In this document: positions 1-64,000 of the stretch, piece after piece
How the letters are laid out: each line of letters opens with the position of its first letter
Numbering within the stretch: the stretch's first letter is position 1
Source: Mycolicibacterium gilvum
GTDB lineage: Bacteria > Actinomycetota > Actinomycetes > Mycobacteriales > Mycobacteriaceae
Direction: 5' to 3'
Length of the DNA stretch: 64,000 bases
Assembly (NCBI RefSeq): GCF_900454025.1
Contig: NZ_UGQM01000001.1
Span: forward strand, 1,736,001 to 1,800,000
The notes under the pieces: generated by a model
The model's database searches: none
What the model saw: the letters and a program-made list of their open reading frames with translations, nothing else
What the model was told of the DNA's origin: nothing
Program-made: the position numbers and the translations under genes

Positions 1-409
1 GTCGGCCCCGGGTCCGCAGCGCGAACTGCACGGTCAGATCGTTGAACAGAATCCCGGCACCCGCCTCGAACGATACCGAGTCCGGCAGAGCGAACACCCG
101 TTCCGGTTGCAGCGCAACGACTTCGGCCATCGCTCCGCACAGCATCGTCAGTCCGGCGACACGGTCACCGGCCTTGACATGAGCCCCTGCGGGCGCGCTG
201 CGCACCACGCCGGCGACCTCCGCGCCCGGCGTGTAGGGCATCTCCGGTTTGTATTGGTAAAGCCCGCGGGACTGCAGCGCGTCGGGGAACGCGACCCCGG
301 CGGCGTGGACCTCGACGAGCACCGTGGCGTCGTCGGCGGCAGGCTCGTCGATCTCGACGAGCCTGGCCGCTCCGGGTCCGCTGAGCTCGGCAATCTGGAT
401 AGCACGCAT
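1..409 (-). CDS. NADPH:quinone oxidoreductase family protein (5' part only, FadB4-like)
   Basis: Only the first 136 residues are inside the window; the gene continues to the left of base 1. The visible part is the GroES-like substrate domain of a medium-chain dehydrogenase/reductase of the quinone-oxidoreductase type, with the segments VHAAGVAFPDAL and PGAEVAGVV and no zinc-binding cysteines. The family transfers hydride from NADPH to quinones or enones. The N-terminus resembles M. tuberculosis FadB4 as I remember it. The ATG at 409 is the only good start and faces the hydrolase gene at 541 across a 131-bp divergent gap. The cofactor-binding half is not seen, so the substrate cannot be inferred. 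Confidence 0.85.
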   Translation of the reverse strand, partial: MRAIQIAELSGPGAARLVEIDEPAADDATVLVEVHAAGVAFPDALQSRGLYQYKPEMPYTPGAEVAGVVRSAPAGAHVKAGDRVAGLTMLCGAMAEVVALQPERVFALPDSVSFEAGAGILFNDLTVQFALRTRGR

Positions 410-540
410 GGTCGGCCTCGCTACGTCGCTGGGATGGTCGCGGGTCCCATTTAACCCACCCCCCGGTATGCGGGCGGACGGCAGTCCCCGGCGGGTACAG
501 TCACGTACCCGGCAAAGTCGCCGACCCGAGGAGCGCGCAG

Positions 541-1602
541 ATGGCACGAAGCAGCAGCACCCGAAGTCGCCGTGCAGGATCGGGCCCCGCCGTGGAGTTG
601 CCGCGCGGGCGTGTGGTCGATGTGCGATCCAGGGACGGCGTGCGATTGCACGCCGAGGTGTTCGGCCCGGAGGACGGCTACCCGATCGTGCTCGCGCACG
701 GCATCACCTGTGCGATCCCGGTGTGGGCACACCAGATCGCCGACCTGTCCCGCGACCACCGCGTCATCGCCTACGACCACCGCGGGCACGGACGCAGCGG
801 CGTCCCGCCACGGCGCGGCGGGTACAGCCTCGATTATCTGGCGTCCGATCTGGACGCAGTGCTGGAGGCGACTCTGGCGACCGGGGAGCGCGCCGTGATC
901 GCCGGACACTCCATGGGCGGTATCGCGATCTCGTCGTGGTCGGAGCGTCTGCCCCATCGGGTCGCCGAGCGCGCCGACGGCGTCGCGCTGATCAACACCA
1001 CCACCGGGGATCTGCTGCGCAACGTGAACCTGTTGCCGGTGCCGGCGCGATTCGCCGACGCGCGGGTCCGTGCCGCGGGCGGGGTGATCCGGACGTTCGG
1101 TGGAACGTCGATGGTGCGGGTCGCCGATCTGCCGAGCCGGCGGTTCGTCTCGATGATCGCGGTGGGCCGAGACGCCGATCCCTCGATCGCCGACTTCGTG
1201 TTCGAGTTGTTCCACCGCACGCCGCCGGCGGGCCGCGGCGGGTGGGCTCGTGTGCTGGTGGACCACCTGGGCCCGCGCCACATCGGGCTGGACAATCTGA
1301 CCGTGCCGGCACTCGTGATCGGCAGCACCCACGACCGGTTGTTGCCGGTGTCGTCGGCGCGCCACATCGCTTCGGCCGCACCGGATCTGGCCCGGTTCGT
1401 CGAGCTCGCCGGCGGACACTGCGCGATTCTGGAGCGCCCCGAGGAGGTGAACCAGCAGCTGCGGTGGCTGGTGGACTCGGTGAGTCGCTCCACCCGGGCG
1501 AGCGCAGCGACGGGGGATCAGGCCCGGGCGAGCGAAGCGACGGGGGATCAGGCCCGGGCGAGCGCAGCGACGGGGGATCAGGCTCGGGCGAGCTCGCGGT
1601 GA
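541..1602 (+). CDS. alpha/beta hydrolase with repeat-derived C-terminus
   Basis: 353 residues. The alpha/beta-hydrolase fold shows an oxyanion-hole HGIT segment near residue 55, a YDHRGHGRS strand-loop typical of epoxide hydrolase and esterase relatives, the nucleophile elbow GHSMGG near residue 122 and a C-terminal GGHC that supplies the catalytic histidine. The ATG at 541 follows a GAGGAG-type ribosome site. The last 35 or so residues are (A)RAS-ATGDQ repeats translated from a 30-bp tandem DNA repeat and are unlikely to belong to the fold. The 3' end overlaps the convergent amine oxidase gene by 25 bp. The substrate is unknown; lipid or xenobiotic ester hydrolysis is a family-level guess. 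Confidence 0.9.
1493..1593. repeat. 30-bp tandem repeat, 3 full units plus a partial fourth
   Basis: Units lie at 1493-1522, 1523-1552 and 1553-1582, with a degenerate partial unit at 1583-1593. Each contains GCGAGCGCAGCGACGGGG followed by ATCAGG, and the units differ at only one position (c/a in unit 2). The block covers the 3' ends of two convergent genes and is read through by both, adding repeat peptides to the hydrolase and the last codons and stop of the amine oxidase. Confidence 0.95.
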
Positions 1603-2918
1603 GCCTCGTCGGCCGCGCGCAGACCTGAGCGCACGGCGCCGTCGAGGAACCCGGTCCAGCGGTCCGCGGTCTCGGTTCCGGCCCAGAAGATGCCGTCGAC
1701 GGGTGCACGCAGCCACCGGCCGTGCGCGGTCCACGCGCCGGGTGGGACGGCGGCCGTGGGGCCGCCGGGGGAGAACGGTTCGGCGCCCCAGCAGTGATCG
1801 ACGTAGTCGATCGGATGAGCGGCGGCGTCGCCGAACAGCGCGCTGAAGCCCGCGAGCGCGATCTCGCGGCGTTGCTCACCCGGCAGCGGGTCGAAGCTGC
1901 GGGGGTCGGTGAAGCCGAGCAGCACGCCGGGACCGTCGTCGCCGGGGCTGCAGTCGAACGTGATGAACACCGGCCCCTCGTCCGACAGTGATTCGCCGGA
2001 GTGGCCGTCGGCCCGCCAGAACGGTGTCTCGTAGGCCGCGTAGGCCTTGCTGAGTCGTCCCTGCGGCCAATGCCGGCTCAGCTCACGATGTTCGGCGGGC
2101 AGCGGGGGATCGAACTCGATGCCGGAGCGGTGTTCCGGTGGGACGGCCACGATGACCGCACCGGCCTGGTACTCGGCGCCGGCGGTCGTCACGGTGACCG
2201 TGCGATCAGGGTTGCGGGTGATACGGCGGACGGGTGCGCCGACGACGACGCGGTCGCCGAGTTCGGCGGCCATCAAGTCGGCGATCTTCTGGGTGCCGGC
2301 GGGGAAGCGGTCCTGCTGAGCGCCGCCCTCGACGTCGAGCATGCGGTTGAGTCCGCCGGCGGCGTTGACGTAGCGCACGGCGTGCAACATCGATACGTCG
2401 CCGGGCTCGGCACCCCACGTCACGCGGGCCATGATCGCCATCAGGTCCCGGGTGGAGGCGCCCGCGTGGACCGATCGCAACCAGGCGTCGAGGGAGATGT
2501 CGTCGAGCTGACCGGCCAGCGGGGAGGCCCACGGCTGGTCCACGGGAACCCGCTTGCTGATGCGGTCGAATCGCCACTGGATCCGCGATACGTCGAGCAG
2601 TTCGAGGATCGACAGCCGCGGGATCGTGCTGCGGTAGGACCGCACCCGGCCGCGCCACCGGATCAGGTTCTTGCCTTCGCCGTAGGTCGGCACCGACTCG
2701 ACGCCCAACTCGGCGGCCAGGGCCAGCACGGCGTCCTGGGTCGGTCCGACGAACGTCGCGCCGAAGTCGACGGGCACACCGCCGACCGACCCGGTGTAGG
2801 AGCGGCCGCCCACGCGGTCGCGGCCCTCCACGACCACCACGTCGCGGCCGAGCCGGCTCAGCTCGCGGGCGGCTGCGAGCCCGGCGAATCCCGCCCCCAC
2901 GACAACAACCTCGGCCAT
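1578..2918 (-). CDS. flavin monoamine oxidase family protein
   Basis: 446 residues. The N-terminus is a classic FAD dinucleotide fold ([17 protein letters not shown], then an acidic strand end and [10 protein letters not shown]), and the C-terminus has the second FAD motif of amine oxidases, [19 protein letters not shown]. Such enzymes oxidise primary or secondary amines to imines or aldehydes with release of hydrogen peroxide; putrescine-type amines are the usual actinobacterial substrates, but specificity cannot be read here. I chose the ATG at 2918 because the protein then begins directly with the Rossmann strand; an in-frame start at 2990 would add 24 residues without homology. The stop codon lies inside the 30-bp repeat. 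Confidence 0.92.
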
Positions 2919-2998
2919 GGGGCCATCCTCGCGGATCCGGCGCGCCAACGTACCCATAGCGGCGTATTGCGCGCCCGATCCGCCTAGCATCCCGGGGT

Positions 2999-3985
2999 GT
3001 GCAGGTAATGACAGCGCTGTTCGGGCCCATCGACGCCGTGGAGCGGGCCCGTGCTCTGCGCGAGGCCGGAGCCGCCGGCGTGTTCACGTTCGAAGGCCCT
3101 CACGACGTCTTCACCCCGCTGACGCTGGCATCCACCGTGGGCGGGCTCGATCTGATGACCAATGTCGCGATTGCGTTCCCCCGCAATCCGATTCACCTCG
3201 CGCATCAGGCCGTCGATCATCAGCTCCTGTCCGGGGGGCGCTTCACCCTCGGGCTCGGCACCCAGATTCGCACCCAGATCGAGAAGCGGTACGGCACCGA
3301 CTTCGACCGGCCGGTGGCCAGGATGCGCGACCTGGTCGGAGCGTTGCGGGCGATCTTCCACACGTGGAGCACCGGTGACCGACTGGCCTACCGCGGCGAG
3401 TTCTACCGGCACACGCTGATGACGCCGACGTTCACCCCCAGGGCACCGTTCGACCCGATCCCCATCTATGTCGGTGCGCTGGGGCCGAGGCTGACACGGA
3501 TGACCGCCGAGGTCGCCGACGGGCTGCTGGTGATGCCGTTCGGGTCCAGACGGTTCCTCACCGAGGTCACGATGCCGAACGTGGCGGAGGGGCTTGCGGC
3601 GGCGGGACGCACCCGCGCCGACCTCGCGGTGGTCCCGGAGATCATCGTCTCGGTCGCCGACCAGGATCCCGACCACATGTCGGCGCGGCGGCTGCTGGCG
3701 TTCTACGGGTCGACTCCCGCCTACCGCCCGGTGCTGGAGGTGCACGGGTGGGGCGACCTGCAACCCGAGCTCAACGCGCTGTCCAAGCAGGGCCGGTGGG
3801 AGGACATGGGACGGCTGATCGACGACGACGTCCTGCACACCATCGCCGCGTGCGGCACCCCGGCCGACGTCGCCAAACACATCAGGGACCGGGTCGACGG
3901 CGTCTCCGACCGCATCTGCCTCTACCAACCAGGACCGATCGCGGTGAACTCGTTGGCCGAGATCGTCGACGCGCTGCGGGGCTGA
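2999..3985 (+). CDS. LLM-class F420-dependent oxidoreductase
   Basis: 328 residues of the bacterial-luciferase-like TIM-barrel family, close to the group often labelled TIGR03617. Recognisable parts are the N-terminal barrel strands, the RFTLGLGTQ segment and the [21 protein letters not shown] segment that contacts coenzyme F420 in relatives. Mycobacteria use F420H2 in such enzymes for hydride transfer to or from alcohols, enones or xenobiotics. The start is the GTG at 2999 or the ATG at 3008; neither has a strong ribosome site. It diverges from the amine oxidase gene (80 bp apart) and is followed by the flavin monooxygenase in the same direction. Confidence 0.9.
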
Positions 3986-4024
3986 GTCTAGGGTGGTACG
4001 TACGCGGACCAAAGGAGGTTGCGG

Positions 4025-5554
4025 GTGGACCAGCTCTATCCGGAGACGGAATCGACCGACGTACTGATCGTCGGCGCAGGCATCTCCGGGATCGGGGCCG
4101 CCTATCGCATCCAGGAACGCAACCCGCAGCTGACCTACACCGTGCTGGAGCGACGCTCGCGCATCGGCGGTACCTGGGATCTGCACCGGTATCCCGGTAT
4201 CCGCTCCGACAGCGACATCTTCACGCTGTCGTTCCCGTGGGAACCGTGGGACCGGCCCGAGAACGTCGCCGACGGCGAGGACATCCGCCAGTACCTCGTC
4301 GACGCCGCGCGTAAGCACGGCATCGACCGGCACATCCACTTCGACACCCGCGTCCTGTCGGCGGACTGGGACTCGACGGCCGACGTGTGGACCGTGCGGA
4401 CCGAGTGCAATGGTGTGCCCCGCACCTACCGGACGCGCTTCCTGTTCTTCGGCACCGGTTACTACGACTACGACAACCCGTACCGGCCCGAGTTCCCGGG
4501 TCTGGAATCGTTCGAGGGTCCGGTGGTCCACCCTCAGCACTGGCCCGAGGACCTCGACTGCACCGGTAAGAAGGTGGCGGTCATCGGCAGTGGCGCCACG
4601 GCGATCAGCATGATCCCCGCGCTGGCCGAGAGCGCCGAGCGCGTGACGATGGTGCAACGCTCGCCGACGTATCTGCTGTCGGGACAACGGATCAACCCCG
4701 TGGTGAACCTGCTGCGCAAAGTGCCTCCGCGCAAACTCGGCTACCGCCTGGCGTGGCTCTACAACGTCCTGTTCATCGTGGCCGTGTACGGGGTGGCGCG
4801 CAAGGCGCCGCGGATCTCCCGCCGGCTCATCCGTGCGGTCGCCAAACACTATCTGCCCGAAGGCTATCCGGTGGATACGCACTTCAAGCCCCGGTACGAC
4901 CCGTGGGACCAGCGCCTGTGCCTGATCTTGTCCGGCGACTTCTACGACGCGATCGCCCGTGGCCGCGCCGAGGTGGTCACCGACGAGATCGACCACATCG
5001 ACGCGCACGGACTGGTCCTCAAGTCAGGCAGGCGGATCGACGCCGATGTGCTGGTGACAGCCACCGGGTTGCAACTGCAGGCGCTGGGCGGCATCGAGAT
5101 CAGCATCGACGGCACAGAGGTCAAGCCGGCCGACCGGTTCGTCTACAAGGAGCACCTGCTCGAAGACGTGCCGAACCTGGCCTGGTGCGTCGGCTACATC
5201 AACGCCTCGTGGACGCTGCGGGCCGACCTCACCGCGCGTGCGGTCGCGAAGCTGTTGGCGCACATGGACTCTCACGGCTACACCCATGCCTACCCGCATC
5301 TCGGTGGAGTGCCGATGGAGGAGAAGCCGGCGTGGAACATCAACGCCGGCTACGTGCACCGTGCCCCCCATGTGCTGCCCAAGTCCGGTACGCACCGACC
5401 GTGGAACGTGCGGCACAACTACGTCCTCGACGCCGTCGACCAACGTTTCGACCGCATCGACGAGTCGATGGTCTTCGGTCGGGTATCGCCGAAATTGCAT
5501 TCCAGCAGCGAAATGTCGAGTGAAGACCTGCTGGAACGCAATTTCGGCGCTTGA
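4025..5554 (+). CDS. flavin-containing monooxygenase / Baeyer-Villiger-type NAD(P)-binding protein
   Basis: 509 residues. It has the FAD motif VLIVGAGISGIGAAYRI, the GGTWD segment shared by Baeyer-Villiger and N-hydroxylating monooxygenases, and the NADPH motif VAVIGSGATAISMIPALA near residue 190. Relatives (EthA-like) insert oxygen into ketones or oxidise nitrogen or sulfur. The ribosome site AAAGGAGG at 4011-4018 has ideal spacing to the GTG at 4025, which decides this start over the TTG at 4019 that overlaps the ribosome-site region. It lies 39 bp after the F420-type oxidoreductase, so the two may be co-transcribed. The native substrate is unknown. Confidence 0.92.
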   Translation: MDQLYPETESTDVLIVGAGISGIGAAYRIQERNPQLTYTVLERRSRIGGTWDLHRYPGIRSDSDIFTLSFPWEPWDRPENVADGEDIRQYLVDAARKHGIDRHIHFDTRVLSADWDSTADVWTVRTECNGVPRTYRTRFLFFGTGYYDYDNPYRPEFPGLESFEGPVVHPQHWPEDLDCTGKKVAVIGSGATAISMIPALAESAERVTMVQRSPTYLLSGQRINPVVNLLRKVPPRKLGYRLAWLYNVLFIVAVYGVARKAPRISRRLIRAVAKHYLPEGYPVDTHFKPRYDPWDQRLCLILSGDFYDAIARGRAEVVTDEIDHIDAHGLVLKSGRRIDADVLVTATGLQLQALGGIEISIDGTEVKPADRFVYKEHLLEDVPNLAWCVGYINASWTLRADLTARAVAKLLAHMDSHGYTHAYPHLGGVPMEEKPAWNINAGYVHRAPHVLPKSGTHRPWNVRHNYVLDAVDQRFDRIDESMVFGRVSPKLHSSSEMSSEDLLERNFGA

Positions 5555-5557
5555 GGG

Positions 5558-6672
5558 TTAGGGAGCGACGGTAAGCCAGTCCGCGAAGCCCGACGGGTCG
5601 TGACGGCCCAGGGCGCCGTGCTCGAACAGGCCCCAGCCCTCGCGTTCGGTCCCGTCCGCCTCGCGGCACACCGCCCGGCCGACGTGGTCGATGACGCCGA
5701 ACCCGGCCCGCCCGATGACGGCGGGATCGGTCATGTCATAGGTCAGCCGTTCGGTGAAGTTCGGTCCCTTCCACACGCCGTGCAGCCAGTCGGAGTCCCC
5801 GCCGTACCCGCCGCCGGCGTGAATCGGTACCGCGAGTTTGGATTCCACGTCGAAATGCAGCGGGCTGCCGTCCAATGCGGTGGCCTCGACCGTCGCGCCG
5901 GTCGGGATGCGGGTGCCCGAGCGGTACTGGATCTTGACCCGCGGCCAGCCCAGTTGCTCGACACGGCCGTCCTTCCAGACCCGGGTGCAGTCGTTGAGCG
6001 ACCGGAACCCCAGCGGATCCTCCTGGATGATGATCACGATGCCGAAGTCGTCGAAAGCCATCGGGATGTAGAGCCACCACATGCCTTCGAACGGCGGATC
6101 GTCGGGCCGGCCGGCGGGTTCGGCCTCGCCGATCGGCCGGATGCCCCACGACCTGTCGCGGGTGCCGATCCACTGGGCGGGGTCGACGGCGATATCGGTG
6201 CCGTCGATCGACAACTGCCCGCTCCATGACCCGACCTGCGCGAAGCGCTGCGCGTTCAGCGTGACCCGGGTGCCGCGCCGCATGATGTGCGGCTGCTCCT
6301 GGACGGCGTCGAACAGCCCCTCCCAGGTGAGATCGGCTACGATGCCGTCGGTTTCGTCGAGGACGATACGCAGCTTGCGCAGCGGTTCGATGACCTCGAC
6401 GCGGTAGTTGCCGATGTGCTGGTTGAGCCGGTCCTGGTCGATCGCGTCGGACAGGTGCACCGCGGTCTGGGTGTCACCGCGCCTTACCAGAAAGAAGGCG
6501 TCCTTGACCCCGAGGTTCGGGTAGTACCCGAGGCCGGTGATGACGAAGATGTCGCCGGTGCGGTCATGGGCGTTGAAGTACGACCGGTCGTAGAAATTGC
6601 GGTCCGACGAGCCGGGCCACGCAATCGGCTGGGGGATCTGGTGTACCGGGAATTCGTCCATCGGTCCGAGCA

Positions 6673-6673
<1 letters not shown>
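5558..6673 (-). CDS. conserved hypothetical protein (DUF7064/7065-like)
   Basis: 371 residues without signal peptide or membrane segments. The sequence is rich in beta-strand patterns and tryptophan-containing motifs (GMWWLYIPMAFDDFG, RDRSWGIRPIG), resembling the two-domain family of lipocalin-like proteins that mycobacterial genomes encode beside phosphotransferases. It starts at 6673 with a GGAGAGG ribosome site seven bases upstream and shares one base with the stop of the phosphotransferase, so translation is probably coupled. No catalytic residues can be assigned. The pairing suggests a role in acyl-CoA, steroid or lipid metabolism, which is inference only. Confidence 0.85.
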
Positions 6674-8495
<1,822 letters not shown>

Positions 8496-8499
8496 CCCG

Positions 8500-9276
8500 T
8501 CAGGCTCCGCCGATCTGGTCCCGGTTGCGTTGCGACACCGCGCTGAACCGGTCGCCGAGGCCGTCGAAATCGCGGTGCTGGGCGAACGCGATGCGCTCTT
8601 CGGCGGCCAGGGCGGGGTCGACCACCACCGAGGCGCCGGCGGTGTAGATCTCTTTGAGGCCGCGCATGGTCGGGCGGGGCACCTCGGCGATCTGGTGCGC
8701 GAGGTCGATCGCGCGCTGCAGGAGATGCTCGTGCGCGACCACCTCGGTCACCAACCCGATCCGTTCGGCGCGGGCGGCGTCGACCACCTCACCGGTCATC
8801 GACAGCCGCCGGGCCATCGCCGCACCGACGAGCTGGGGCAACCGCGCGGTCATCCCGCCGCCCGGCAGGATCCCGACCCGCGCATGGGTGTCGGCGAACA
8901 GCGCGCGCTCGGAGGCGACCATGAAGTCACATCCGAGGGCCATCTCCAGACCGCCGGTGAAGGTGGCGCCGTTGATCGCCCCGACAACCGGTGTCCGCAT
9001 CGCCGCGACGGCTGCGATGCAACTCTGCGTGCGGAACTCGGCGAAGTACGACAGACCGTCGCGGGCAGCCTCTTTCAGATCGACACCCGCGCAGAACGCG
9101 GGATCCGCGCCGGTGAGGACGACGGCGCGGACGGCATCGTCGTCGTCGGCGGAGGTCAACGCGGTATAGGTCGCGCGGATCAGGTCGCGGCTGAGCGCGT
9201 TCCTCGCGGCCGGGCGGTTCAAGGTGATCACCCGCACGCCGTCGTGGTCGGCGGTCAGCACCAGATCTTCGGTCAT
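8500..9276 (-). CDS. enoyl-CoA hydratase/isomerase family protein (crotonase)
   Basis: 258 residues. The crotonase signature is clear: oxyanion-hole segments AFCAGVDLKE and ATFTGGLEMALGCD, the latter carrying the first catalytic glutamate position. The region where classical hydratases hold the second glutamate reads ADTHARVGILPGGG, so that glutamate is replaced by histidine or threonine, as in many mycobacterial EchA proteins; classical hydratase activity is therefore not assured. It starts 14 bp downstream of the nuoN stop on the same strand and could be transcribed by read-through from the nuo operon. The physiological substrate is unknown. Confidence 0.9.
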   Translation of the reverse strand: MTEDLVLTADHDGVRVITLNRPAARNALSRDLIRATYTALTSADDDDAVRAVVLTGADPAFCAGVDLKEAARDGLSYFAEFRTQSCIAAVAAMRTPVVGAINGATFTGGLEMALGCDFMVASERALFADTHARVGILPGGGMTARLPQLVGAAMARRLSMTGEVVDAARAERIGLVTEVVAHEHLLQRAIDLAHQIAEVPRPTMRGLKEIYTAGASVVVDPALAAEERIAFAQHRDFDGLGDRFSAVSQRNRDQIGGA

Positions 9277-9289
9277 GGCTACGGTGTTA

Positions 9290-10873
9290 TCAGAAGAACC
9301 GGTCGGCCGAGTCGGCCAGGTCCAGAAGTGGTTGCGGCAGCGCGCCGAGCATGAACGTGACGGCTGCGGTCACGGTGACCACCGCGGTGGTCAACACGCT
9401 GGGAACGACCACGGCCGGTGCGTCGTCGGGGCTGTCGGTGAAGAACATCAGCACGATCACCCGCACGTAGAAGTACGCCGCAATCGCGCTGGCGACGACG
9501 CCCACGACGACCAACGGGATGGCGCCGCCCTCACCCGCGGCCTTGAACACCGCGAACTTGCCGACGAAACCGCTCGTCAGCGGAATGCCGGCGAAGGCGA
9601 GCAGGAACAACGAGAACACGATGCCCACCAACGGATATCGCTTCCCGAGGCCCGCCCAGCGGGCCATCGCGGTGTCCTCCTCGCCGTCGGAGTTCCGCAC
9701 CAGGCCCACGACGGCGAAGGCGCCGACCGTGGAGAACCCGTAGGCGAACAGATAGAACAGCGTCGACGACACGCCCGCGTCGTTGCCGGCGATGACACCG
9801 GTCAGGATGAAACCGGTGTGGGCCACCGCCGAATATCCCAGCATGCGTTTGACGTCGGTCTGGGTCACCGCGGTGACGGTGCCGACGACCATGGTCAGGA
9901 TCGCGATCGCCCACAGCACCGGCCGCCAGTCGTCGCGAAGTCCGGGCAGGGCGACGTAGAACAGCCGGAGCATCGCACCGAACGCGGCGATCTTCGTCGC
10001 GGCCGCCATGAACGCCGTGATCGGGGTCGGAGCTCCCTGATAGACGTCGGGAATCCACGAATGGAACGGCACCGCACCGATTTTGAACAGGATGCCGACC
10101 AGCAGCAGGGCGACGCCGATCAGACCCAACGAGGTGGTCCCGGTGCCGTCGGCCACCGCATCCGCGATCCCCGGAAAGCTCAGCGTGCCCGCATAGCCGT
10201 ACAGCATCGCGGCGCCGTACAGGAAGAAGGCCGACGAGAACGCCCCGAGCAGAAAGTATTTCACCGCCGATTCCTGCGACAGCAGCCGGCGGCGCCGGGC
10301 CAGACCGCACAGCAGGTACAGCGGCAGCGACAACACCTCGAGCGCGATGAACATCGTCAACAGGTCGTCGGCGGCCGGGAACAACAGCATGCCGGCCACC
10401 GCGAACATCGTCAGCGGGAAGACCTCGGTCTGGATGTTGCCCGCCCTGGCGGCCACCTTCTCGGCGACGCTGCCGGCCACCGCCGAGGCCTGCGGGGTGA
10501 AAGCGTCCAGCCCGCGGCCGTTCTCGGAGTCCTCGACAACCCCGATCTGGCGTTCGCCGATCAGCAGGACGCCGAGCACCCCGACCGCCAGGATGGTGCC
10601 CTGGAGGAACAGCGCGGGCATATCGACCGCGACGGCGCCCATGACCGCCGAAACAGCCCCGTCGGCCGGCAGATCCCTGGCCACCATGACGACGGCGACG
10701 AACGCGGCGAGCAATGCCGCGAGGCTCAGGCCCGCCTGGGCGCGGTAGCGCAGGTGGCGCGGGAGGAGCGCCTCGACGAGCACCCCGAGCACCGCGGCGC
10801 CCAGCACGATCAGCATCGGTGACAGGAAGAAGTATTCGACAGTCGGTGTCGGTAGAGGGGTCAGCGTGTTCAT
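9290..10873 (-). CDS. nuoN: NADH-quinone oxidoreductase subunit N
   Basis: 527 residues, an antiporter-like membrane subunit of complex I with about 14 transmembrane helices. Diagnostic parts are the helix with the conserved glutamate (MFIALEVLSLPLYLL), FKIGAVPFHSWIPDVYQGAPTP with the functional lysine and histidine, and the VTQTDVKRMLGYSAVAHTGFI segment. NuoN forms one of the three proton channels of the membrane arm. The ATG at 10873 overlaps the nuoM stop (ATGA), so the two are translationally coupled. This is the last nuo gene. The N-terminal helices are separated by a charged loop of about 40 residues, usual for actinobacterial NuoN. Confidence 0.98.
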   Translation of the reverse strand: MNTLTPLPTPTVEYFFLSPMLIVLGAAVLGVLVEALLPRHLRYRAQAGLSLAALLAAFVAVVMVARDLPADGAVSAVMGAVAVDMPALFLQGTILAVGVLGVLLIGERQIGVVEDSENGRGLDAFTPQASAVAGSVAEKVAARAGNIQTEVFPLTMFAVAGMLLFPAADDLLTMFIALEVLSLPLYLLCGLARRRRLLSQESAVKYFLLGAFSSAFFLYGAAMLYGYAGTLSFPGIADAVADGTGTTSLGLIGVALLLVGILFKIGAVPFHSWIPDVYQGAPTPITAFMAAATKIAAFGAMLRLFYVALPGLRDDWRPVLWAIAILTMVVGTVTAVTQTDVKRMLGYSAVAHTGFILTGVIAGNDAGVSSTLFYLFAYGFSTVGAFAVVGLVRNSDGEEDTAMARWAGLGKRYPLVGIVFSLFLLAFAGIPLTSGFVGKFAVFKAAGEGGAIPLVVVGVVASAIAAYFYVRVIVLMFFTDSPDDAPAVVVPSVLTTAVVTVTAAVTFMLGALPQPLLDLADSADRFF

Positions 10874-12447
10874 CGCACCGGGCCTTCCGCCATCCGGGGT
10901 GCCGGGTCGGTCTGTTCGACGGTGGTGAGGGTGTGGGCGACAGCCGGGTCGATGATGTCGAGCGCCGGTTTCGGATAGATCCCGAGCAGCAGCAGAAGTG
11001 CGATCAGCGGTGTGACGACCACCAGCTCACGAGGCACGAGATCGCGAATCCTGTTCTCTCCCTCGGATAGTGAAGGGGGCACCGGCCCGGTCATCATCCG
11101 CTGGTACATCCACAGGATGTAGATCGCTGAGAGCACCAGAGCGCTCGCGGCCAGCACCGCGAACACGGGATACCTCGTGAAGGTGCCGATCAGAACCAGG
11201 AACTCGCTGATGAACGGTGCCAGACCCGGCAACGACAGCGTCGCCAGGCCCGCGATCAGGAAGGTTCCGGCCAGCACCGGCGCGACCTTCTGGACGCCGC
11301 CGTAGGCGCTGATGAGACGGGATCCGCGCCGCGACACCAGGAACCCGGCGATGAGGAACAACGCGGCGGTGGAGATGCCGTGATTGACCATGTACAGCGT
11401 CGAACCGGACTGGCCCTGACTGGTCATCACGAAGATGCCCAGGATGATGAAACCGAAATGCGAGATGGAGGTGTAGGCGATCAGCCTCATCACATCGGTC
11501 TGGCCGATCGCCACGACCGCGCCGTAGACGATGCCGATCACCGCCAGCGTGATGATCGCCGGGCCGAACAGCGTCGCCGAGTCCGGGAACAACGGCAGGC
11601 AGTACCGGATCATGCCGAACGTGCCGACCTTGTCCATGATCGCCATCATCAGCACGGCGCTGGCGGGGGTGGCCTCGACCGCCGAGTCGGGCAGCCAGCG
11701 GTGCAACGGCCACAGCGGCGCCTTGATCGCGAACGCGAACATGAAGCCGCCGAACAGCAGATGCATCACCACGGGATCGACGGCGAACTCTCCGCTGGAC
11801 ACGGCGGCGACGATCGCCCGGAAATCGAACGTCCCGGCGTCGAAGGCGTCGCTGGTGGCCGTGGCCACGTACAGGCCGACGACCGCGGCGAGCATGATGA
11901 GCCCGCCGACGAGGTTGTACAGCAGGAACTTCACCGCGGCCCTGCCCCGATGTTCGCCGCCGAAGCCCCCGATGAGGAAGTACATCGGGATGAGCATCGC
12001 CTCGAAGAAGACGTAGAACAACAGGATGTCCAGCGACACCAGCGAGATCAGGACCATGCCCTCGACAGCCAGAGTCAGCGCGAAGTAGATGTGTGTCGAA
12101 CGCCCGCCCCAGCTGAGTCGGTCACCCGCATCGTTCCAGCCGGCGATGATCAGCAGGGGGAGCAGCACCGCCGCCAGAACCACCAGGGACAGAGCGATAC
12201 CGTCGATGCCAAGGATGTAGCCGGTGCCGAAAGACGGTATCCAGCGGTAGTTCTCGACGAACTGGAACTGGTCGCCGACGGGATCGAAGCCCACGGCGAT
12301 CACACCGGTCACCGCCAGCACCACCAGCGAAACGACCAGCGCCGTCCACTTGGCGAGGTGACGCGCGGCGGCCGGTAGCAGCAGTACCGCGACCGCCCCG
12401 ACCATCGGGACGACCCACAGGGTTGTCAGCAGCGGAAAAGAGGTCAC
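10870..12447 (-). CDS. nuoM: NADH-quinone oxidoreductase subunit M
   Basis: 525 residues from the GTG at 12447, or 526 from the adjacent GTG at 12450. This is the second antiporter-like subunit: [22 protein letters not shown] carries the conserved glutamate, [20 protein letters not shown] is the quinone-oxidoreductase M signature with its lysine, and [20 protein letters not shown] follows. It provides a proton channel between NuoL and NuoN. The start overlaps the nuoL stop as GTGA and the stop overlaps the nuoN start, as expected for stoichiometric assembly of the membrane arm. About 14 hydrophobic segments are visible. Confidence 0.97.
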
Positions 12448-14360
12448 CACAGATTCACCGCCAGAATCATCCCCACCACGATCGCCGTACCGGCCAACAT
12501 CGACAGCGCGTAAGAGCGGGCGAACCCGGTCTGCCACTGCCGCAACCGCTCTGAGACCCGGGAGACGCCCGCGCCCAGCCCGGCGCCGGCACCGTCGACC
12601 GCCTCGTCGTCGAGTTCGACCAGACGGCGGGTGAAGGTCATCCCCGGCCGCATCAGCACCCGTTCGTTGACGGTGTCGCCGTAGAGATCCCGCCTCGCGG
12701 CCACGGTCAACGCGGACCCGGGCGGCACGTCGGCGGGGACGGGGCGGGCGCCGTACATGCGGTACGCGATCGCCACCCCGACGGCCACCACCGACAACAC
12801 GATCACCGTGACGACCCACACCGGCAGGACGTGGTGGATCTCCTGTGCCCCCACCACCGGTTCCAGCCAGTGCTCGAGAGTGCCTCCGATCGCCAGCGCC
12901 GCGCCGGCGGTCACCGAGCCGATCGCCAGCAGGATCATCGGCCACGTCATCACCGCGGGTGCCTCGTGCGGATGTGCGCCCGAACCCTCCCAGCGCCTCG
13001 TGCCGAAGAACGTCATCAGCATCACCCGGGTCATGTAGAACGCCGTGATCCCAGCCCCCAGAATCGTGACGCCGCCCAGGATCACACCCTTGACGCCGCC
13101 CGCACCGAGTGCCGCCTCGATGATGCCGTCCTTGGAGAAGAACCCGGCCAGCGGCGGAATCCCGATGATCGCGAGGTATCCGAGCCCGAACGTGACGAAG
13201 GTGATCGGCAGCGCCGTGCGCAGACCTCCGTAGCGGCGCATGTCGACCTCGTCGTTCATCGCGTGCATCACCGAACCGGCGCCCAGGAACAGGCCGGCCT
13301 TGAAGAAGCCGTGGGTCAGCAGATGCATGATCGCGAACGCATAACCGGCAGGACCCAGTCCGGCGGCCAGCACCATGTAGCCGATCTGGCTCATCGTCGA
13401 CGCGGCGAGGGCCTTCTTGATGTCGTCCTTCGCGCATCCGATCACCGCACCGAACAGCAGCGTGACCGCCCCGACGATGACCACCGCCGTCTGGGCGTGC
13501 GGCGCGAGGTCGAACACGGGCCCCGAGCGCACGATCAGATACACGCCGGCGGTGACCATCGTCGCGGCGTGGATGAGCGCCGACACCGGTGTCGGGCCCT
13601 CCATCGCATCGCCGAGCCAGGACTGCAGCGGCACCTGCGCCGACTTGCCGCAGGCGGCGAGCAGCAGGGTCAGTCCGATCGCGGTCAGCGTGCCGTCACC
13701 GAGTTGCGGTGCCGCCTCGAAGACAGCGTCGAACCCGACGGCGCCGACCGACGCGAACATCACCATCAGTGCCACGGCGAGTCCGACGTCGCCGACACGG
13801 TTCACGACGAACGCCTTCTTCGCCGCCGTGGCCGCCGACGGCTTGTGCGACCAGAACCCGATCAGCAGGTAGGACGCGAGACCCACACCCTCCCAACCCA
13901 TGTAGAGCCCGAGGTAGTTGTCGGCCAGGACCAGCAGCAGCATCGCGGCGACGAACAGGTTGAGGTAGGCGAAAAATAGACGTCGACTCCGCCCGGGGTC
14001 ATCGGGTCGCTCCGCAGGCTGCGCTCCCGAAGCCATGTAGCCGATCGAGTAGATGTGGATCAGGGATCCGACGCCGGTGATCAGCAGGGCGAAGCACATC
14101 GACAGCTGGTCCAGTTGCAGACCGAAATCGACGCGAAGATCGCCGACGGGCACCCAGCTGAACAGCGTCTCGTGCACCGCGCGCTGCTCGGGATCTCGGC
14201 CCAGCATGCCGGTGAACATCACTGCGGCACAACCGAACGAGGCGAGGGCCGCCGCGGTGCCGAGCAGATGGCCCCACGCATCGCAGCGGCGTCCGGCCAG
14301 CAGCAGGATCGCCGCACCGGCCAGCGGCACTGCGATGAGAAGCCACACGGGTAGCGTCAT
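12444..14360 (-). CDS. nuoL: NADH-quinone oxidoreductase subunit L
   Basis: 638 residues, the distal antiporter-like subunit with the long amphipathic lateral helix at its C-terminus. Signatures include [49 protein letters not shown] and [16 protein letters not shown]. The C-terminal part (residues about 540-638) has a polar stretch then a final hydrophobic anchor, as in other NuoL. The ATG at 14360 gives a hydrophobic first helix and lies 8 bp after the nuoK stop; an upstream in-frame extension to 14693 would only re-read nuoK sequence. It works in proton translocation of complex I at the cytoplasmic membrane. Confidence 0.97.
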
Positions 14361-14368
14361 TGCCGGTC

Positions 14369-14668
14369 CTAGTGCCTCAGCAGGCTTGCCGCGTCGACGT
14401 TTGCCGACCGGCGCGTCCGGAAGATCGTCATGATGATCGCCAAGCCGATCACGACCTCGCAGGCGGCGACGACCATCGTGAAGAACGCGACCACCTGACC
14501 GTCGAGGTTCCCGTGGACACGGGCGAACGTGACGAAGGCCAGGTTCCCGGCGTTCAACATCAACTCGACACACATGAACATCACGATGGCGTTGCGCCGC
14601 AGCAGCACTCCCGCGGCGCCGATGGTGAACAGCAAGGCCGACAGGTACAGGTAGTTGTCGGGATTCAC
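14369..14668 (-). CDS. nuoK: NADH-quinone oxidoreductase subunit K
   Basis: 99 residues with three transmembrane helices, the normal size for NuoK. Helix 2 carries the conserved membrane glutamate in [17 protein letters not shown], and a second acidic residue sits in [19 protein letters not shown]; both are needed for proton transfer in characterised homologues. The GTG start at 14668 overlaps the nuoJ stop (GTGA). Confidence 0.97.
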
Positions 14669-15384
14669 TGCTCACCCCCGGGCGATCGCTCATCGGTAGG
14701 TACGGGGCGCACCTGCAGAATCGCGCTCACCGACAACTCCGAGCCCGACCCGTCGGGTAACCGGGCGGGGACGTCGACGGCATTGTGGCGGGCGTACACG
14801 CCGGGGTTGGGCAGTGTCGTCGGGTGCCCGCCCGGCGCAAAGCGCTCGACAGCGAGTTCGCGCTGGGTCTTTCGGCGCTGGAACCGCTCTCGGTGGGCCA
14901 GCACCATCGCGCCGAGTGCGGCGGTGATCAGGAGTGCGCCGGTCAGCTCGAACGCCCACAGGTACTTCGTGAAGATCAGCGCCGCGAGGCCCTCGACGTT
15001 GCCTCCGCCGTTGGCCTTGTCCAGACCGACGATGCCGGTGGCGGACACCGACCCGATGCCCGCGATGAGCAGGATGCCGAAGCCCAGACCGACCGCCAGC
15101 GCCGCGATCCGTTGCCCGCGCAGTGTTTCCACGAGGGATTCCGAGGAGTCTACACCGATCATCATCAGCACGAAGAGGAACAGCATCATGACCGCGCCGG
15201 TGTAGACGACGATCTGCACGACCCCCAGGAACGGCGCACCCTGGGCGATGTAGAGGACGGCGAGCGCAATCATGGTGGCGGCCAGTGACATCGCCGAGTA
15301 GACGGCCTTCGGCGCGGCGATCACCCCCAGTGCGCCACCGACGCTGACGACGGCCATCACCCAGAACAGGATCGTCTCGGTCAC
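14665..15384 (-). CDS. nuoJ: NADH-quinone oxidoreductase subunit J
   Basis: 239 residues. Five hydrophobic helices are followed by a cytoplasmic tail of about 70 residues rich in Arg and Pro. The core holds the pi-bulge helix typical of NuoJ ([23 protein letters not shown]). The GTG at 15384 overlaps the nuoI stop by four bases and gives an N-terminus that enters the first helix directly ([11 protein letters not shown]). The tail is longer than in enterobacterial NuoJ, which is usual in actinobacteria. It belongs to the membrane arm next to the quinone pocket. Confidence 0.97.
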
Positions 15385-15908
15385 CTGGCATCCGCCTCTG
15401 CCGATGGCGAGACGGTGCCACGGTAGTAGTCCTCGTCGGTGGCGCCGGGGGCCATCGCGTGTGGCGGCGCCCCCATGCCCGGTTCCAGCGGCGCCAGCAG
15501 CTTGTCCTTGCCGTAGATCAGGTCGGCGCGGTTGTCGTCGGCCATCTCGTAGTCGTTGGTCATCGTCAGCGCGCGGGTCGGGCAGGCCTCGATGCACAGG
15601 CCGCATCCGATGCAGCGCAGATAGTTGATCTGGTACACCCGGCCGTACCGCTCGCCGGGGGAGTAACGCTCGGCCTCGGTGTTGTCGGCGCCCTCGACGA
15701 AGATCGCGTCCGCCGGGCAGGCCCATGCACACAGTTCGCAGCCGATGCACTTCTCCAGCCCGTCGGCATACCGGTTCAGTTGATGGCGCCCGTGGTAGCG
15801 CTTGGCGACGGGCCCAGGCTTCTCCGGGTACTCCTCGGTGACCGGCTTCTTGAACATCGAGCCGAAGGTGACACCGAATCCGGCGACAGCGTCGAGGAAC
15901 TTAGGCAT
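15381..15908 (-). CDS. nuoI: NADH-quinone oxidoreductase subunit I, 2x[4Fe-4S]
   Basis: 175 residues. It contains two 8-iron ferredoxin motifs, [12 protein letters not shown] and [12 protein letters not shown], which bind clusters N6a and N6b and pass electrons from NuoG toward NuoB. The N-terminal helix [17 protein letters not shown] is the membrane-associated segment seen in homologues. The C-terminal 45 residues are low-complexity. The ATG at 15908 overlaps the nuoH stop by eight bases. Confidence 0.98.
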
Positions 15909-17133
15909 CGGCGGACTCCTTCACCGGTAACGGCGGCACCGGGAAGGCGCCGTGGTCAGAGGACTGGGCGGGGGGACCGTGCGGTGTGCGACGTCTCCTG
16001 GCGCGCAGGGCCCGCCACGCGAGCAGTGACGCGAGGATCGCCGCCACACCGGTCACACCGATCAGCGCGGTGACCCACCCCTGGTAGCCCTGGTTCTGCA
16101 TCGCGCGGGTCGTGGCGACGATCGCGATCCATGCCAGCGAGACCGGGATCAGGAGCTTCCAGCCCAGCCCCATGAACTGGTCGTAGCGCATCCGGGGCAG
16201 GGTGGCGCGCAGCCACATGAAGAAGAACAGGAACAGCCACACCTTCGCGGTGAACCACAGCAGTGGCCACCACCCGCTGTTCGCGCCGTCGGCGATGCTG
16301 ATCGGCCACGGCGCGTGCCAGCCTCCGAGGAACAGCGTGGTCGCCAGAGCGGACACGGTCGTCATGTTGACGTACTCGGCGAGCATGAACATCGCGAACT
16401 TCAACGACGAGTACTCGGTGTGGAAACCGCCGACCAGTTCACCTTCGGCCTCGGGGAGATCGAAAGGCGCCCGGTTGGTTTCGCCGACCATCGAGGTCAG
16501 GTAGACCAGGAAGGACGGCAACAGAAGGAAGATGAACCACACGTCGTTCTGCGCGGCGACGATTCCGGACGTCGACATCGTGCCCGCGTAGATGAAGACC
16601 GCGACGAACGACAGCGCCATCGCGATCTCGTACGAGATCACCTGCGCCGAGGATCGCAGCCCGCCCAGCAAGGGGTACACCGATCCCGACGCCCATCCGG
16701 CCAGCACGATTCCGTACACCCCGATCGAGGTGACCGCGAGGATGTAGAGCACCGCGACGGGAAGGTCGGTCAGTTGCAGGGCGGTGCGGTGGCCGAACAC
16801 GGACACCTCCGGGCCCAGCGGGATCACGGCGAAGGCCATGAAGGCGGGGATCACCGAGATGACCGGTGCGGCAAGGTAGATCCACTTGTCCACCCCCGCG
16901 GGTACGAGGCCTTCCTTGAGCGCGAGTTTGATGCCGTCGGCCAGCGACTGCAGCAGTCCCCGTGGTCCGACGCGGTTGGGCCCCAACCGCAACTGCATCC
17001 GTCCCAGGATCTTGCGTTCGATGAGGATCGCGGCGAGGACGGTGAGCAGCAGGAAGACGAACACCCCCAGCGACTTCGCCAGGATCAGCCACCACGGGTC
17101 ATGGCCGAACAGGGTCGGGTCGGGGTAGGTCAT
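15901..17133 (-). CDS. nuoH: NADH-quinone oxidoreductase subunit H
   Basis: 410 residues with about eight transmembrane helices, forming the quinone-binding floor of the membrane arm. Hallmarks are [34 protein letters not shown] and the acidic loop [24 protein letters not shown]. The ATG at 17133 overlaps the nuoG stop (ATGA), which settles the start against an in-frame codon at 17157. The C-terminal 50 residues form a basic, proline-rich tail found in actinobacterial NuoH. Confidence 0.98.
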
Positions 17134-19529
17134 GCCGGCCCCCGCTGCTCGGCGCATCCGATGGACACCCGCGCTCCCGTCGTGACACCGAGGGTCTGGT
17201 GGACCTGGCTGCCGGGTGAGTTCAAGGGCAACCAGACCACGCCGTCGGCCATGTCGGTCACGGTCAGCGGGAGGGTGATCGCGCCGCGGTCGGTGCTGAC
17301 GGTGACCACGTCACCGCCGCGTGCACCGATGTCGGCCGCGGTGCGCTCCGACAGCCGGACCGTCGGCGTTCGGGCGGTGCCCGCCAGATGCGGTTCCCCG
17401 TCCTGAAGACGGCCCCCGTCGAGCAGCATGCGCCACCCGGCAAGGATCGCCTCCCCATGTGCCGCGGGCGCGCGGTGCTCCTCGGCCCGGGGCGGCGCCG
17501 GGCGGTCGCCGGCCCACAGGCCGAGTCGGGCGTGCTCCTCGGCGGCAGCCACGGAGGTGGGTATGCCGAGGTCCACTCCGATCTCGTCGGCGAGGAGGCT
17601 CAGCACTCGCAGATCGGTGACGGAGTTCGTGTGCACGGAGGGCTCGAACGGGCGAATTCGCCCCTCCCAGTTGACGAATGCGCCGGCCTTCTCCACGACC
17701 GGCGCCACCGGGAACACGACGTCGGCGCGATCGGTGACCGCGCTGCGACGCACCTCCAGGCTCACCACGAACGGGACGGCGTCGAGCGCGGCAGCGGCAT
17801 GGTCGGGATCGGGCAGGTCGGCCAGTTCGACACCGCCGACCAGCAGTGCACCCAACTCCCCGGCGCGGGCTGCGTCGAGGATCGCCGTGCCGTCGCGACC
17901 GGGTTGGGCGGGCAATTCGTCGACGTGCCAGGCGAGTGCGGTCTGGGCGCGCGCGCCGACGTCGTCGACGGGTCGGCCGCCCGGCAGCAGGTGCGGCAGA
18001 GCGCCCGCCTCCACGGCGCCGCGGTCTCCGGCACGCCGGGGGACCCACGCCAGCCGTGCGCCGGTCGCGGTGGCCAGTCGCCCGGCAGCCGACAGCGCGC
18101 CCGGAGAGGTCGCCAGACGCTCGCCGACCAGGATCACCGCACCCGGCATCGTCAGCAGCTCATCGGCGGCCAGACCGTCCAGTACCCCTGCCTCGGCGCC
18201 GGGAGCCGCGGTGATCAGGCGGGCGGAGAGTTTGTCCGAACCTCGGGTGCGCAGCGGTGCCACCGAGATCACCTGAACTCCGTGCTTGCGCACCGCTTTC
18301 CGCAGCCGCAGATACACGATCGGCGATTCCTCTTCCGGCTCGAAGCCTGCGAGCAACACCGCGGGCGCTTTTTCGAGATCGGCATACGTCACGCTCTTGG
18401 GCCGGCCCGCGACGTACGCTGCGAGGAACGCGGCCTCCTCGGCGCTGTGCGGCCGTGAGCGGAAGTCGATGTCGTTGGTGGCCAGCACGATTCGGGCGAA
18501 CTTGGCGTAGGCGTATGCATCTTCGAGGGTCGATCGGCCGCCCACCAGCACGCCGGTGCGCCCGCGCGACGCCGCGAGCCCGGCTCCCGCGACGGTGAGT
18601 GCCTCCGACCACGACGCCGCGCGCAGGGTGCCGTCCTCGTCGCGTATCAGCGGGGTCGTGAGGCGGTCGCCGGCCGTGGCGTAGGTGAACGCCCACCGCC
18701 CCTTGTCGCAGTTCCACTCCTCGTTGACCTCGGGATCGTCACCGGCGAGGCGGCGCAGGACTTTTCCGCGCCGGTGGTCGGTGCGCTGCGCGCACCCGGA
18801 GGCGCAGTGCTCACAGACGCTCGGGCTGGAGACGAGATCGAACGGCCGCGCCCGGAAGCGGTACGCCGTGCCGGTGAGGGCGCCCACCGGGCAGATCTGG
18901 ACGGTGTTGCCGGAGAAGTAGGACTGGAACGGGACGCCGGGGGCGATGCCGACCTGTTGCTGCGCACCGCGTTCGAGCAGATCGATGAACCGGTCCCCGG
19001 CGATCTGATCCGAGAAGCGTGTGCACCGGGCACACAGCACACAACGTTCGCGGTCGAGGAGTACCTGGGACGAGATATTGATCGGCTTGGGGAAGGTGCG
19101 CTTGACGTCGGTGAACCTGGTCTCGGCGCGGCCGTGCGCCATCGCCTGGTTCTGCAGCGGACACTCGCCGCCCTTGTCGCACACCGGGCAGTCCAGCGGA
19201 TGGTTGATGAGCAACAGCTCCATCACGCCCTGCTGGGCCTTGTCGGCCACCGCAGAGCTGTGCTGGGTGTGCACCACCATGTCGGGGGAGACCGTGGTCG
19301 TGCACGACGCCAACGGCTTTCGCTGGCCTTCGACCTCGACGAGGCACTGGCGGCAGGCCCCGACCGGGTCGAGCAACGGATGGTCGCAGAAGCGCGGAAT
19401 CTGCACCCCGATCAGTTCCGCGGCGCGGATCACCAACGTGCCCTTGGGCACCGTGACGGGTTGGTCGTCGATGGTCAGCGTCACCATCTCGACGGGTGGC
19501 GCGTCGGAGGCGCGCTCGGCGATGGTCAT
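17130..19529 (-). CDS. nuoG: NADH-quinone oxidoreductase subunit G
   Basis: 799 residues. The N-terminal 2Fe-2S ferredoxin domain (cysteines around [12 protein letters not shown]) is followed by the HxxxCxxCxxxxxC cluster motif ([14 protein letters not shown]), a CVLCARC...CPVGAL 4Fe-4S set, and the CEHCASGC...NCDKGRW motif of the off-pathway N7 cluster. A degenerate molybdopterin-oxidoreductase-like domain fills the remainder. It carries electrons from NuoE/F along the peripheral arm. The ATG at 19529 overlaps the nuoF stop. The Mo-domain is Ala-rich and lacks obvious cofactor ligands, as expected for NuoG. Confidence 0.98.
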
Positions 19530-20842
19530 ACACCCACTCCTTCCGGCGCCGTGAGCATCGAGGCATAAGGATCGAACGGGCACGCGTTCCCCAGGTGCGC
19601 TTCGTATTCGTCGCGGAAATGCTTGAGCGACGACATGATCGGGCTTGCCGCACCGTCGCCGAGGGCGCAGAAGGACTTACCGAAGATGTTGTCGGAGATG
19701 TCGAGCAGCTTGTCGAGATCGGCCTCGGTGCCGCGACCGGTCTCCAGCCGCTCGTAGATCTGGGCCAGCCAGTAGGTGCCCTCCCGGCACGGCGTGCACT
19801 TGCCGCAGGACTCGTGTGCGTAGAACTGCGTCCACCGGCGCACCGCACGCACGACGCACGTGGTGTCGTCGAATATCTGTAGGGCTTTCGTGCCGAGCAT
19901 CGATCCGACGCCGGCCATGCCCTCGTAGTCCAGGGGCACATCGAGGTGGTCGGCTGTCAGCAGCGGCGTCGACGAACCGCCCGGCGTCCAGAACTTCAGC
20001 TCGTGTCCCGCACGTACACCACCGGCGTAGTCGAGGAGCTCCCGCAGCGTGATGCCCAGTGGCGCCTCGTACTGTCCCGGCGTGGTCACGTGGCCCGACA
20101 GCGAGTACAGCGTGAAACCCGGTGACTTCTCCGAACCCATCGACCGGAACCAGTCGACGCCGTTGAGCAGGATCGGCGGCACGCTGGCGATCGATTCGAC
20201 GTTGTTGACCACCGTCGGGCAGGCGTAGAGCCCGGCGACCGCCGGGAACGGCGGCCGTAGCCGGGGCTGTCCGCGGCGACCCTCCAGCGAGTCCAGCAGT
20301 GCGGTCTCCTCACCGCAGATGTAGGCGCCCGCCCCCGCGTGCACGATGAGCTCCAGGTCGAAACCCGAACCGTGGATATCGTGTCCGAGGTGGCCGGCGG
20401 CGTAGGCCTCCGCGACCGCGGCCTGCAGGCGCCGCAGCACGGGGACGACTTCGCCCCGCAGATAGATGAACGCGTGATGTGCCCGGATCGCATAGGCTGC
20501 GATGATCGCGCCCTCCACCAGGAAGTGCGGCGTGGTCAACATCAGCGGAATGTCTTTGCACGTCCCGGGTTCGGACTCGTCGGCGTTGATCACCAGGTAG
20601 TGCGGTTTGGCCGCCGCGCCTTCACCGCCTTGGGGGATGAACGACCACTTCGTGCCGGTCGGGAATCCCGCGCCGCCGCGGCCGCGCAGGCCGGAGTCCT
20701 TGACCGTGCCGATGACCTCATCGGGGCTCATCGCCAGAGCGCGTTCCAAGGCCTGATACCCGCCGTGACGGATGTAGGTGTCCATCGTCCACGGTTGCGG
20801 CTCGTCCCAGAATCGGCTGAGTACCGGGGTCAGTGACGTCAC
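19526..20842 (-). CDS. nuoF: NADH-quinone oxidoreductase subunit F (NADH/FMN-binding)
   Basis: 438 residues. The FMN site [16 protein letters not shown], the NADH site [17 protein letters not shown] and the N3 4Fe-4S ligands [12 protein letters not shown] plus a later cysteine (FCALGDG) are all intact. NuoF oxidises NADH and starts electron transfer in complex I. The GTG at 20842 overlaps the nuoE stop by four bases; longer in-frame reading toward 21127 only shadows nuoE. Length and motifs agree with bacterial NuoF. Confidence 0.98.
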
Positions 20843-21705
20843 GGTGCGTCCGTCGCTTCCGGATCGGTCTCGGCAGTGCCCGACCTCGCGGGGACGTCGG
20901 CCTCCGGTGCCGGTGCGGGTTCGTCCTTCACCGACTCGGCCGCGACGGCCTGCTCCTGTCCGCCACCCGCGGTGGTGTCCGAGGGGCTTCCGGCCGCGGG
21001 CGCGGCCATCCGGTGCTCGCGGGCGAATCGCAGTCCGGCGAGCGTGGCCTCGCCGACGGTACCGGCCGTCGCTGAATCCGGGCCGTCCAGCCCGGCAAGG
21101 ATTCTCGACGTCTCGCGGAACGTGCACAGCGAGCCGCCGCGTGACGGTGCCGGTGTCTGCCCGGAGCGCAACCCGTCGACGAGTTCACGCGCCGAGGCGG
21201 GGGTCTGGTTGTCGAAGAAGTCCCAGTTGACCATCACGACCGGTGCGAAATCGCATGCGGCATTGCACTCCACGTGTTCGAGCGTGATACGGCCGTCCGC
21301 GGTGGTCTGCCCGGGTGCGATGTCCAGATGCTGCTCGAGCGACTCCAGGATCGCGTCGCCACCCATCACGGCGCACAGGGTGTTGGTGCACACACCCACC
21401 AGATACTCCCCGGTCGGGGTCCTGCGGTACATGGAGTAGAAGGTCGCGACCGCCGTCACCTCGGCGTCCGTCAGGCCCAAACGGTCTGCGCAGAAAGCGA
21501 TTCCGGCCGGTGTCAGGCAGCCGTCCTGGGCCTGCACCAGATGCAGCAGCGGCAGCAGCGCCGACCTGGTCTGCGGGTACCGGGCGATGATCGTCGCGGC
21601 ATCGGCCGTCAAGCGCTCGTGGACCGCCGCGGGATAGGTGGCGGGCCCGTGGATCGGGGGTCCCGGTTCGTCGGGCCGCTGTCCGAGCTCGAGAAACACA
21701 CTCAT
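20839..21705 (-). CDS. nuoE: NADH-quinone oxidoreductase subunit E, with long acidic/proline tail
   Basis: 288 residues. The thioredoxin-like domain binds a 2Fe-2S cluster through CTNTLC and, about 36 residues later, CNAAC. The first 220 residues resemble normal NuoE; the last 65 are an Ala/Pro/Glu/Asp-rich, probably disordered tail absent from enterobacterial NuoE. I chose the ATG at 21705, preceded by AGAGCAGG, 28 bp after the nuoD stop; an in-frame GTG at 21750 would overlap nuoD and adds no conserved sequence. This is one of only two junctions in the operon without overlap. Confidence 0.97.
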   Translation of the reverse strand: MSVFLELGQRPDEPGPPIHGPATYPAAVHERLTADAATIIARYPQTRSALLPLLHLVQAQDGCLTPAGIAFCADRLGLTDAEVTAVATFYSMYRRTPTGEYLVGVCTNTLCAVMGGDAILESLEQHLDIAPGQTTADGRITLEHVECNAACDFAPVVMVNWDFFDNQTPASARELVDGLRSGQTPAPSRGGSLCTFRETSRILAGLDGPDSATAGTVGEATLAGLRFAREHRMAAPAAGSPSDTTAGGGQEQAVAAESVKDEPAPAPEADVPARSGTAETDPEATDAP

Positions 21706-21733
21706 GACGACCTGCTCTTCGCGCCGGCGCTCA

Positions 21734-23089
21734 TCACCTATCCACCCCACCCATCACCGGATCGATCGACGCCACCGCCGTGATCGCATCGGCGACCATG
21801 CCGCCTTCGCACATCGCCGCGACGGCCTGCAGGTTGGTGAACGACGGATCCCGGTAGTGCACCCGGTAGGGCCGGGTTCCGCCGTCGGACACCATGTGTA
21901 CGCCCAATTCGCCGCGCGGGGACTCCACCGCGACGTAGACCTGACCCGGCGGCACCCGGATGCCCTCGGTCACCAGTTTGAAGTGGTGGATCAGCCCCTC
22001 CATCGAGTGGCCCATGATCTTGGCGATGTGCTCCGGGGAGTTGCCCAGCCCGTCGGGCCCGACCTTCAGATCTGCCGGCCACGCGAGCTTCCTGTCGGTG
22101 ATCATCACCGGTTCGCCGGTACTGCGCTCGAGGCGTTCGACGCACTGCTCGACGATCCGGATGGATTCCCGCATCTCCTTGACTCTGATGAGATAGCGGC
22201 CGTAGGAGTCGCACCGGTCATCGGTGATGACGTCGAAATCGTATGTCTGGTAACCGCAGTAGGGCTGCGACTTGCGCAGGTCGTGCGGCAGGCCGGTGGA
22301 ACGCAGGACCGGACCGGTGATCCCCAGCGCCATGCAACCGGTGAGATCGAGATAACCCACGCCCAGGGTGCGGGCCTTCCAGATGTAGTTCTCGTTGAGC
22401 AGGTTCTCCATGTCGCGCAGCCGGGTCGGCAGCAGCGTCAGGAGCTCGCGGATCTGGGGGAGGCCCTCCTCGGGGAGGTCGGCCGCGACACCGCCGGGCC
22501 GGATGTAGGCACTGTTCATGCGCAATCCGGTGATGGTCTCGAACACCGACAGGATCAACTCGCGTTCCCGGAAACCGAGGAACATCGCGGTCATCGCACC
22601 GAGTTCCATTCCGCCGGTGGCGAGTGCCACCAGATGGCTGGAGATTCTGTTGAGCTCCATCATCATCACCCGGATCACCGAGGCGCGTTCCGGGATGTCG
22701 TCGGTGACACCGAGGAGCTTCTCGACACCGAGGCAGTACGCCGTCTCGTTGAAAAACGGTGACAGGTAGTCCATTCGGGTGACGAACGTGACGCCCTGAG
22801 TCCATGTACGGAATTCCAGGTTCTTCTCGATGCCGGTGTGCAGGTAGCCGATTCCGCACCGGGCCTCCACGATGGTTTCGCCCTCGATCTCGAGGATCAG
22901 CCGCAACACCCCGTGGGTCGAGGGATGTTGCGGGCCCATGTTGACGACGATCCGTTCACCGGCGTGCTCGGCGGCGTCCCCCGCACGCGAGGAGGAATTA
23001 GACATTTGCCGTGCCGCCGTGACGACCTGATCCCAGTCCTGGCCGCCGACGACGATGACCCGCTCGGGGCGTTGCGCGGAGGTGGTCAT
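21734..23089 (-). CDS. nuoD: NADH-quinone oxidoreductase subunit D
   Basis: 451 residues of the 49-kDa family related to [NiFe]-hydrogenase large subunits. The quinone-pocket motif [14 protein letters not shown] is intact, as is the C-terminal region [16 protein letters not shown] and the terminal DPVMGGVDR. About 45 extra residues precede the conserved domain, as in other mycobacteria. The ATG at 23089 shares one base with the nuoC stop (TGATG), giving coupled translation. Confidence 0.98.
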
Positions 23090-23769
23090 CAGTTGTACGC
23101 CCTGCGCTGATCGGGCGGCGGGATCTCCGCCCCGTGGTACTCGACCGGGATCCCACCCAACGGATAGTCCTTCCGCTGCGGGTGGCCCACCCAGTCGTCG
23201 GGCATCTCGATACGGGTCAGCGAGGGATGCCCGTCGAAGATGATGCCGAAGAAATCGTAGGTCTCGCGCTCGTGCCAGTCCACCGTCGGATAGACGCCGA
23301 ACAACGACGGGATGTGCGGATCATCGTCGGGGACAGCCACTTCCAGGCGGATGCGACGGTTGTGGGTGATCGACATCAGCGGATACGCGGCGTGCAGCTC
23401 CCGGCCGGAGTCGTCGGGGTAGTGCACGCCGCTGACACCGAGGCACAGTTCGAAGCGCAACGCCGGATCGTCACGCAACGCCTGGGCCACCTCCACGAGG
23501 CGGTCCCGGTGCACCTCAAGGGTGAGCTCGTCGCGGTGGATCACGACGCGTTCGATCGACTCGGTGAACGCATCGTCGCCGACGGCCTCGGCGAGTCTGT
23601 CCACCACCTCGTCGAAATAGCCGCCGTACGGGCGCGGACTGCTGCCGGGAAGGGCGACGGGACGGACCAGCCGACCGTAGCCCGAGGTGTCCCCAGAGCC
23701 CTTGGCGCCGAACATGCCACGCCGTACACCGATGATCTCGGGTGTCTGGTCGCCGGTCGGCTCCGTCAC
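23089..23769 (-). CDS. nuoC: NADH-quinone oxidoreductase subunit C
   Basis: 226 residues of the 30-kDa subunit. The signature [16 protein letters not shown] followed by [21 protein letters not shown] is clear. It packs against NuoD and NuoB in the peripheral arm and carries no cofactor. The GTG at 23769 overlaps the nuoB stop by four bases (GTGA). The first 60 residues are less conserved and probably flexible. Confidence 0.97.
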
Positions 23770-24320
23770 CTCAACAGGCCTTTCAGCTCGATGGTCGGAG
23801 TGAGAGCCATGGCCGCCTGTTCGGCTTCCCTGATGGCCTCTTCGCGGTTCACGCCGAGCGGCATCTGCTGGATCTTGTCGTGCAGTTTGAGGATTGCGTG
23901 CAACAGCATCTCGGGCCGGGGCGGACAACCGGGCAGGTAGATGTCGACGGGTACGACGTGATCGACGCCCTGGACGACGGCGTAGTTGTTGAACATTCCG
24001 CCCGACGAGGCGCAAACCCCCATGGCCAGAACCCACTTCGGCTCGGCCATCTGGTCGTAGATCTGCCGCAGAACCGGCGCCATCTTCTGGCTCACCCGCC
24101 CCGCCACGATCATCAGATCCGCCTGCCGCGGGGTGGCCGAGAAGCGTTCCATGCCGAAGCGCGAGATGTCGAAACGCGGACCGGCGGTGGCCATCATCTC
24201 GATCGCGCAGCACGCCAACCCGAACGTCGCCGGCCACAGCGAGCCCTTCCGGACGTACCCGGCGACCTTCTCGACGGTCGAGAGCAGGATGCCCCCGGGA
24301 AGTTTCTCTTCTAGTCCCAT
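23766..24320 (-). CDS. nuoB: NADH-quinone oxidoreductase subunit B (N2 cluster)
   Basis: 184 residues. It binds the terminal 4Fe-4S cluster N2: the tandem cysteines of [10 protein letters not shown], a third cysteine in [10 protein letters not shown] and the fourth in PGCPPRPE are all present. It reduces quinone together with NuoD. The ATG at 24320 overlaps the nuoA stop by ten bases. Confidence 0.98.
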
Positions 24321-24685
24321 TGCAGTCCTCCCCGGCGCCAGACGTACGCATAGGCCACGAATACGACGACCATGAACAAGAGCATCTCGATCAGCGCGAA
24401 CATCCCGAGGCTGTCGAACGCGACGGCCCAGGGGTAGAGGAAGACGATCTCGATGTCGAAGACGATGAACAGCATCGCGGTCAGGTAGTACCGCATCGGG
24501 AAGCGTTGAGCCGTCGCGGCGACCGCGGGATCCGAGGCGTCCATCGGCTCGATTCCGCACTCGTAGGCTTCGAGCTTCGCGCGGTTGAACCGGCGCGGGC
24601 CGATCAGCAACGCGATCCCGACCGATCCCACCGCGAACACGGCAGCGATCGCACCGAGCACCAGGATTGGCGTGTACAGATTCAT
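24311..24685 (-). CDS. nuoA: NADH-quinone oxidoreductase subunit A (first gene of the nuo operon)
   Basis: 124 residues with three transmembrane helices. The loop YECGIEP between helices 1 and 2, with its conserved Cys-Gly-x-Glu, and [10 protein letters not shown] in helix 2 identify NuoA. It lies at the quinone-access site of the membrane arm. The ATG at 24685 is the first start after a 175-bp non-coding stretch that contains a CRP-like palindrome, and GAGGAG lies about 12 bases upstream. All fourteen subunits follow in the order A to N without gaps larger than 28 bp, so one long transcript is likely. Confidence 0.98.
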
Positions 24686-24715
24686 ACTGCGCAGCAGCTC
24701 CTCGCAGGCTGTCGA

Positions 24716-24731
24716 TGTGAGCTATCACACA
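24716..24731. promoter_or_regulatory. CRP/FNR-like binding site upstream of nuoA
   Basis: TGTGAGCTATCACACA matches the mycobacterial Crp consensus TGTGA-N6-TCACA with one mismatch in the right arm. On the nuoA strand it follows a TANNNT-type hexamer (TAGGCT, 24731-24736) directly, so bound regulator would sit over the start of transcription about 31 bases before the nuoA ATG. This position would suit repression or fine control by cAMP. It is a sequence match only. Confidence 0.5.
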
Positions 24732-24860
24732 GCCTAGCCCTGTTTGGGATGCAAGCCACACATTTTGGTTAGTATCGCTACTGGCGTCGCCCGGCGATGC
24801 CGCGCTGCCCTCAGCGGGCGCGAAGAATCAAGCGCAGCAGTGACTTTCGCCGTACCGGGG

Positions 24861-25271
24861 TCAAGCGGCAGGTCGCAACAACGACACGACGGCATCCCCG
24901 AGGCGTATCGGGTCGATCGGGTGCGGAACCGCCGCCTCGGCACGCGACCATCGCGCCAGCCACGCGTCGTCGGGTCGTCCGGTCAGCACGAGGATCGGCG
25001 GGCAGACGTCGAGTTCATCCTTGAGCTGCTTGGCGATACCCATCCCGCCCACCGGCGTCGCCTCACCGTCGAGGATCGCCAGATCGAATCCGCCCGCATC
25101 CATCTGGCGGACCACCATCGGACCGGTCGCCACCTCGACGTAGTCCAGCTCGGGCAGTTCGGGGTGGATCCTTCTGCCCAGCGCGAGCTTGACCTGCTCG
25201 CGCGTTCTCGGGTTGTCGCTGTAGACGAGGACGCGCAGCACACCACGCGTCTCGGCAGACGGCACGACCAT
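24861..25271 (-). CDS. orphan response-regulator receiver-domain protein (Rv3143-like)
   Basis: 136 residues, a single CheY-like domain without output domain. The phosphoacceptor aspartate is in LAILDGEATP, with an acidic residue after strand 1 (LVYSDN) and the conserved threonine in LVLTGRPDD. The lysine that normally precedes the proline at the end of strand 5 is replaced: the sequence reads VPHPIDP. No histidine kinase gene is adjacent. A receiver gene in this position beside nuoA is also found in M. tuberculosis (Rv3143), so it may report a respiratory or redox signal to an unknown partner. It is 175 bp upstream of nuoA on the same strand, so read-through into nuo is possible. Confidence 0.88.
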   Translation of the reverse strand: MVVPSAETRGVLRVLVYSDNPRTREQVKLALGRRIHPELPELDYVEVATGPMVVRQMDAGGFDLAILDGEATPVGGMGIAKQLKDELDVCPPILVLTGRPDDAWLARWSRAEAAVPHPIDPIRLGDAVVSLLRPAA

Positions 25272-25525
25272 GGGCGCGATGGTAGCCCGTGAATGTCGTT
25301 CCCACCTACGGAATCTGGCGGACGATCCGCGCCTGTGGCCGTCGTCGGCCGCCTCCGGCCGGGCCGGCCCCGGCGCCCGGAGAAGCTTGCTGAGGAACGC
25401 CCTCGATCGGAAGCTGCCTGGCCGGCGGGGGTGCCCGGCGGATTATCGCGCCCGACAAATTTTGCTATTCATCGCGACGGAGAGATCGGTCGGCGCTAGC
25501 ATTCGCGCGTGGGGGACGGAGCCGG

Positions 25526-28123
25526 ATGACGGCCGGTCTGGGGCTGGCGCGCACGCAGGTGGAGTCTGCGATCGTGGCGTCGCGCCTGCGCGCCGTGCTG
25601 GTCGGCGCCGCCGGCGTCGGGAAGACCTCGATGGCCCGCAAGCTGGCCCGTGACTATGCCCGCAAACATCCGCGGCTCACCTCGCACTGGGTGTCGGCGA
25701 CCGCATCGGCCAGGGACATCCCGTTCGCAGCGTTCAGCCACCTCATCGATGTGTCCGGCGGCGAGGAACCGACGACGTTGCTGCGCGCCGCGCGGGAGTC
25801 GCTGAGGTCTGCGCACGGCCTTCTGCTCGTTGTCGACGACGCGCATCACCTCGACACGTTGTCGGCGACGCTGGTGCACCAGCTCGCCGTCACCGACAAC
25901 GCGCACATCATGCTCACCGTCCGCGAGGGCGAACCGGTCCCCGACGCCGTCACCGCGTTGTGGAAGGACTCCATCCTCGCCCGCCACGACATCGCCCCGT
26001 TCGATCGGCGGGAGAGTGGGCTGCTGCTCGAACAGATCCTGGGCGGCACCGTCGAAGATGTCAGCACCGTGCGGATGTTCGAGATCAGCCAGGGCAATCC
26101 GCTGTATCTGCGCCACCTCGTGGACGCAGCGCTGGGAACCGGCTCGCTGCGCCAGGTCGAAGGGGTGTGGCAGCTGCGCGGGGAGATGACGCTGAGCCCG
26201 CAGCTCACCACGCTCATCGACGCGCATCTGACCAACCTGCCCGAGCCGGTGCGGTCGGTCCTGGAGTTCCTCGCCATCGACGATCCACTGTCGGTCGACG
26301 ATCTCGCCGCACTGACGGGTATCGACGCCGTCGACGCGGCGGAGACCTGCGGGGTCGTCACCATCACCGACCGGGCCGGCGCCCTGTACGCCCATCCGTT
26401 CCATCCGATCTACACAGAACGCGTGCGCTCGTCGCTGGGTCTGCTCGCGATGCGCCGGCTGCGCAAACTGCTGGCGGGCCGGATGTCCGTGCGCGCCCCG
26501 GGGAACCTGAGCACACGGCTGCGGATGGCGGCGCTGGCCATGGGGACCGATGAACCGCCGAGCGCCGACGAACTCGTCGGATTGTCCTGGGAGGCCATGA
26601 GGCTCGGCGATCTCGCGCTCGGTGAGCGCCTCGCGCGCGCCGCGCTCGAGCAGGCCGACGGATTGGCCGCGCGACTTCCGCTCGCTCACTCGTTGTCGTG
26701 GCAGGGCCGCGGACGAGACGCCGACGACGTGCTCAACCCGGTGGATCCGGACACCCTGACGCAATGGGATCTGATGGCCTGGACACTGCCCAAGGCGGCC
26801 AACAGGTTCTGGATGCTGTCCGAATCCGAAGAGGCTGTGGAGTACCTGCGGCAGATGCGCGCACGCATCACCGAACGAGGCGCCCTGCACACCATCGACG
26901 CGCTGGCCGCGACGTTCGCGATGAACGCCGGCGACCCTGCGGAAGCGGTGACGGTCGCCAAGGGCATCCTCGCCGCTGACGACGCGCAGGACCTGGCGGT
27001 GGCGTGGGCGTCGGCCGCCGCGACGCTGTCGTCGGCGCGTATGGGCCGCTTCGCCGAGGTCGACGGTCTCGCGCAACGCGGCCTGGACGCGGCGCATCCC
27101 GGACTGCTCCGGTTCACGATAGGCCTCGGGCAGACGCTCGCTCTGATCATGAACGCCGACGTCGCGTCGGCCGAACACCTGGCCCGCCACTACCTCAGTT
27201 TCTCGGAGTTCCAGCAGCCCGGCCGCGCCATCGGTGAGGTGCTGCTGGGGCACACGCTCTTGGCTTCCGGCCGGTTCGGCGACGCGGTGACGCTGTTGCG
27301 GCAGGCGGCGGCGGCACTGACCTACACCGGGTACAGCTGGGGGCCGCTGGCGTTGACGGGGCTCGCCCAGGCGCTCGGGCAGCAGGGGCGCGCCGCCGAC
27401 GCCTCCGCCGTGCTCACACGCGCGGAGGCCAGTCACGGGATGCGCTCGGCGCTCTACGCACCCGACCTGGCGCTCGCCCGGGCATGGACCCTGGCCGCCG
27501 CCCGGGACCTCCGTGGCGCGGTCGCCTCGGCGCGCGACGCGGTGCACGCCGCGGTGCAGTCGGGTCAGGATGCGGTGGCGCTGCGGGCTCTGCAGGACTG
27601 TGCACGGCTGGGCGACACCCACGGGCTGGCGACGGCGGTCCGTCTCAGTGACAGGATCGGTTGTGTCACAGGACCGTTGTGCGTCGCGCATCTGCGTGCG
27701 CTCGCGGCGGGGGACGGGGCTGCGCTCGATGCGGTCTCGGCAGACCTGGAGACCGCGGGTCTGCCGGCAGCCGCCGCGGATGCCGCGGCCCAGGCGACGT
27801 TCGCCCACCAGCGCCGGGGAGATCGCGCGGGTGAGGTCGCGTCGAGGTCACGGGCGAGCCGCCTCTCGCAGGTCTGCGGCGCCCCGGCGACTCCGGCGCT
27901 CGAACAGGTGCTCAACCCGATGCCGTTGACGGGTCGGGAGCGTGAGGTGGCGGTGATGGTATCCCAGGGGTTGACGAACAAGGCCATCGCGCAGCGTCTT
28001 TCGGTGTCCGTCCGCACCGTCGAGGGCCACGTCTACCGGGCCTGTATGAAGATCGGTGTTCCGGATCGGGCGGCGCTCGCGTCGACGGTGGGGGGCATGC
28101 ACGGACGTGAAGGGACGGCGTGA
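25526..28123 (+). CDS. large ATP-binding LuxR-family regulator (LAL/MalT-type), first of two
   Basis: 865 residues. An AAA/STAND-type ATPase has Walker A GAAGVGKTS (residues 27-35) and Walker B LLLVVDDA (99-106). A long alpha-helical TPR-like middle (about 300-790) follows, then a C-terminal LuxR helix-turn-helix (LTGREREVAVMVSQG, NKAIAQRLSVSVRTVEGHVYR). Such proteins oligomerise on ATP and an inducer and activate transcription. The ATG at 25526 has GGACGGAG upstream. The stop abuts the ATG of the hydrolase gene, so regulator and three downstream genes form one transcription unit. The 254-bp region before it holds GC-rich inverted repeats and an AT-rich patch near 25455-25475 that may be its promoter. 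Confidence 0.92.
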   Translation: MTAGLGLARTQVESAIVASRLRAVLVGAAGVGKTSMARKLARDYARKHPRLTSHWVSATASARDIPFAAFSHLIDVSGGEEPTTLLRAARESLRSAHGLLLVVDDAHHLDTLSATLVHQLAVTDNAHIMLTVREGEPVPDAVTALWKDSILARHDIAPFDRRESGLLLEQILGGTVEDVSTVRMFEISQGNPLYLRHLVDAALGTGSLRQVEGVWQLRGEMTLSPQLTTLIDAHLTNLPEPVRSVLEFLAIDDPLSVDDLAALTGIDAVDAAETCGVVTITDRAGALYAHPFHPIYTERVRSSLGLLAMRRLRKLLAGRMSVRAPGNLSTRLRMAALAMGTDEPPSADELVGLSWEAMRLGDLALGERLARAALEQADGLAARLPLAHSLSWQGRGRDADDVLNPVDPDTLTQWDLMAWTLPKAANRFWMLSESEEAVEYLRQMRARITERGALHTIDALAATFAMNAGDPAEAVTVAKGILAADDAQDLAVAWASAAATLSSARMGRFAEVDGLAQRGLDAAHPGLLRFTIGLGQTLALIMNADVASAEHLARHYLSFSEFQQPGRAIGEVLLGHTLLASGRFGDAVTLLRQAAAALTYTGYSWGPLALTGLAQALGQQGRAADASAVLTRAEASHGMRSALYAPDLALARAWTLAAARDLRGAVASARDAVHAAVQSGQDAVALRALQDCARLGDTHGLATAVRLSDRIGCVTGPLCVAHLRALAAGDGAALDAVSADLETAGLPAAAADAAAQATFAHQRRGDRAGEVASRSRASRLSQVCGAPATPALEQVLNPMPLTGREREVAVMVSQGLTNKAIAQRLSVSVRTVEGHVYRACMKIGVPDRAALASTVGGMHGREGTA

Positions 28124-29227
28124 ATGAGCGTGTTCTCCGTGTCGGCGTCGTTGAGGCAGTCCGGTGTCTCGCTGCGCAGCCCCGACGGGGTGACGCTGCC
28201 TGAGGTCGAGACGGTCTGGTTCGAGACCGAAGACCGGATGCGCCTGAACTTCCGGCATCTGCCTCCGGTTCCGGGCACCGAGGACAAAGGGCCCGTGATG
28301 TTCGTCCACGGGTCCGGCACCCGCGCCGATCTGTTCTGTCCGCCCAGCACGATCACACTGCCCGCGCTGTTGTCGGCGGCAGGCTTCGACGTGTGGTTGT
28401 TGAACTGGCGCGGCAGTATCGACGTCGAGCCGACGTCGTACACGTTCGACGACGCGGCGGTCTTCGACTTCCCGGCCGCGGTGTCGGAGATCCTGCAGCG
28501 GACCTGTTCGACGGTGGGCGGGATCAAAGCGGTGGTGCACTGTCAGGGTTCGCACGCCTTCATGATGTCGATCGCATCGGGTCTGCTTCCCGAGATCACC
28601 ACGGTCGTGGCCAATTCGACGGCAATGCACCCGCGGGTGCGGTGGTCGGCCTCGGTGAAACTGCCCTTCGCCCTCAAGACGCTGGGCAAGACGACGGAAT
28701 GGTTCAATCCGCAGCACGGGTTGTATGCGTCGAGCTTCAGTGCGCGCGTGCTCGATCTGCTCGTGCGGCTGTTCCACCACGAGTGCGACAACGCGGTGTG
28801 CAAGCACTCCAGTTTCATCTACGGCGTGGGGTTCCCGACACTGTGGAGTCACCACCATCTCGACGAGGTCACCCACGACTGGATCAAGGGTGAGTTCGCC
28901 CACGTCCCGGTGAGCCTGTTCCGGCAGACGCACCGATGCCTCGCGGCGGGCCGGCTCGTGCCGGTACGCGGATATCCGGGGATCCAGCCCGGTGTGGCGA
29001 TACACGAACCGAAGACCGACGCGAACTTTCTGTTCATGTGCGGATCCGACAACAAGACGTTCCATCCGTCGGGGATGAGGAAGACCTTCGAACATTTCAC
29101 GACGCGCACGCGCGGCACCCAGGAGCATTGGGAGATCACGGGATACGGGCATCTCGACCCGTTCCTGGGCAAGTATGCCGCCGAGGACGTCTTCCCCAGG
29201 GTCATCGCCTTCCTGGAAGGCCAGTGA
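28124..29227 (+). CDS. alpha/beta hydrolase-fold protein with predicted Cys nucleophile
   Basis: 367 residues. The oxyanion region is FVHGSGTRADL (residues 60-70) and the nucleophile elbow reads VHCQG, placing Cys140 where serine hydrolases have Ser; Asp309 (CGSDNKTFHP) and His343 (GYGHLD) complete a plausible Cys-Asp-His triad. This resembles the C-terminal hydrolase part of very large GMC-oxidoreductase fusion proteins, where an HCxGS motif is also common as far as I recall. The ATG directly follows the regulator stop, and the stop overlaps the next ATG (TGATG). There is no signal peptide. It probably acts on the product or substrate of the GMC oxidoreductase encoded nearby; the chemistry is unknown. 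Confidence 0.85.
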   Translation: MSVFSVSASLRQSGVSLRSPDGVTLPEVETVWFETEDRMRLNFRHLPPVPGTEDKGPVMFVHGSGTRADLFCPPSTITLPALLSAAGFDVWLLNWRGSIDVEPTSYTFDDAAVFDFPAAVSEILQRTCSTVGGIKAVVHCQGSHAFMMSIASGLLPEITTVVANSTAMHPRVRWSASVKLPFALKTLGKTTEWFNPQHGLYASSFSARVLDLLVRLFHHECDNAVCKHSSFIYGVGFPTLWSHHHLDEVTHDWIKGEFAHVPVSLFRQTHRCLAAGRLVPVRGYPGIQPGVAIHEPKTDANFLFMCGSDNKTFHPSGMRKTFEHFTTRTRGTQEHWEITGYGHLDPFLGKYAAEDVFPRVIAFLEGQ

Positions 29228-29556
29228 TGCCCAAGGTCTCGTTGGTCTGCCATGTCGGCCTGCTGCTCGTGCTGTCGATCCTGGTTTTCCCCGGCATGTT
29301 CGGCGGTGACGTCCCCCGCGCCGTCCCGCTGGCTGTCGTCGCTCTGGTGCTGGCGGTGGTGTTGGCGGTCACCGAGGTCTTCTCCGGGCTGCGGTGGGTG
29401 GCGCTGGTCGCTCTCGCCGCGGCCGTGGCGGGCCTGATCGCCACCGTGTGCGACGACCCGGTCTCGGGAGCGGCCCTGTGGGGATGGGGCCTGGCCTGGA
29501 TGGCAGTGGTTGTGTGGTTCGCGGTGCTGGCCTCGCGGGCACGGAGTAACCGGTGA
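29227..29556 (+). CDS. small integral membrane protein, unknown function
   Basis: 109 residues with four hydrophobic segments (about 6-25, 32-50, 54-72 and 82-102) separated by very short loops and a short basic C-terminus (SRARSNR). No family is recognised. Its ATG overlaps the hydrolase stop and its stop overlaps the next start as GTGA, so it is translated as part of the same operon. It could anchor the hydrolase/oxidoreductase complex to the membrane or move a hydrophobic substrate; both are guesses from context. Confidence 0.82.
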   Translation: MPKVSLVCHVGLLLVLSILVFPGMFGGDVPRAVPLAVVALVLAVVLAVTEVFSGLRWVALVALAAAVAGLIATVCDDPVSGAALWGWGLAWMAVVVWFAVLASRARSNR

Positions 29557-30176
29557 CGGGCCTGCGGTTTCGGGAGACGATGACGGGCCGGATCGCCCTG
29601 CGGGCGAGGGATCCCGTGGATGGCTACGGACGGGTCGACGGATATGCCGCGGTCATGCACATCACGATCGACATCCCCGACGTCGCGGCGTTCACCGCCG
29701 GCCGGGTGGATGCGGCCCGGTTGCGGGCCGATGTGCTGATCCCTGTGCTGGGCGGGCGATTTCAGACCTCGTCCGGAGAGTTCGTCTGCTTCCGGTCCGG
29801 TGAGGGACCGGACGGGACACCGGTTCAACAGATGATCTATACGGCGACGCTGACCAATGACGATCGGGTATTGGAGATGTCGGCGCGAAAGGTGCTGGAA
29901 CCCAGGGGATGGCGGATCTGGCGGGTCTGGCCGGACACCACCACACTGTTGGTGACGCTGGTCGACGTGACCCCCGATGACGACAAGGAGCGACCGCGGC
30001 ATCTCGCCGGGGTGGTGTACATCACGGTGCGCGGATTCGCGCGTCAGCTGACCACGATGAGGCCGTACGGAAGTCGGCGGTGGTCGGAGAAGCTCGGTGC
30101 CTTGTTCGGCTACCTGAGCTTCTTCGCCGGGCGCCTCATCCGGATCTATCTGAGTCGCCGTATGGCTGCGGAATGA
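29553..30176 (+). CDS. stand-alone homologue of the middle domain of GMC-oxidoreductase/hydrolase fusion proteins
   Basis: 207 residues. The pattern LRFRETMTG at the N-terminus, an internal beta-rich region, WRVWPDTTTLLVTL and a C-terminal RGFARQLTTMR match the lipocalin-like region that lies between GMC oxidoreductase and alpha/beta hydrolase parts (or beside patatin parts) in giant bacterial proteins; this comparison is from memory. The GTG at 29553 overlaps the membrane-protein stop. The 3' end overlaps the convergent GMC gene by 41 bp. With its neighbours it looks like one component of a split multidomain enzyme. Its own activity is unknown; binding of a steroid- or lipid-like ligand would suit the fold. 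Confidence 0.75.
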   Translation: MTGLRFRETMTGRIALRARDPVDGYGRVDGYAAVMHITIDIPDVAAFTAGRVDAARLRADVLIPVLGGRFQTSSGEFVCFRSGEGPDGTPVQQMIYTATLTNDDRVLEMSARKVLEPRGWRIWRVWPDTTTLLVTLVDVTPDDDKERPRHLAGVVYITVRGFARQLTTMRPYGSRRWSEKLGALFGYLSFFAGRLIRIYLSRRMAAE

Positions 30177-31800
30177 ACGGTGCTGGGAGCGAGGGTGTTG
30201 CGAGATCCTCTTTTCTCAATTCGTGCGCTGCTCTGCGGGCGAACGCGGCGATCGTCAGCGACGGGTTGGCGCCGACCGGTCCCGGCATCACCGAGCCGTC
30301 GGTGATCCACAGCCCGGGAACACCCCGCACCCTGCCATAGCTGTCGACGACGCCTTCCTGGGCGGACGTGTCGGCGGGGCAACCGCCGAGCGGATGCACG
30401 GTGATGACCTCGTTGATGAAGTCCCACAGGAAATTACGCAGGAAGCCTGCCCCGAGGTCCTTCGTCAGCGCTTCCATCCGGCGGGCCACATCCTGGAAGT
30501 GTTTGTCGGAGGTGTGTTTCTTCCATGTGCACGTCATCTTGGTGTCGTCGGAGTCCTTGAGGCACAGCTGTCCGTCGGGGATGTCGGCGCCCATTCCGAG
30601 CAGCGGCAGCGGCCACCGGAGACGCCGCAGCCAGGCGGACGCGAATCTCGGAACCGACAGCTTCGCCAGCGCCTCTCTCAGGTCGTCCGGCCCCCAACCC
30701 CACGTGGCGAGATTCGGTAAACCGCCGTCCTGCAACAGAATGCGCCGTTCGCCCTCGTCGTAGGAGCGATAGGTGGTGATGACGGGGCCACCGCTCGGCA
30801 GGAGCTCGTCGTCATCTCCGTCCGGGAGCGCGAACCCGAGCAGATCGCCGTTGCCGCAGAACCGCTTCCCGAGTGCGGCGCAGTCGGACAGGCCGAGCTT
30901 CTTGCTACGCAGCATCAGATACGTGCTGCCCAGAGTGCCGGCGGCGAGAATCACACGTTTGGCCCGGATCACTCCTTCAACCGGCTCACTCTTGTTCCGG
31001 CATTCGGGATGCACGACGTAGGCGACCTCGAAAAGATAGTCGGAATCGTCTGTGCAGGGCGCGATCTCGCGTACCTCGGTACGCACGCAGATCTGCGCGC
31101 CGTGATGTGCCGCCATCGACAGGTAGGTGTGGTCCAGGCTGCTTTTCGCCCCACGGTTGCAGCCGACATCGCACTCGCCGCACATCGTGCAGGTGGTGCG
31201 CTCCACGTCGTCGCCGTGGATGTTGGGGTAGTCCGCGGGCGGCAGGGGAGCGCCTTTCGCCGGACCGTCAGCTCCGTCGAAGCGCACCGCCAACGGGGCG
31301 AGCACAGAGCCGGCATCAAGGAATTTAGTGGTCTTCTTCGAATGTTCTTCGTGCAGGCTCTGCGGTATCTCCTGGACCTGGAGGACCTCTCTGACAGCCC
31401 GGTAATGATCGCGCAGGTCCCGGTGGGTGAACGACCAGGTCTCGGTTTTCCCGTTGCCGTCGGGGACGGGCTGGGTGAACCATTGCGCGGGCTTCTCCAG
31501 CATCACGTTGGCGTAGATCAACGATCCGCCGCCGAGTCCGCTCGCGGTGACGGCGTCGATGCCGTCGAACGACCACAGGTCGAACATTCCGTGCTTCCCG
31601 AACCCCGGTGCCCAGATGGAGTCGTCGATCTCCATCACCCGACGAGGGAAGGATCCTGGCGGATAGGCTTTGCCACGTTCGAACAGGCAGACACCTCTCC
31701 TCCTTGTGGCGAGTTCGGCCGCCATGACGGACCCGCCGAACCCGCTCCCGATGATCAGGTAGTTGACTTCGTCGGCGCACGGTCCGTTTTGCAGCTCCAT
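30136..31800 (-). CDS. GMC-family oxidoreductase with four-cysteine ferredoxin-like motif
   Basis: 554 residues. The FAD motif is YLIIGSGFGGSVMAAELA (residues 14-31) with ERGK at the second-strand acidic end; the GMC C-terminus has HPLGGC (469-474) and NPSLT. Between them is C204-x2-C207-x2-C210-x3-C214 in the segment CTMCGECDVGCNRG, spaced like iron-sulfur ligands. Cholesterol oxidases and related large GMC proteins are the nearest relatives. I chose the ATG at 31800 because the FAD strand follows at once. It is divergent from the second regulator gene and convergent with the 29553 gene. A membrane lipid, sterol or long-chain alcohol is the likely substrate class. Confidence 0.9.
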   Translation of the reverse strand: MELQNGPCADEVNYLIIGSGFGGSVMAAELATRRRGVCLFERGKAYPPGSFPRRVMEIDDSIWAPGFGKHGMFDLWSFDGIDAVTASGLGGGSLIYANVMLEKPAQWFTQPVPDGNGKTETWSFTHRDLRDHYRAVREVLQVQEIPQSLHEEHSKKTTKFLDAGSVLAPLAVRFDGADGPAKGAPLPPADYPNIHGDDVERTTCTMCGECDVGCNRGAKSSLDHTYLSMAAHHGAQICVRTEVREIAPCTDDSDYLFEVAYVVHPECRNKSEPVEGVIRAKRVILAAGTLGSTYLMLRSKKLGLSDCAALGKRFCGNGDLLGFALPDGDDDELLPSGGPVITTYRSYDEGERRILLQDGGLPNLATWGWGPDDLREALAKLSVPRFASAWLRRLRWPLPLLGMGADIPDGQLCLKDSDDTKMTCTWKKHTSDKHFQDVARRMEALTKDLGAGFLRNFLWDFINEVITVHPLGGCPADTSAQEGVVDSYGRVRGVPGLWITDGSVMPGPVGANPSLTIAAFARRAAHELRKEDLATPSLPAPFIPQPYGDSDRSG

Positions 31801-31981
31801 GGCGAAGACGATAAGTCTCCGGTACCGGCTGTATGTGCAGATCAGCAAGGATTCCGGAAATCTCGCCGACGTGGTGGCCGACCGAAAACAGGTAGTGCGC
31901 TACGCATGACCGGGTAGCGCCCGCCTCCCTAGTGTTCGGCATGTCAGCCCCCGCACGTCGTACACCACCGAGGAGACGCCG
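31801..31981. promoter_or_regulatory. divergent control region between the GMC oxidoreductase and the second LuxR regulator
   Basis: This 181-bp gap contains the palindrome GTAGTGCGCTAC (31892-31903), followed by another GTAGCGC at 31914-31920, and a TANNNT -10-like hexamer TAGTGT at 31930-31935 pointing toward the regulator gene. The repeats are candidate sites for one of the two LuxR-type proteins. No experiment or strong consensus supports the exact positions. Confidence 0.4.
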
Positions 31982-34915
31982 ATGCCTGTCACAGTGCTCG
32001 GCGCGCAGCCGAAGAAGTTCGCTGACCGTCATGCCGACCCGGTGACCGCGCGGGCGCTGCACGTCCCGGTGCAACAGGTCTGGGGGTACCGCAGTGATCG
32101 ATCCGCAGTGTCATCCGATAGGCCACCCGCGGTCCACCGACCGATGAGCGAGGAACGGGGCGACGAATACGTCGTCAGCTTCGTCGAGTCGATGACCCGG
32201 CGTCCGGCGGCCCTGGTGATCCAGGGGGAGCCCGGGATCGGTAAGACGACTCGGTGGATGGATGTCTGCGAGGAGGCGCGACGCGCGGGCGTGCGGGTGC
32301 TCTCGACGCGGTCCGGCGTCGGCGAATCGGCGCTCGACTTCGTCGGTGTCGATGACCTGCTCGCCGACGTCGAACCCGAGGTGTTCGACGCGCTGCCGAT
32401 CGCGCAGCGCACGGCCCTGCGACAGGTTCTGGTCCGCTCCGGCGCCGACGGTACCGAGATCGACAGACGCGCTGCAATCGGCGCGTTCCGGGCTCTGGTC
32501 GCGGAACTGGCCACCCGCACACCGGTGTTGATCGGCGTCGACGACGTGCAATGGCTCGACGAGGCGACCCGCGACGCACTGGTCTACACGATGCGCCGGG
32601 TGCGTGGCCCGGTCGCGGTAGTGGTCACCGAGCGTGCCGTGACCGGACGGGGAAGCGCGGTGTCCTGGCTCGACCTCGGAGAGGCCGGATCCGTCACACG
32701 CCTGGTGGTCCGACCGATGTCGGTGGCTGAACTGCACCGCCTCGTGGCCGGCCGGACGGGGCGGTCCCTCTCGCGGCCTGCGATGGCGCGGCTCGCGGAG
32801 ATGTCGGGTGGAAATCCCTACTACGCATTGGAACTCGCGCAGGCCATGGACTCCGCCGGCTGGGTATGGAGCGCGGGACTGCCGTCGAGCCTGGTCGACG
32901 CCACCGGTCTGCACAGGGAGCGGCTCGACGCGGACGTCAACGAGGTCCTGCTCGCCGCCGCATCCGTCGTCGGGCCCACCGTCGACCTGCTCGCCGCCGT
33001 GCTGCACCGTCCGGTCGAGCAGATCGTCGGATCGCTGGAGAAGGCCGAAAATCTCGGCATCGCCTCGATCGAGGCCGGCCGCGTGGGCTTCTCACATCCA
33101 CTGCTGCCCCACATCATCTACAGCCAGGCACGGCCGGGTGAGCGCAGACGGATCCACCGCGCCGTCGCCTCGGTCGAACCGTCGCCGCAACGCCAGGCAC
33201 GGCACCTGGCGTTGGCGGCGACGACCGGCGACCCCGAGATCCTGCGCGCCCTCGATTCGGCCGCCGAGACGGCACGCGCCGACGCTGCGCCGGCGACCGC
33301 GGCGGAACTCACGGAGTTCGCGATCGGTCTCGGCGGCGACACACCTGTGCGACGTCTGCACGCTGCCCGCGACCACCTGCTGGCCGGCGACATCGACCGC
33401 TCGCTGGCGCTCCTGGAACCCACCGCGCGGGGTCTGCCCGACGGGCTGATGCGGGCCCACGCACGCGTTCTGGTCGGTGGTGCGCTCGCGGTGCGCGGGA
33501 CTTTCGGTCGAGCCGTCGACGAACTGCGGGTCGCACTCGCCGATGCGGCCGAGGATCCGGGCCTGACGGTACAGATACAGCTGGCTCTGGCGATGACGCT
33601 GTCGGCCGCCGGAGACCACGACGGTGCCGATGACCATGTACGACAGGCACGGATGCACGCCGAAGGCATGGCCGACCACGTTCTGACCAGTCAGGCGCTG
33701 GCCGCGCAGGTGCTGGTCCGGACGGCGAACGGTGAAGTGGCGGACGAGGTTTCACTGCGGCGGGCGGCCGACCTGGAGCAACGCGTTCACCACACCTCTG
33801 GACTCCCGGCTGGCGTCCACACCGCCGCGCCGTTCAGCGCACGGGTGGTCAAAGCGCTGGTCTCGGTGTGGACCGGGCGACTCACCGAAGGCCGGGCACA
33901 ACTCGCCGAGGCGCAGGCCCGGTACGCCGCCCGCGGATCCGATGTCGATGTGCTCTGGATCCAGTTCCACTCGGCGATGACAGACATCGGGCTGGGACGA
34001 CACGGCGACGCCGCACGTCTCGCCGAGGACATGCTGCTGGGCGCCGAGCAGCTCGGAGGTGCCGCGGCGAGGGCGCTGGCCGCCGAACCGCGCGCGCTGC
34101 TCGCGACGCTGGAGGGTCGGGAGTCCGATGCCAGGGCCGAGGTGGATCAGGTGCTCGAGCAGGTCTCAGACGACGTGCCGCCCAGCAACGGACTCCGAAC
34201 GGTCCTGGGCTTCCTGGAGTTGTCCCTCGGGCGTCACGCAGCCGCGGTCGACGTGTTGTCCCCGTTGCTGGCGCGCAGCCGGACCGGCGGGAGCATCGAG
34301 ATCGCGACGCTGCGTTTCCTGCCCGACCTTCTGGAAGCGGCGTTCTCGGTGGGGCGCGTCGATGAGTTCGCGGCGTGGGTCGATGCCCTGGAGGACGCCG
34401 GTACCCGGCTGAACCGTCCATGGATAGTCGCGGTCGCGGCACGCTGCCGCACCATGCAGTTGGCCGCACGCGGAGAACTCGCCGCAGCACAGGTCACCGC
34501 GCTGCGCGCACTCGACGCGCACCGCGGACTGCCGATGCCGTTCGAACTCGCCCGTACTCAGCTCATCGTCGGGCAACTGCAGCGACGGCTACGCCAGAAA
34601 CGGCTGGCCCGAACGACATTGACGGAGGCACTGACCATTTTCGAACAACTCGGGACCCCACTGTGGGCGGCTCGCGCCCGCACCGAACTCGCCCGCACCG
34701 CGGAGAGCCCGCAGCAGCATCTGCTGACCGCCACCGAACAGCGCGTCGCCGAGCTGGTGGCGTCGGGACTCACCAACAAGGACGTCGCGGCCGCGCTCTA
34801 CATCAGCCCGAAGACGGTGGAGCACAACCTGGGCCGGGTCTACCGCAAGCTCGGAATCCGCAACCGCACCGAACTGGGCCGCCAGATGGACAGTCTGCGC
34901 GACGGGCCGAACTGA
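31982..34915 (+). CDS. large ATP-binding LuxR-family regulator (LAL/MalT-type), second of two
   Basis: 977 residues. The ATPase domain has Walker A GEPGIGKTT (residues 82-90), Walker B VLIGVDDVQWLDEAT near 180 and a GGNPYYALEL sensor-like segment. A TPR-like helical middle spans roughly 400-890, and the C-terminal LuxR helix-turn-helix is LTATEQRVAELVASG with NKDVAAALYISPKTVEHNLGRVYRKLG. It shares architecture but little sequence with the first regulator. The ATG at 31982 has GAGGAG seven bases upstream; a later in-frame ATG at 32144 would still keep the Walker A site. It faces the GMC gene divergently, which makes that gene its most obvious target. Confidence 0.92.
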   Translation: MPVTVLGAQPKKFADRHADPVTARALHVPVQQVWGYRSDRSAVSSDRPPAVHRPMSEERGDEYVVSFVESMTRRPAALVIQGEPGIGKTTRWMDVCEEARRAGVRVLSTRSGVGESALDFVGVDDLLADVEPEVFDALPIAQRTALRQVLVRSGADGTEIDRRAAIGAFRALVAELATRTPVLIGVDDVQWLDEATRDALVYTMRRVRGPVAVVVTERAVTGRGSAVSWLDLGEAGSVTRLVVRPMSVAELHRLVAGRTGRSLSRPAMARLAEMSGGNPYYALELAQAMDSAGWVWSAGLPSSLVDATGLHRERLDADVNEVLLAAASVVGPTVDLLAAVLHRPVEQIVGSLEKAENLGIASIEAGRVGFSHPLLPHIIYSQARPGERRRIHRAVASVEPSPQRQARHLALAATTGDPEILRALDSAAETARADAAPATAAELTEFAIGLGGDTPVRRLHAARDHLLAGDIDRSLALLEPTARGLPDGLMRAHARVLVGGALAVRGTFGRAVDELRVALADAAEDPGLTVQIQLALAMTLSAAGDHDGADDHVRQARMHAEGMADHVLTSQALAAQVLVRTANGEVADEVSLRRAADLEQRVHHTSGLPAGVHTAAPFSARVVKALVSVWTGRLTEGRAQLAEAQARYAARGSDVDVLWIQFHSAMTDIGLGRHGDAARLAEDMLLGAEQLGGAAARALAAEPRALLATLEGRESDARAEVDQVLEQVSDDVPPSNGLRTVLGFLELSLGRHAAAVDVLSPLLARSRTGGSIEIATLRFLPDLLEAAFSVGRVDEFAAWVDALEDAGTRLNRPWIVAVAARCRTMQLAARGELAAAQVTALRALDAHRGLPMPFELARTQLIVGQLQRRLRQKRLARTTLTEALTIFEQLGTPLWAARARTELARTAESPQQHLLTATEQRVAELVASGLTNKDVAAALYISPKTVEHNLGRVYRKLGIRNRTELGRQMDSLRDGPN

Positions 34916-34916
34916 C

Positions 34917-35204
34917 ATGCCCACCTTTCTCGCAGAATGGCAGCGCTCCACGTTCAGCGACCCCACAATCTCCAAATTCGTCACCCTGCTCGAATCCTGC
35001 GCCGCGCAGATCGCGGCACCGGAATCACCGGTCCGGCTGATCATGGTGCTCGCCGTGGCCGCCGACCTCGGTGTCTGCGCGGTGTTCGAAGCCGACAGCG
35101 CTCAGACCGTGCTGCGCGTGTGCAGGAACGCCGGCGCGATGCCGCAACGGCTGACACCCGACGTCGAAGCGAGGATCCTCGCGTCCGAGTCCGCGTCGTC
35201 CTGA
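34917..35204 (+). CDS. small DUF4242-like protein
   Basis: 95 residues. The central segment (LAVAADLGVCAVFEADSAQTVLRVCRNAG) resembles the ferredoxin-like DUF4242 family, small proteins sometimes described as nickel-binding. It begins one base after the regulator stop, so it is probably translated from the same messenger. No catalytic residues or signals are visible. Association with a LuxR-ATPase gene is seen here only by position, and a role as ligand-sensing partner would be speculation. Confidence 0.75.
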   Translation: MPTFLAEWQRSTFSDPTISKFVTLLESCAAQIAAPESPVRLIMVLAVAADLGVCAVFEADSAQTVLRVCRNAGAMPQRLTPDVEARILASESASS

Positions 35205-35588
35205 TCAGGACCCGCCCACGAGAAGCGGCTGCATCTCGGCGGGATCGAAGTATTCGTCGATACGGGTGATCAAACCGTCGTCACCGACGACGATCACGAT
35301 GCACACCCGCATCGCGATCGCCTCCCCGCTACGGGCGGTGGCGTGCAGGATGTGCTGCTGCACAAAGCCGCCGTCGAAGAACCGGCGGTCGGTGATCTCA
35401 TAGCGCCGGTCCACGGTCGCCCGGACGAACCAGTCGATGACCTTCACCGCCCGCCGGTGGTCGCAGTCCCGGTCGTCGCCGCTATGCCACACCGCGACCC
35501 CGGGGCTGAACATCTGTGCGACCGTGTCGATGTCGCTGCGTGTGATGGCGGCGAACAACCGGTCGGCGACGACTGCGGTGTCAGGCAT
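35205..35588 (-). CDS. nuclear transport factor 2 (SnoaL-like) family protein
   Basis: 127 residues forming a cone-shaped alpha+beta barrel by pattern: a helical N-terminus (VADRLFAAITRSDIDTVAQMF), AVWHSGDDRDCD, a middle with VVGDDGLITRIDEYFDPAEM. Members are ligand-binding or small isomerase/hydrolase enzymes such as polyketide cyclases and limonene-epoxide hydrolases. It converges with the DUF4242-like gene with no gap and diverges from the methyltransferase gene. Function cannot be narrowed. Confidence 0.88.
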   Translation of the reverse strand: MPDTAVVADRLFAAITRSDIDTVAQMFSPGVAVWHSGDDRDCDHRRAVKVIDWFVRATVDRRYEITDRRFFDGGFVQQHILHATARSGEAIAMRVCIVIVVGDDGLITRIDEYFDPAEMQPLLVGGS

Positions 35589-35628
35589 GTATTGACCTCA
35601 ACTCAGGTTTGGGTTGAACACTGTGGAC

Positions 35629-36267
35629 ATGGACCAGACACCCACACTCTCCCGTTTCGACGACTTCTACAAGGACGAGGACCAGACCCCGCCGTGGGTC
35701 ATCGGCGAACCACAGCCGGCCGTCGTCGACATCGAGCGCGCCGGCCTCATCACCGGCCGCGTACTCGACGTCGGCTGCGGGACCGGTGAGCACACGATCC
35801 TGCTCACCGCCGCGGGCTACGACGTACTCGGGGTGGACGGTGCGCCGAGCGCCGTTGAGCAGGCGCGGCACAACGCGAAGACGCGCGGGGTCGATGCCCG
35901 CTTCGACGTGGCCGACGCTCTCGACCTCGGGGACGAGCCGGCCTACGACACGATCATCGACAGCGCCCTGTTCCACATCTTCGACGACGCCGACCGCGAG
36001 AAGTATGTTCGGAGCCTGGGCCGCGCCACCGCCCCGGGATCCGTCGTCCACCTGCTTGCGCTGTCCGACACCGGCCGCGGCTTCGGGCCCGAGGTCAGCG
36101 AGGAGACCATCCGCGCCGCATTCGCCGATCCCGGATGGGACATCGAGGCGTTGACCACGACGTACTACCGCGGGCTGATCACCGCTCCGCACGCAGACGC
36201 GATGGGCCTCGACGTCGGCACCGTGGTCGACGAACCGGCCTGGCTGGCACGCATCCGTCGACTCTGA
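35629..36267 (+). CDS. class I SAM-dependent methyltransferase
   Basis: 212 residues. Motif I is VLDVGCGTGEHTILL with GVDGAPSAV as the acidic ribose-binding end, then a DALDL segment and IIDSALFHIFDD as motifs II/III. The family transfers methyl from S-adenosylmethionine to small molecules; the acceptor cannot be deduced. I placed the start at the ATG 35629; a TTG at 35614 and GTG at 35623 are in frame upstream. The gene is single, divergent from the NTF2-like gene and convergent with the DUF6285-like gene, the stops being one base apart. Confidence 0.9.
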   Translation: MDQTPTLSRFDDFYKDEDQTPPWVIGEPQPAVVDIERAGLITGRVLDVGCGTGEHTILLTAAGYDVLGVDGAPSAVEQARHNAKTRGVDARFDVADALDLGDEPAYDTIIDSALFHIFDDADREKYVRSLGRATAPGSVVHLLALSDTGRGFGPEVSEETIRAAFADPGWDIEALTTTYYRGLITAPHADAMGLDVGTVVDEPAWLARIRRL

Positions 36268-36268
36268 C

Positions 36269-36604
36269 TCAGCCGTCGGCATACCCGGGGTGATCGATAC
36301 CCAGGCGGTGACGGACCAGCGTTCGCAGCGCGGTCATCACCTCCTCCGGGCGGTCATCGAGTCGACCCTCCCGGATGGACTGTGCCAATGCCGACTCGTC
36401 GTCAGCGCCCAGCCCCGAGATCGCGTCCCGGACAGCGTCGTCGGTGTCGTCGAGCAGTCCACGTTCCACGATCCGCAGCACATTGGCGGCCACCCTGGCG
36501 TGAAAGCCGACCTGGCCGCCGACGCCGCGCACATCATGGTCGAGAAAGTCGGCGACGGCGGCCACCAGCTCGGCGGTGGTGGGGCGTCCTGTCAGCGCTG
36601 TCAT
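36269..36604 (-). CDS. DUF6285-like protein, last gene of the catabolic operon
   Basis: 111 residues, helical, with a repeated pattern of RxVExGLLDDTDDAV and EVMTALRTLVRHRLGIDHPGY. Proteins of this kind occur next to phosphotransferases of the ACAD10-like group and acyl-CoA dehydrogenases in actinobacteria. The ATG at 36604 overlaps the phosphotransferase stop (ATGA). Function unknown; it may be an accessory subunit of the neighbouring kinase. Confidence 0.85.
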   Translation of the reverse strand: MTALTGRPTTAELVAAVADFLDHDVRGVGGQVGFHARVAANVLRIVERGLLDDTDDAVRDAISGLGADDESALAQSIREGRLDDRPEEVMTALRTLVRHRLGIDHPGYADG

Positions 36605-37572
36605 TGGGGGCCCTTCCCGGACAGTAGGTCCAACAGATCCCATTCGGTCTCGCTCACCCGTCGCCCGATGGCGGCGAGCTCGACCGAGCGTGCCTCCCCG
36701 GACAGGTGCCGTTCGGCCTGATGCCGACAGATGACGCCCCAGCGGAGCGTCGCGACGGTCAACCACCAACGGAACGTGCTGCGGTCCAACACGATCTGCG
36801 CTGCCGACTCGTAGGCCTGCAGGAACGTCTCGACACTGCCGAGCCCCCCGGCGCCCAGCGATTCGGCGGCGCCGAACCGCCACGCCCGGATGCAGAACCA
36901 GGCGAGATCCTCATAGATCTCGCCGATGTGGGTCAACTCCCAATCCAGTACGGCGGCAAGACCCGAGTCATCGACGATCAGGTTCCCCATCCGGAAATCG
37001 CCGTGTACGAGGCGCATCGGCGACGGATCGGGTCGTTCGTCGGCCAGCCGGCGGAACGTCCATTCGAATGTCGCGGTGGTGTCACCGATCTCATCGAGAC
37101 GCGTACGCCACCCGGCCAGTTCGTCGGGCGCGGCCAACCCCACGCCGTCGGGGTCGGCGCGATGGATGGCGGCCAGCGCCTTCGCGCACTGCGTGAGCAG
37201 CCGCGCGCGCCCGGTGTCATCGAGCATGCGGAAGATCTTGCGCACGATGGTCTCGCCCGCAATCGCATCACAGATCAGATACGGCTCGCCCACGGCATCA
37301 GGCGAGTTGTCGGCGGCCAGGATGTGGGGCACCGGAGCGCCGGCAGCAGCCGCGCGCTGCTGCACCTTGGCTTCGAGTTCCATGCTCGCGTGGATGTCGT
37401 CACGGGCCCCGGTGCGCAGGATCAGATGGCGAGACCGCCCGTCCGACCGCGAGGTGAACGCCCACGTGGTCCGGCTCGCGCCACCGGTCAGACGCTGCAG
37501 ATCCTCGACGGTCGTGTCGCCGAGAACAGGACGCAAGACGTCCTCCAGCGCCCGGGCGAGGTCATCGCTCAC
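36601..37572 (-). CDS. phosphotransferase family protein (ACAD10-like kinase domain)
   Basis: 323 residues. The kinase-like fold shows the catalytic loop LVHGDFRMGNLIV and VLDWELTHIGEIYEDLAWF, the metal site. Unlike the homologue at 6673, the catalytic HGD is intact. In eukaryotic ACAD10/11 a kinase and a dehydrogenase domain are fused and act on 4-hydroxyacyl-CoAs; here kinase and dehydrogenase genes are adjacent and overlapping (GTGA at 37569-37572), which suggests the same two-step chemistry. This inference is from family and gene order. Confidence 0.92.
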   Translation of the reverse strand: MSDDLARALEDVLRPVLGDTTVEDLQRLTGGASRTTWAFTSRSDGRSRHLILRTGARDDIHASMELEAKVQQRAAAAGAPVPHILAADNSPDAVGEPYLICDAIAGETIVRKIFRMLDDTGRARLLTQCAKALAAIHRADPDGVGLAAPDELAGWRTRLDEIGDTTATFEWTFRRLADERPDPSPMRLVHGDFRMGNLIVDDSGLAAVLDWELTHIGEIYEDLAWFCIRAWRFGAAESLGAGGLGSVETFLQAYESAAQIVLDRSTFRWWLTVATLRWGVICRHQAERHLSGEARSVELAAIGRRVSETEWDLLDLLSGKGPQ

Positions 37573-38807
37573 TTGCGCCCAAACCCGAACAGGCGCTGCG
37601 CCACCCGCCGGATCTGGATCTCCTCGGCGCCCTCGGTGATGCGGTAGCGGCGGTGGTGCCGGTAGATGTGCTCGAACGGCTCGTGCCTGCTGTACCCGAC
37701 ACCTCCGAACACCTGCATGGCGCGGTCGGCGGCTTCACACACCAACCGGTTGGCGCGGTAGTTGGCCATCGACACCTTGTCCGAGACCTCCATGTGGTGG
37801 TTGCGGTCCAGTTCGGATGCCGCATAACGCACCAGCAGGCGCACCATCTGCGCCTCGGTCTGCAACTCGACCAGCGGCCACTGGACCGCCTGGTGCGTCG
37901 CGAGCGGCTTGCCGAACACCTTGCGGTCGTTGGCGTATGCGACCGCCCGGTCGATGCAGTACTGCGCCGCTCCGAGGCTGCTGGCCGCCTGGCGGATCCG
38001 GTTCTCGTGCAGGAAGGTCTGCCCGACCTCCAGGCCGCGATCCACCTCACCCAGGATCGCGCCCGAGGGCACGCGCACGTTCTCCAGCAGCACCTCACCG
38101 TGATCGGTGGGCATGTTGAACGTCCACCAGTAGTACGGCACGGTGAATCCCGGGGAGTCGCAGGGCACCAGGAACGCGGTGATCCCGCGGGCCTGCCCGG
38201 CCTCACCGGAGGTTCTGGCGAACACCAGATCGTGTGTGGCCCGGTGCACACCGGTGTTGAACCGCTTGGCGCCGTTGATGATCCACTCGTCGCCGTCCTG
38301 CACGGCGGTGGTCTCCAGCCAGGTCGCGTCCGAGCCGTGGTTGGGTTCGGTCAATCCGAACGCCATCGACCGCTTGCCGGTCACCAGTGCGTCGGTCCAT
38401 TCCCGCTTCTGCTCCTCGGTACCGAACCGGTCCATCATGATGACCTGCGGGAAGTTTCCGACGATCGACGACTCGTCCTGCAGGTCGTTGTGCAGCCCGA
38501 GGCCCTTGGCCGCCAGATGCTCGCGGATCACCGCCATGTCGAGATTGCTGCCGTCCCGGCCGCCGAATTGTGAGGGCAGCCCGTAACGCAGCCACCCGGC
38601 CGCGTCGGCGCGCCTGCGCATCTCGTCGAGCAGTTCCTCCCATTCGCGCCGCGGGACGCCGCCGTTGTCCCAGTCGGTGCGGGCATGCTCGCGGCGGTGA
38701 TCGAAGTACTGGATGTGTTCCCGCTCCAGCGGCTTGATCTCGGCCTCGATGAACGCATCCATCTCGGCGAGCAGGCCCGGCAGATGGTCGGGAAGGGTGA
38801 AATCCAC
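37569..38807 (-). CDS. acyl-CoA dehydrogenase family protein (ACAD10/11-like)
   Basis: 412 residues. Conserved parts are FGLTEPNHGSDATWLETTA (FAD/substrate strand), AYANDRKVFGKPLATHQAVQW, VFGGVGYSRHEPFEHIYRHHRR and a C-terminal TEGAEEIQIRRVAQ segment where the catalytic base of this family lies. It should use FAD to oxidise or eliminate across the alpha-beta bond of an acyl-CoA. The GTG at 38807 has AAAGGAG five bases upstream, an excellent ribosome site. It precedes the phosphotransferase with overlap and follows the TetR gene. Confidence 0.93.
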   Translation of the reverse strand: MDFTLPDHLPGLLAEMDAFIEAEIKPLEREHIQYFDHRREHARTDWDNGGVPRREWEELLDEMRRRADAAGWLRYGLPSQFGGRDGSNLDMAVIREHLAAKGLGLHNDLQDESSIVGNFPQVIMMDRFGTEEQKREWTDALVTGKRSMAFGLTEPNHGSDATWLETTAVQDGDEWIINGAKRFNTGVHRATHDLVFARTSGEAGQARGITAFLVPCDSPGFTVPYYWWTFNMPTDHGEVLLENVRVPSGAILGEVDRGLEVGQTFLHENRIRQAASSLGAAQYCIDRAVAYANDRKVFGKPLATHQAVQWPLVELQTEAQMVRLLVRYAASELDRNHHMEVSDKVSMANYRANRLVCEAADRAMQVFGGVGYSRHEPFEHIYRHHRRYRITEGAEEIQIRRVAQRLFGFGRK

Positions 38808-38831
38808 GTGTTCTCCTTTGAACGTCTTCGA

Positions 38832-39452
38832 TCAGTACCCGTACAGCGTTTTCTTCCAGATGCGTGACAGTGTCGCAATGGCGTCCTGGTCGGTCATCTG
38901 CACCCCCAACCCGGACGCTCCGACGAACACGGTGGTGAAGTTCTCGAACAACAGCGCGATCGCGGCTGCGGTGTGCTCCGGGTTGAGTTCTGTGCCGTAG
39001 CCCTGTTCCTGCGCGCGCCGCACCGACGCCGCTACGATGTCCATCCCGAATCGGCGGAACTCGTTCTGCACCAGGGTGAATCGAGGCTGCGTGGCGGCCA
39101 GCTGCGCCACCGCGATCATGATGCCGATGTTCTGCTTGAACATCGTCCAGTATCCGGTGACGACCGCGGTGAAGAACGCGTCGTCGTCCGGGGACTCGGG
39201 GAGCGGCACCCGCAGGCCGGACGGGGCGACGACGTCGTGTAGGAACGATTCGGCGAGCGCCGCGAGCAGATCTTCCTTGTCGTTGAAATAACGGTAGAAC
39301 GCCGCCGGTGACTTTCCCGCCGCCGAGGTGATGTCGGCCAGGGTGGTGCCGTGGAAACCACGTTCGGCGAACAGCTTTCGCGCCGCCTGCGCCAGAGCGT
39401 CCCGGGTCTGCCGACCTTTGGCGCTCAGTGTCTCCGACGGTCCCGGCGGCAC
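38832..39452 (-). CDS. TetR/AcrR family regulator inside the catabolic operon
   Basis: 206 residues. The helix-turn-helix region is RDALAQAARKLFAERGFHGTTLADITSAAGKSPAAFYRYF, followed by a long helical ligand domain. The start is the GTG at 39452, seven bases from the stop of the lyase gene. Being inside the operon that starts at 43842 it would be autoregulated if it binds the operon promoter. The ligand is presumably an acyl-CoA intermediate of the pathway. Confidence 0.9.
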   Translation of the reverse strand: MPPGPSETLSAKGRQTRDALAQAARKLFAERGFHGTTLADITSAAGKSPAAFYRYFNDKEDLLAALAESFLHDVVAPSGLRVPLPESPDDDAFFTAVVTGYWTMFKQNIGIMIAVAQLAATQPRFTLVQNEFRRFGMDIVAASVRRAQEQGYGTELNPEHTAAAIALLFENFTTVFVGASGLGVQMTDQDAIATLSRIWKKTLYGY

Positions 39453-39458
39453 GATCGG

Positions 39459-40364
39459 CTAGCCCGGGATCCGGTCGCCGGCGCGCAGCAAGGCACTGGG
39501 AAGTCCGTGGCCCACCGCGTGCTGCGCGACGCGCGCCGCGTCGATCGCAGCCGCCAGGTCGACATCGGTGTGGATGCCGCTGTCGCGGAGCAGGTAGACG
39601 AGATCCTCGGTCGCGATGTTGCCGCTCGCGCCGGGTGCGAACGGGCATCCGCCGAGTCCGCCGACCGAGGCGTCCAGTCGCGTGACGCCGGCACCGACCG
39701 CTGCGTAGGCGCTGGCCAAGCCGGCGCCGCGGGTGTTGTGGAAGTGCGCGCCCAGCGGTGTGTCGCCGATCAGGGGACGTACCAGCGTGATCAGGTCGGT
39801 GACCCGTCGCGGCGTGGCGGTCCCGATGGTGTCGGCAATCACCAGCCGATCCACCGCGTCGTTCGTGGCGGCAGCGACGACGTCGAGGACCCGCTGCGGC
39901 GGGGTGGGGCCGTCGAAGGGGCAGTCCCAGGCCGTGGCGATGATGACCTCGACGGTGACGTCGCTGTCGTGTGCGATCGCGACGATCTCGGGGATCAGCG
40001 CGGTCGCCTCGGCGGTGGACCGGCCGACGTTGGCCCTGCTGTGACCATCGGCGGCCGACACCACATACTCGATCGACCGCAGGCCCGCCGCGATCGCGCG
40101 TTTCGCGCCGTTGGGGCTGGCGACCAGCGCCGAGAACTCGATGTCCGGGAAGTTGTGGAGTTGGGCAGCGAGTTCGGCGGCGTCGGCGAGGGCGGGAACC
40201 TTCGAGGGGGACACGAAGGCCGTCGCCTCCATCTCCCGAACCCCGGTGGCGGCGATGGCGGCGAGCATGTCGAGCTTGGCCGACAACGGAATCGGCTCCT
40301 CGATCTGCAGACCGTCGCGCAGGGACACATCCCGGATGTCGACATGGGTCGGCAGTCCGCTCAC
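39459..40364 (-). CDS. hydroxymethylglutaryl-CoA lyase-like enzyme
   Basis: 301 residues of the HMGL/DRE-TIM metallolyase barrel. It shows VDIRDVSLRDGLQ (the DRE-TIM aspartate), the AHFHNTRG metal-ligand histidines and GLGGCPFAPGASGN with the active-site cysteine loop of HMG-CoA lyase. The reaction is retro-Claisen/aldol cleavage of a 3-hydroxy-3-methylacyl-CoA to acetyl-CoA and a keto acid. The GTG at 40364 overlaps the CoA-transferase stop (GTGA). In this operon it probably cleaves a CoA-activated ring-fission product rather than leucine-derived HMG-CoA; that is inference. Confidence 0.93.
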   Translation of the reverse strand: MSGLPTHVDIRDVSLRDGLQIEEPIPLSAKLDMLAAIAATGVREMEATAFVSPSKVPALADAAELAAQLHNFPDIEFSALVASPNGAKRAIAAGLRSIEYVVSAADGHSRANVGRSTAEATALIPEIVAIAHDSDVTVEVIIATAWDCPFDGPTPPQRVLDVVAAATNDAVDRLVIADTIGTATPRRVTDLITLVRPLIGDTPLGAHFHNTRGAGLASAYAAVGAGVTRLDASVGGLGGCPFAPGASGNIATEDLVYLLRDSGIHTDVDLAAAIDAARVAQHAVGHGLPSALLRAGDRIPG

Positions 40365-41563
40365 AGCACACCCCCTTCTCGCAGCTTCACCAGATCCGAC
40401 TCGCTGCGGCCCAGCAGATCGCGGTAGATCTCGTCGTTGTGCTGACCCGGTCGCGCCGACCCCGCGGTGCGGATGGTGCCCGGTGTCTCCGACAGCACCG
40501 GAACCACGCCGGGGCCCTTGACGTTTCGTCCGATGCGTTCGTCCCAGTGATCGGCGATCATGCCGCGCGCCTGCAGCTGCGGATCCTCGACCACCTCGGC
40601 GACGGTGTTGATCGGCCCGCTGATCACCCCGGCCTCCGACAAAGTCGCGATGACGTCCGCGGGCTGACGTTGGGCGGCCCAGGCCCCGATGATCGCGTCG
40701 AGCTCATCCTGGTTGCGGCCCCGCGCAACGTGGTTGACGAAACGCTCGTCGGTGGCGAGCTCCGGTTGCCCCATGGCGCTGCACAGTCGACGGAACACGG
40801 TGTCCTGGTTCGCCGCGATGACCACCCAGCTGCCGTCGGCGGTGGGGTAGATGTTCGACGGGGCGATGCCTTCGAGGCGGGTTCCGGACGGCCCGCGCAC
40901 GACACCGCCGACGTCGTAGTCGGGGATCGTCGACTCCTGCACCGCCAGGCAGGATTCGGTCAGCGCAGCATCGACGATCTGCCCCTCGCCGGTGACCGAG
41001 CGGCGGTACAGGGCGGCCAGCGCGCCCTGCGCGGCGAACATACCGGCGAGGCTGTCGCCCAGGGACAGCGCCAGCCGCGGGGGAGGACCACCGGGAAAAC
41101 CGTTCATGTGCCGCAGGCCGCTGGCGGCTTCGGCGACCGACGCGTAACCCGCCTTGTGGGCGTCCGGTCCGGTCTGCCCGTATCCGGAGACCCGCACCAG
41201 GATGATGCCCCGGTTACGTTCTCGCAGAACGTCGTAGCCGAGTCCCCATTTCTCCAGCGTGCCCGGCCGGAAGTTCTCGACGATCACGTCGCTGCGCTCG
41301 ACAAGATCCAGGAACAGGTCGCGACCCTCGGGCACACGCAGGTTGAGGGTGACGGCTTTCTTGTTGCGCGCGTGGACCGTCCAGAAGAAGTGGTGTCCGT
41401 CGAGTTCGGCCTGCCCCCAGGTGCGAAGCGGATCGGGTGCACCCGGCGGCTCGATCTTGATCACCTCGGCACCCATGTCTCCGAGTAGCCGGCCGGCGAA
41501 CGGTCCCGAGATCAGCGTGCCGACCTCGATGACCCGGATACCGTCGAGCGGACCTGTCGTCAT
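40361..41563 (-). CDS. CaiB/BaiF (type III) CoA-transferase
   Basis: 400 residues. The N-terminus GIRVIEVGTLISGPFAGRLLGDMGAEVIKIEPP and the segment LSLGDSLAGMFAAQGALAAL, whose aspartate forms the acyl-enzyme anhydride in formyl-CoA transferase, are intact. It moves CoA between carboxylic acids and probably activates the pathway acid before lyase action. The ATG at 41563 overlaps the hydrolase stop (ATGA). Confidence 0.94.
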   Translation of the reverse strand: MTTGPLDGIRVIEVGTLISGPFAGRLLGDMGAEVIKIEPPGAPDPLRTWGQAELDGHHFFWTVHARNKKAVTLNLRVPEGRDLFLDLVERSDVIVENFRPGTLEKWGLGYDVLRERNRGIILVRVSGYGQTGPDAHKAGYASVAEAASGLRHMNGFPGGPPPRLALSLGDSLAGMFAAQGALAALYRRSVTGEGQIVDAALTESCLAVQESTIPDYDVGGVVRGPSGTRLEGIAPSNIYPTADGSWVVIAANQDTVFRRLCSAMGQPELATDERFVNHVARGRNQDELDAIIGAWAAQRQPADVIATLSEAGVISGPINTVAEVVEDPQLQARGMIADHWDERIGRNVKGPGVVPVLSETPGTIRTAGSARPGQHNDEIYRDLLGRSESDLVKLREGGVL

Positions 41564-42738
41564 CGAACGCCCGCGAAGTCGTGCCGCTGCAGCCAGTCGG
41601 TGACGATGCCGACGGCTTGGCGGAGCTTGTCCCGTTGATCCGCGCCCGCGTAGTAGTGGTTCGCTCCGGCGATCTCGTGCATTTCCTTGTCCTCGTGCCC
41701 GATGGCCTCGAAGATGCGTCGGGTGTGGCTCGGAGTGCAGGCGTCGTCGGCGAGGTTGCCGATCACCAGCGCCGGGACCGCGATGTCTGGCCCGGCCTTG
41801 ACCGCGTCGCCGTTGGCGTCGTCGTAGCTCCATTGAGACAGCCAGCTGCGGAGCGTGCAGAAACGCGCCAGGCCGACCGGACTCATGTTCACCACCTGAG
41901 GATCGCCCAGGTAGCACGTTCCCGGGGCGCGTTCGTTCGGATCGACGGTGGGATCCAGCCAGCGCGGGTCGGCCATGGTGCCGTGCACGACGAACGCGAA
42001 CTCGTCCTCCGGGCGCCCCGCTGCCTTCAACTCGGCCAGCTTCTCCTTGACCCACTTGGTGATTCGCCGGTTGCGGGCGATCTGCGCCTGGTGGTAGCGC
42101 TCCAGGAACTCCTGGGTGTAGGGCGGCTGATGCGGATTGTCGGGGTTGTACAGATCCAGTTCGGGATCGCGCTTGGACGGGTCGCTCTCGTCGAGGATCG
42201 ACGCGTCCATCCATTCGGTCATGGTGCCGTGCCTGCTGATGTGTGCGGCCAGCAGCATGATGCCGTCGGCGGGAATCAGACCCAGCTTGGTGAGGTCCGG
42301 CCCGTCCCCGGACGGGCTCGCGGTGACCGTGGGGTGCTGGGCCTGCTGCTGGTAGAAGACCGACAGCGAACCACCGCCGCTCCAGCCGGCGAGGACGACC
42401 TTCCGATAGCCGAGACGGTTCTTGGCGTCCTTGATGCACTCGCCGAGGTCTTCGACGACCTTCTCCATCAGCAGGGCCGAGTCGGTGCCGCGGAAGCGGC
42501 TGTTGCAGTAGATGACGTGATGGCCGGCACGGGCGAGCGCGTTGATCATCGGCAGGTAGGCGCCGCCGCCGATCGGGTGCATGAACACCAGCACGGTATC
42601 GGACTCGACGGTCTTGGGCTTGAGCAGGTAGCTCTCCAGCACGACGAGCTCGGCGACGCCGCCATACACGTCGCGCACAGCTGAGTTGTTCTGGTAGGCA
42701 ACCAGATACGGGATGCGGTCGTACTCGTACTTGGTCAC
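41560..42738 (-). CDS. alpha/beta hydrolase in the catabolic operon
   Basis: 392 residues, longer than simple esterases. FMHPIGGGAYLPMINAL gives the oxyanion hole, GWSGGGSLSVFY the serine nucleophile elbow, IGNLADDACTP the acid and GANHYYAGAD the histidine. The region between about 140 and 280 forms a large cap, suggesting a bulky substrate. The GTG at 42738 directly follows the TAA stop of the dioxygenase-like gene. It may hydrolyse a ring-cleavage product, like C-C hydrolases, or a lactone. Confidence 0.9.
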   Translation of the reverse strand: MTKYEYDRIPYLVAYQNNSAVRDVYGGVAELVVLESYLLKPKTVESDTVLVFMHPIGGGAYLPMINALARAGHHVIYCNSRFRGTDSALLMEKVVEDLGECIKDAKNRLGYRKVVLAGWSGGGSLSVFYQQQAQHPTVTASPSGDGPDLTKLGLIPADGIMLLAAHISRHGTMTEWMDASILDESDPSKRDPELDLYNPDNPHQPPYTQEFLERYHQAQIARNRRITKWVKEKLAELKAAGRPEDEFAFVVHGTMADPRWLDPTVDPNERAPGTCYLGDPQVVNMSPVGLARFCTLRSWLSQWSYDDANGDAVKAGPDIAVPALVIGNLADDACTPSHTRRIFEAIGHEDKEMHEIAGANHYYAGADQRDKLRQAVGIVTDWLQRHDFAGVR

Positions 42739-43842
42739 TTAGTGCTGCCCCAGATCGTTGGCGAGAATCTCCGGAGACGGGATCAACCGCCTGCGGGTGT
42801 CGACGGCGATGACGGACCAGTCCACGCGGTCGTAGTCGTCGAACTTGCGTCGTGCACGCTCGCGCGCCTTCTCCGGCGCGCCGTGATGGACGCCCTGGGG
42901 GGCGTGAGAGACCAGGCCGGGCGGCATCGGGATTCCGTACAGCGAGCCGTCGTGGAAGAACGCGATCTCATCGAAGTCGACGTTGCGGTGGTACCACGGT
43001 GTGCGCTCGGTCCCGGGAACCGATTCCGCGGGCTTGGGCAGGAAGTTCATGATGTAGACGCCGGTCGCCTGCATGAACAGGTGCACGGTCGGCGGCAGGT
43101 GGACGCTGTCGGAGGTGATCACCGTGTAGTCGTCGATGTTGAAGGTGAACGGGAAGTTGTCGCCGCGCCAGCCTTCGACATCGAGCGGATGGTGCTTGTA
43201 GAACAGCGATGTGGGGCCGCCCTCATGGATCAGCCGCACCTCGTATTCGTCCCTGCCGTCGTCGTCGATCGGCTGCGGTTCCGGGATGACCGCCTGCGCC
43301 GGGTCGAACGGGAAATGCCGCCCCAGAGTGCCTGCGGGTGGGACACGGAACTCCTCGGTGGCCTGGACCATCAGCAGCGTGGTAGTCCCGGTGGGACCAG
43401 GATCAGGAATTTGGCGCCATGTGCAGGCCTTCGGGATGTAGATCCAGTCGCCCTGGCGGTAGGTCAGCGGCCCGAATTCTGTTTCCAGCGAGCCGGATCC
43501 GCGGTGGACGAACGAGAGCAGGTCGCCGTCGACGTACCGCACGAAGAAGGGCATCTCCTCGGTGCGCCGGGACAGCAGCACCTGACAGTCCGCGTTGGAG
43601 AACATGAGTAGGGGGCCGCCGCGAGGGTCGGTCGCGTCGCTCGGCTTGAGTTCGGAGCTCAGGACGTCGGTGGGTCGCAGTGGCCCGACGGTGCGGTACG
43701 CCGTCGGGTCATTGCGGCGGTACATGTTCGCGGTGCGTCCGACGAATCCGCCGCGTCCGAGCTCGTCGTCCTTGAGCCCGTCCAGATCGGCATGAATCCG
43801 CTTGGGCGTCTTACCCTTTCGCAGGTGGACGAAGGATTCCAC
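42739..43842 (-). CDS. homogentisate 1,2-dioxygenase-like cupin protein, first gene of the catabolic operon
   Basis: 367 residues with two cupin halves. Near the C-terminus WYHRNVDFDEIAFFHDG holds the His and Glu that match the iron ligands of homogentisate dioxygenase (HRN...E), and HAPQGVHHGAPEKARERA provides the third ligand region. Mycobacterial paralogues are annotated as homogentisate dioxygenase, but the spacing (His-x6-Glu rather than x5) differs and no other tyrosine-pathway gene is close. The ribosome site GAGGAG at 43849-43854 abuts the ATG at 43848 and is ideally spaced for the GTG at 43842, which I take as the start. A promoter lies just upstream. Confidence 0.88.
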   Translation of the reverse strand: MESFVHLRKGKTPKRIHADLDGLKDDELGRGGFVGRTANMYRRNDPTAYRTVGPLRPTDVLSSELKPSDATDPRGGPLLMFSNADCQVLLSRRTEEMPFFVRYVDGDLLSFVHRGSGSLETEFGPLTYRQGDWIYIPKACTWRQIPDPGPTGTTTLLMVQATEEFRVPPAGTLGRHFPFDPAQAVIPEPQPIDDDGRDEYEVRLIHEGGPTSLFYKHHPLDVEGWRGDNFPFTFNIDDYTVITSDSVHLPPTVHLFMQATGVYIMNFLPKPAESVPGTERTPWYHRNVDFDEIAFFHDGSLYGIPMPPGLVSHAPQGVHHGAPEKARERARRKFDDYDRVDWSVIAVDTRRRLIPSPEILANDLGQH

Positions 43843-43871
43843 AGTCATCTCCTCGATCGGAAGTGAAACTG

Positions 43872-43900
43872 ACTTTACTTTTAGTTCTCGACGGGGTCAA
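43872..43900 (-). promoter_or_regulatory. sigma-70-type promoter of the catabolic operon
   Basis: On the minus strand TTGACC (43900-43895) and TAAAGT (43877-43872) are separated by exactly 17 bp in an AT-rich patch. Transcription would start near 43865, leaving a leader of about 23 bases with the GAGGAG ribosome site of the dioxygenase-like gene. This is the best -35/-10 pair I can see in the window. Confidence 0.65.
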
Positions 43901-44025
43901 TGGCCTGTCGGAGATGCGGGGCCTGGCTCGCCGTGGGGAACCCGAATGCACGATTTCTGTGCAGATTCGGGGGAAATTACGTCAGAACGCGTGCACTCGA
44001 TGGCCTGTCTGACCGCCAGTCAGGG

Positions 44026-44415
44026 TCAGTCGATCAGGTCGACCCTGATCGTCAGCAGGTTGGTGCCGAAGGTGCGGACGCCAACGTTGTTGTACCGCGG
44101 CAGCATCCGCATCCGGGCCTGCGCATCGTCCTCGGGAAGCAGATGCGCGATGCCACGGTGCCAGCGTCCCCTCAGTCGCAGCCGGACGTTCGGGTCGGCC
44201 ATGATGTTGCGCACGTACTGGGATCGGTCGCCGAACTCGGAGACGAACCAGAACTCGTCACCGATGCGGCGGCCGCCCAGTGGCGTGGTGCGCGGCAGAC
44301 CGGATTTCCGTCCCGTCGTCTCCAGCAGCGTCTGGATCGGAATGTGCCGCATCACGCGGTTGGCGATGTTCTTCTGGAAGAACTTCGTGACGCGGTCACG
44401 TGTTGTCTCGGCCAT
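44026..44415 (-). CDS. deazaflavin (F420)-dependent nitroreductase family protein (Ddn-like)
   Basis: 129 residues of the split-barrel FDOR family. The segment LLETTGRKSGLPRTTPLGG is the F420-phosphate-binding signature, with FWFVSEFGDRSQYVRNI following. Members reduce quinones, fatty-acid double bonds or nitro compounds with F420H2. It lies 15 bp downstream of the next gene's stop on the same strand and may share its transcript. Confidence 0.9.
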   Translation of the reverse strand: MAETTRDRVTKFFQKNIANRVMRHIPIQTLLETTGRKSGLPRTTPLGGRRIGDEFWFVSEFGDRSQYVRNIMADPNVRLRLRGRWHRGIAHLLPEDDAQARMRMLPRYNNVGVRTFGTNLLTIRVDLID

Positions 44416-44430
44416 CGGATCCTTCCGGGT

Positions 44431-45609
44431 TCACACCATCGCGGTGCGGGGGATCGGTGCTCCCATTGTCACCGCCCCGGCAAGTTCGCGGCTGGTGTCG
44501 TAGTCGAAGACGACGTGCCCGGCGATCACGTCGACGTCGCGCTTCACCCGCTGCAACGGATTGTCGAGGAAGTGGGCACTGGCGCCCGACGCCCCGAGCA
44601 GCTCACCGATCACCGCGCGGGATTCGTGGACGATATGCGCTGCGGCCAGTCGGGCGTGCGCCCGAACCGGCCGTTCGACGGGATCGCCGGCGGCGATGAT
44701 GTTCTCGATCTCGCCGACCGTGTCGGCCAGCAGAGCGTCCAGCGCGCGCAATCGGACCGAGGCGGAACCCAGATGGATCGACGCCACCGGTTTGTCCTTC
44801 TGCATGACGCCCTCGTAGGCCAGGAACCTCTGGGACAACCTCTCGGTGTAGATCTCTACGGCGCGTTCAGCGCTGCCGAGGGCGGGCATCGCAGCCAGTA
44901 GGGCGAGCGCGGGCACCATCGGCCACCGATAGGTGTCCGCGTCGTGCAGCGCCGCGCCCGGTGCGGCACCGGTATAGATGTCGGTGACCTTCACGATCCG
45001 GTGCGAGGGAACGAAGGCGCCGTCGATGATCACGTCGTTGGAACCGGTCGCCCGCATGCCGTCGGTGTGCCAGACGTCCTCGATACGAGCCTCGTCGATC
45101 GGAAGCAACGCCAGAACGGGGTAGAGCGTGCTCGGGTCGCCGGCGGTGCGCTCGCACAGTGCACCGACCATGATCCAGTTGCCGTCCATCACGCCCGTCG
45201 CCCACGACCACCGGCCCGTCACCCGGATGCCGCCCTCGCAGGCGACTCCGTGTCCGGTCGGCGCCAGGGGAGCGGGCGCCAGGAACGGACGGGCCGCGAA
45301 GCCCTCCTGCTGGGCCTCCTCGCTGAACAACGCCAGCATCCAGTTGTGGAGTGTGTAGAAGCCGAGGGTCCACGCGCTCGATGCGCAGCCGTGCGCCATC
45401 CTGCGGACGGGTTCGAGGATCGCCGGGAACGGCGCCTCCTGTCCGCCGTAGCGGCTCGGTACGAGGAGATCGAACAGTCCCGATGCCGACGCATCCGTCA
45501 GCGTCTCCGCGGGAAGCCGGCGCAGACGCTCGGCGTCGTCTGCCCGGTCGGACAGATCGGCGATGAACTGGTCGGTTACCGCTGCTGGTGCCGTCACCTT
45601 CGAGGACAT
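44431..45609 (-). CDS. acyl-CoA dehydrogenase-like flavoprotein (type 2 C-terminal domain, HsaA-like)
   Basis: 392 residues. The fold is that of group D flavin monooxygenases such as HsaA and DszC relatives: LVPSRYGGQEAPFPAILEPVRRMA, SAWTLGFYTLHNWMLALFSEEAQ, GRWSWATGVMDGNW and a helical C-terminal domain with DNPLQRVKRDVDVIAGHVVFDYD. The glutamate of true acyl-CoA dehydrogenases is not evident, so oxygenation with reduced flavin, perhaps assisted by the F420-type partner downstream, is equally likely. The ATG at 45609 is six bases from a TAGTTT hexamer, suggesting a leaderless transcript, and a perfect palindrome overlaps the promoter. Confidence 0.9.
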   Translation of the reverse strand: MSSKVTAPAAVTDQFIADLSDRADDAERLRRLPAETLTDASASGLFDLLVPSRYGGQEAPFPAILEPVRRMAHGCASSAWTLGFYTLHNWMLALFSEEAQQEGFAARPFLAPAPLAPTGHGVACEGGIRVTGRWSWATGVMDGNWIMVGALCERTAGDPSTLYPVLALLPIDEARIEDVWHTDGMRATGSNDVIIDGAFVPSHRIVKVTDIYTGAAPGAALHDADTYRWPMVPALALLAAMPALGSAERAVEIYTERLSQRFLAYEGVMQKDKPVASIHLGSASVRLRALDALLADTVGEIENIIAAGDPVERPVRAHARLAAAHIVHESRAVIGELLGASGASAHFLDNPLQRVKRDVDVIAGHVVFDYDTSRELAGAVTMGAPIPRTAMV

Positions 45610-45615
45610 GCCCGG

Positions 45616-45639
45616 AAACTACCATACCTTTTGGTATGG
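45616..45639. promoter_or_regulatory. perfect palindrome in a leaderless promoter, probable TetR operator
   Basis: CCATACCTTTTGGTATGG (45622-45639) has two perfect 7-bp arms around TTTT. On the minus strand it is followed at once by TAGTTT (45621-45616), a TANNNT -10 element, and six bases later by the ATG at 45609. The operator therefore occupies the -10/-35 spacer of the flavoprotein gene. The TetR gene ends eight bases away on the other side. Confidence 0.7.
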
Positions 45640-45646
45640 AACGCTC

Positions 45647-46210
45647 CTATCGGCTGAGCATCAGATCGAGAAAGCGTTCCCGTTGTTCGGTCAGCCTCGC
45701 GTCGGGAGGCGCCGCGGACAGATGCAGGAAGCCGATACCTGCGGCGAATGTCGCGTTGGCGCGCACGTCGGCGTCGTCGTCGTCGAAACCCGCGGCGAGA
45801 AACGCATCGCGCACCGCGCCCAGAACCAGCAGGTCTGCGTTATGGACGCTGTCGGCGACCACGGGGTCGGTTCTGGCCCATTCCCGCATCGCCCGCTCCA
45901 ACGTCCACTGGCGCTCGCCCAGGAGCGACGCCATCATCCGGGTCAGGCGTTCGCGCGGAGTGAGGTCGCCCAGGTCGCCGAAGTGGCTGCGATCGCTGTC
46001 CCGGAGTTCGGCCCACGCCTGCACCAGCGCCGCACGGTAGGCCGCCATATCGCGGAAATGCCAGTAGAAACTGCCCTTGGTGACCCCGAGTCGCGTGCAC
46101 AGACGGTCGATCTTGAGCGCTGACCGTCCCTCGTCGGCGATGATCGCGTAACCGGCCTGGATCCAGTCGTCGACCGACAGCCGACCCGCGCTCTCGCCGC
46201 TCTTCGCCAT
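45647..46210 (-). CDS. TetR/AcrR family regulator of the neighbouring flavoprotein gene
   Basis: 187 residues. The DNA-binding part reads SVDDWIQAGYAIIADEGRSALKIDRLCTRLGVTKGSFYWHFRDM. The ligand domain has the ATFAAGIGFLHL helix. The ATG at 46210 lies six bases after TAGGCT (46222-46217 on the minus strand), so this transcript may be leaderless too. It is followed after 36 bp, containing a perfect palindrome, by the flavoprotein gene it most likely represses. Confidence 0.9.
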   Translation of the reverse strand: MAKSGESAGRLSVDDWIQAGYAIIADEGRSALKIDRLCTRLGVTKGSFYWHFRDMAAYRAALVQAWAELRDSDRSHFGDLGDLTPRERLTRMMASLLGERQWTLERAMREWARTDPVVADSVHNADLLVLGAVRDAFLAAGFDDDDADVRANATFAAGIGFLHLSAAPPDARLTEQRERFLDLMLSR

Positions 46211-47580
<1,370 letters not shown>

Positions 47581-47595
47581 TTCAGCTGAACGAAT

Positions 47596-47624
47596 GGAGC
47601 CCCCGGCCGGCGGCCGGGGGCTCC
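47596..47624 (+). terminator. strong GC-rich hairpin after the mycolyltransferase gene
   Basis: A perfect 13-bp inverted repeat (arms 47596-47608 and 47612-47624, both ending in GGAGCCCCCGGCC or its complement) encloses a 3-nt loop, 15 bp after the stop codon. There is no T-run, as in many mycobacterial terminators. Confidence 0.8.
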
Positions 47625-47672
47625 GTCGTGTTCGCGGTCGTGTTCGCGGTCGTGTTCGCGGTCGTGTTCCCG
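47625..47672. repeat. 12-bp tandem repeat, four units
   Basis: GTCGTGTTCGCG is present three times in succession (47625, 47637, 47649) with a fourth copy differing by one base (47661). The array starts right at the end of the terminator hairpin and ends 32 bp before the ATG of the reductase gene. Confidence 0.92.
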
Positions 47673-47704
47673 TCGACCCGCCCACGGCTGGCTACTGTGA
47701 CTGC

Positions 47705-48703
47705 ATGACGCAAATCAACGCGATGGTGGCCCACGAGGACGCCGAAGGCGGCATCGTCCTGCGCCGGGAGATCCTCGACGAATCCGCCCTTCCCGACGGC
47801 GACGTCGAGATCCACGTCGAGTTCTCCAGCGTCAACTACAAAGACGCACTGGCCGTGACCCCGAAGGGCGGTGTGGCGCGGTCGTATCCGCTGGTGCCCG
47901 GTATCGACGTGGCGGGCACCGTGACGTCGAGTTCGTCCCCGGACTTCGCCGTCGGTGACCGCGTCATCGCCCACGGGCAGGACATCGGCACGGGTCGGCA
48001 CGGCGGCTACGCGCAGACGGCCCGGTATCCGGCCGACTATCTCGTCAAGCTCGCAACCCTGAGCACCGCCGACGCCGCCGCGATCGGCACGGCAGGCTTC
48101 GCCGCCGCGATGAGCGTGCTCGCGTTGCGCACCCACGGAGTCGAGCCGTCCGACGGTCCGGTGTTGGTCACCGGCGCCACCGGTGGGGTCGGGGCGGTCA
48201 GCGTGGACCTGCTGGCCGGACTCGGGTACGAGGTCGTCGCGTCGACGGGCAAGAGCCAGGCCCACGATCTGCTCCGTGACCTCGGCGCCGCCGAGGTGAT
48301 CGATCGGGTCCCCGGACCCGATGAGAAGGTGCGCGCACTGGGGAAGGCCCACTGGGCGGGAGTGGTCGACTGTGTCGGCGGCAAGACCCTCGCCTACGCG
48401 CTGAGCACCCTGAAATACGGTGGTGTCGCGGCGATCTCGGGTCTGGCCGGTTCGCCCGAGCTGCCGACGACGGTGATGCCGTTCATCCTGCGCGGTGCGA
48501 CGCTGGCCGGTATCGACTCGGTTCTGCTGCCCATCGAGTCTCGGCGGGAGATCTGGACGCAGATCGAATCCGACCTGGCGCCACGGCATCTCGCGCGGAT
48601 CACCCGTGACGTACCGGTGCGCGACGTCGCTGACGTCCTCGGCACGATCATCGGCGGCGGCGTCACCGGGCGGACGCGTGTGGTGGTTCACGACGGCTTC
48701 TGA
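47705..48703 (+). CDS. YhdH/YhfP (AcuI-type) NADPH-dependent reductase
   Basis: 332 residues of the zinc-free medium-chain reductase family. FSSVNYKDALAVTPKGGVARSYPLVPGIDVAGTV and VTGATGGVGAVSVDLLAGLGYEVVASTGK are the substrate-binding and NADPH-binding signatures of the acrylyl-CoA reductase (AcuI) group. It reduces acrylyl-CoA or quinone-like acceptors. The ATG at 47705 is favoured because the conserved N-terminus starts there; upstream in-frame sequence only translates the 12-bp repeats. Its 3' end overlaps the C-terminal fragment of the molybdopterin gene by 41 bp. Confidence 0.93.
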   Translation: MTQINAMVAHEDAEGGIVLRREILDESALPDGDVEIHVEFSSVNYKDALAVTPKGGVARSYPLVPGIDVAGTVTSSSSPDFAVGDRVIAHGQDIGTGRHGGYAQTARYPADYLVKLATLSTADAAAIGTAGFAAAMSVLALRTHGVEPSDGPVLVTGATGGVGAVSVDLLAGLGYEVVASTGKSQAHDLLRDLGAAEVIDRVPGPDEKVRALGKAHWAGVVDCVGGKTLAYALSTLKYGGVAAISGLAGSPELPTTVMPFILRGATLAGIDSVLLPIESRREIWTQIESDLAPRHLARITRDVPVRDVADVLGTIIGGGVTGRTRVVVHDGF

Positions 48704-48884
48704 GTCGGCACGGGACACCGTTAACCACCTGGGTGTTGCTCGGAACATCCACCAGCGCGGGCGGGCTGAGCAGGTTGGAGTTGACGCCGGGATGAGCGTT
48801 GGCGACGGCCAGGCGGGCGCCGTCGATGCCGTGGCCCCAGCCGTGGGGCAGACAGACCACGCCCGGCATCATCTCGTCGGACAC
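48663..48884 (-). pseudogene. C-terminal part of the molybdopterin oxidoreductase, cut off by a frameshift
   Basis: This frame continues the protein of the gene at 48869-50935 after a one-base deletion. It encodes about 73 residues beginning VSDEMMPGVVCLPHGWGHG, the last part of the molybdopterin-dinucleotide-binding domain that every member of this family has. Restoring one G in the CC pair at 48884-48885 (plus strand) would join the two frames into a protein of about 761 residues. It lacks its own ribosome site, so it is not expected to be made separately. Confidence 0.85.
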
Positions 48885-50935
48885 CTGGCGACCACCACGA
48901 TCGAACCCTCGATGGTCGACACCTCGACCTGCCCGCCGTCGGCCACATCGTGGCGCAGCGCGTCGTCGGGATGAATCAACAAGGTGCAGCGGTCCTTTCC
49001 CCGCATCAGTGCCGCGACGTTGTGCATCCAGGAGTTGTTGGACCGGAGGTGGCGTCTGCTCGTGAGGACGAGATCGTCACGGCTGCGGTCGATCCGGCTC
49101 ACCAGCCGAGGGATGTCGGCTTCCAGCAGCGGGTGCAGCAGCTCGATGCGCCGCGACGGGGTCGTCAAGATGTCGGGGAGGCGGCCGCCCTCGAGTTCTG
49201 CGAGCCGTAGCCCGTCGGGATGGCGTCGGACCTCGTCGAGGGTGAGTCCGCCGGGCCGGCGACCGAGGTCGTCGCCCCACGGCCCCACCCTGATGCCGAG
49301 GTCGGTCATCCGTTCGGGCCCAACGCCGTCGAGCGCCTCGAACACCTCACCGGGATCACGGCCGGACAGCGGCGTGTCGTCGGCCTGACATGCGGTGTGA
49401 ATGATGCCCTGGGTGTACAGATCGTCCATTGCCCGCACGTCGACGTCGGGGACCGCGGTACCCAGAACCGCCCCGGCGAGGCGCAGCAGAATCTCCCATT
49501 CCTGCGGCCGGTCCGGTCGGGTCGGGAACACCGGCTCCGTCCATTTCACGCACGACGCAACGGAATACATCCAGTAGAGGTCGTCGCAGTGCGCCCGCTC
49601 GAGGGGCGACAACCCGGGCAACACGACATGGGCGTGCCGGCTGGTCTCGTTGAGCCAGTTGTCCACCGAGATCATCGCGTCCAACCCGGACAGCGCCGCG
49701 TCGAGCCGACGCGAACCCGGTGCCGAGATCACCGGATTGCCCGCCACGGTGATGAGCCCGCGGATCTGGCCGTCACCGGGTGTGTCGATCTCTTCGGCCA
49801 GACAGCTCACCGGGAACTGGCCCAGCACCTCGGGGACCCTGCGGACGCGGCTGTGGAAGCGGCCGAACCGCCACCCGGGACCGTCCTGGTCGGGAGGCTT
49901 CATGAACATCGGTGACCACACCGCAGCCTTCGGGAACAGTGCGCCGCCGGGTGCGTCCACGCTGCCGAGCGCGACGTTGAGCACGAAGACCAGCCAGGTC
50001 GCCAGCGTGCCGAATTCCTGTGTACACGCGCCGATCCGGCTGTAGAGCACCGGGCGTTCGGCAGCCGCGAGGTCGGCTGCCAGTCGGCGGACGGTGCCCG
50101 CGGGCACCCCGGTGGCCACCTCCACGCGTTCGGGGGAGAACCGGGCGGCGAGCCCGACGATGTCGTCGAGCCCGGCGACCAGGTCCTGCAGATGCGGTGG
50201 ACGTCGTATCCAGCCGCGCTCGGCGAGGGTGTGCAGGATCGCGAACAACAGCAACGCATCGGTCCCGGGATGTACGGGCACCCACTCCGAGGCTCGCCGC
50301 GCGGTCGGGGTCCGACGCGGATCGACCACGACGACCGTGCCCCCGCGGGCGCGGATCGCCGCGAGACGTCCCATGATGTCGGGTGCCGACAGCATGGACC
50401 CCTGAGACGCAGAAGGGTTGGCGCCCAGCATCATCAGGTGGTCGGTACGGTCGAGGTCAGGGATCGGGGCGTTCCACATTCCGCCAAACAGCAGCGCGCT
50501 GACCACGTTGAGCGGCCACTGGTCGACCGTGCCCGGCGTGTAGTACGCGGGCATGCCCACTGCCCCTGCCATACCGACCAGCGCGCCGATGTAGGTCTGC
50601 AGTCCGAGGTTGTGGGCGACCGGATTGCCGAGGTAGACCGTGACCGCCCGTGCGCCGTACCGGTCGATCACCGGGCGCAGAACGCGTTCGGTCTCGGTGA
50701 ACGCGTCGTCCCAGGACACCTGCACGTGCTCGCCCGACCGCGAGCGCACCAGGGGGAGCCGCAGACGGTCCGGATCATGGTGGATCTGGTGCAGGGACGC
50801 ACCTTTCGGGCACAGATGACCCCGCGACCAGACGTCGTCGGCATTGCCGCGAGCCGAGGTGGCGACCCCGTCGGACACGGTGATCTTCAGTCCGCACATC
50901 GCCTCACACAGCGGGCACGTGATGCGATGCTCCAC
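48869..50935 (-). CDS. molybdopterin-dependent oxidoreductase (frameshifted near the 3' end)
   Basis: 688 residues as sequenced. Cys7, Cys10, Cys14 and Cys42 form the 4Fe-4S site (CPLCEAMC...HLCPKG), and molybdopterin-guanine-dinucleotide-binding regions follow, e.g. LMMLGANPSASQGSM and VVVVDPRRT. Homologues (M. tuberculosis Rv0197-like) are about 760 residues long. Here the frame ends prematurely after VVVARCPTR because a single G seems missing at 48884-48885; the true C-terminus continues in another frame. The lost part contacts the cofactor, so the product is probably inactive unless the deletion is a sequencing error. No electron-transfer subunit is adjacent. The substrate is unknown. Confidence 0.88.
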   Translation of the reverse strand: MEHRITCPLCEAMCGLKITVSDGVATSARGNADDVWSRGHLCPKGASLHQIHHDPDRLRLPLVRSRSGEHVQVSWDDAFTETERVLRPVIDRYGARAVTVYLGNPVAHNLGLQTYIGALVGMAGAVGMPAYYTPGTVDQWPLNVVSALLFGGMWNAPIPDLDRTDHLMMLGANPSASQGSMLSAPDIMGRLAAIRARGGTVVVVDPRRTPTARRASEWVPVHPGTDALLLFAILHTLAERGWIRRPPHLQDLVAGLDDIVGLAARFSPERVEVATGVPAGTVRRLAADLAAAERPVLYSRIGACTQEFGTLATWLVFVLNVALGSVDAPGGALFPKAAVWSPMFMKPPDQDGPGWRFGRFHSRVRRVPEVLGQFPVSCLAEEIDTPGDGQIRGLITVAGNPVISAPGSRRLDAALSGLDAMISVDNWLNETSRHAHVVLPGLSPLERAHCDDLYWMYSVASCVKWTEPVFPTRPDRPQEWEILLRLAGAVLGTAVPDVDVRAMDDLYTQGIIHTACQADDTPLSGRDPGEVFEALDGVGPERMTDLGIRVGPWGDDLGRRPGGLTLDEVRRHPDGLRLAELEGGRLPDILTTPSRRIELLHPLLEADIPRLVSRIDRSRDDLVLTSRRHLRSNNSWMHNVAALMRGKDRCTLLIHPDDALRHDVADGGQVEVSTIEGSIVVVARCPTR

Positions 50936-50965
50936 CAGCGCACCGTAGCAACCGGTGCGCCCGCA

Positions 50966-52177
50966 TCACTTCAATTCGGCGGAGGACAATCCGAGGAGCC
51001 GGCGGGCCACGACGAGCTGCTGGATCTGCTGGGTGCCCTCGAAGATGTCGAGGATCTTCGAGTCGCGGGCCCACTTCTCCAGCAGTGCCTGCTCGGAATA
51101 GCCTGTCGTACCGGCCAGCTCCACCGTCTTCAGGGTGATGTCGCTGGCGACACGGGCAGCCTTCGCCTTACCCATCGAGGCTTCCTTGGAGTTCGGGATC
51201 CTGTTGTCCGCCTGCCAGGCCGAGCGCAGGGTCAACAGGTATCCGGACTCCCAGTCGGCCTCCATCCGCAGGAACTCCGCGGCTGCGGCGCTCTGGGCGT
51301 GGGCGGGCTTGTCGTAGGAAATCTCGATGCCCGCATCGGTCAGGATCTTGCGAAGCTCCTCGAGCGCCGCGCGCGCGACACCGACGGCCATCCCCGCCAC
51401 GACGGGCCTGGTGTTGTCGAAGGTCTCCATGACCCCGGCAAAGCCCTTCTCGACGTTGATGTCCGGGCTGCCCAACAGGTTTTCCCTGGGGATCCGGACA
51501 TTGTCGAAACGGATCGCCGCGGTGTCGGAGGCCTTGATGCCGAGCTTGTGTTCCAGGCGTTCGATCGTGACACCCGGATGCTCGCGCGGCACGATGAACG
51601 ACTTGATGGCCGCCCGGCCCTTCGATTTGTCCAGAGACGCCCAAACCACGATGTGGGTGGCGCGCGACCCTGCCGTGACGTAGATCTTCTCGCCGTTGAT
51701 CACGTACTCGTCACCGTCGAGCTTGGCGGTGGTCGAGACAGCGGCGGAGTCCGACCCGAAACCGGGTTCGGTGATCGCCATCGCGGCCCACACCTTGCCG
51801 AGACGTTCGAGTTGCTCGTCGGTCGCGACGCCGGAGATGGCCGCGTTCCCCAATCCCTGGAAGGGGATCGACAGCACGAGTGCGACGTCGCCCCAGCTCA
51901 CTTCGATGATGTTCAGGACGGCGGACATGTTGCCGCCGTTGATGTTTCCCTTGGGGCCGTCATCCCCGTCGCGGAACGCCTCGGCGCCGGCGAACGAGAT
52001 GGTCTTGGCCTCGGAGATGCCTTCGAACAGCGTCGCGACGGTGTCCAACTCGACGGGGTAGGCGTGTTCCTTCTCGTCGTACTTGCGGGAGATGGGGCGC
52101 AGTATCTCCGCAGCGCCCTGGTGGCCCTTCTCGATGACGGCCCGCAGTTTTTTCGGCAGTTCCAGATTGATCGCCAT
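50966..52177 (-). CDS. fadE23: acyl-CoA dehydrogenase FadE23-like
   Basis: 403 residues. MAITEPGFGSDSAAVSTTAK and the C-terminal ILDIFEGTQQIQQLVVARRLLG, with the catalytic glutamate in FEGTQQIQ, mark a full acyl-CoA dehydrogenase. In mycobacteria it is encoded after FadE24, and the two probably form a heteromeric alpha2-beta2 enzyme like the steroid side-chain dehydrogenases. Here it follows fadE24 by 27 bp with SD-like AAAAGGA before the ATG at 52177. It introduces the alpha-beta double bond in an acyl-CoA of unknown type. Confidence 0.93.
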   Translation of the reverse strand: MAINLELPKKLRAVIEKGHQGAAEILRPISRKYDEKEHAYPVELDTVATLFEGISEAKTISFAGAEAFRDGDDGPKGNINGGNMSAVLNIIEVSWGDVALVLSIPFQGLGNAAISGVATDEQLERLGKVWAAMAITEPGFGSDSAAVSTTAKLDGDEYVINGEKIYVTAGSRATHIVVWASLDKSKGRAAIKSFIVPREHPGVTIERLEHKLGIKASDTAAIRFDNVRIPRENLLGSPDINVEKGFAGVMETFDNTRPVVAGMAVGVARAALEELRKILTDAGIEISYDKPAHAQSAAAAEFLRMEADWESGYLLTLRSAWQADNRIPNSKEASMGKAKAARVASDITLKTVELAGTTGYSEQALLEKWARDSKILDIFEGTQQIQQLVVARRLLGLSSAELK

Positions 52178-52204
52178 GTCCGAATCCTTTTCCTAGAGAC
52201 TGCG

Positions 52205-53599
52205 TTACAGGACGACAACACCCTCGGCGACGCCGATGGCCCGCAGATCGCGGTACCAGCGCTCGACCGGGTGTTCCTTCGTGTACCCGTGGCCGCCGAG
52301 CAGCTGGACGCCGTCGAGGCCGATCTGCATGCCCTTGTCGGTGCCGAGCTTCTTGGCCAGGGCGGCCTCGCGGGCGAAGGACAGACCCTGCTCGGCACGC
52401 GACGCGCCGCGCCACGTGATCAGGCGGAGTCCATCGAGTTCGATGGCGATGTTGGCGCACATGAAGGCGACCGACTGTCTGCGGGCGATCGGTTCGCCGA
52501 AGGCTTCGCGTTCCTTGACATACGGGATGACGTAGTCGAGCACTGCGTGCGAGGTGCCGACGGCCAGCGCCGCCCAGCCGAGCCGGGACAGGGCGATCGC
52601 CTCGCTGTAGATCCGGGCGGCATCGGAGGTGGACGCGTCCTCCTCGCCGAGCCGGGCGCTCAGCGGCACGGTCACCTTCGCGAGCTCCACCCGGCCCAGT
52701 GCGGCGGCGCGGATGCCCATGCTGGGATCGGCGGTGACGGTCAGCCCCGAGGTGGACGCCTCGACGAGGAACAGCGTGGGCCGGCCGTCGAGCTGAGCGG
52801 CGATGATGAACAGCTCGGCGTCCGCGGCGGCAGGTACGAGCGACTTGACCCCGTCGAGCCGGTATCCGCTCGGTGTGCGCACCGCGGTGGTCCTGAGTGC
52901 CGTGGGGTCGAACAACGGATGGGGTTCGGCGATCGTCAGGCAGGCCTGTGGGACGTGCTCGCCGGCGAACTCCTTCAGGTAGGTGGCCTGCTGATCCGCG
53001 CTGCCCCAGTGGGTCAGGGCGGATGCGACCCCGCCGGGAGCCAGGATCGGCAGCGCCAGACCCATGTCGCCGTACGCGAGGGCCTCGGCGACGAGGGCAT
53101 TGGTGACGGTGCTGCGATGCTCGGCGATGCCGTCGAAATCCTCGGGAATGTTGATCGCGGTGATGCCGAGCTCGGCGGCCTTGGCGATCAGGTCCGGCGG
53201 GTACGTGGCGGCGTCGTCGGCGTCATAAGCCGCGGGCCGCAGGATCTCCTCGGCGAACTCCTCGACCGTCTGCACGATCATCTTCTGGTCGTCGTCAGGG
53301 GTCAGATCGAAATAGTCCGAGCCCTTGGGGCGGTTCTCGGTCAGCCTGGTCGCCGGTTTGCCGATGCCCTGGACGCGCTTGAACTGGCGGGTTGCGGCGC
53401 CGGCTGCGGAGAAGCCGTGTTTCACGCCGTATTTGAGGCCGCGGTTCAACGGGTCGCGGAGGTTGTACTTGTCCAGGAACTCCTGGCCCATCAGCGGCGT
53501 GAGCAGCGCCATCCCGACATCGATCGCCGTGCGACGGTGCTTCTGGAGGCCGACGGCGCTCTCGCGGTCGCCCCGCTTGGGCGGCAAGGTGTTCGTCAT
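52205..53599 (-). CDS. fadE24: acyl-CoA dehydrogenase FadE24-like
   Basis: 464 residues. About 100 N-terminal residues precede the dehydrogenase fold, which shows NIPEDFDGIAEHRSTV, a domain-swapped helical core and LGGHGYTKEHPVERWYRDLRAIGVAEG at the end. The catalytic glutamate segment of FadE23 is absent, as expected for the FAD-binding but non-catalytic partner of a heteromer; this is inference. The ATG at 53599 has GAGGG upstream. A pair of 19-bp direct repeats spaced 25 bp apart lies in its promoter region. The order fadE24-fadE23 equals M. tuberculosis Rv3139-Rv3140. Confidence 0.92.
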   Translation of the reverse strand: MTNTLPPKRGDRESAVGLQKHRRTAIDVGMALLTPLMGQEFLDKYNLRDPLNRGLKYGVKHGFSAAGAATRQFKRVQGIGKPATRLTENRPKGSDYFDLTPDDDQKMIVQTVEEFAEEILRPAAYDADDAATYPPDLIAKAAELGITAINIPEDFDGIAEHRSTVTNALVAEALAYGDMGLALPILAPGGVASALTHWGSADQQATYLKEFAGEHVPQACLTIAEPHPLFDPTALRTTAVRTPSGYRLDGVKSLVPAAADAELFIIAAQLDGRPTLFLVEASTSGLTVTADPSMGIRAAALGRVELAKVTVPLSARLGEEDASTSDAARIYSEAIALSRLGWAALAVGTSHAVLDYVIPYVKEREAFGEPIARRQSVAFMCANIAIELDGLRLITWRGASRAEQGLSFAREAALAKKLGTDKGMQIGLDGVQLLGGHGYTKEHPVERWYRDLRAIGVAEGVVVL

Positions 53600-53645
53600 G
53601 AGTGGCTGCCCTCGGTGTGAGTTCGTCGGACGCGCGAACGCGCAT

Positions 53646-53689
53646 CTGACTCCAGAGTAAGGTACGTGAACTGACTGCTGAGTAAGGTA
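53646..53689. promoter_or_regulatory. two direct repeats upstream of fadE24, candidate regulator sites
   Basis: CTGACT followed three bases later by GAGTAAGGTA occurs at 53646-53664 and again at 53671-53689, a period of 25 bp. On the minus strand each copy also presents TACCTT, a possible -10 element. The spacing and position 50-90 bp before the fadE24 start suggest paired operators on neighbouring helical faces. Confidence 0.55.
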
Positions 53690-53708
53690 GTGCCCGCTGT
53701 AGCCGAAC

Positions 53709-54488
53709 TCACACATCGAGAGCGGCGAGAACCGCGTCGTGCACACGGCCGTTGGTCGCCACCGCGCTGCCGCCGTGCGGCCCGGCACCACCGGACAGAT
53801 CCGTGAACCGCCCCCCGGCCTCACGGACCAGGACGTCGAGCGGGGCGAGGTCCCACAGCTTGACCTCGGGTTCCACCGCGATGTCGACAGCACCCTCGGC
53901 GACCAGGCAGTAGGACCAGAAGTCGCCGTATCCGCGCACCCGCCACACCGCGTCGAGCAGCTCGACGAAGCGGGCACGCTTGTCGTCCCAGCCCGTCGTC
54001 AGGTCGGAATACGACAGGCTCGCCGATGCGAGGTCGCCGACCCCGGACACCGAGATCCGCCGCGTCGTCCCGGCGAAGGATGTGAACGCCCCCTGGCCCT
54101 GGCCGGCCCACCAGCGGCGGCCCAGCGCCGGGGCGCTGACGACGCCGACGACCGGCACCCCGTCGACCAGCAGGGCGATCAGCGTCGACCAGACCGGGAC
54201 TCCGCGGACGAAGTTCTTGGTGCCGTCGATGGGGTCGACGACCCACTGCCTGCCCGTGAACTCCTTCGTGCCGCCGAACTCCTCGCCGAACACCGAGTCC
54301 TGCGGTCGCGCCTCACCCAGCCGCGCGCGCAGCAGCCGCTCGGCGTCCAGGTCGGCGTCGGTGGCCGGCGTGAGATCCGGCTTCGTCTCCACCCGCAGAT
54401 CGACCGCGCCGAATCGCTGCATCGTCAGAACATCGGCTTCATCGGCCAGTTGCAGTGCGAGGGTCACGTCGTCGGCGAGGGTGCTCAT
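53709..54488 (-). CDS. hisN: inositol monophosphatase-family phosphatase (HisN-like)
   Basis: 259 residues. The metal-binding motifs GEEFGG (Glu-Glu), [17 protein letters not shown] and [15 protein letters not shown] are all intact, so this is an active Mg2+-dependent, Li+-sensitive phosphatase. The M. tuberculosis orthologue in this position (Rv3137) is described as histidinol-phosphatase HisN; inositol-phosphate or PAP hydrolysis remain alternatives. The ATG at 54488 begins the conserved N-terminal helix. It lies 109 bp upstream of fadE24 on the same strand. Confidence 0.9.
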
Positions 54489-54511
54489 AGCTGTCGTCCT
54501 ACCATGTCGGT

Positions 54512-54889
54512 GTGTTCGAATTCGCGATGATCCTGCTGCTCGTCGGCGCGCTGGTGCTTCTCGCGCGGCCGCTCCTCGCACGCCGGCGGGGGGTGGGCAA
54601 CGGCTGGGTGCCCGGCACGCTGCTGGTCACCGGGGTCAGCCCACGGCCCGACGGGGTCAGCGGAGAGCAGTTCGTCACGATCACCGGGGTCATCAACGGG
54701 CCGACCGTCAACGAGTACACGGTCTACACGCGGATGACGTCCGACGTGAACAGCTGGCCGACGATGGGCCAGCTCATCGACGTGATGTACAACCCCGGAA
54801 ACCCGGAGAAGTGGGCGTTCGGCTCGCGGCCCGAGCCGCTGCCGCCGACCGACCCGCCGCCACCTGCGCCGCCCGCGCCGTACAACTAG
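54512..54889 (+). CDS. small membrane-anchored protein with proline-rich tail, unknown function
   Basis: 125 residues. One N-terminal transmembrane helix ([18 protein letters not shown]) is followed by a compact beta-rich domain ([35 protein letters not shown]), then a tail of prolines. The GTG at 54512 gives the helix directly. The protein probably sits in the cytoplasmic membrane with its domain outside or inside; topology is unclear. It is divergent from the HisN-like gene and convergent with fprA (one base between stops). Confidence 0.85.
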
Positions 54890-54890
54890 C

Positions 54891-56267
54891 TCAGGCGTGC
54901 CCGATCCGGAGCAGGTCCTCCACACTCGTCACCTTCACCCGCGGCCGGCCTGACCCTTCGCCGGCTGTGCGCTCGTGGGTGTCGATGAGCTTCCAGTGCT
55001 CGCTGGTGATCAGCTTCGGCTGCCGCTCCTGCAGCCACTGCTGCACCTTGTCGGGGTGATCGGACCCGAAGTCGGCCAGCTCCGCGGAGCTCAGATCGTT
55101 GAGCAGGGTCGCGACGGTATCCGCCGAATCCTTCTTGTTGCTGCCGATGACGCCGGTGGGTCCCCGCTTGATCCAGCCGACGACGTAGTCGTTGCGCCGT
55201 CCCTCGACCTTGCCGTCGACATGCGGGATGGTGCCGGCCCGATCGTCGAACGGCAGGCCCGGCGTCGGCAGACCGCGGTAACCGACCGCCCGGACCACGA
55301 GCTGGGCGGCGACCTCGTCGCGTTCACCGGTGTCCTTGGCGCTGATCCGGCCGTCGTCGCCTCTGATCAACTCGTTGCGGCCCAGCACGATCGACTCGAC
55401 CTTGCCGTCACCCCTGATCTCGATCGGCGACGTGCGGAAGCGGAACACGATCCGGCGTTTCGCGCCCTTCGGGGTCGTCTCGGCGTAGCCGCGCAGCACC
55501 TTGATGTTGTTGCGCACGGTCTTCCCCGCGGCCTCGAGGTCCTCATCGGTGATATCGGCGAAATCTCCGGGATCGACGATCACGTCGACATCGCCGAGGG
55601 CTTCGAGATCTCCGAGCTCCCGCAGTTCGAGCGTCGTGAACGGCGCCTGCAGCGGACCCCGCCGCCCGATGATGAGCACCTCCTCGACACCGCGGGCGTG
55701 CAGTGACTCCAGCGCGTGGTCGGCGATGTCGGTCTCGGCGAGGACGTCGGGGTCGCTGACCAGGATCCGGGCCACGTCGATCGCGACGTTGCCGTTGCCG
55801 ACCACCACCGCGCGCCCGCCCGACACGTCGGGCGCCATGTCCACGAAATGGGGGTGCGCGTTGTACCAGCCGACGAAATCGACGGCAGGCACGCTGCCGG
55901 GCAGATCCTCCCCGGGGATACCGAGCGCGCGGTCCGACTGGGCTCCGATGGCGTAGATGACCGCGTCGTAACGCTCGGCCAGTTCGTCGGGGTGCACGTG
56001 CTCGCCGATCACCACGTTGCCGAAGAACCGGAACCGCGGATCGGCGGACGTCTTGTCGAACTGCGCGCTGATCGACTTGATCTTCGGATGATCCGGCGCC
56101 ACACCGGAGCGCACCAGTCCCCACGGGGTGGGCAGCATCTCCAGCATGTCGACACAGACGTCCCGGTTTCCGTCGGCTCCCCCGGATTTCAACAGGGACG
56201 CCGCGGCGAAGTACCCGGAAGGTCCCGAGCCGACGATCGCTACGTAGTACGGCCGCAATGGGGGCAT
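54891..56267 (-). CDS. fprA: NADPH-ferredoxin/adrenodoxin-type reductase FprA
   Basis: 458 residues. FAD is bound by [20 protein letters not shown] and NADPH by [17 protein letters not shown]; a further [21 protein letters not shown] segment is typical of adrenodoxin-reductase-like proteins. It supplies electrons from NADPH to ferredoxins for cytochromes P450. The ATG at 56267 leads directly into the first strand. The neighbour order fprA-prfB is as in M. tuberculosis (Rv3106-Rv3105c), divergent across 195 bp. Confidence 0.96.
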
Positions 56268-56448
56268 GCACACGCTTTCTGTCGAGCCCAGACGCGCGCA
56301 AGGGGCTGTCGCGACGCGGCCGGACAAGGTCCAGTGACCGACTTTAGAACGCGCCGACCGGAGGCGATGGGATGTCGACGGGATTGGGGAGACCTCGATG
56401 CGAAATTCGGCACCCGGCAGCGACGACCGGCACTCGCGGGAAGGTGGG

Positions 56449-56454
56449 TAACCT
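56449..56454 (+). promoter_or_regulatory. -10 element of prfB, leaderless transcript likely
   Basis: TAACCT fits the mycobacterial TANNNT consensus and ends eight bases before the GTG start of prfB. No ribosome site is present between them, so transcription probably begins at or next to the start codon. Confidence 0.55.
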
Positions 56455-56462
56455 GTTCTTCC

Positions 56463-57581
56463 GTGGATCCTGACCGCCAATCCGACATCGCCGCCCTCGA
56501 CACGACGCTCACCACCGTGGAGCGCGTCGTCGACGTCGACGGCCTGCGCGGTCGCATCCAGCAGCTCGAGAGCGACGCGTCGGACCCGAAGCTGTGGGAC
56601 GACCAGGCGCGCGCCCAGAAGGTCACCAGCGACCTGTCCCACGCCCAGAACGAGCTGCGTCGCGTCGAGGAACTGCGCAGCCGCCTCGACGATCTGCCGG
56701 TGCTCTACGAACTCGCCGCCGAGGAAGAGGGGGCAGGCAGTTCCGAAGCCTTCGCCGAGGCCGACGCCGAGCTGGCCAAACTGCGCGAGGACATCGCGGG
56801 CATGGAGGTCCGCACCCTGCTGTCCGGGGAGTACGACGAACGCGAGGCGCTGGTCAACATCCGGTCGGGAGCGGGCGGCGTCGACGCCGCCGACTGGGCC
56901 GAGATGCTGATGCGGATGTACATCCGGTGGGCCGAGCAGCACGACTACCCCGTCGAGGTCTTCGACACCTCGTACGCCGAGGAGGCCGGCATCAAGAGCG
57001 CCACGTTCGCCGTGCACGCGCCGTATGCGTACGGCAACCTGTCCGTCGAGCAGGGCACCCACCGGCTGGTGCGCATCAGCCCGTTCGACAACCAGAGCCG
57101 GCGCCAGACGTCGTTCGCCGACGTCGAGGTGCTGCCGGTGGTGGAAACCACCGACCACATCGACATCCCCGAGGGCGACGTCCGCGTCGACGTGTACCGC
57201 TCCAGCGGCCCCGGCGGGCAGTCGGTGAACACGACGGACTCTGCTGTGCGGCTCACCCACATCCCGACCGGAATCGTCGTCACCTGTCAGAACGAGAAGT
57301 CGCAGCTGCAGAACAAGGTGTCGGCGATGCGGGTGCTGCAGGCGAAGCTGTTGGAGCGCAAGCGGTTGGAAGAACGCGCCGAGATGGACGCCCTCAAGGG
57401 TGACGGCGGCAGCTCGTGGGGTAACCAGATGCGGTCCTACGTTCTGCACCCGTATCAGATGGTCAAGGATCTGCGCACCGAGTACGAGGTCGGAAATCCT
57501 GCCGCGGTGCTCGACGGCGACATCGACGGATTCCTGGAAGCAGGGATCAGGTGGCGCAACCAGAAAGTCGACGACGAATAA
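56463..57581 (+). CDS. prfB: peptide chain release factor 2
   Basis: 372 residues. The tripeptide SPF, which reads UGA/UAA, is in [15 protein letters not shown], and the catalytic GGQ is in [24 protein letters not shown]. The first 200 residues hold the usual helical domain. Unlike enterobacterial prfB, there is no in-frame UGA and no programmed +1 frameshift. The GTG at 56463 lies eight bases after a -10 hexamer. It starts a run of genes on the plus strand leading to smpB. Confidence 0.97.
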
Positions 57582-57583
57582 CC

Positions 57584-58555
57584 TTGAATACCACTGTTCT
57601 CGCGTTTGACATGGCCGGCGCCTGGCGCGGGTTCTGGCAGGGCGACACCGGAGTCTGGATTCTGGGACGCGGTGTTCCGATCGCGCTGCTGTTGATCGGT
57701 GGACTGCTGGCGGCGCGCTTCATCAACTGGTCCGCTCGGCGCATCACCCGCCGCATCGACGCGCAGTACCTGGAGAGCGACCAACTCGTCCGTACCGAAA
57801 GCGCGAAGCACCGCCAGGCGGTGGCGTCGGTGATCTCGTGGGTTTCGGTGGCCCTGCTCTTCGTGATGGTGGCCGTCCAGATCACCGACATCTTGGCCAT
57901 CCCGATCGGTTCTCTGGTCGCACCCGCCGCGGTCATCGGCGCCGCGCTCGGTTTCGGCGCGCAGAAACTGGTTCAGGATCTGTTGGCCGGCTTCTTCATC
58001 ATCACCGAACGGCAGTACGGATTCGGGGACCTGGTGGAGTTGAACATGGTCGGTGCCCCCCAAGCCGCACAGGGCACCGTCGAAGAGGTCACGCTGAGGG
58101 TCACCAAGCTGCGCACCAGCGAGGGCGAGGTGTTCACCGTCCCGAACGGCAACATCGTGCAATCGCTGAACATGTCCAAGGACTGGGCGCGCGCCGTCGT
58201 CGACATTCCGGTGCCCACCACGGTGGACCTCAACCGCGTCAACGAGGTGCTGCACAGGGTCGGTGAGACGGCCATGCAGGACGACGAACTGCGCGCGTTG
58301 CTGCTGGACACCCCCCAGCTGATGGGCGTGGAAAGCATCGAGGTCGACACCGTGAACCTGCGCATGGTGGCGCGGACGTTGCCCGGTAAGCAGTTCGAGG
58401 TCGGTCGACGACTGCGGATCCTGATCATCGCGGCGCTGGCCGGAGCGGGGATCTCCACTCAGGAACACACCCCTGTCGTCAGCAACATCAGCGCCGACGG
58501 CGACACCGCGAGCAGCGAAGCCGACGCGCGGAGCCGGGCGGAGCAGAAGTCGTGA
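57584..58555 (+). CDS. MscS-family mechanosensitive channel
   Basis: 323 residues. Three transmembrane helices lie near 30-48, 80-100 and 107-140; the third has the glycine-alanine pattern of the MscS pore (AAVIGAALGFGAQKLVQDLLAGFFI). A beta domain (VEEVTLRVTKLRTSEGEVFTVPNGNIV) and a C-terminal alpha/beta domain follow. It should release solutes upon osmotic down-shock. I chose the TTG at 57584, which begins NTTVLAFDM; the ATG at 57611 is an alternative nine codons later. The start lies two bases after the prfB stop; the order equals Rv3105c-Rv3104c. Confidence 0.9.
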   Translation: MNTTVLAFDMAGAWRGFWQGDTGVWILGRGVPIALLLIGGLLAARFINWSARRITRRIDAQYLESDQLVRTESAKHRQAVASVISWVSVALLFVMVAVQITDILAIPIGSLVAPAAVIGAALGFGAQKLVQDLLAGFFIITERQYGFGDLVELNMVGAPQAAQGTVEEVTLRVTKLRTSEGEVFTVPNGNIVQSLNMSKDWARAVVDIPVPTTVDLNRVNEVLHRVGETAMQDDELRALLLDTPQLMGVESIEVDTVNLRMVARTLPGKQFEVGRRLRILIIAALAGAGISTQEHTPVVSNISADGDTASSEADARSRAEQKS

Positions 58556-59088
58556 CCCTTCCATCCTTCTTGCAGCGGCTGCAGCCGAAGAACCGTCACT
58601 CACGGGCCTATCTCTTCGGCGGTCGCATGCGGGTATCGACCGTCGGGCTCGTCCTGGTCTTCTTCGCGTTGTACTGGGTGAACCAGAACTATCAACCCGA
58701 GCCGCCGGCGCCGGCGATGGATCCGGCTCAGCAGGTGGTGCCGCCCGGTTTCGTGCCGGACCCGAACTACACGTGGGTGCCGCGCACCAACGTCGAGACC
58801 CGCGCGCCCGAGCCCACGACGACCACGACCACCACCACGACCACCCCGACCACGACCACCACTACGACCCCGTCGCCGACACCGGACACGCCGACCACGT
58901 CGCCGGAGACATCCACGCCACCGCCTGCCGGACCGCTGTTCCCGTCGGAGCCAACGACGACGGTCATCGACCCCGACGGACCGGGACCGCTCGCGCCGCA
59001 GACGTTCACCCAGGCGCCGCCGGTGCTGACCCCGACGACGGTCGCCCCGACGGGGCCGGTACTGCCGCCCACGCCGCCACAGCCCTAG
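58552..59088 (+). CDS. threonine/proline-rich membrane-anchored protein (Rv3103c-like)
   Basis: 178 residues. After a basic start there is one transmembrane helix (VGLVLVFFALYWV, about 31-43), then an external region of low complexity: a run of threonines (about 88-107) and PT/PP repeats, with PPGFVPDPNYTWVPR as the only structured-looking piece. The GTG at 58552 overlaps the MscS stop. The DNA of the threonine run is a near-perfect ACC/ACG repeat and prone to slippage. Its place before ftsE suggests a cell-envelope role. Confidence 0.88.
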   Translation: MTLPSFLQRLQPKNRHSRAYLFGGRMRVSTVGLVLVFFALYWVNQNYQPEPPAPAMDPAQQVVPPGFVPDPNYTWVPRTNVETRAPEPTTTTTTTTTTPTTTTTTTPSPTPDTPTTSPETSTPPPAGPLFPSEPTTTVIDPDGPGPLAPQTFTQAPPVLTPTTVAPTGPVLPPTPPQP

Positions 59089-59092
59089 TTGC

Positions 59093-59115
59093 CGGGGTGC
59101 GGACAGGCCGCCCCG
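59093..59115 (+). terminator. possible hairpin between the proline-rich gene and ftsE
   Basis: CGGGG and CGG (59093-59097, 59100-59102) pair with CCG and CCCCG (59108-59115) around the loop ACAGG, with a TG bulge. It lies between the upstream stop and the ftsE -10 hexamer. No T-run follows. Confidence 0.35.
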
Positions 59116-59116
59116 C

Positions 59117-59122
59117 TACACT
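59117..59122 (+). promoter_or_regulatory. -10 element of ftsE, leaderless transcript possible
   Basis: TACACT (TANNNT) ends eight bases before GTG (59131) and eleven before ATG (59134). The arrangement is the same as at prfB and suggests a leaderless transcript starting at the GTG. Confidence 0.5.
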
Positions 59123-59133
59123 GGCGTGCCGTG

Positions 59134-59823
59134 ATGATCACCCTCGACCGTGTGTCAAAGCAGTACAAGTCGTCCGCCCGTCCGGCGCTCGACAACGTGT
59201 CGGTCAAGATCGACAAGGGTGAGTTCGTCTTCCTCATCGGCCCGTCTGGTTCCGGCAAGTCCACGTTCATGCGCCTGCTGCTCGCCGAGGAGAACCCGTC
59301 GTCGGGGGACATCCGGGTCTCGAAGTTCCACGTGAACAAGTTGTCGGGCCGCCACATCCCCGGTCTGCGACAGGTCATCGGCTGTGTGTTCCAGGACTTC
59401 CGGCTGCTGCAACAGAAGACGGTGTTCGAGAACGTCGCCTTCGCGCTGGAGGTGATCGGCAAGCGCGCCGACACCATCAACCGCGTGGTTCCCGACGTCC
59501 TCGAGATGGTCGGTCTGTCGGGGAAGGCCAACCGGTTGCCCGGCGAACTGTCCGGCGGCGAACAGCAGCGCGTCGCGATCGCGCGGGCGTTCGTGAACCG
59601 GCCGCTGGTGCTGCTGGCCGACGAGCCGACCGGCAACCTGGACCCCGACACCAGCAAGGACATCATGGACCTGCTCGAGCGCATCAACCGCACGGGCACG
59701 ACGGTGGTGATGGCCACCCACGACCACCACATCGTCGACTCGATGCGCCAGCGTGTCGTCGAACTCGAACTCGGCCGGCTGATTCGCGACGAACAGCGCG
59801 GCGTCTACGGAATGGATCGCTAA
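59134..59823 (+). CDS. ftsE: cell division ATP-binding protein FtsE
   Basis: 229 residues, a complete ABC ATPase: Walker [10 protein letters not shown] (36-44), Q-loop VFQDFRLL, signature LSGGEQQR, Walker [15 protein letters not shown] and the ATHDHHIV histidine switch. With FtsX it forms the septal complex that activates peptidoglycan hydrolases (RipC in mycobacteria). The ATG at 59134 starts the conserved MITLD; the codon before it is GTG and may be the true first codon of a leaderless messenger. It is followed by ftsX with no gap. Confidence 0.97.
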
Positions 59824-60720
59824 GTGCGCTTCGGCTTTCTCGTCAACGAAGTCCTGACCGGACTTCGCCGCAACGTGACCATGACGGTCGCGATGATCCT
59901 CACCACCGCGATCTCGATCGGGCTGTTCGGTGGCGGCATGCTGGTCGTGCGCCTGGCCGATCAGTCGCGCGCCATCTACCTCGACCGTGTGGAGAGCCAG
60001 GTCTTCCTGACCCCCGATGCGTCGGCAGACGACCCCACGTGTGACAACGACCCGTGCAAGGCGCTGCGGCAGACCATCGAGGACCGCGACGACGTGCGCT
60101 CGGTGCGGTTCCTGAACCGCGATGAGGCCTACGAGGACGCGATCCGCAAGTTCCCGCAATACAAAGATGTGGCGGGTCGCGACGCGTTCCCGACGTCGTT
60201 CGTCGTCAAGCTCGACGACCCGGAGCAGCACCAGAACTTCGATGAGGCCATGGTGGGCCAGCCCGGGGTGCAGAGCGTGCTGAACCAGAAGGATCTGATC
60301 GACAGGCTCTTCGCCGTCCTCGACGGCATCAGCAACGTCGCCTTCGCCGTCGCGCTGGTGCAGGCCATCGGCGCGGTGTTGTTGATCGCCAACATGGTCC
60401 AAGTCGCGGCGTACACCAGACGCACCGAGATCGGCATCATGCGACTGGTCGGCGCGACCCGCTGGTACACGCAGTTGCCGTTCCTGGTGGAGGCGATGCT
60501 GGCCGCGCTGATCGGCGTGGTGCTGGCGATCGTCGGCCTGATCCTGGTGCGCGCGTTGTTCCTGGAGAAGGCGCTGGACCAGTTCTATCAGGCGAACCTC
60601 ATCGCCCAGGTCGACTACGCTGACATCCTCTACTACAGCGCGCCGTGGATGCTGTTCCTCGGCCTGGCGATGTCCGGCATCACGGCCTATGTCACGCTGC
60701 GGCTCTACGTACGAAGGTAG
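59824..60720 (+). CDS. ftsX: cell division permease-like protein FtsX
   Basis: 298 residues. One transmembrane helix (about 20-42) precedes an external domain with a cysteine pair at 73 and 78, as in the mycobacterial FtsX ectodomain that binds RipC, then three helices near 172-200, 220-245 and 265-290. [17 protein letters not shown] is the FtsX/MacB coupling segment touching FtsE. The GTG at 59824 directly follows the ftsE stop, and the stop lies two bases before smpB. Confidence 0.97.
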
Positions 60721-60722
60721 CG

Positions 60723-61220
60723 GTGGCCAAGAAGCCGAAGTCCGTCAAGGACACCAACAACATGGTTGTCGCGTCCAACCGGAAAGCGCGCCACAACTAC
60801 TCGATCCTGGAGACCTACGAGGCCGGTGTCGCGCTGGTGGGCACCGAGGTGAAGAGCCTGCGCGACGGCACGGCCTCGCTGGCCGACGCGTTCGCCACCG
60901 TGGACGACGGCGAGATCTGGCTGCGCAACCTGCACATCCCGGAGTATCACCACGGCAGCTGGACCAACCACGCGCCGCGGCGCAACCGGAAACTGCTGAT
61001 GCACCGCAGGGAGATCGACAACCTGGTCGGCAAGATCCGCGACGGAAACCTGACGCTTGTGCCGCTGTCGCTGTACTTCACCGGCGGCAAGGTCAAGGTG
61101 GAACTGGCCCTCGCGCGAGGCAAGCAGGCACATGACAAACGTCAGGACATGGCGCGCCGCGACGCCCAGCGGGAGGTAACCCGCGAACTGGGTCGTCGGG
61201 TCAAAGGCATGACGAACTGA
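60723..61220 (+). CDS. smpB: SsrA-binding protein SmpB
   Basis: 165 residues. An OB-fold protein for trans-translation: [29 protein letters not shown] and [25 protein letters not shown] are the tmRNA-binding and C-terminal-tail segments. It guides tmRNA into stalled ribosomes. The GTG at 60723 follows the ftsX stop by two bases. The tmRNA gene itself is not found in the window. Confidence 0.97.
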
Positions 61221-61240
61221 CCGCCGTCCTCAGCGCCCTG

Positions 61241-62071
61241 GTGGCCGCTCTGGGCTACGGCGTCAGCGATTTCGTCGGCGGTATCGCCTCGCGCCGCGTC
61301 GCCGCCCTCCGGGTGGTCGTCATCTCGTATCCGGTGGCGCTGCTCCTGCTCGTCCTCGCCGCCGTGCCGTTCGGCGGTCAACTCAGCACAGCCGCGATCC
61401 TGTGGGGGCTGTCGGCGGGAATCGTCCAGGCCTTCGGGGTCTGGTGGTTCTACGCGGCGCTGGGATCGGGGCCCATCTCGGTCGTGTCCCCGCTGACCGC
61501 GATCCTGGTGGCCGGAATCCCGGTACTGGCCGGGCTGGCGTTCGGGGAGCGGCCCGGAACCCTGGCCGGGGTCGGGGTGGTGCTGGCACTCATCGCGGTC
61601 GTGCTGGTCAGCCGTGACAGCGCGGGAGATGCCGAGGCCGCGCGCACAGGCGCCAGGTTCACCGCGAAGGTCGCCTGGTTGACGGTCGGCGCCGGTGTCG
61701 CCTTCGGATTGAACTTCGTCATCCTGCACCGGATCCCGAAGGAAGCGCAGCTCTGGCCGTTGGTGTTCGGCCGGGCGGCGGCGGTGGTGGTCGTGCTGAT
61801 CGCGGCAGTGGCGACGGCGAACCTGGTGATCGAACGGGGGGTTCCGCTGCGCCTGGCGGTCCTGGCGGGCGGCCTGGACACAGTCGCCAATATCGCCACG
61901 CTGGTGGCCCTCCAGTCGTCATTATTGTCACTGGCCGGTGTCCTGATCGCGCTCTATCCTGCGGCGACGGTGGTCCTGGCGATCGCGGTGCTCCGAGAAA
62001 GGGTGTCACGGTCGCAGTGCGTCGGCATGGTGCTCGCGCTGGCCGCCGTCGGCATGATCGCGGCGGGTTAG
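61241..62071 (+). CDS. EamA/DMT-family transporter
   Basis: 276 residues from the GTG at 61241, with about ten transmembrane helices in two EamA repeats. Signatures are WWFYAALGSGPISVVSPLTAILVAGIPVLAGL in repeat 1 and LYPAATVVLAIAVLRERVS in repeat 2. The substrate (metabolite or drug efflux) is unknown. Homologous N-termini usually begin eight residues earlier; in this DNA that point is a CTG at 61217 overlapping the smpB stop (CTGA), so a non-standard start is likely. It may be co-transcribed with ftsE-ftsX-smpB. Confidence 0.9.
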   Translation: MAALGYGVSDFVGGIASRRVAALRVVVISYPVALLLLVLAAVPFGGQLSTAAILWGLSAGIVQAFGVWWFYAALGSGPISVVSPLTAILVAGIPVLAGLAFGERPGTLAGVGVVLALIAVVLVSRDSAGDAEAARTGARFTAKVAWLTVGAGVAFGLNFVILHRIPKEAQLWPLVFGRAAAVVVVLIAAVATANLVIERGVPLRLAVLAGGLDTVANIATLVALQSSLLSLAGVLIALYPAATVVLAIAVLRERVSRSQCVGMVLALAAVGMIAAG

Positions 62072-62131
62072 CACCGCCGACCAGAGGGCACAGTGAGACG
62101 GAGCGTTACCGCGGGTTAGGGGGTGGGGACC

Positions 62132-64000
62132 ATGACGGGGTATCGGATTCGCGCCTCTGTGGTGCTCGCAGCAACCCTGCTGGTGCTCGTCAACGGGTTC
62201 GCCCCCTGGGGACAGGCCGCCGCGCTGCGCGTCGATGCGATTCTGCAGGTGTGCACGGCGGCCGTCGCCGTCGTGTACGGACTGTGGGTGGCGCGCCGCG
62301 TGCACGGCGTCTCCCGCACCTGGCGTCTTCTGGCGGTCGGAGCGGTCGCCGGCCTGCTCGTCGGGGAGCTGGTCTGGTGGGAACCCACCGAGGCGCTGCC
62401 GGTGGCCTGGGTGATCCCGTACTGGCTGTTCCTGATCCTCGCGCTGGCATCGATGGTGGTGCTGGCCAGAGCGGGCCGCGGCATGTCCATTCCGGCCGAC
62501 GGATCGCTGCGGCACACCGCGGTCATCACCGTCCTCGACGCCGGCGTGGCTGCCGCATCGTTCGCCATCCTGGTCTTCCTCGGTCGCTACGGAGCGTTCT
62601 CGGTGAGCTCGTGGCCGCATTCGACCGACCCCTCGGTGGAGATCGGCTATGCGGTGTTTCAGCTCGTGGTCGTGGTCATCGCTGCGGTCGTCGGCATGAT
62701 GTACGCCGCCGATCGCCCCTTCCGGTCCAACTTCCTGCAGCTGGCGTGCGGCGTGGTGATGGCCATCTCGTCGGACCGGGTCATCGCGTATTTCGACTCC
62801 GTCGGCAACGAGGGCGCCCAGATCTGGGCGGGCGTCGGGGTGGTGCTGGGCCCGCTGCTGATCGCGTTCTCGTTCCGGGAGCGGACCGACGGCATCCGCG
62901 GGCCGACCGACACCATGCGGCCGATGGACTGGGCGCAGATGACCCTGCCGTACGCCGGTTTCATCGGCATCACGAACCTGCTGTCCTACCACGTCCTCAC
63001 GGGCAACACCCTGGATCCGGCCGTGGTGATGACCACGCTGGTGATGGTCATCCTCGTCGCGGCCCGGCAGGTCGTCGCGATGGGCGCTCAGCGGCGGCTG
63101 ACGCAGAGGTTGTACGAGGCTCAGCGCGGTCTGGCCCATCAGGTGCACCACGACGCCCTGACCGGCCTGCCGAATCGGCTGATGTTCGCGCAGCGTCTCG
63201 AGGCCGCGGTGCAGCACGGCGACTTCGTGCTGATCTTCGTCGACCTCGACGACGTTCAAAGAGGTCAACGACCGCTTCGGGCACGCCGCAGGCGACGAGT
63301 TGCTCTGCGCCGTGGGCGAGCGGCTCAGACGGCACGTGCGCAGCGAGGACACCCTGGCCAGGATCGGCGGCGACGAGTTCGCCATCCTGATCGACGGTGT
63401 GCGCGACATCCCCGAGCTGATCGCCGACCGCCTGCGGGTGGCCCTGCGGGATCCGTTCCCGGTGCACGGGTCGTCGTTACGGGTGCGCGCCAGCATGGGT
63501 CTGGTCCGGTCGGGAGGAGAGGGCGGCCTGCAGACACCGGACGACCTGCTGCGGCAGGCCGACATCTCGATGTATGCGGGCAAACGCCTCGGCAAGGACA
63601 CCGCCGTCGTCTACCAACCGTCGGCAGGCGTGCGCGCGGAGTTCCCCGCCGCGCTGCGCGAAGCGCAGGGAGGGGTGCCCGACGGCTTCGCGCTGGCCTA
63701 TCAGCCGGTCGTGCACCTGCCGGATCAGACGCCTGCGGCGCTGGAGGCGCTGGCCCGCTGGACCGCACCGAACGGGATCCTCATCGCCCCCGAGACGTTC
63801 GTCGCGGTGGCGGAGGCGTCGGGTCTCGGTGCGACGCTGGACGCGATGGTGCTGGGCCTGGCCTGCCGCGAGGTGAAGGACGCGGGGCTCGACGTGGATA
63901 TCCACGTCAACGTCGGCGCCGCACGGCTGGGTAATCCGACGTTCGAGGAGCAGGTGCACCGCACGTTCGACGAATGCGGCATGGAACCGAGCAGGCTGGT
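62132..64000 (+). pseudogene. membrane-bound GGDEF-EAL protein, frameshifted before the GGDEF motif and running off the window
   Basis: The N-terminal 300 residues form about nine transmembrane helices (a MASE-like sensor), followed by HHDALTGLPNRLMFAQRLE and FVDLDD of a GGDEF domain. At 63254 an extra G shifts the frame; in the correct frame (from 63255) FKEVNDRFGHAAGDE, IGGDEF (GGDEF at 63366-63380) and the EAL motif (63744-63752, in LEALARW) follow to the window end. The intact sequence would be a bifunctional cyclic-di-GMP synthase/phosphodiesterase like Rv1354c. As sequenced, the messenger reads out of frame to 63934 and makes no catalytic domain. The start ATG at 62132 has AGGGGGTGG upstream. 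Confidence 0.85.

Follow-up and report, generated by a model that had tools for sequence, protein, structure and literature searches.

The window, the whole stretch of 64,000 nucleotides that we analyzed, comes from the 6.43-Mb genome of a Mycobacterium, a genus assigned from its relatives, that is close to Mycolicibacterium gilvum. Near its middle, LAL1, ABH, MEM and MID are encoded in that order on the + strand. They are followed by GMC, which is convergent on the - strand, and by LAL2, which is divergent from GMC on the + strand. The features, in window positions, are as follows.

25526..28123, + strand: LAL1, an 865-aa STAND ATPase / LuxR regulator, AbsR2-like (Pfam GerE 5.4e-14, AAA_22 8.1e-10)
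28124..29227, + strand: ABH, a 367-aa acid-lipase-fold protein with a Cys nucleophile (Pfam Abhydrolase_1; PDB profile matches; alignment A3)
28541..28543, + strand: ABH Cys140, the nucleophile position within HCxGS (alignment rows)
28784..28876, + strand: ABH residues 221-251 (Cys221, Cys226, His243, His251), a putative metal site (alignment rows)
29227..29556, + strand: MEM, an optional 109-aa protein that has three hydrophobic stretches (hydropathy; comparison of genus loci)
29553..30176, + strand: MID, a 207-aa predicted barrel protein, equivalent to the middle domain of fusions (profile matches in fused frames; AlphaFold2 model)
30136..31848, - strand: GMC, a GMC-fold flavoprotein (Pfam GMC_oxred_C 1.8e-16, GMC_oxred_N 2.7e-9; NF058674 187 bits)
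31159..31191, - strand: GMC residues 220-230, Cys-x2-Cys-x2-Cys-x3-Cys (GMC alignment rows)
31849..31981, no strand: the divergent GMC/LAL2 intergenic region, a presumed promoter region (gene layout only)
31982..34915, + strand: LAL2, a 977-aa STAND ATPase / LuxR regulator, accessory (Pfam AAA_16 8.8e-14, GerE 3e-14)
34917..35204, + strand: a 95-aa protein without a Pfam match, accessory (relatives at genus loci)
35205-35588: a small protein that looks NTF2/SnoaL-like by eye; three syntenic relatives also have it

From LAL1 through MID, stop and start codons touch or overlap at every junction. The LAL1 stop abuts the ABH start at 28124, a single base (TGATG, 29227) is shared by ABH and MEM, and four bases (GTGA, 29553-29556) are shared by MEM and MID. 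MID (+) and the convergent GMC (-) overlap by 41 bases (30136-30176). The open reading frames, their overlaps and the convergent and divergent layout are as an earlier note on this DNA had described them. GMC probably starts at the ATG at 31800 rather than at the TTG at 31848. The left flank contains an Rv3143-family response regulator and nuo genes, and the right flank contains genes for a methyltransferase, an acyl-CoA dehydrogenase and a CoA-transferase. None of the eight proteins of the locus has a CxxCH haem motif, and none matches a simple Tat pattern in its first 40 residues.

We found that four of these genes recur together. A MID profile detected the protein in 21 of 345 class genomes and in 18 of 396 genus genomes, the window's own genome being counted each time, so the module is patchy. 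The MID in the window is 97% identical to a MID from Mycolicibacterium gilvum. We compared the surroundings of MID at 17 other loci in the genus and 20 in the class; L032 and L033, which contain runs of N, were excluded from later work. GMC and ABH were beside MID or fused to it in all 17 other Mycobacterium loci, that is, the gene set is conserved in relatives, a check that the earlier note had proposed. A relative of LAL1 was beside the trio in 15 of the 17. The two loci without it were L061, whose 6.3-kb contig starts within ABH, and L065, a full fusion. Beside other modules, complete copies of LAL1 matched at 817-1428 bits, and one that a contig end truncates at 452, whereas the nearest paralogs in the window's own genome matched at 432 bits, for one that contains a stop, and at 312 bits. 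Neither a second MID nor a second full ABH was found in that genome. At class loci, GMC was fused to MID or within 1.2 kb of it in 19 of 20 and missing in one; ABH was fused or near in 14 of 20 and was not next to MID in the other six.

The remaining genes were less constant. LAL2 was present (at least 726 bits) in only 6 of the 17 genus loci, all syntenic with the window: all six share its right flank and five its left, and the contig of the sixth ends there. A pairing of the two regulators is thus not supported. Nor is the small membrane protein a constant part, since MEM was present in 4 of the 17 loci. A relative of the 95-aa protein was found in seven (at L068 it adjoins LAL1 and LAL2 is absent) and the NTF2-like protein in three. 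We also compared all loci against each other, with window positions 20001-40000 as the window side, for which the listing is complete. Six carriers, L053-L057 and L059, have flanks in common with the window. Nine others (L058, L060, L062-L064 and L066-L069) share with this 20-kb stretch the core of LAL1, ABH and GMC by BLAST and MID by BLAST or profile, and besides the core only MEM (L058 and L064) and the relative of the 95-aa protein (L068). The GMC partner was much more distant (151-184 bits) in L060, L062 and L063. These results establish that the recurring unit in Mycobacterium is LAL1, ABH, MID and GMC, at several chromosomal sites. LAL2, MEM and the small flanking genes are accessory.

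Elsewhere the enzymatic parts are fused, as the earlier note had stated. The MID profile matched frames of 788-972 aa that contain GMC (best E 2.1e-24), and GMC and MID were in one complete frame of this size in 10 class loci. It also matched a 1,174-aa GMC-MID-ABH fusion at L065, in another Mycobacterium (E 1.1e-19). The structural counterpart that had been sought for the protein starting at 29553 was thus found by profile. With MID-ABH of L065 as query, at least 1,334 proteins matched (8,000 candidates scored, which was the limit). Among the best 120 of these, 112 were longer than 1,090 aa, and many are named 'cholesterol oxidase'. Named sources among the matches listed were Actinomycetota, Nitrospira and Acidobacteria; plasmid records covered to 80% or more extend the range to Azospirillum, Rhizobium, Leptospira, Bernardetia, Persicobacter and Variovorax. 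Fusions in several phyla mean that the fused architecture is real. In a tree of ABH, the split and thioester-reductase types formed one 33-row branch (100/100) with the fused type apart, a topology that carries a long-branch warning. We found no description of the function of the fusions, or of this combination, among the open-licence papers listed. We regard the gene set, the matching fusion and the constant LAL1 neighbor as established, and conclude that the window contains the split form of a widespread, apparently uncharacterized, GMC-MID-ABH fusion enzyme.

Two fusion loci are alike over a longer stretch. L065:3541-11916 and L095:5471-17895, on a plasmid of Leptospira borgpetersenii, have a fused GMC-MID-ABH, a second GMC and a guanylate-cyclase-AAA_16 protein in common order. 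The second GMCs are 48% identical, and the guanylate-cyclase-AAA_16 proteins match at 165 bits. In Azospirillum, the fusion gene is downstream of a gene annotated as a metallophosphoesterase.

MID is predicted to be a beta-barrel (AlphaFold2 model, mean pLDDT 89.7), which agrees with its earlier description as lipocalin-like. The LxFxExM pattern that had been picked out is LRFRETM at residues 4-10, and it is conserved: F6, E8, M10 and G12 are each at least 90% conserved among 30 MID sequences (alignment A5). Structure matches of the barrel were middling (best Z 9.6) and came from several unrelated families. A match to Cap15 was tied with unrelated barrels.

ABH has the acid-lipase fold; its profile matched gastric lipase, lysosomal acid lipase and PHA synthase in the PDB. 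The Ser-Asp-His triad is absent. In its place are Cys140 (280 of 280 rows), Asn310 (278 of 280) and His343 (278 of 280), in an alignment that contains L089 twice and many close relatives and in which 120 + 120 rows are the listed best of 1,334 and 658 matches. Cys221, Cys226, His243 and His251 were all present in 275 of the 280 rows and all absent in five, and the set was never partial. Dienelactone hydrolase uses a Cys nucleophile for plain hydrolysis, and by this analogy the Cys nucleophile of ABH would be compatible with plain hydrolysis too.

The best profile matches of GMC are cholesterol oxidases (E 9.6e-61), followed by glucose dehydrogenase (1.3e-29) and fructose dehydrogenase (2.7e-18). 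Fructose dehydrogenase contains the same 3Fe-4S cluster as FAD-glucose dehydrogenase. Against the NF058674 cholesterol oxidase model, GMC scored 187 bits, below the cut-off of 850. In the alignment to Streptomyces cholesterol oxidase, whose catalytic residues are His447 and Asn485, H485 and N528 of GMC fall on its HPLGG and NPxxTI motifs. The alignment is in two pieces, and the region of the isomerization base Glu361 lies unaligned between them.

The cysteine motif of GMC was found in both forms of the enzyme. C220, C226 and C230 were present in 38 of 38 GMC rows and 112 of 112 fused rows, and C223 in 29 of 38 and 111 of 112. Rows below 100 bits or 350 residues had been dropped, as had fused rows shorter than 1,090 aa (leaving 112 of 120, for the fused-row counts of ABH too); among the 38 rows are the GMC domain of the L065 fusion and two second GMCs, from L065 and L072. 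Because C223 is lost in nine of 38 rows, a 4Fe-4S cluster cannot be general. Cys-x5-Cys-x3-Cys is the spacing of the cluster ligands of BcGDH, as given in PMC6719666, where 12-13 Å separate them from the flavin site; the ligand set of GMC was recognized only by this spacing. Both the Fe-S-type motif of GMC and the Ser-to-Cys and Asp-to-Asn replacements of ABH had been missed earlier, and they make a description as an oxidase plus an ordinary hydrolase doubtful. The same genome encodes a second cholesterol-oxidase-like GMC (C1:1355480-1357075; L101:5481-7076), of the ChoD type. It has the same Fe-S-type motif, as CIECGSCMTGC, and scores 581 bits against the cholesterol oxidase model (cut-off 850).

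LAL1 and LAL2 each have an N-terminal AAA/STAND ATPase and a C-terminal LuxR (GerE) helix-turn-helix by Pfam, which identifies them as LAL regulators. Together they take up 5,532 bp, in line with the more than 5.5 kb given earlier. The genome has another LAL1-like gene (G000:C1:4512539-4514449; L113, L115), which is ~50% identical with one TAG within the matched stretch. Besides LAL1, regulators with other outputs are neighbors of the parts: a guanylate-cyclase-AAA_16 protein adjoins L065, L123, Leptospira L095 and Ensifer L099, a LuxR-AAA_16 protein adjoins L079, L081, L082 and L085, and a SARP-NB-ARC regulator is beside the parts on a Pseudonocardia plasmid. Of 29 loci from outside the genus, 7 to 8 had an AAA_16 neighbor, compared to 2.3 expected from 17-62 AAA_16 proteins per genome, a moderate excess among loci that are not independent (L081, L082 and L085 are near copies).

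Parts of the module also occur in other settings. At seven loci (family f20, L116-L122), the Cys-containing ABH is preceded by a protein whose C-terminal part is MID-like (38-52 bits). All seven of these proteins have a thioester-reductase-type NAD_binding_4 domain and six have a carrier domain; a polyketide synthase is upstream in both of the loci examined. A Rhodococcus plasmid locus encodes a thioester reductase protein, ABH, a crotonyl-CoA carboxylase/reductase and two glycosyltransferases. On an Ensifer plasmid (L099:8902-14625), GMC, ABH and a PhoD-like phosphatase domain are in one protein of 1,908 aa. At L070:6814-9891, a patatin-like phospholipase domain precedes MID in one frame that adjoins GMC. 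The thioester-reductase, glycosyltransferase, PhoD and patatin settings point to long-chain or lipid substrates.

We tentatively favor the notion that the four genes encode a lipid-tailoring couple of a dehydrogenase and an acyl-enzyme, controlled by LAL1. The conserved gene set, the homology to fusions, the GMC cysteine motif and the residue changes in ABH are observed. The chemistry that we infer from them is that of an Fe-S-type flavin dehydrogenase and a Cys-dependent lipase-fold enzyme, coupled by the barrel and acting on a hydrophobic substrate. GMC, MID and ABH would form one complex. GMC, with FAD, would oxidize a hydroxyl of an isoprenoid or sterol-like or long-chain substrate, and electrons would pass through the putative Fe-S cluster to a carrier instead of forming hydrogen peroxide. 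The barrel would keep the hydrophobic intermediate between the active sites, and the Cys-His-Asn triad of ABH, together with its Cys2His2 site, would form an acyl-cysteine intermediate for acyl transfer or for processing of an ester or thioester. The ATPase/TPR part of LAL1 may sense substrate or product and turn on the operon. Where present, MEM may tether the complex to the membrane. Several features speak against this scheme: cholesterol oxidases are the closest profiles of GMC, a Cys nucleophile would also suit plain hydrolysis, the loss of C223 means that a 4Fe-4S cluster cannot be general, and the barrel matches are of middling Z. Some class loci have no adjacent ABH (6 of 20) or GMC (1 of 20), and GMC is distant in L060, L062 and L063. 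Of the earlier interpretation, the split fusion parts and the conserved set stand, the lipocalin-like description agrees with the predicted barrel, and the constancy of MEM and the regulator pair are not supported; a membrane-bound complex that cleaves a signal was not supported.

It is also possible, if somewhat unlikely, that the couple is catabolic: ABH would cleave a lipid ester, for example a steryl or wax ester, GMC would oxidize the freed alcohol and LAL1 would sense the nutrient, much as MalT senses maltotriose and AlkS alkanes. Among solved structures, those nearest to GMC by sequence are cholesterol oxidases and those nearest to ABH are gastric lipase and lysosomal acid lipase/cholesteryl ester hydrolase, a model of the fused form agrees for the lipase part, and the right flank of the window encodes an acyl-CoA dehydrogenase and a CoA-transferase. 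However, carriers at other sites do not share these flanking catabolic genes, Cys-Asn-His replaces Ser-Asp-His in nearly all rows, which is odd for a simple ester hydrolase, and MID-like and ABH parts also come after a thioester reductase, a biosynthetic setting in which the upstream gene encodes a polyketide synthase (two loci examined).

That setting suggests biosynthesis or tailoring of one specialized lipid or polyketide, with a small secondary-metabolite locus under LAL proteins as its pathway-specific activators. The thioester reductase-MID and ABH arrangement in 7/7 loci (polyketide synthase in 2/2 examined), the gene content of the Rhodococcus plasmid locus and the SARP regulator in Pseudonocardia fit this explanation. 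Even so, we consider it unlikely: selected flanking ORFs of the examined Mycobacterium loci include no synthase, and the fusion is too widespread for a single product. We give little credence as well to an acylation machine without an oxidase, in which the flavin/Fe-S dehydrogenase, or a thioester reductase in other actinobacteria, would make a lipid aldehyde or ketone, the barrel would pass it on, and the Cys/His/Asn ABH, with its putative metal site, would capture it as a thiohemiacetal or thioester and transfer it. If that were true, lipid coupling would be the task of the 'cholesterol oxidase' fusions, which would make up a new enzyme class that frequently goes with STAND sensors. A role in stress or defense, with STAND ATPases or nucleotide cyclases as sensors and the trio as a lipid-directed effector, is very improbable, as the STAND-associated loci include near copies, AAA_16 proteins are common, LAL proteins are ordinary transcription regulators and Cap15 does no better than unrelated barrels.

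Taken at face value, the residue patterns would make the label 'cholesterol oxidase', which databases often give to the fused family, doubly wrong: one half would be an electron-transferring dehydrogenase, and the 'hydrolase' half a Cys enzyme that has a metal site. The motif shared with the second cholesterol-oxidase-like protein of the genome suggests that the question extends past this locus. In the split mycobacterial form, each part is a small protein and the regulator is dedicated, so the parts can be tested singly.

Compared to known systems, the module is most like the GMC-MID-ABH fusions, proteins of ~1,135 aa that databases list under 'cholesterol oxidase' or 'alpha/beta fold hydrolase'. 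These have their domains in that order and the same Cys motif, Cys nucleophile and Cys2His2 set (112 of 112 rows), but are one protein, whereas the window has three genes plus LAL1. Gastric and lysosomal acid lipases differ from ABH, which has Cys for Ser, Asn for Asp and the extra Cys2His2 set. The PHA synthase PhaC has its nucleophilic Cys in the elbow; ABH shares this Cys and a local profile similarity in which ~100 residues align, but the triad Asp is Asn in ABH. Class I (GMC) cholesterol oxidases resemble the window GMC in the FAD site and in the catalytic His and Asn positions; in contrast, the solved ones shown have no cysteines in the aligned stretch. The large subunits of fructose dehydrogenase and FAD-glucose dehydrogenase have both the GMC fold and the Cys-x5-Cys-x3-Cys spacing. 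Fe-S GMC dehydrogenases of the BcGDH/FDH type work with a multihaem cytochrome c partner; the eight proteins encoded at the locus in the window are free of CxxCH.
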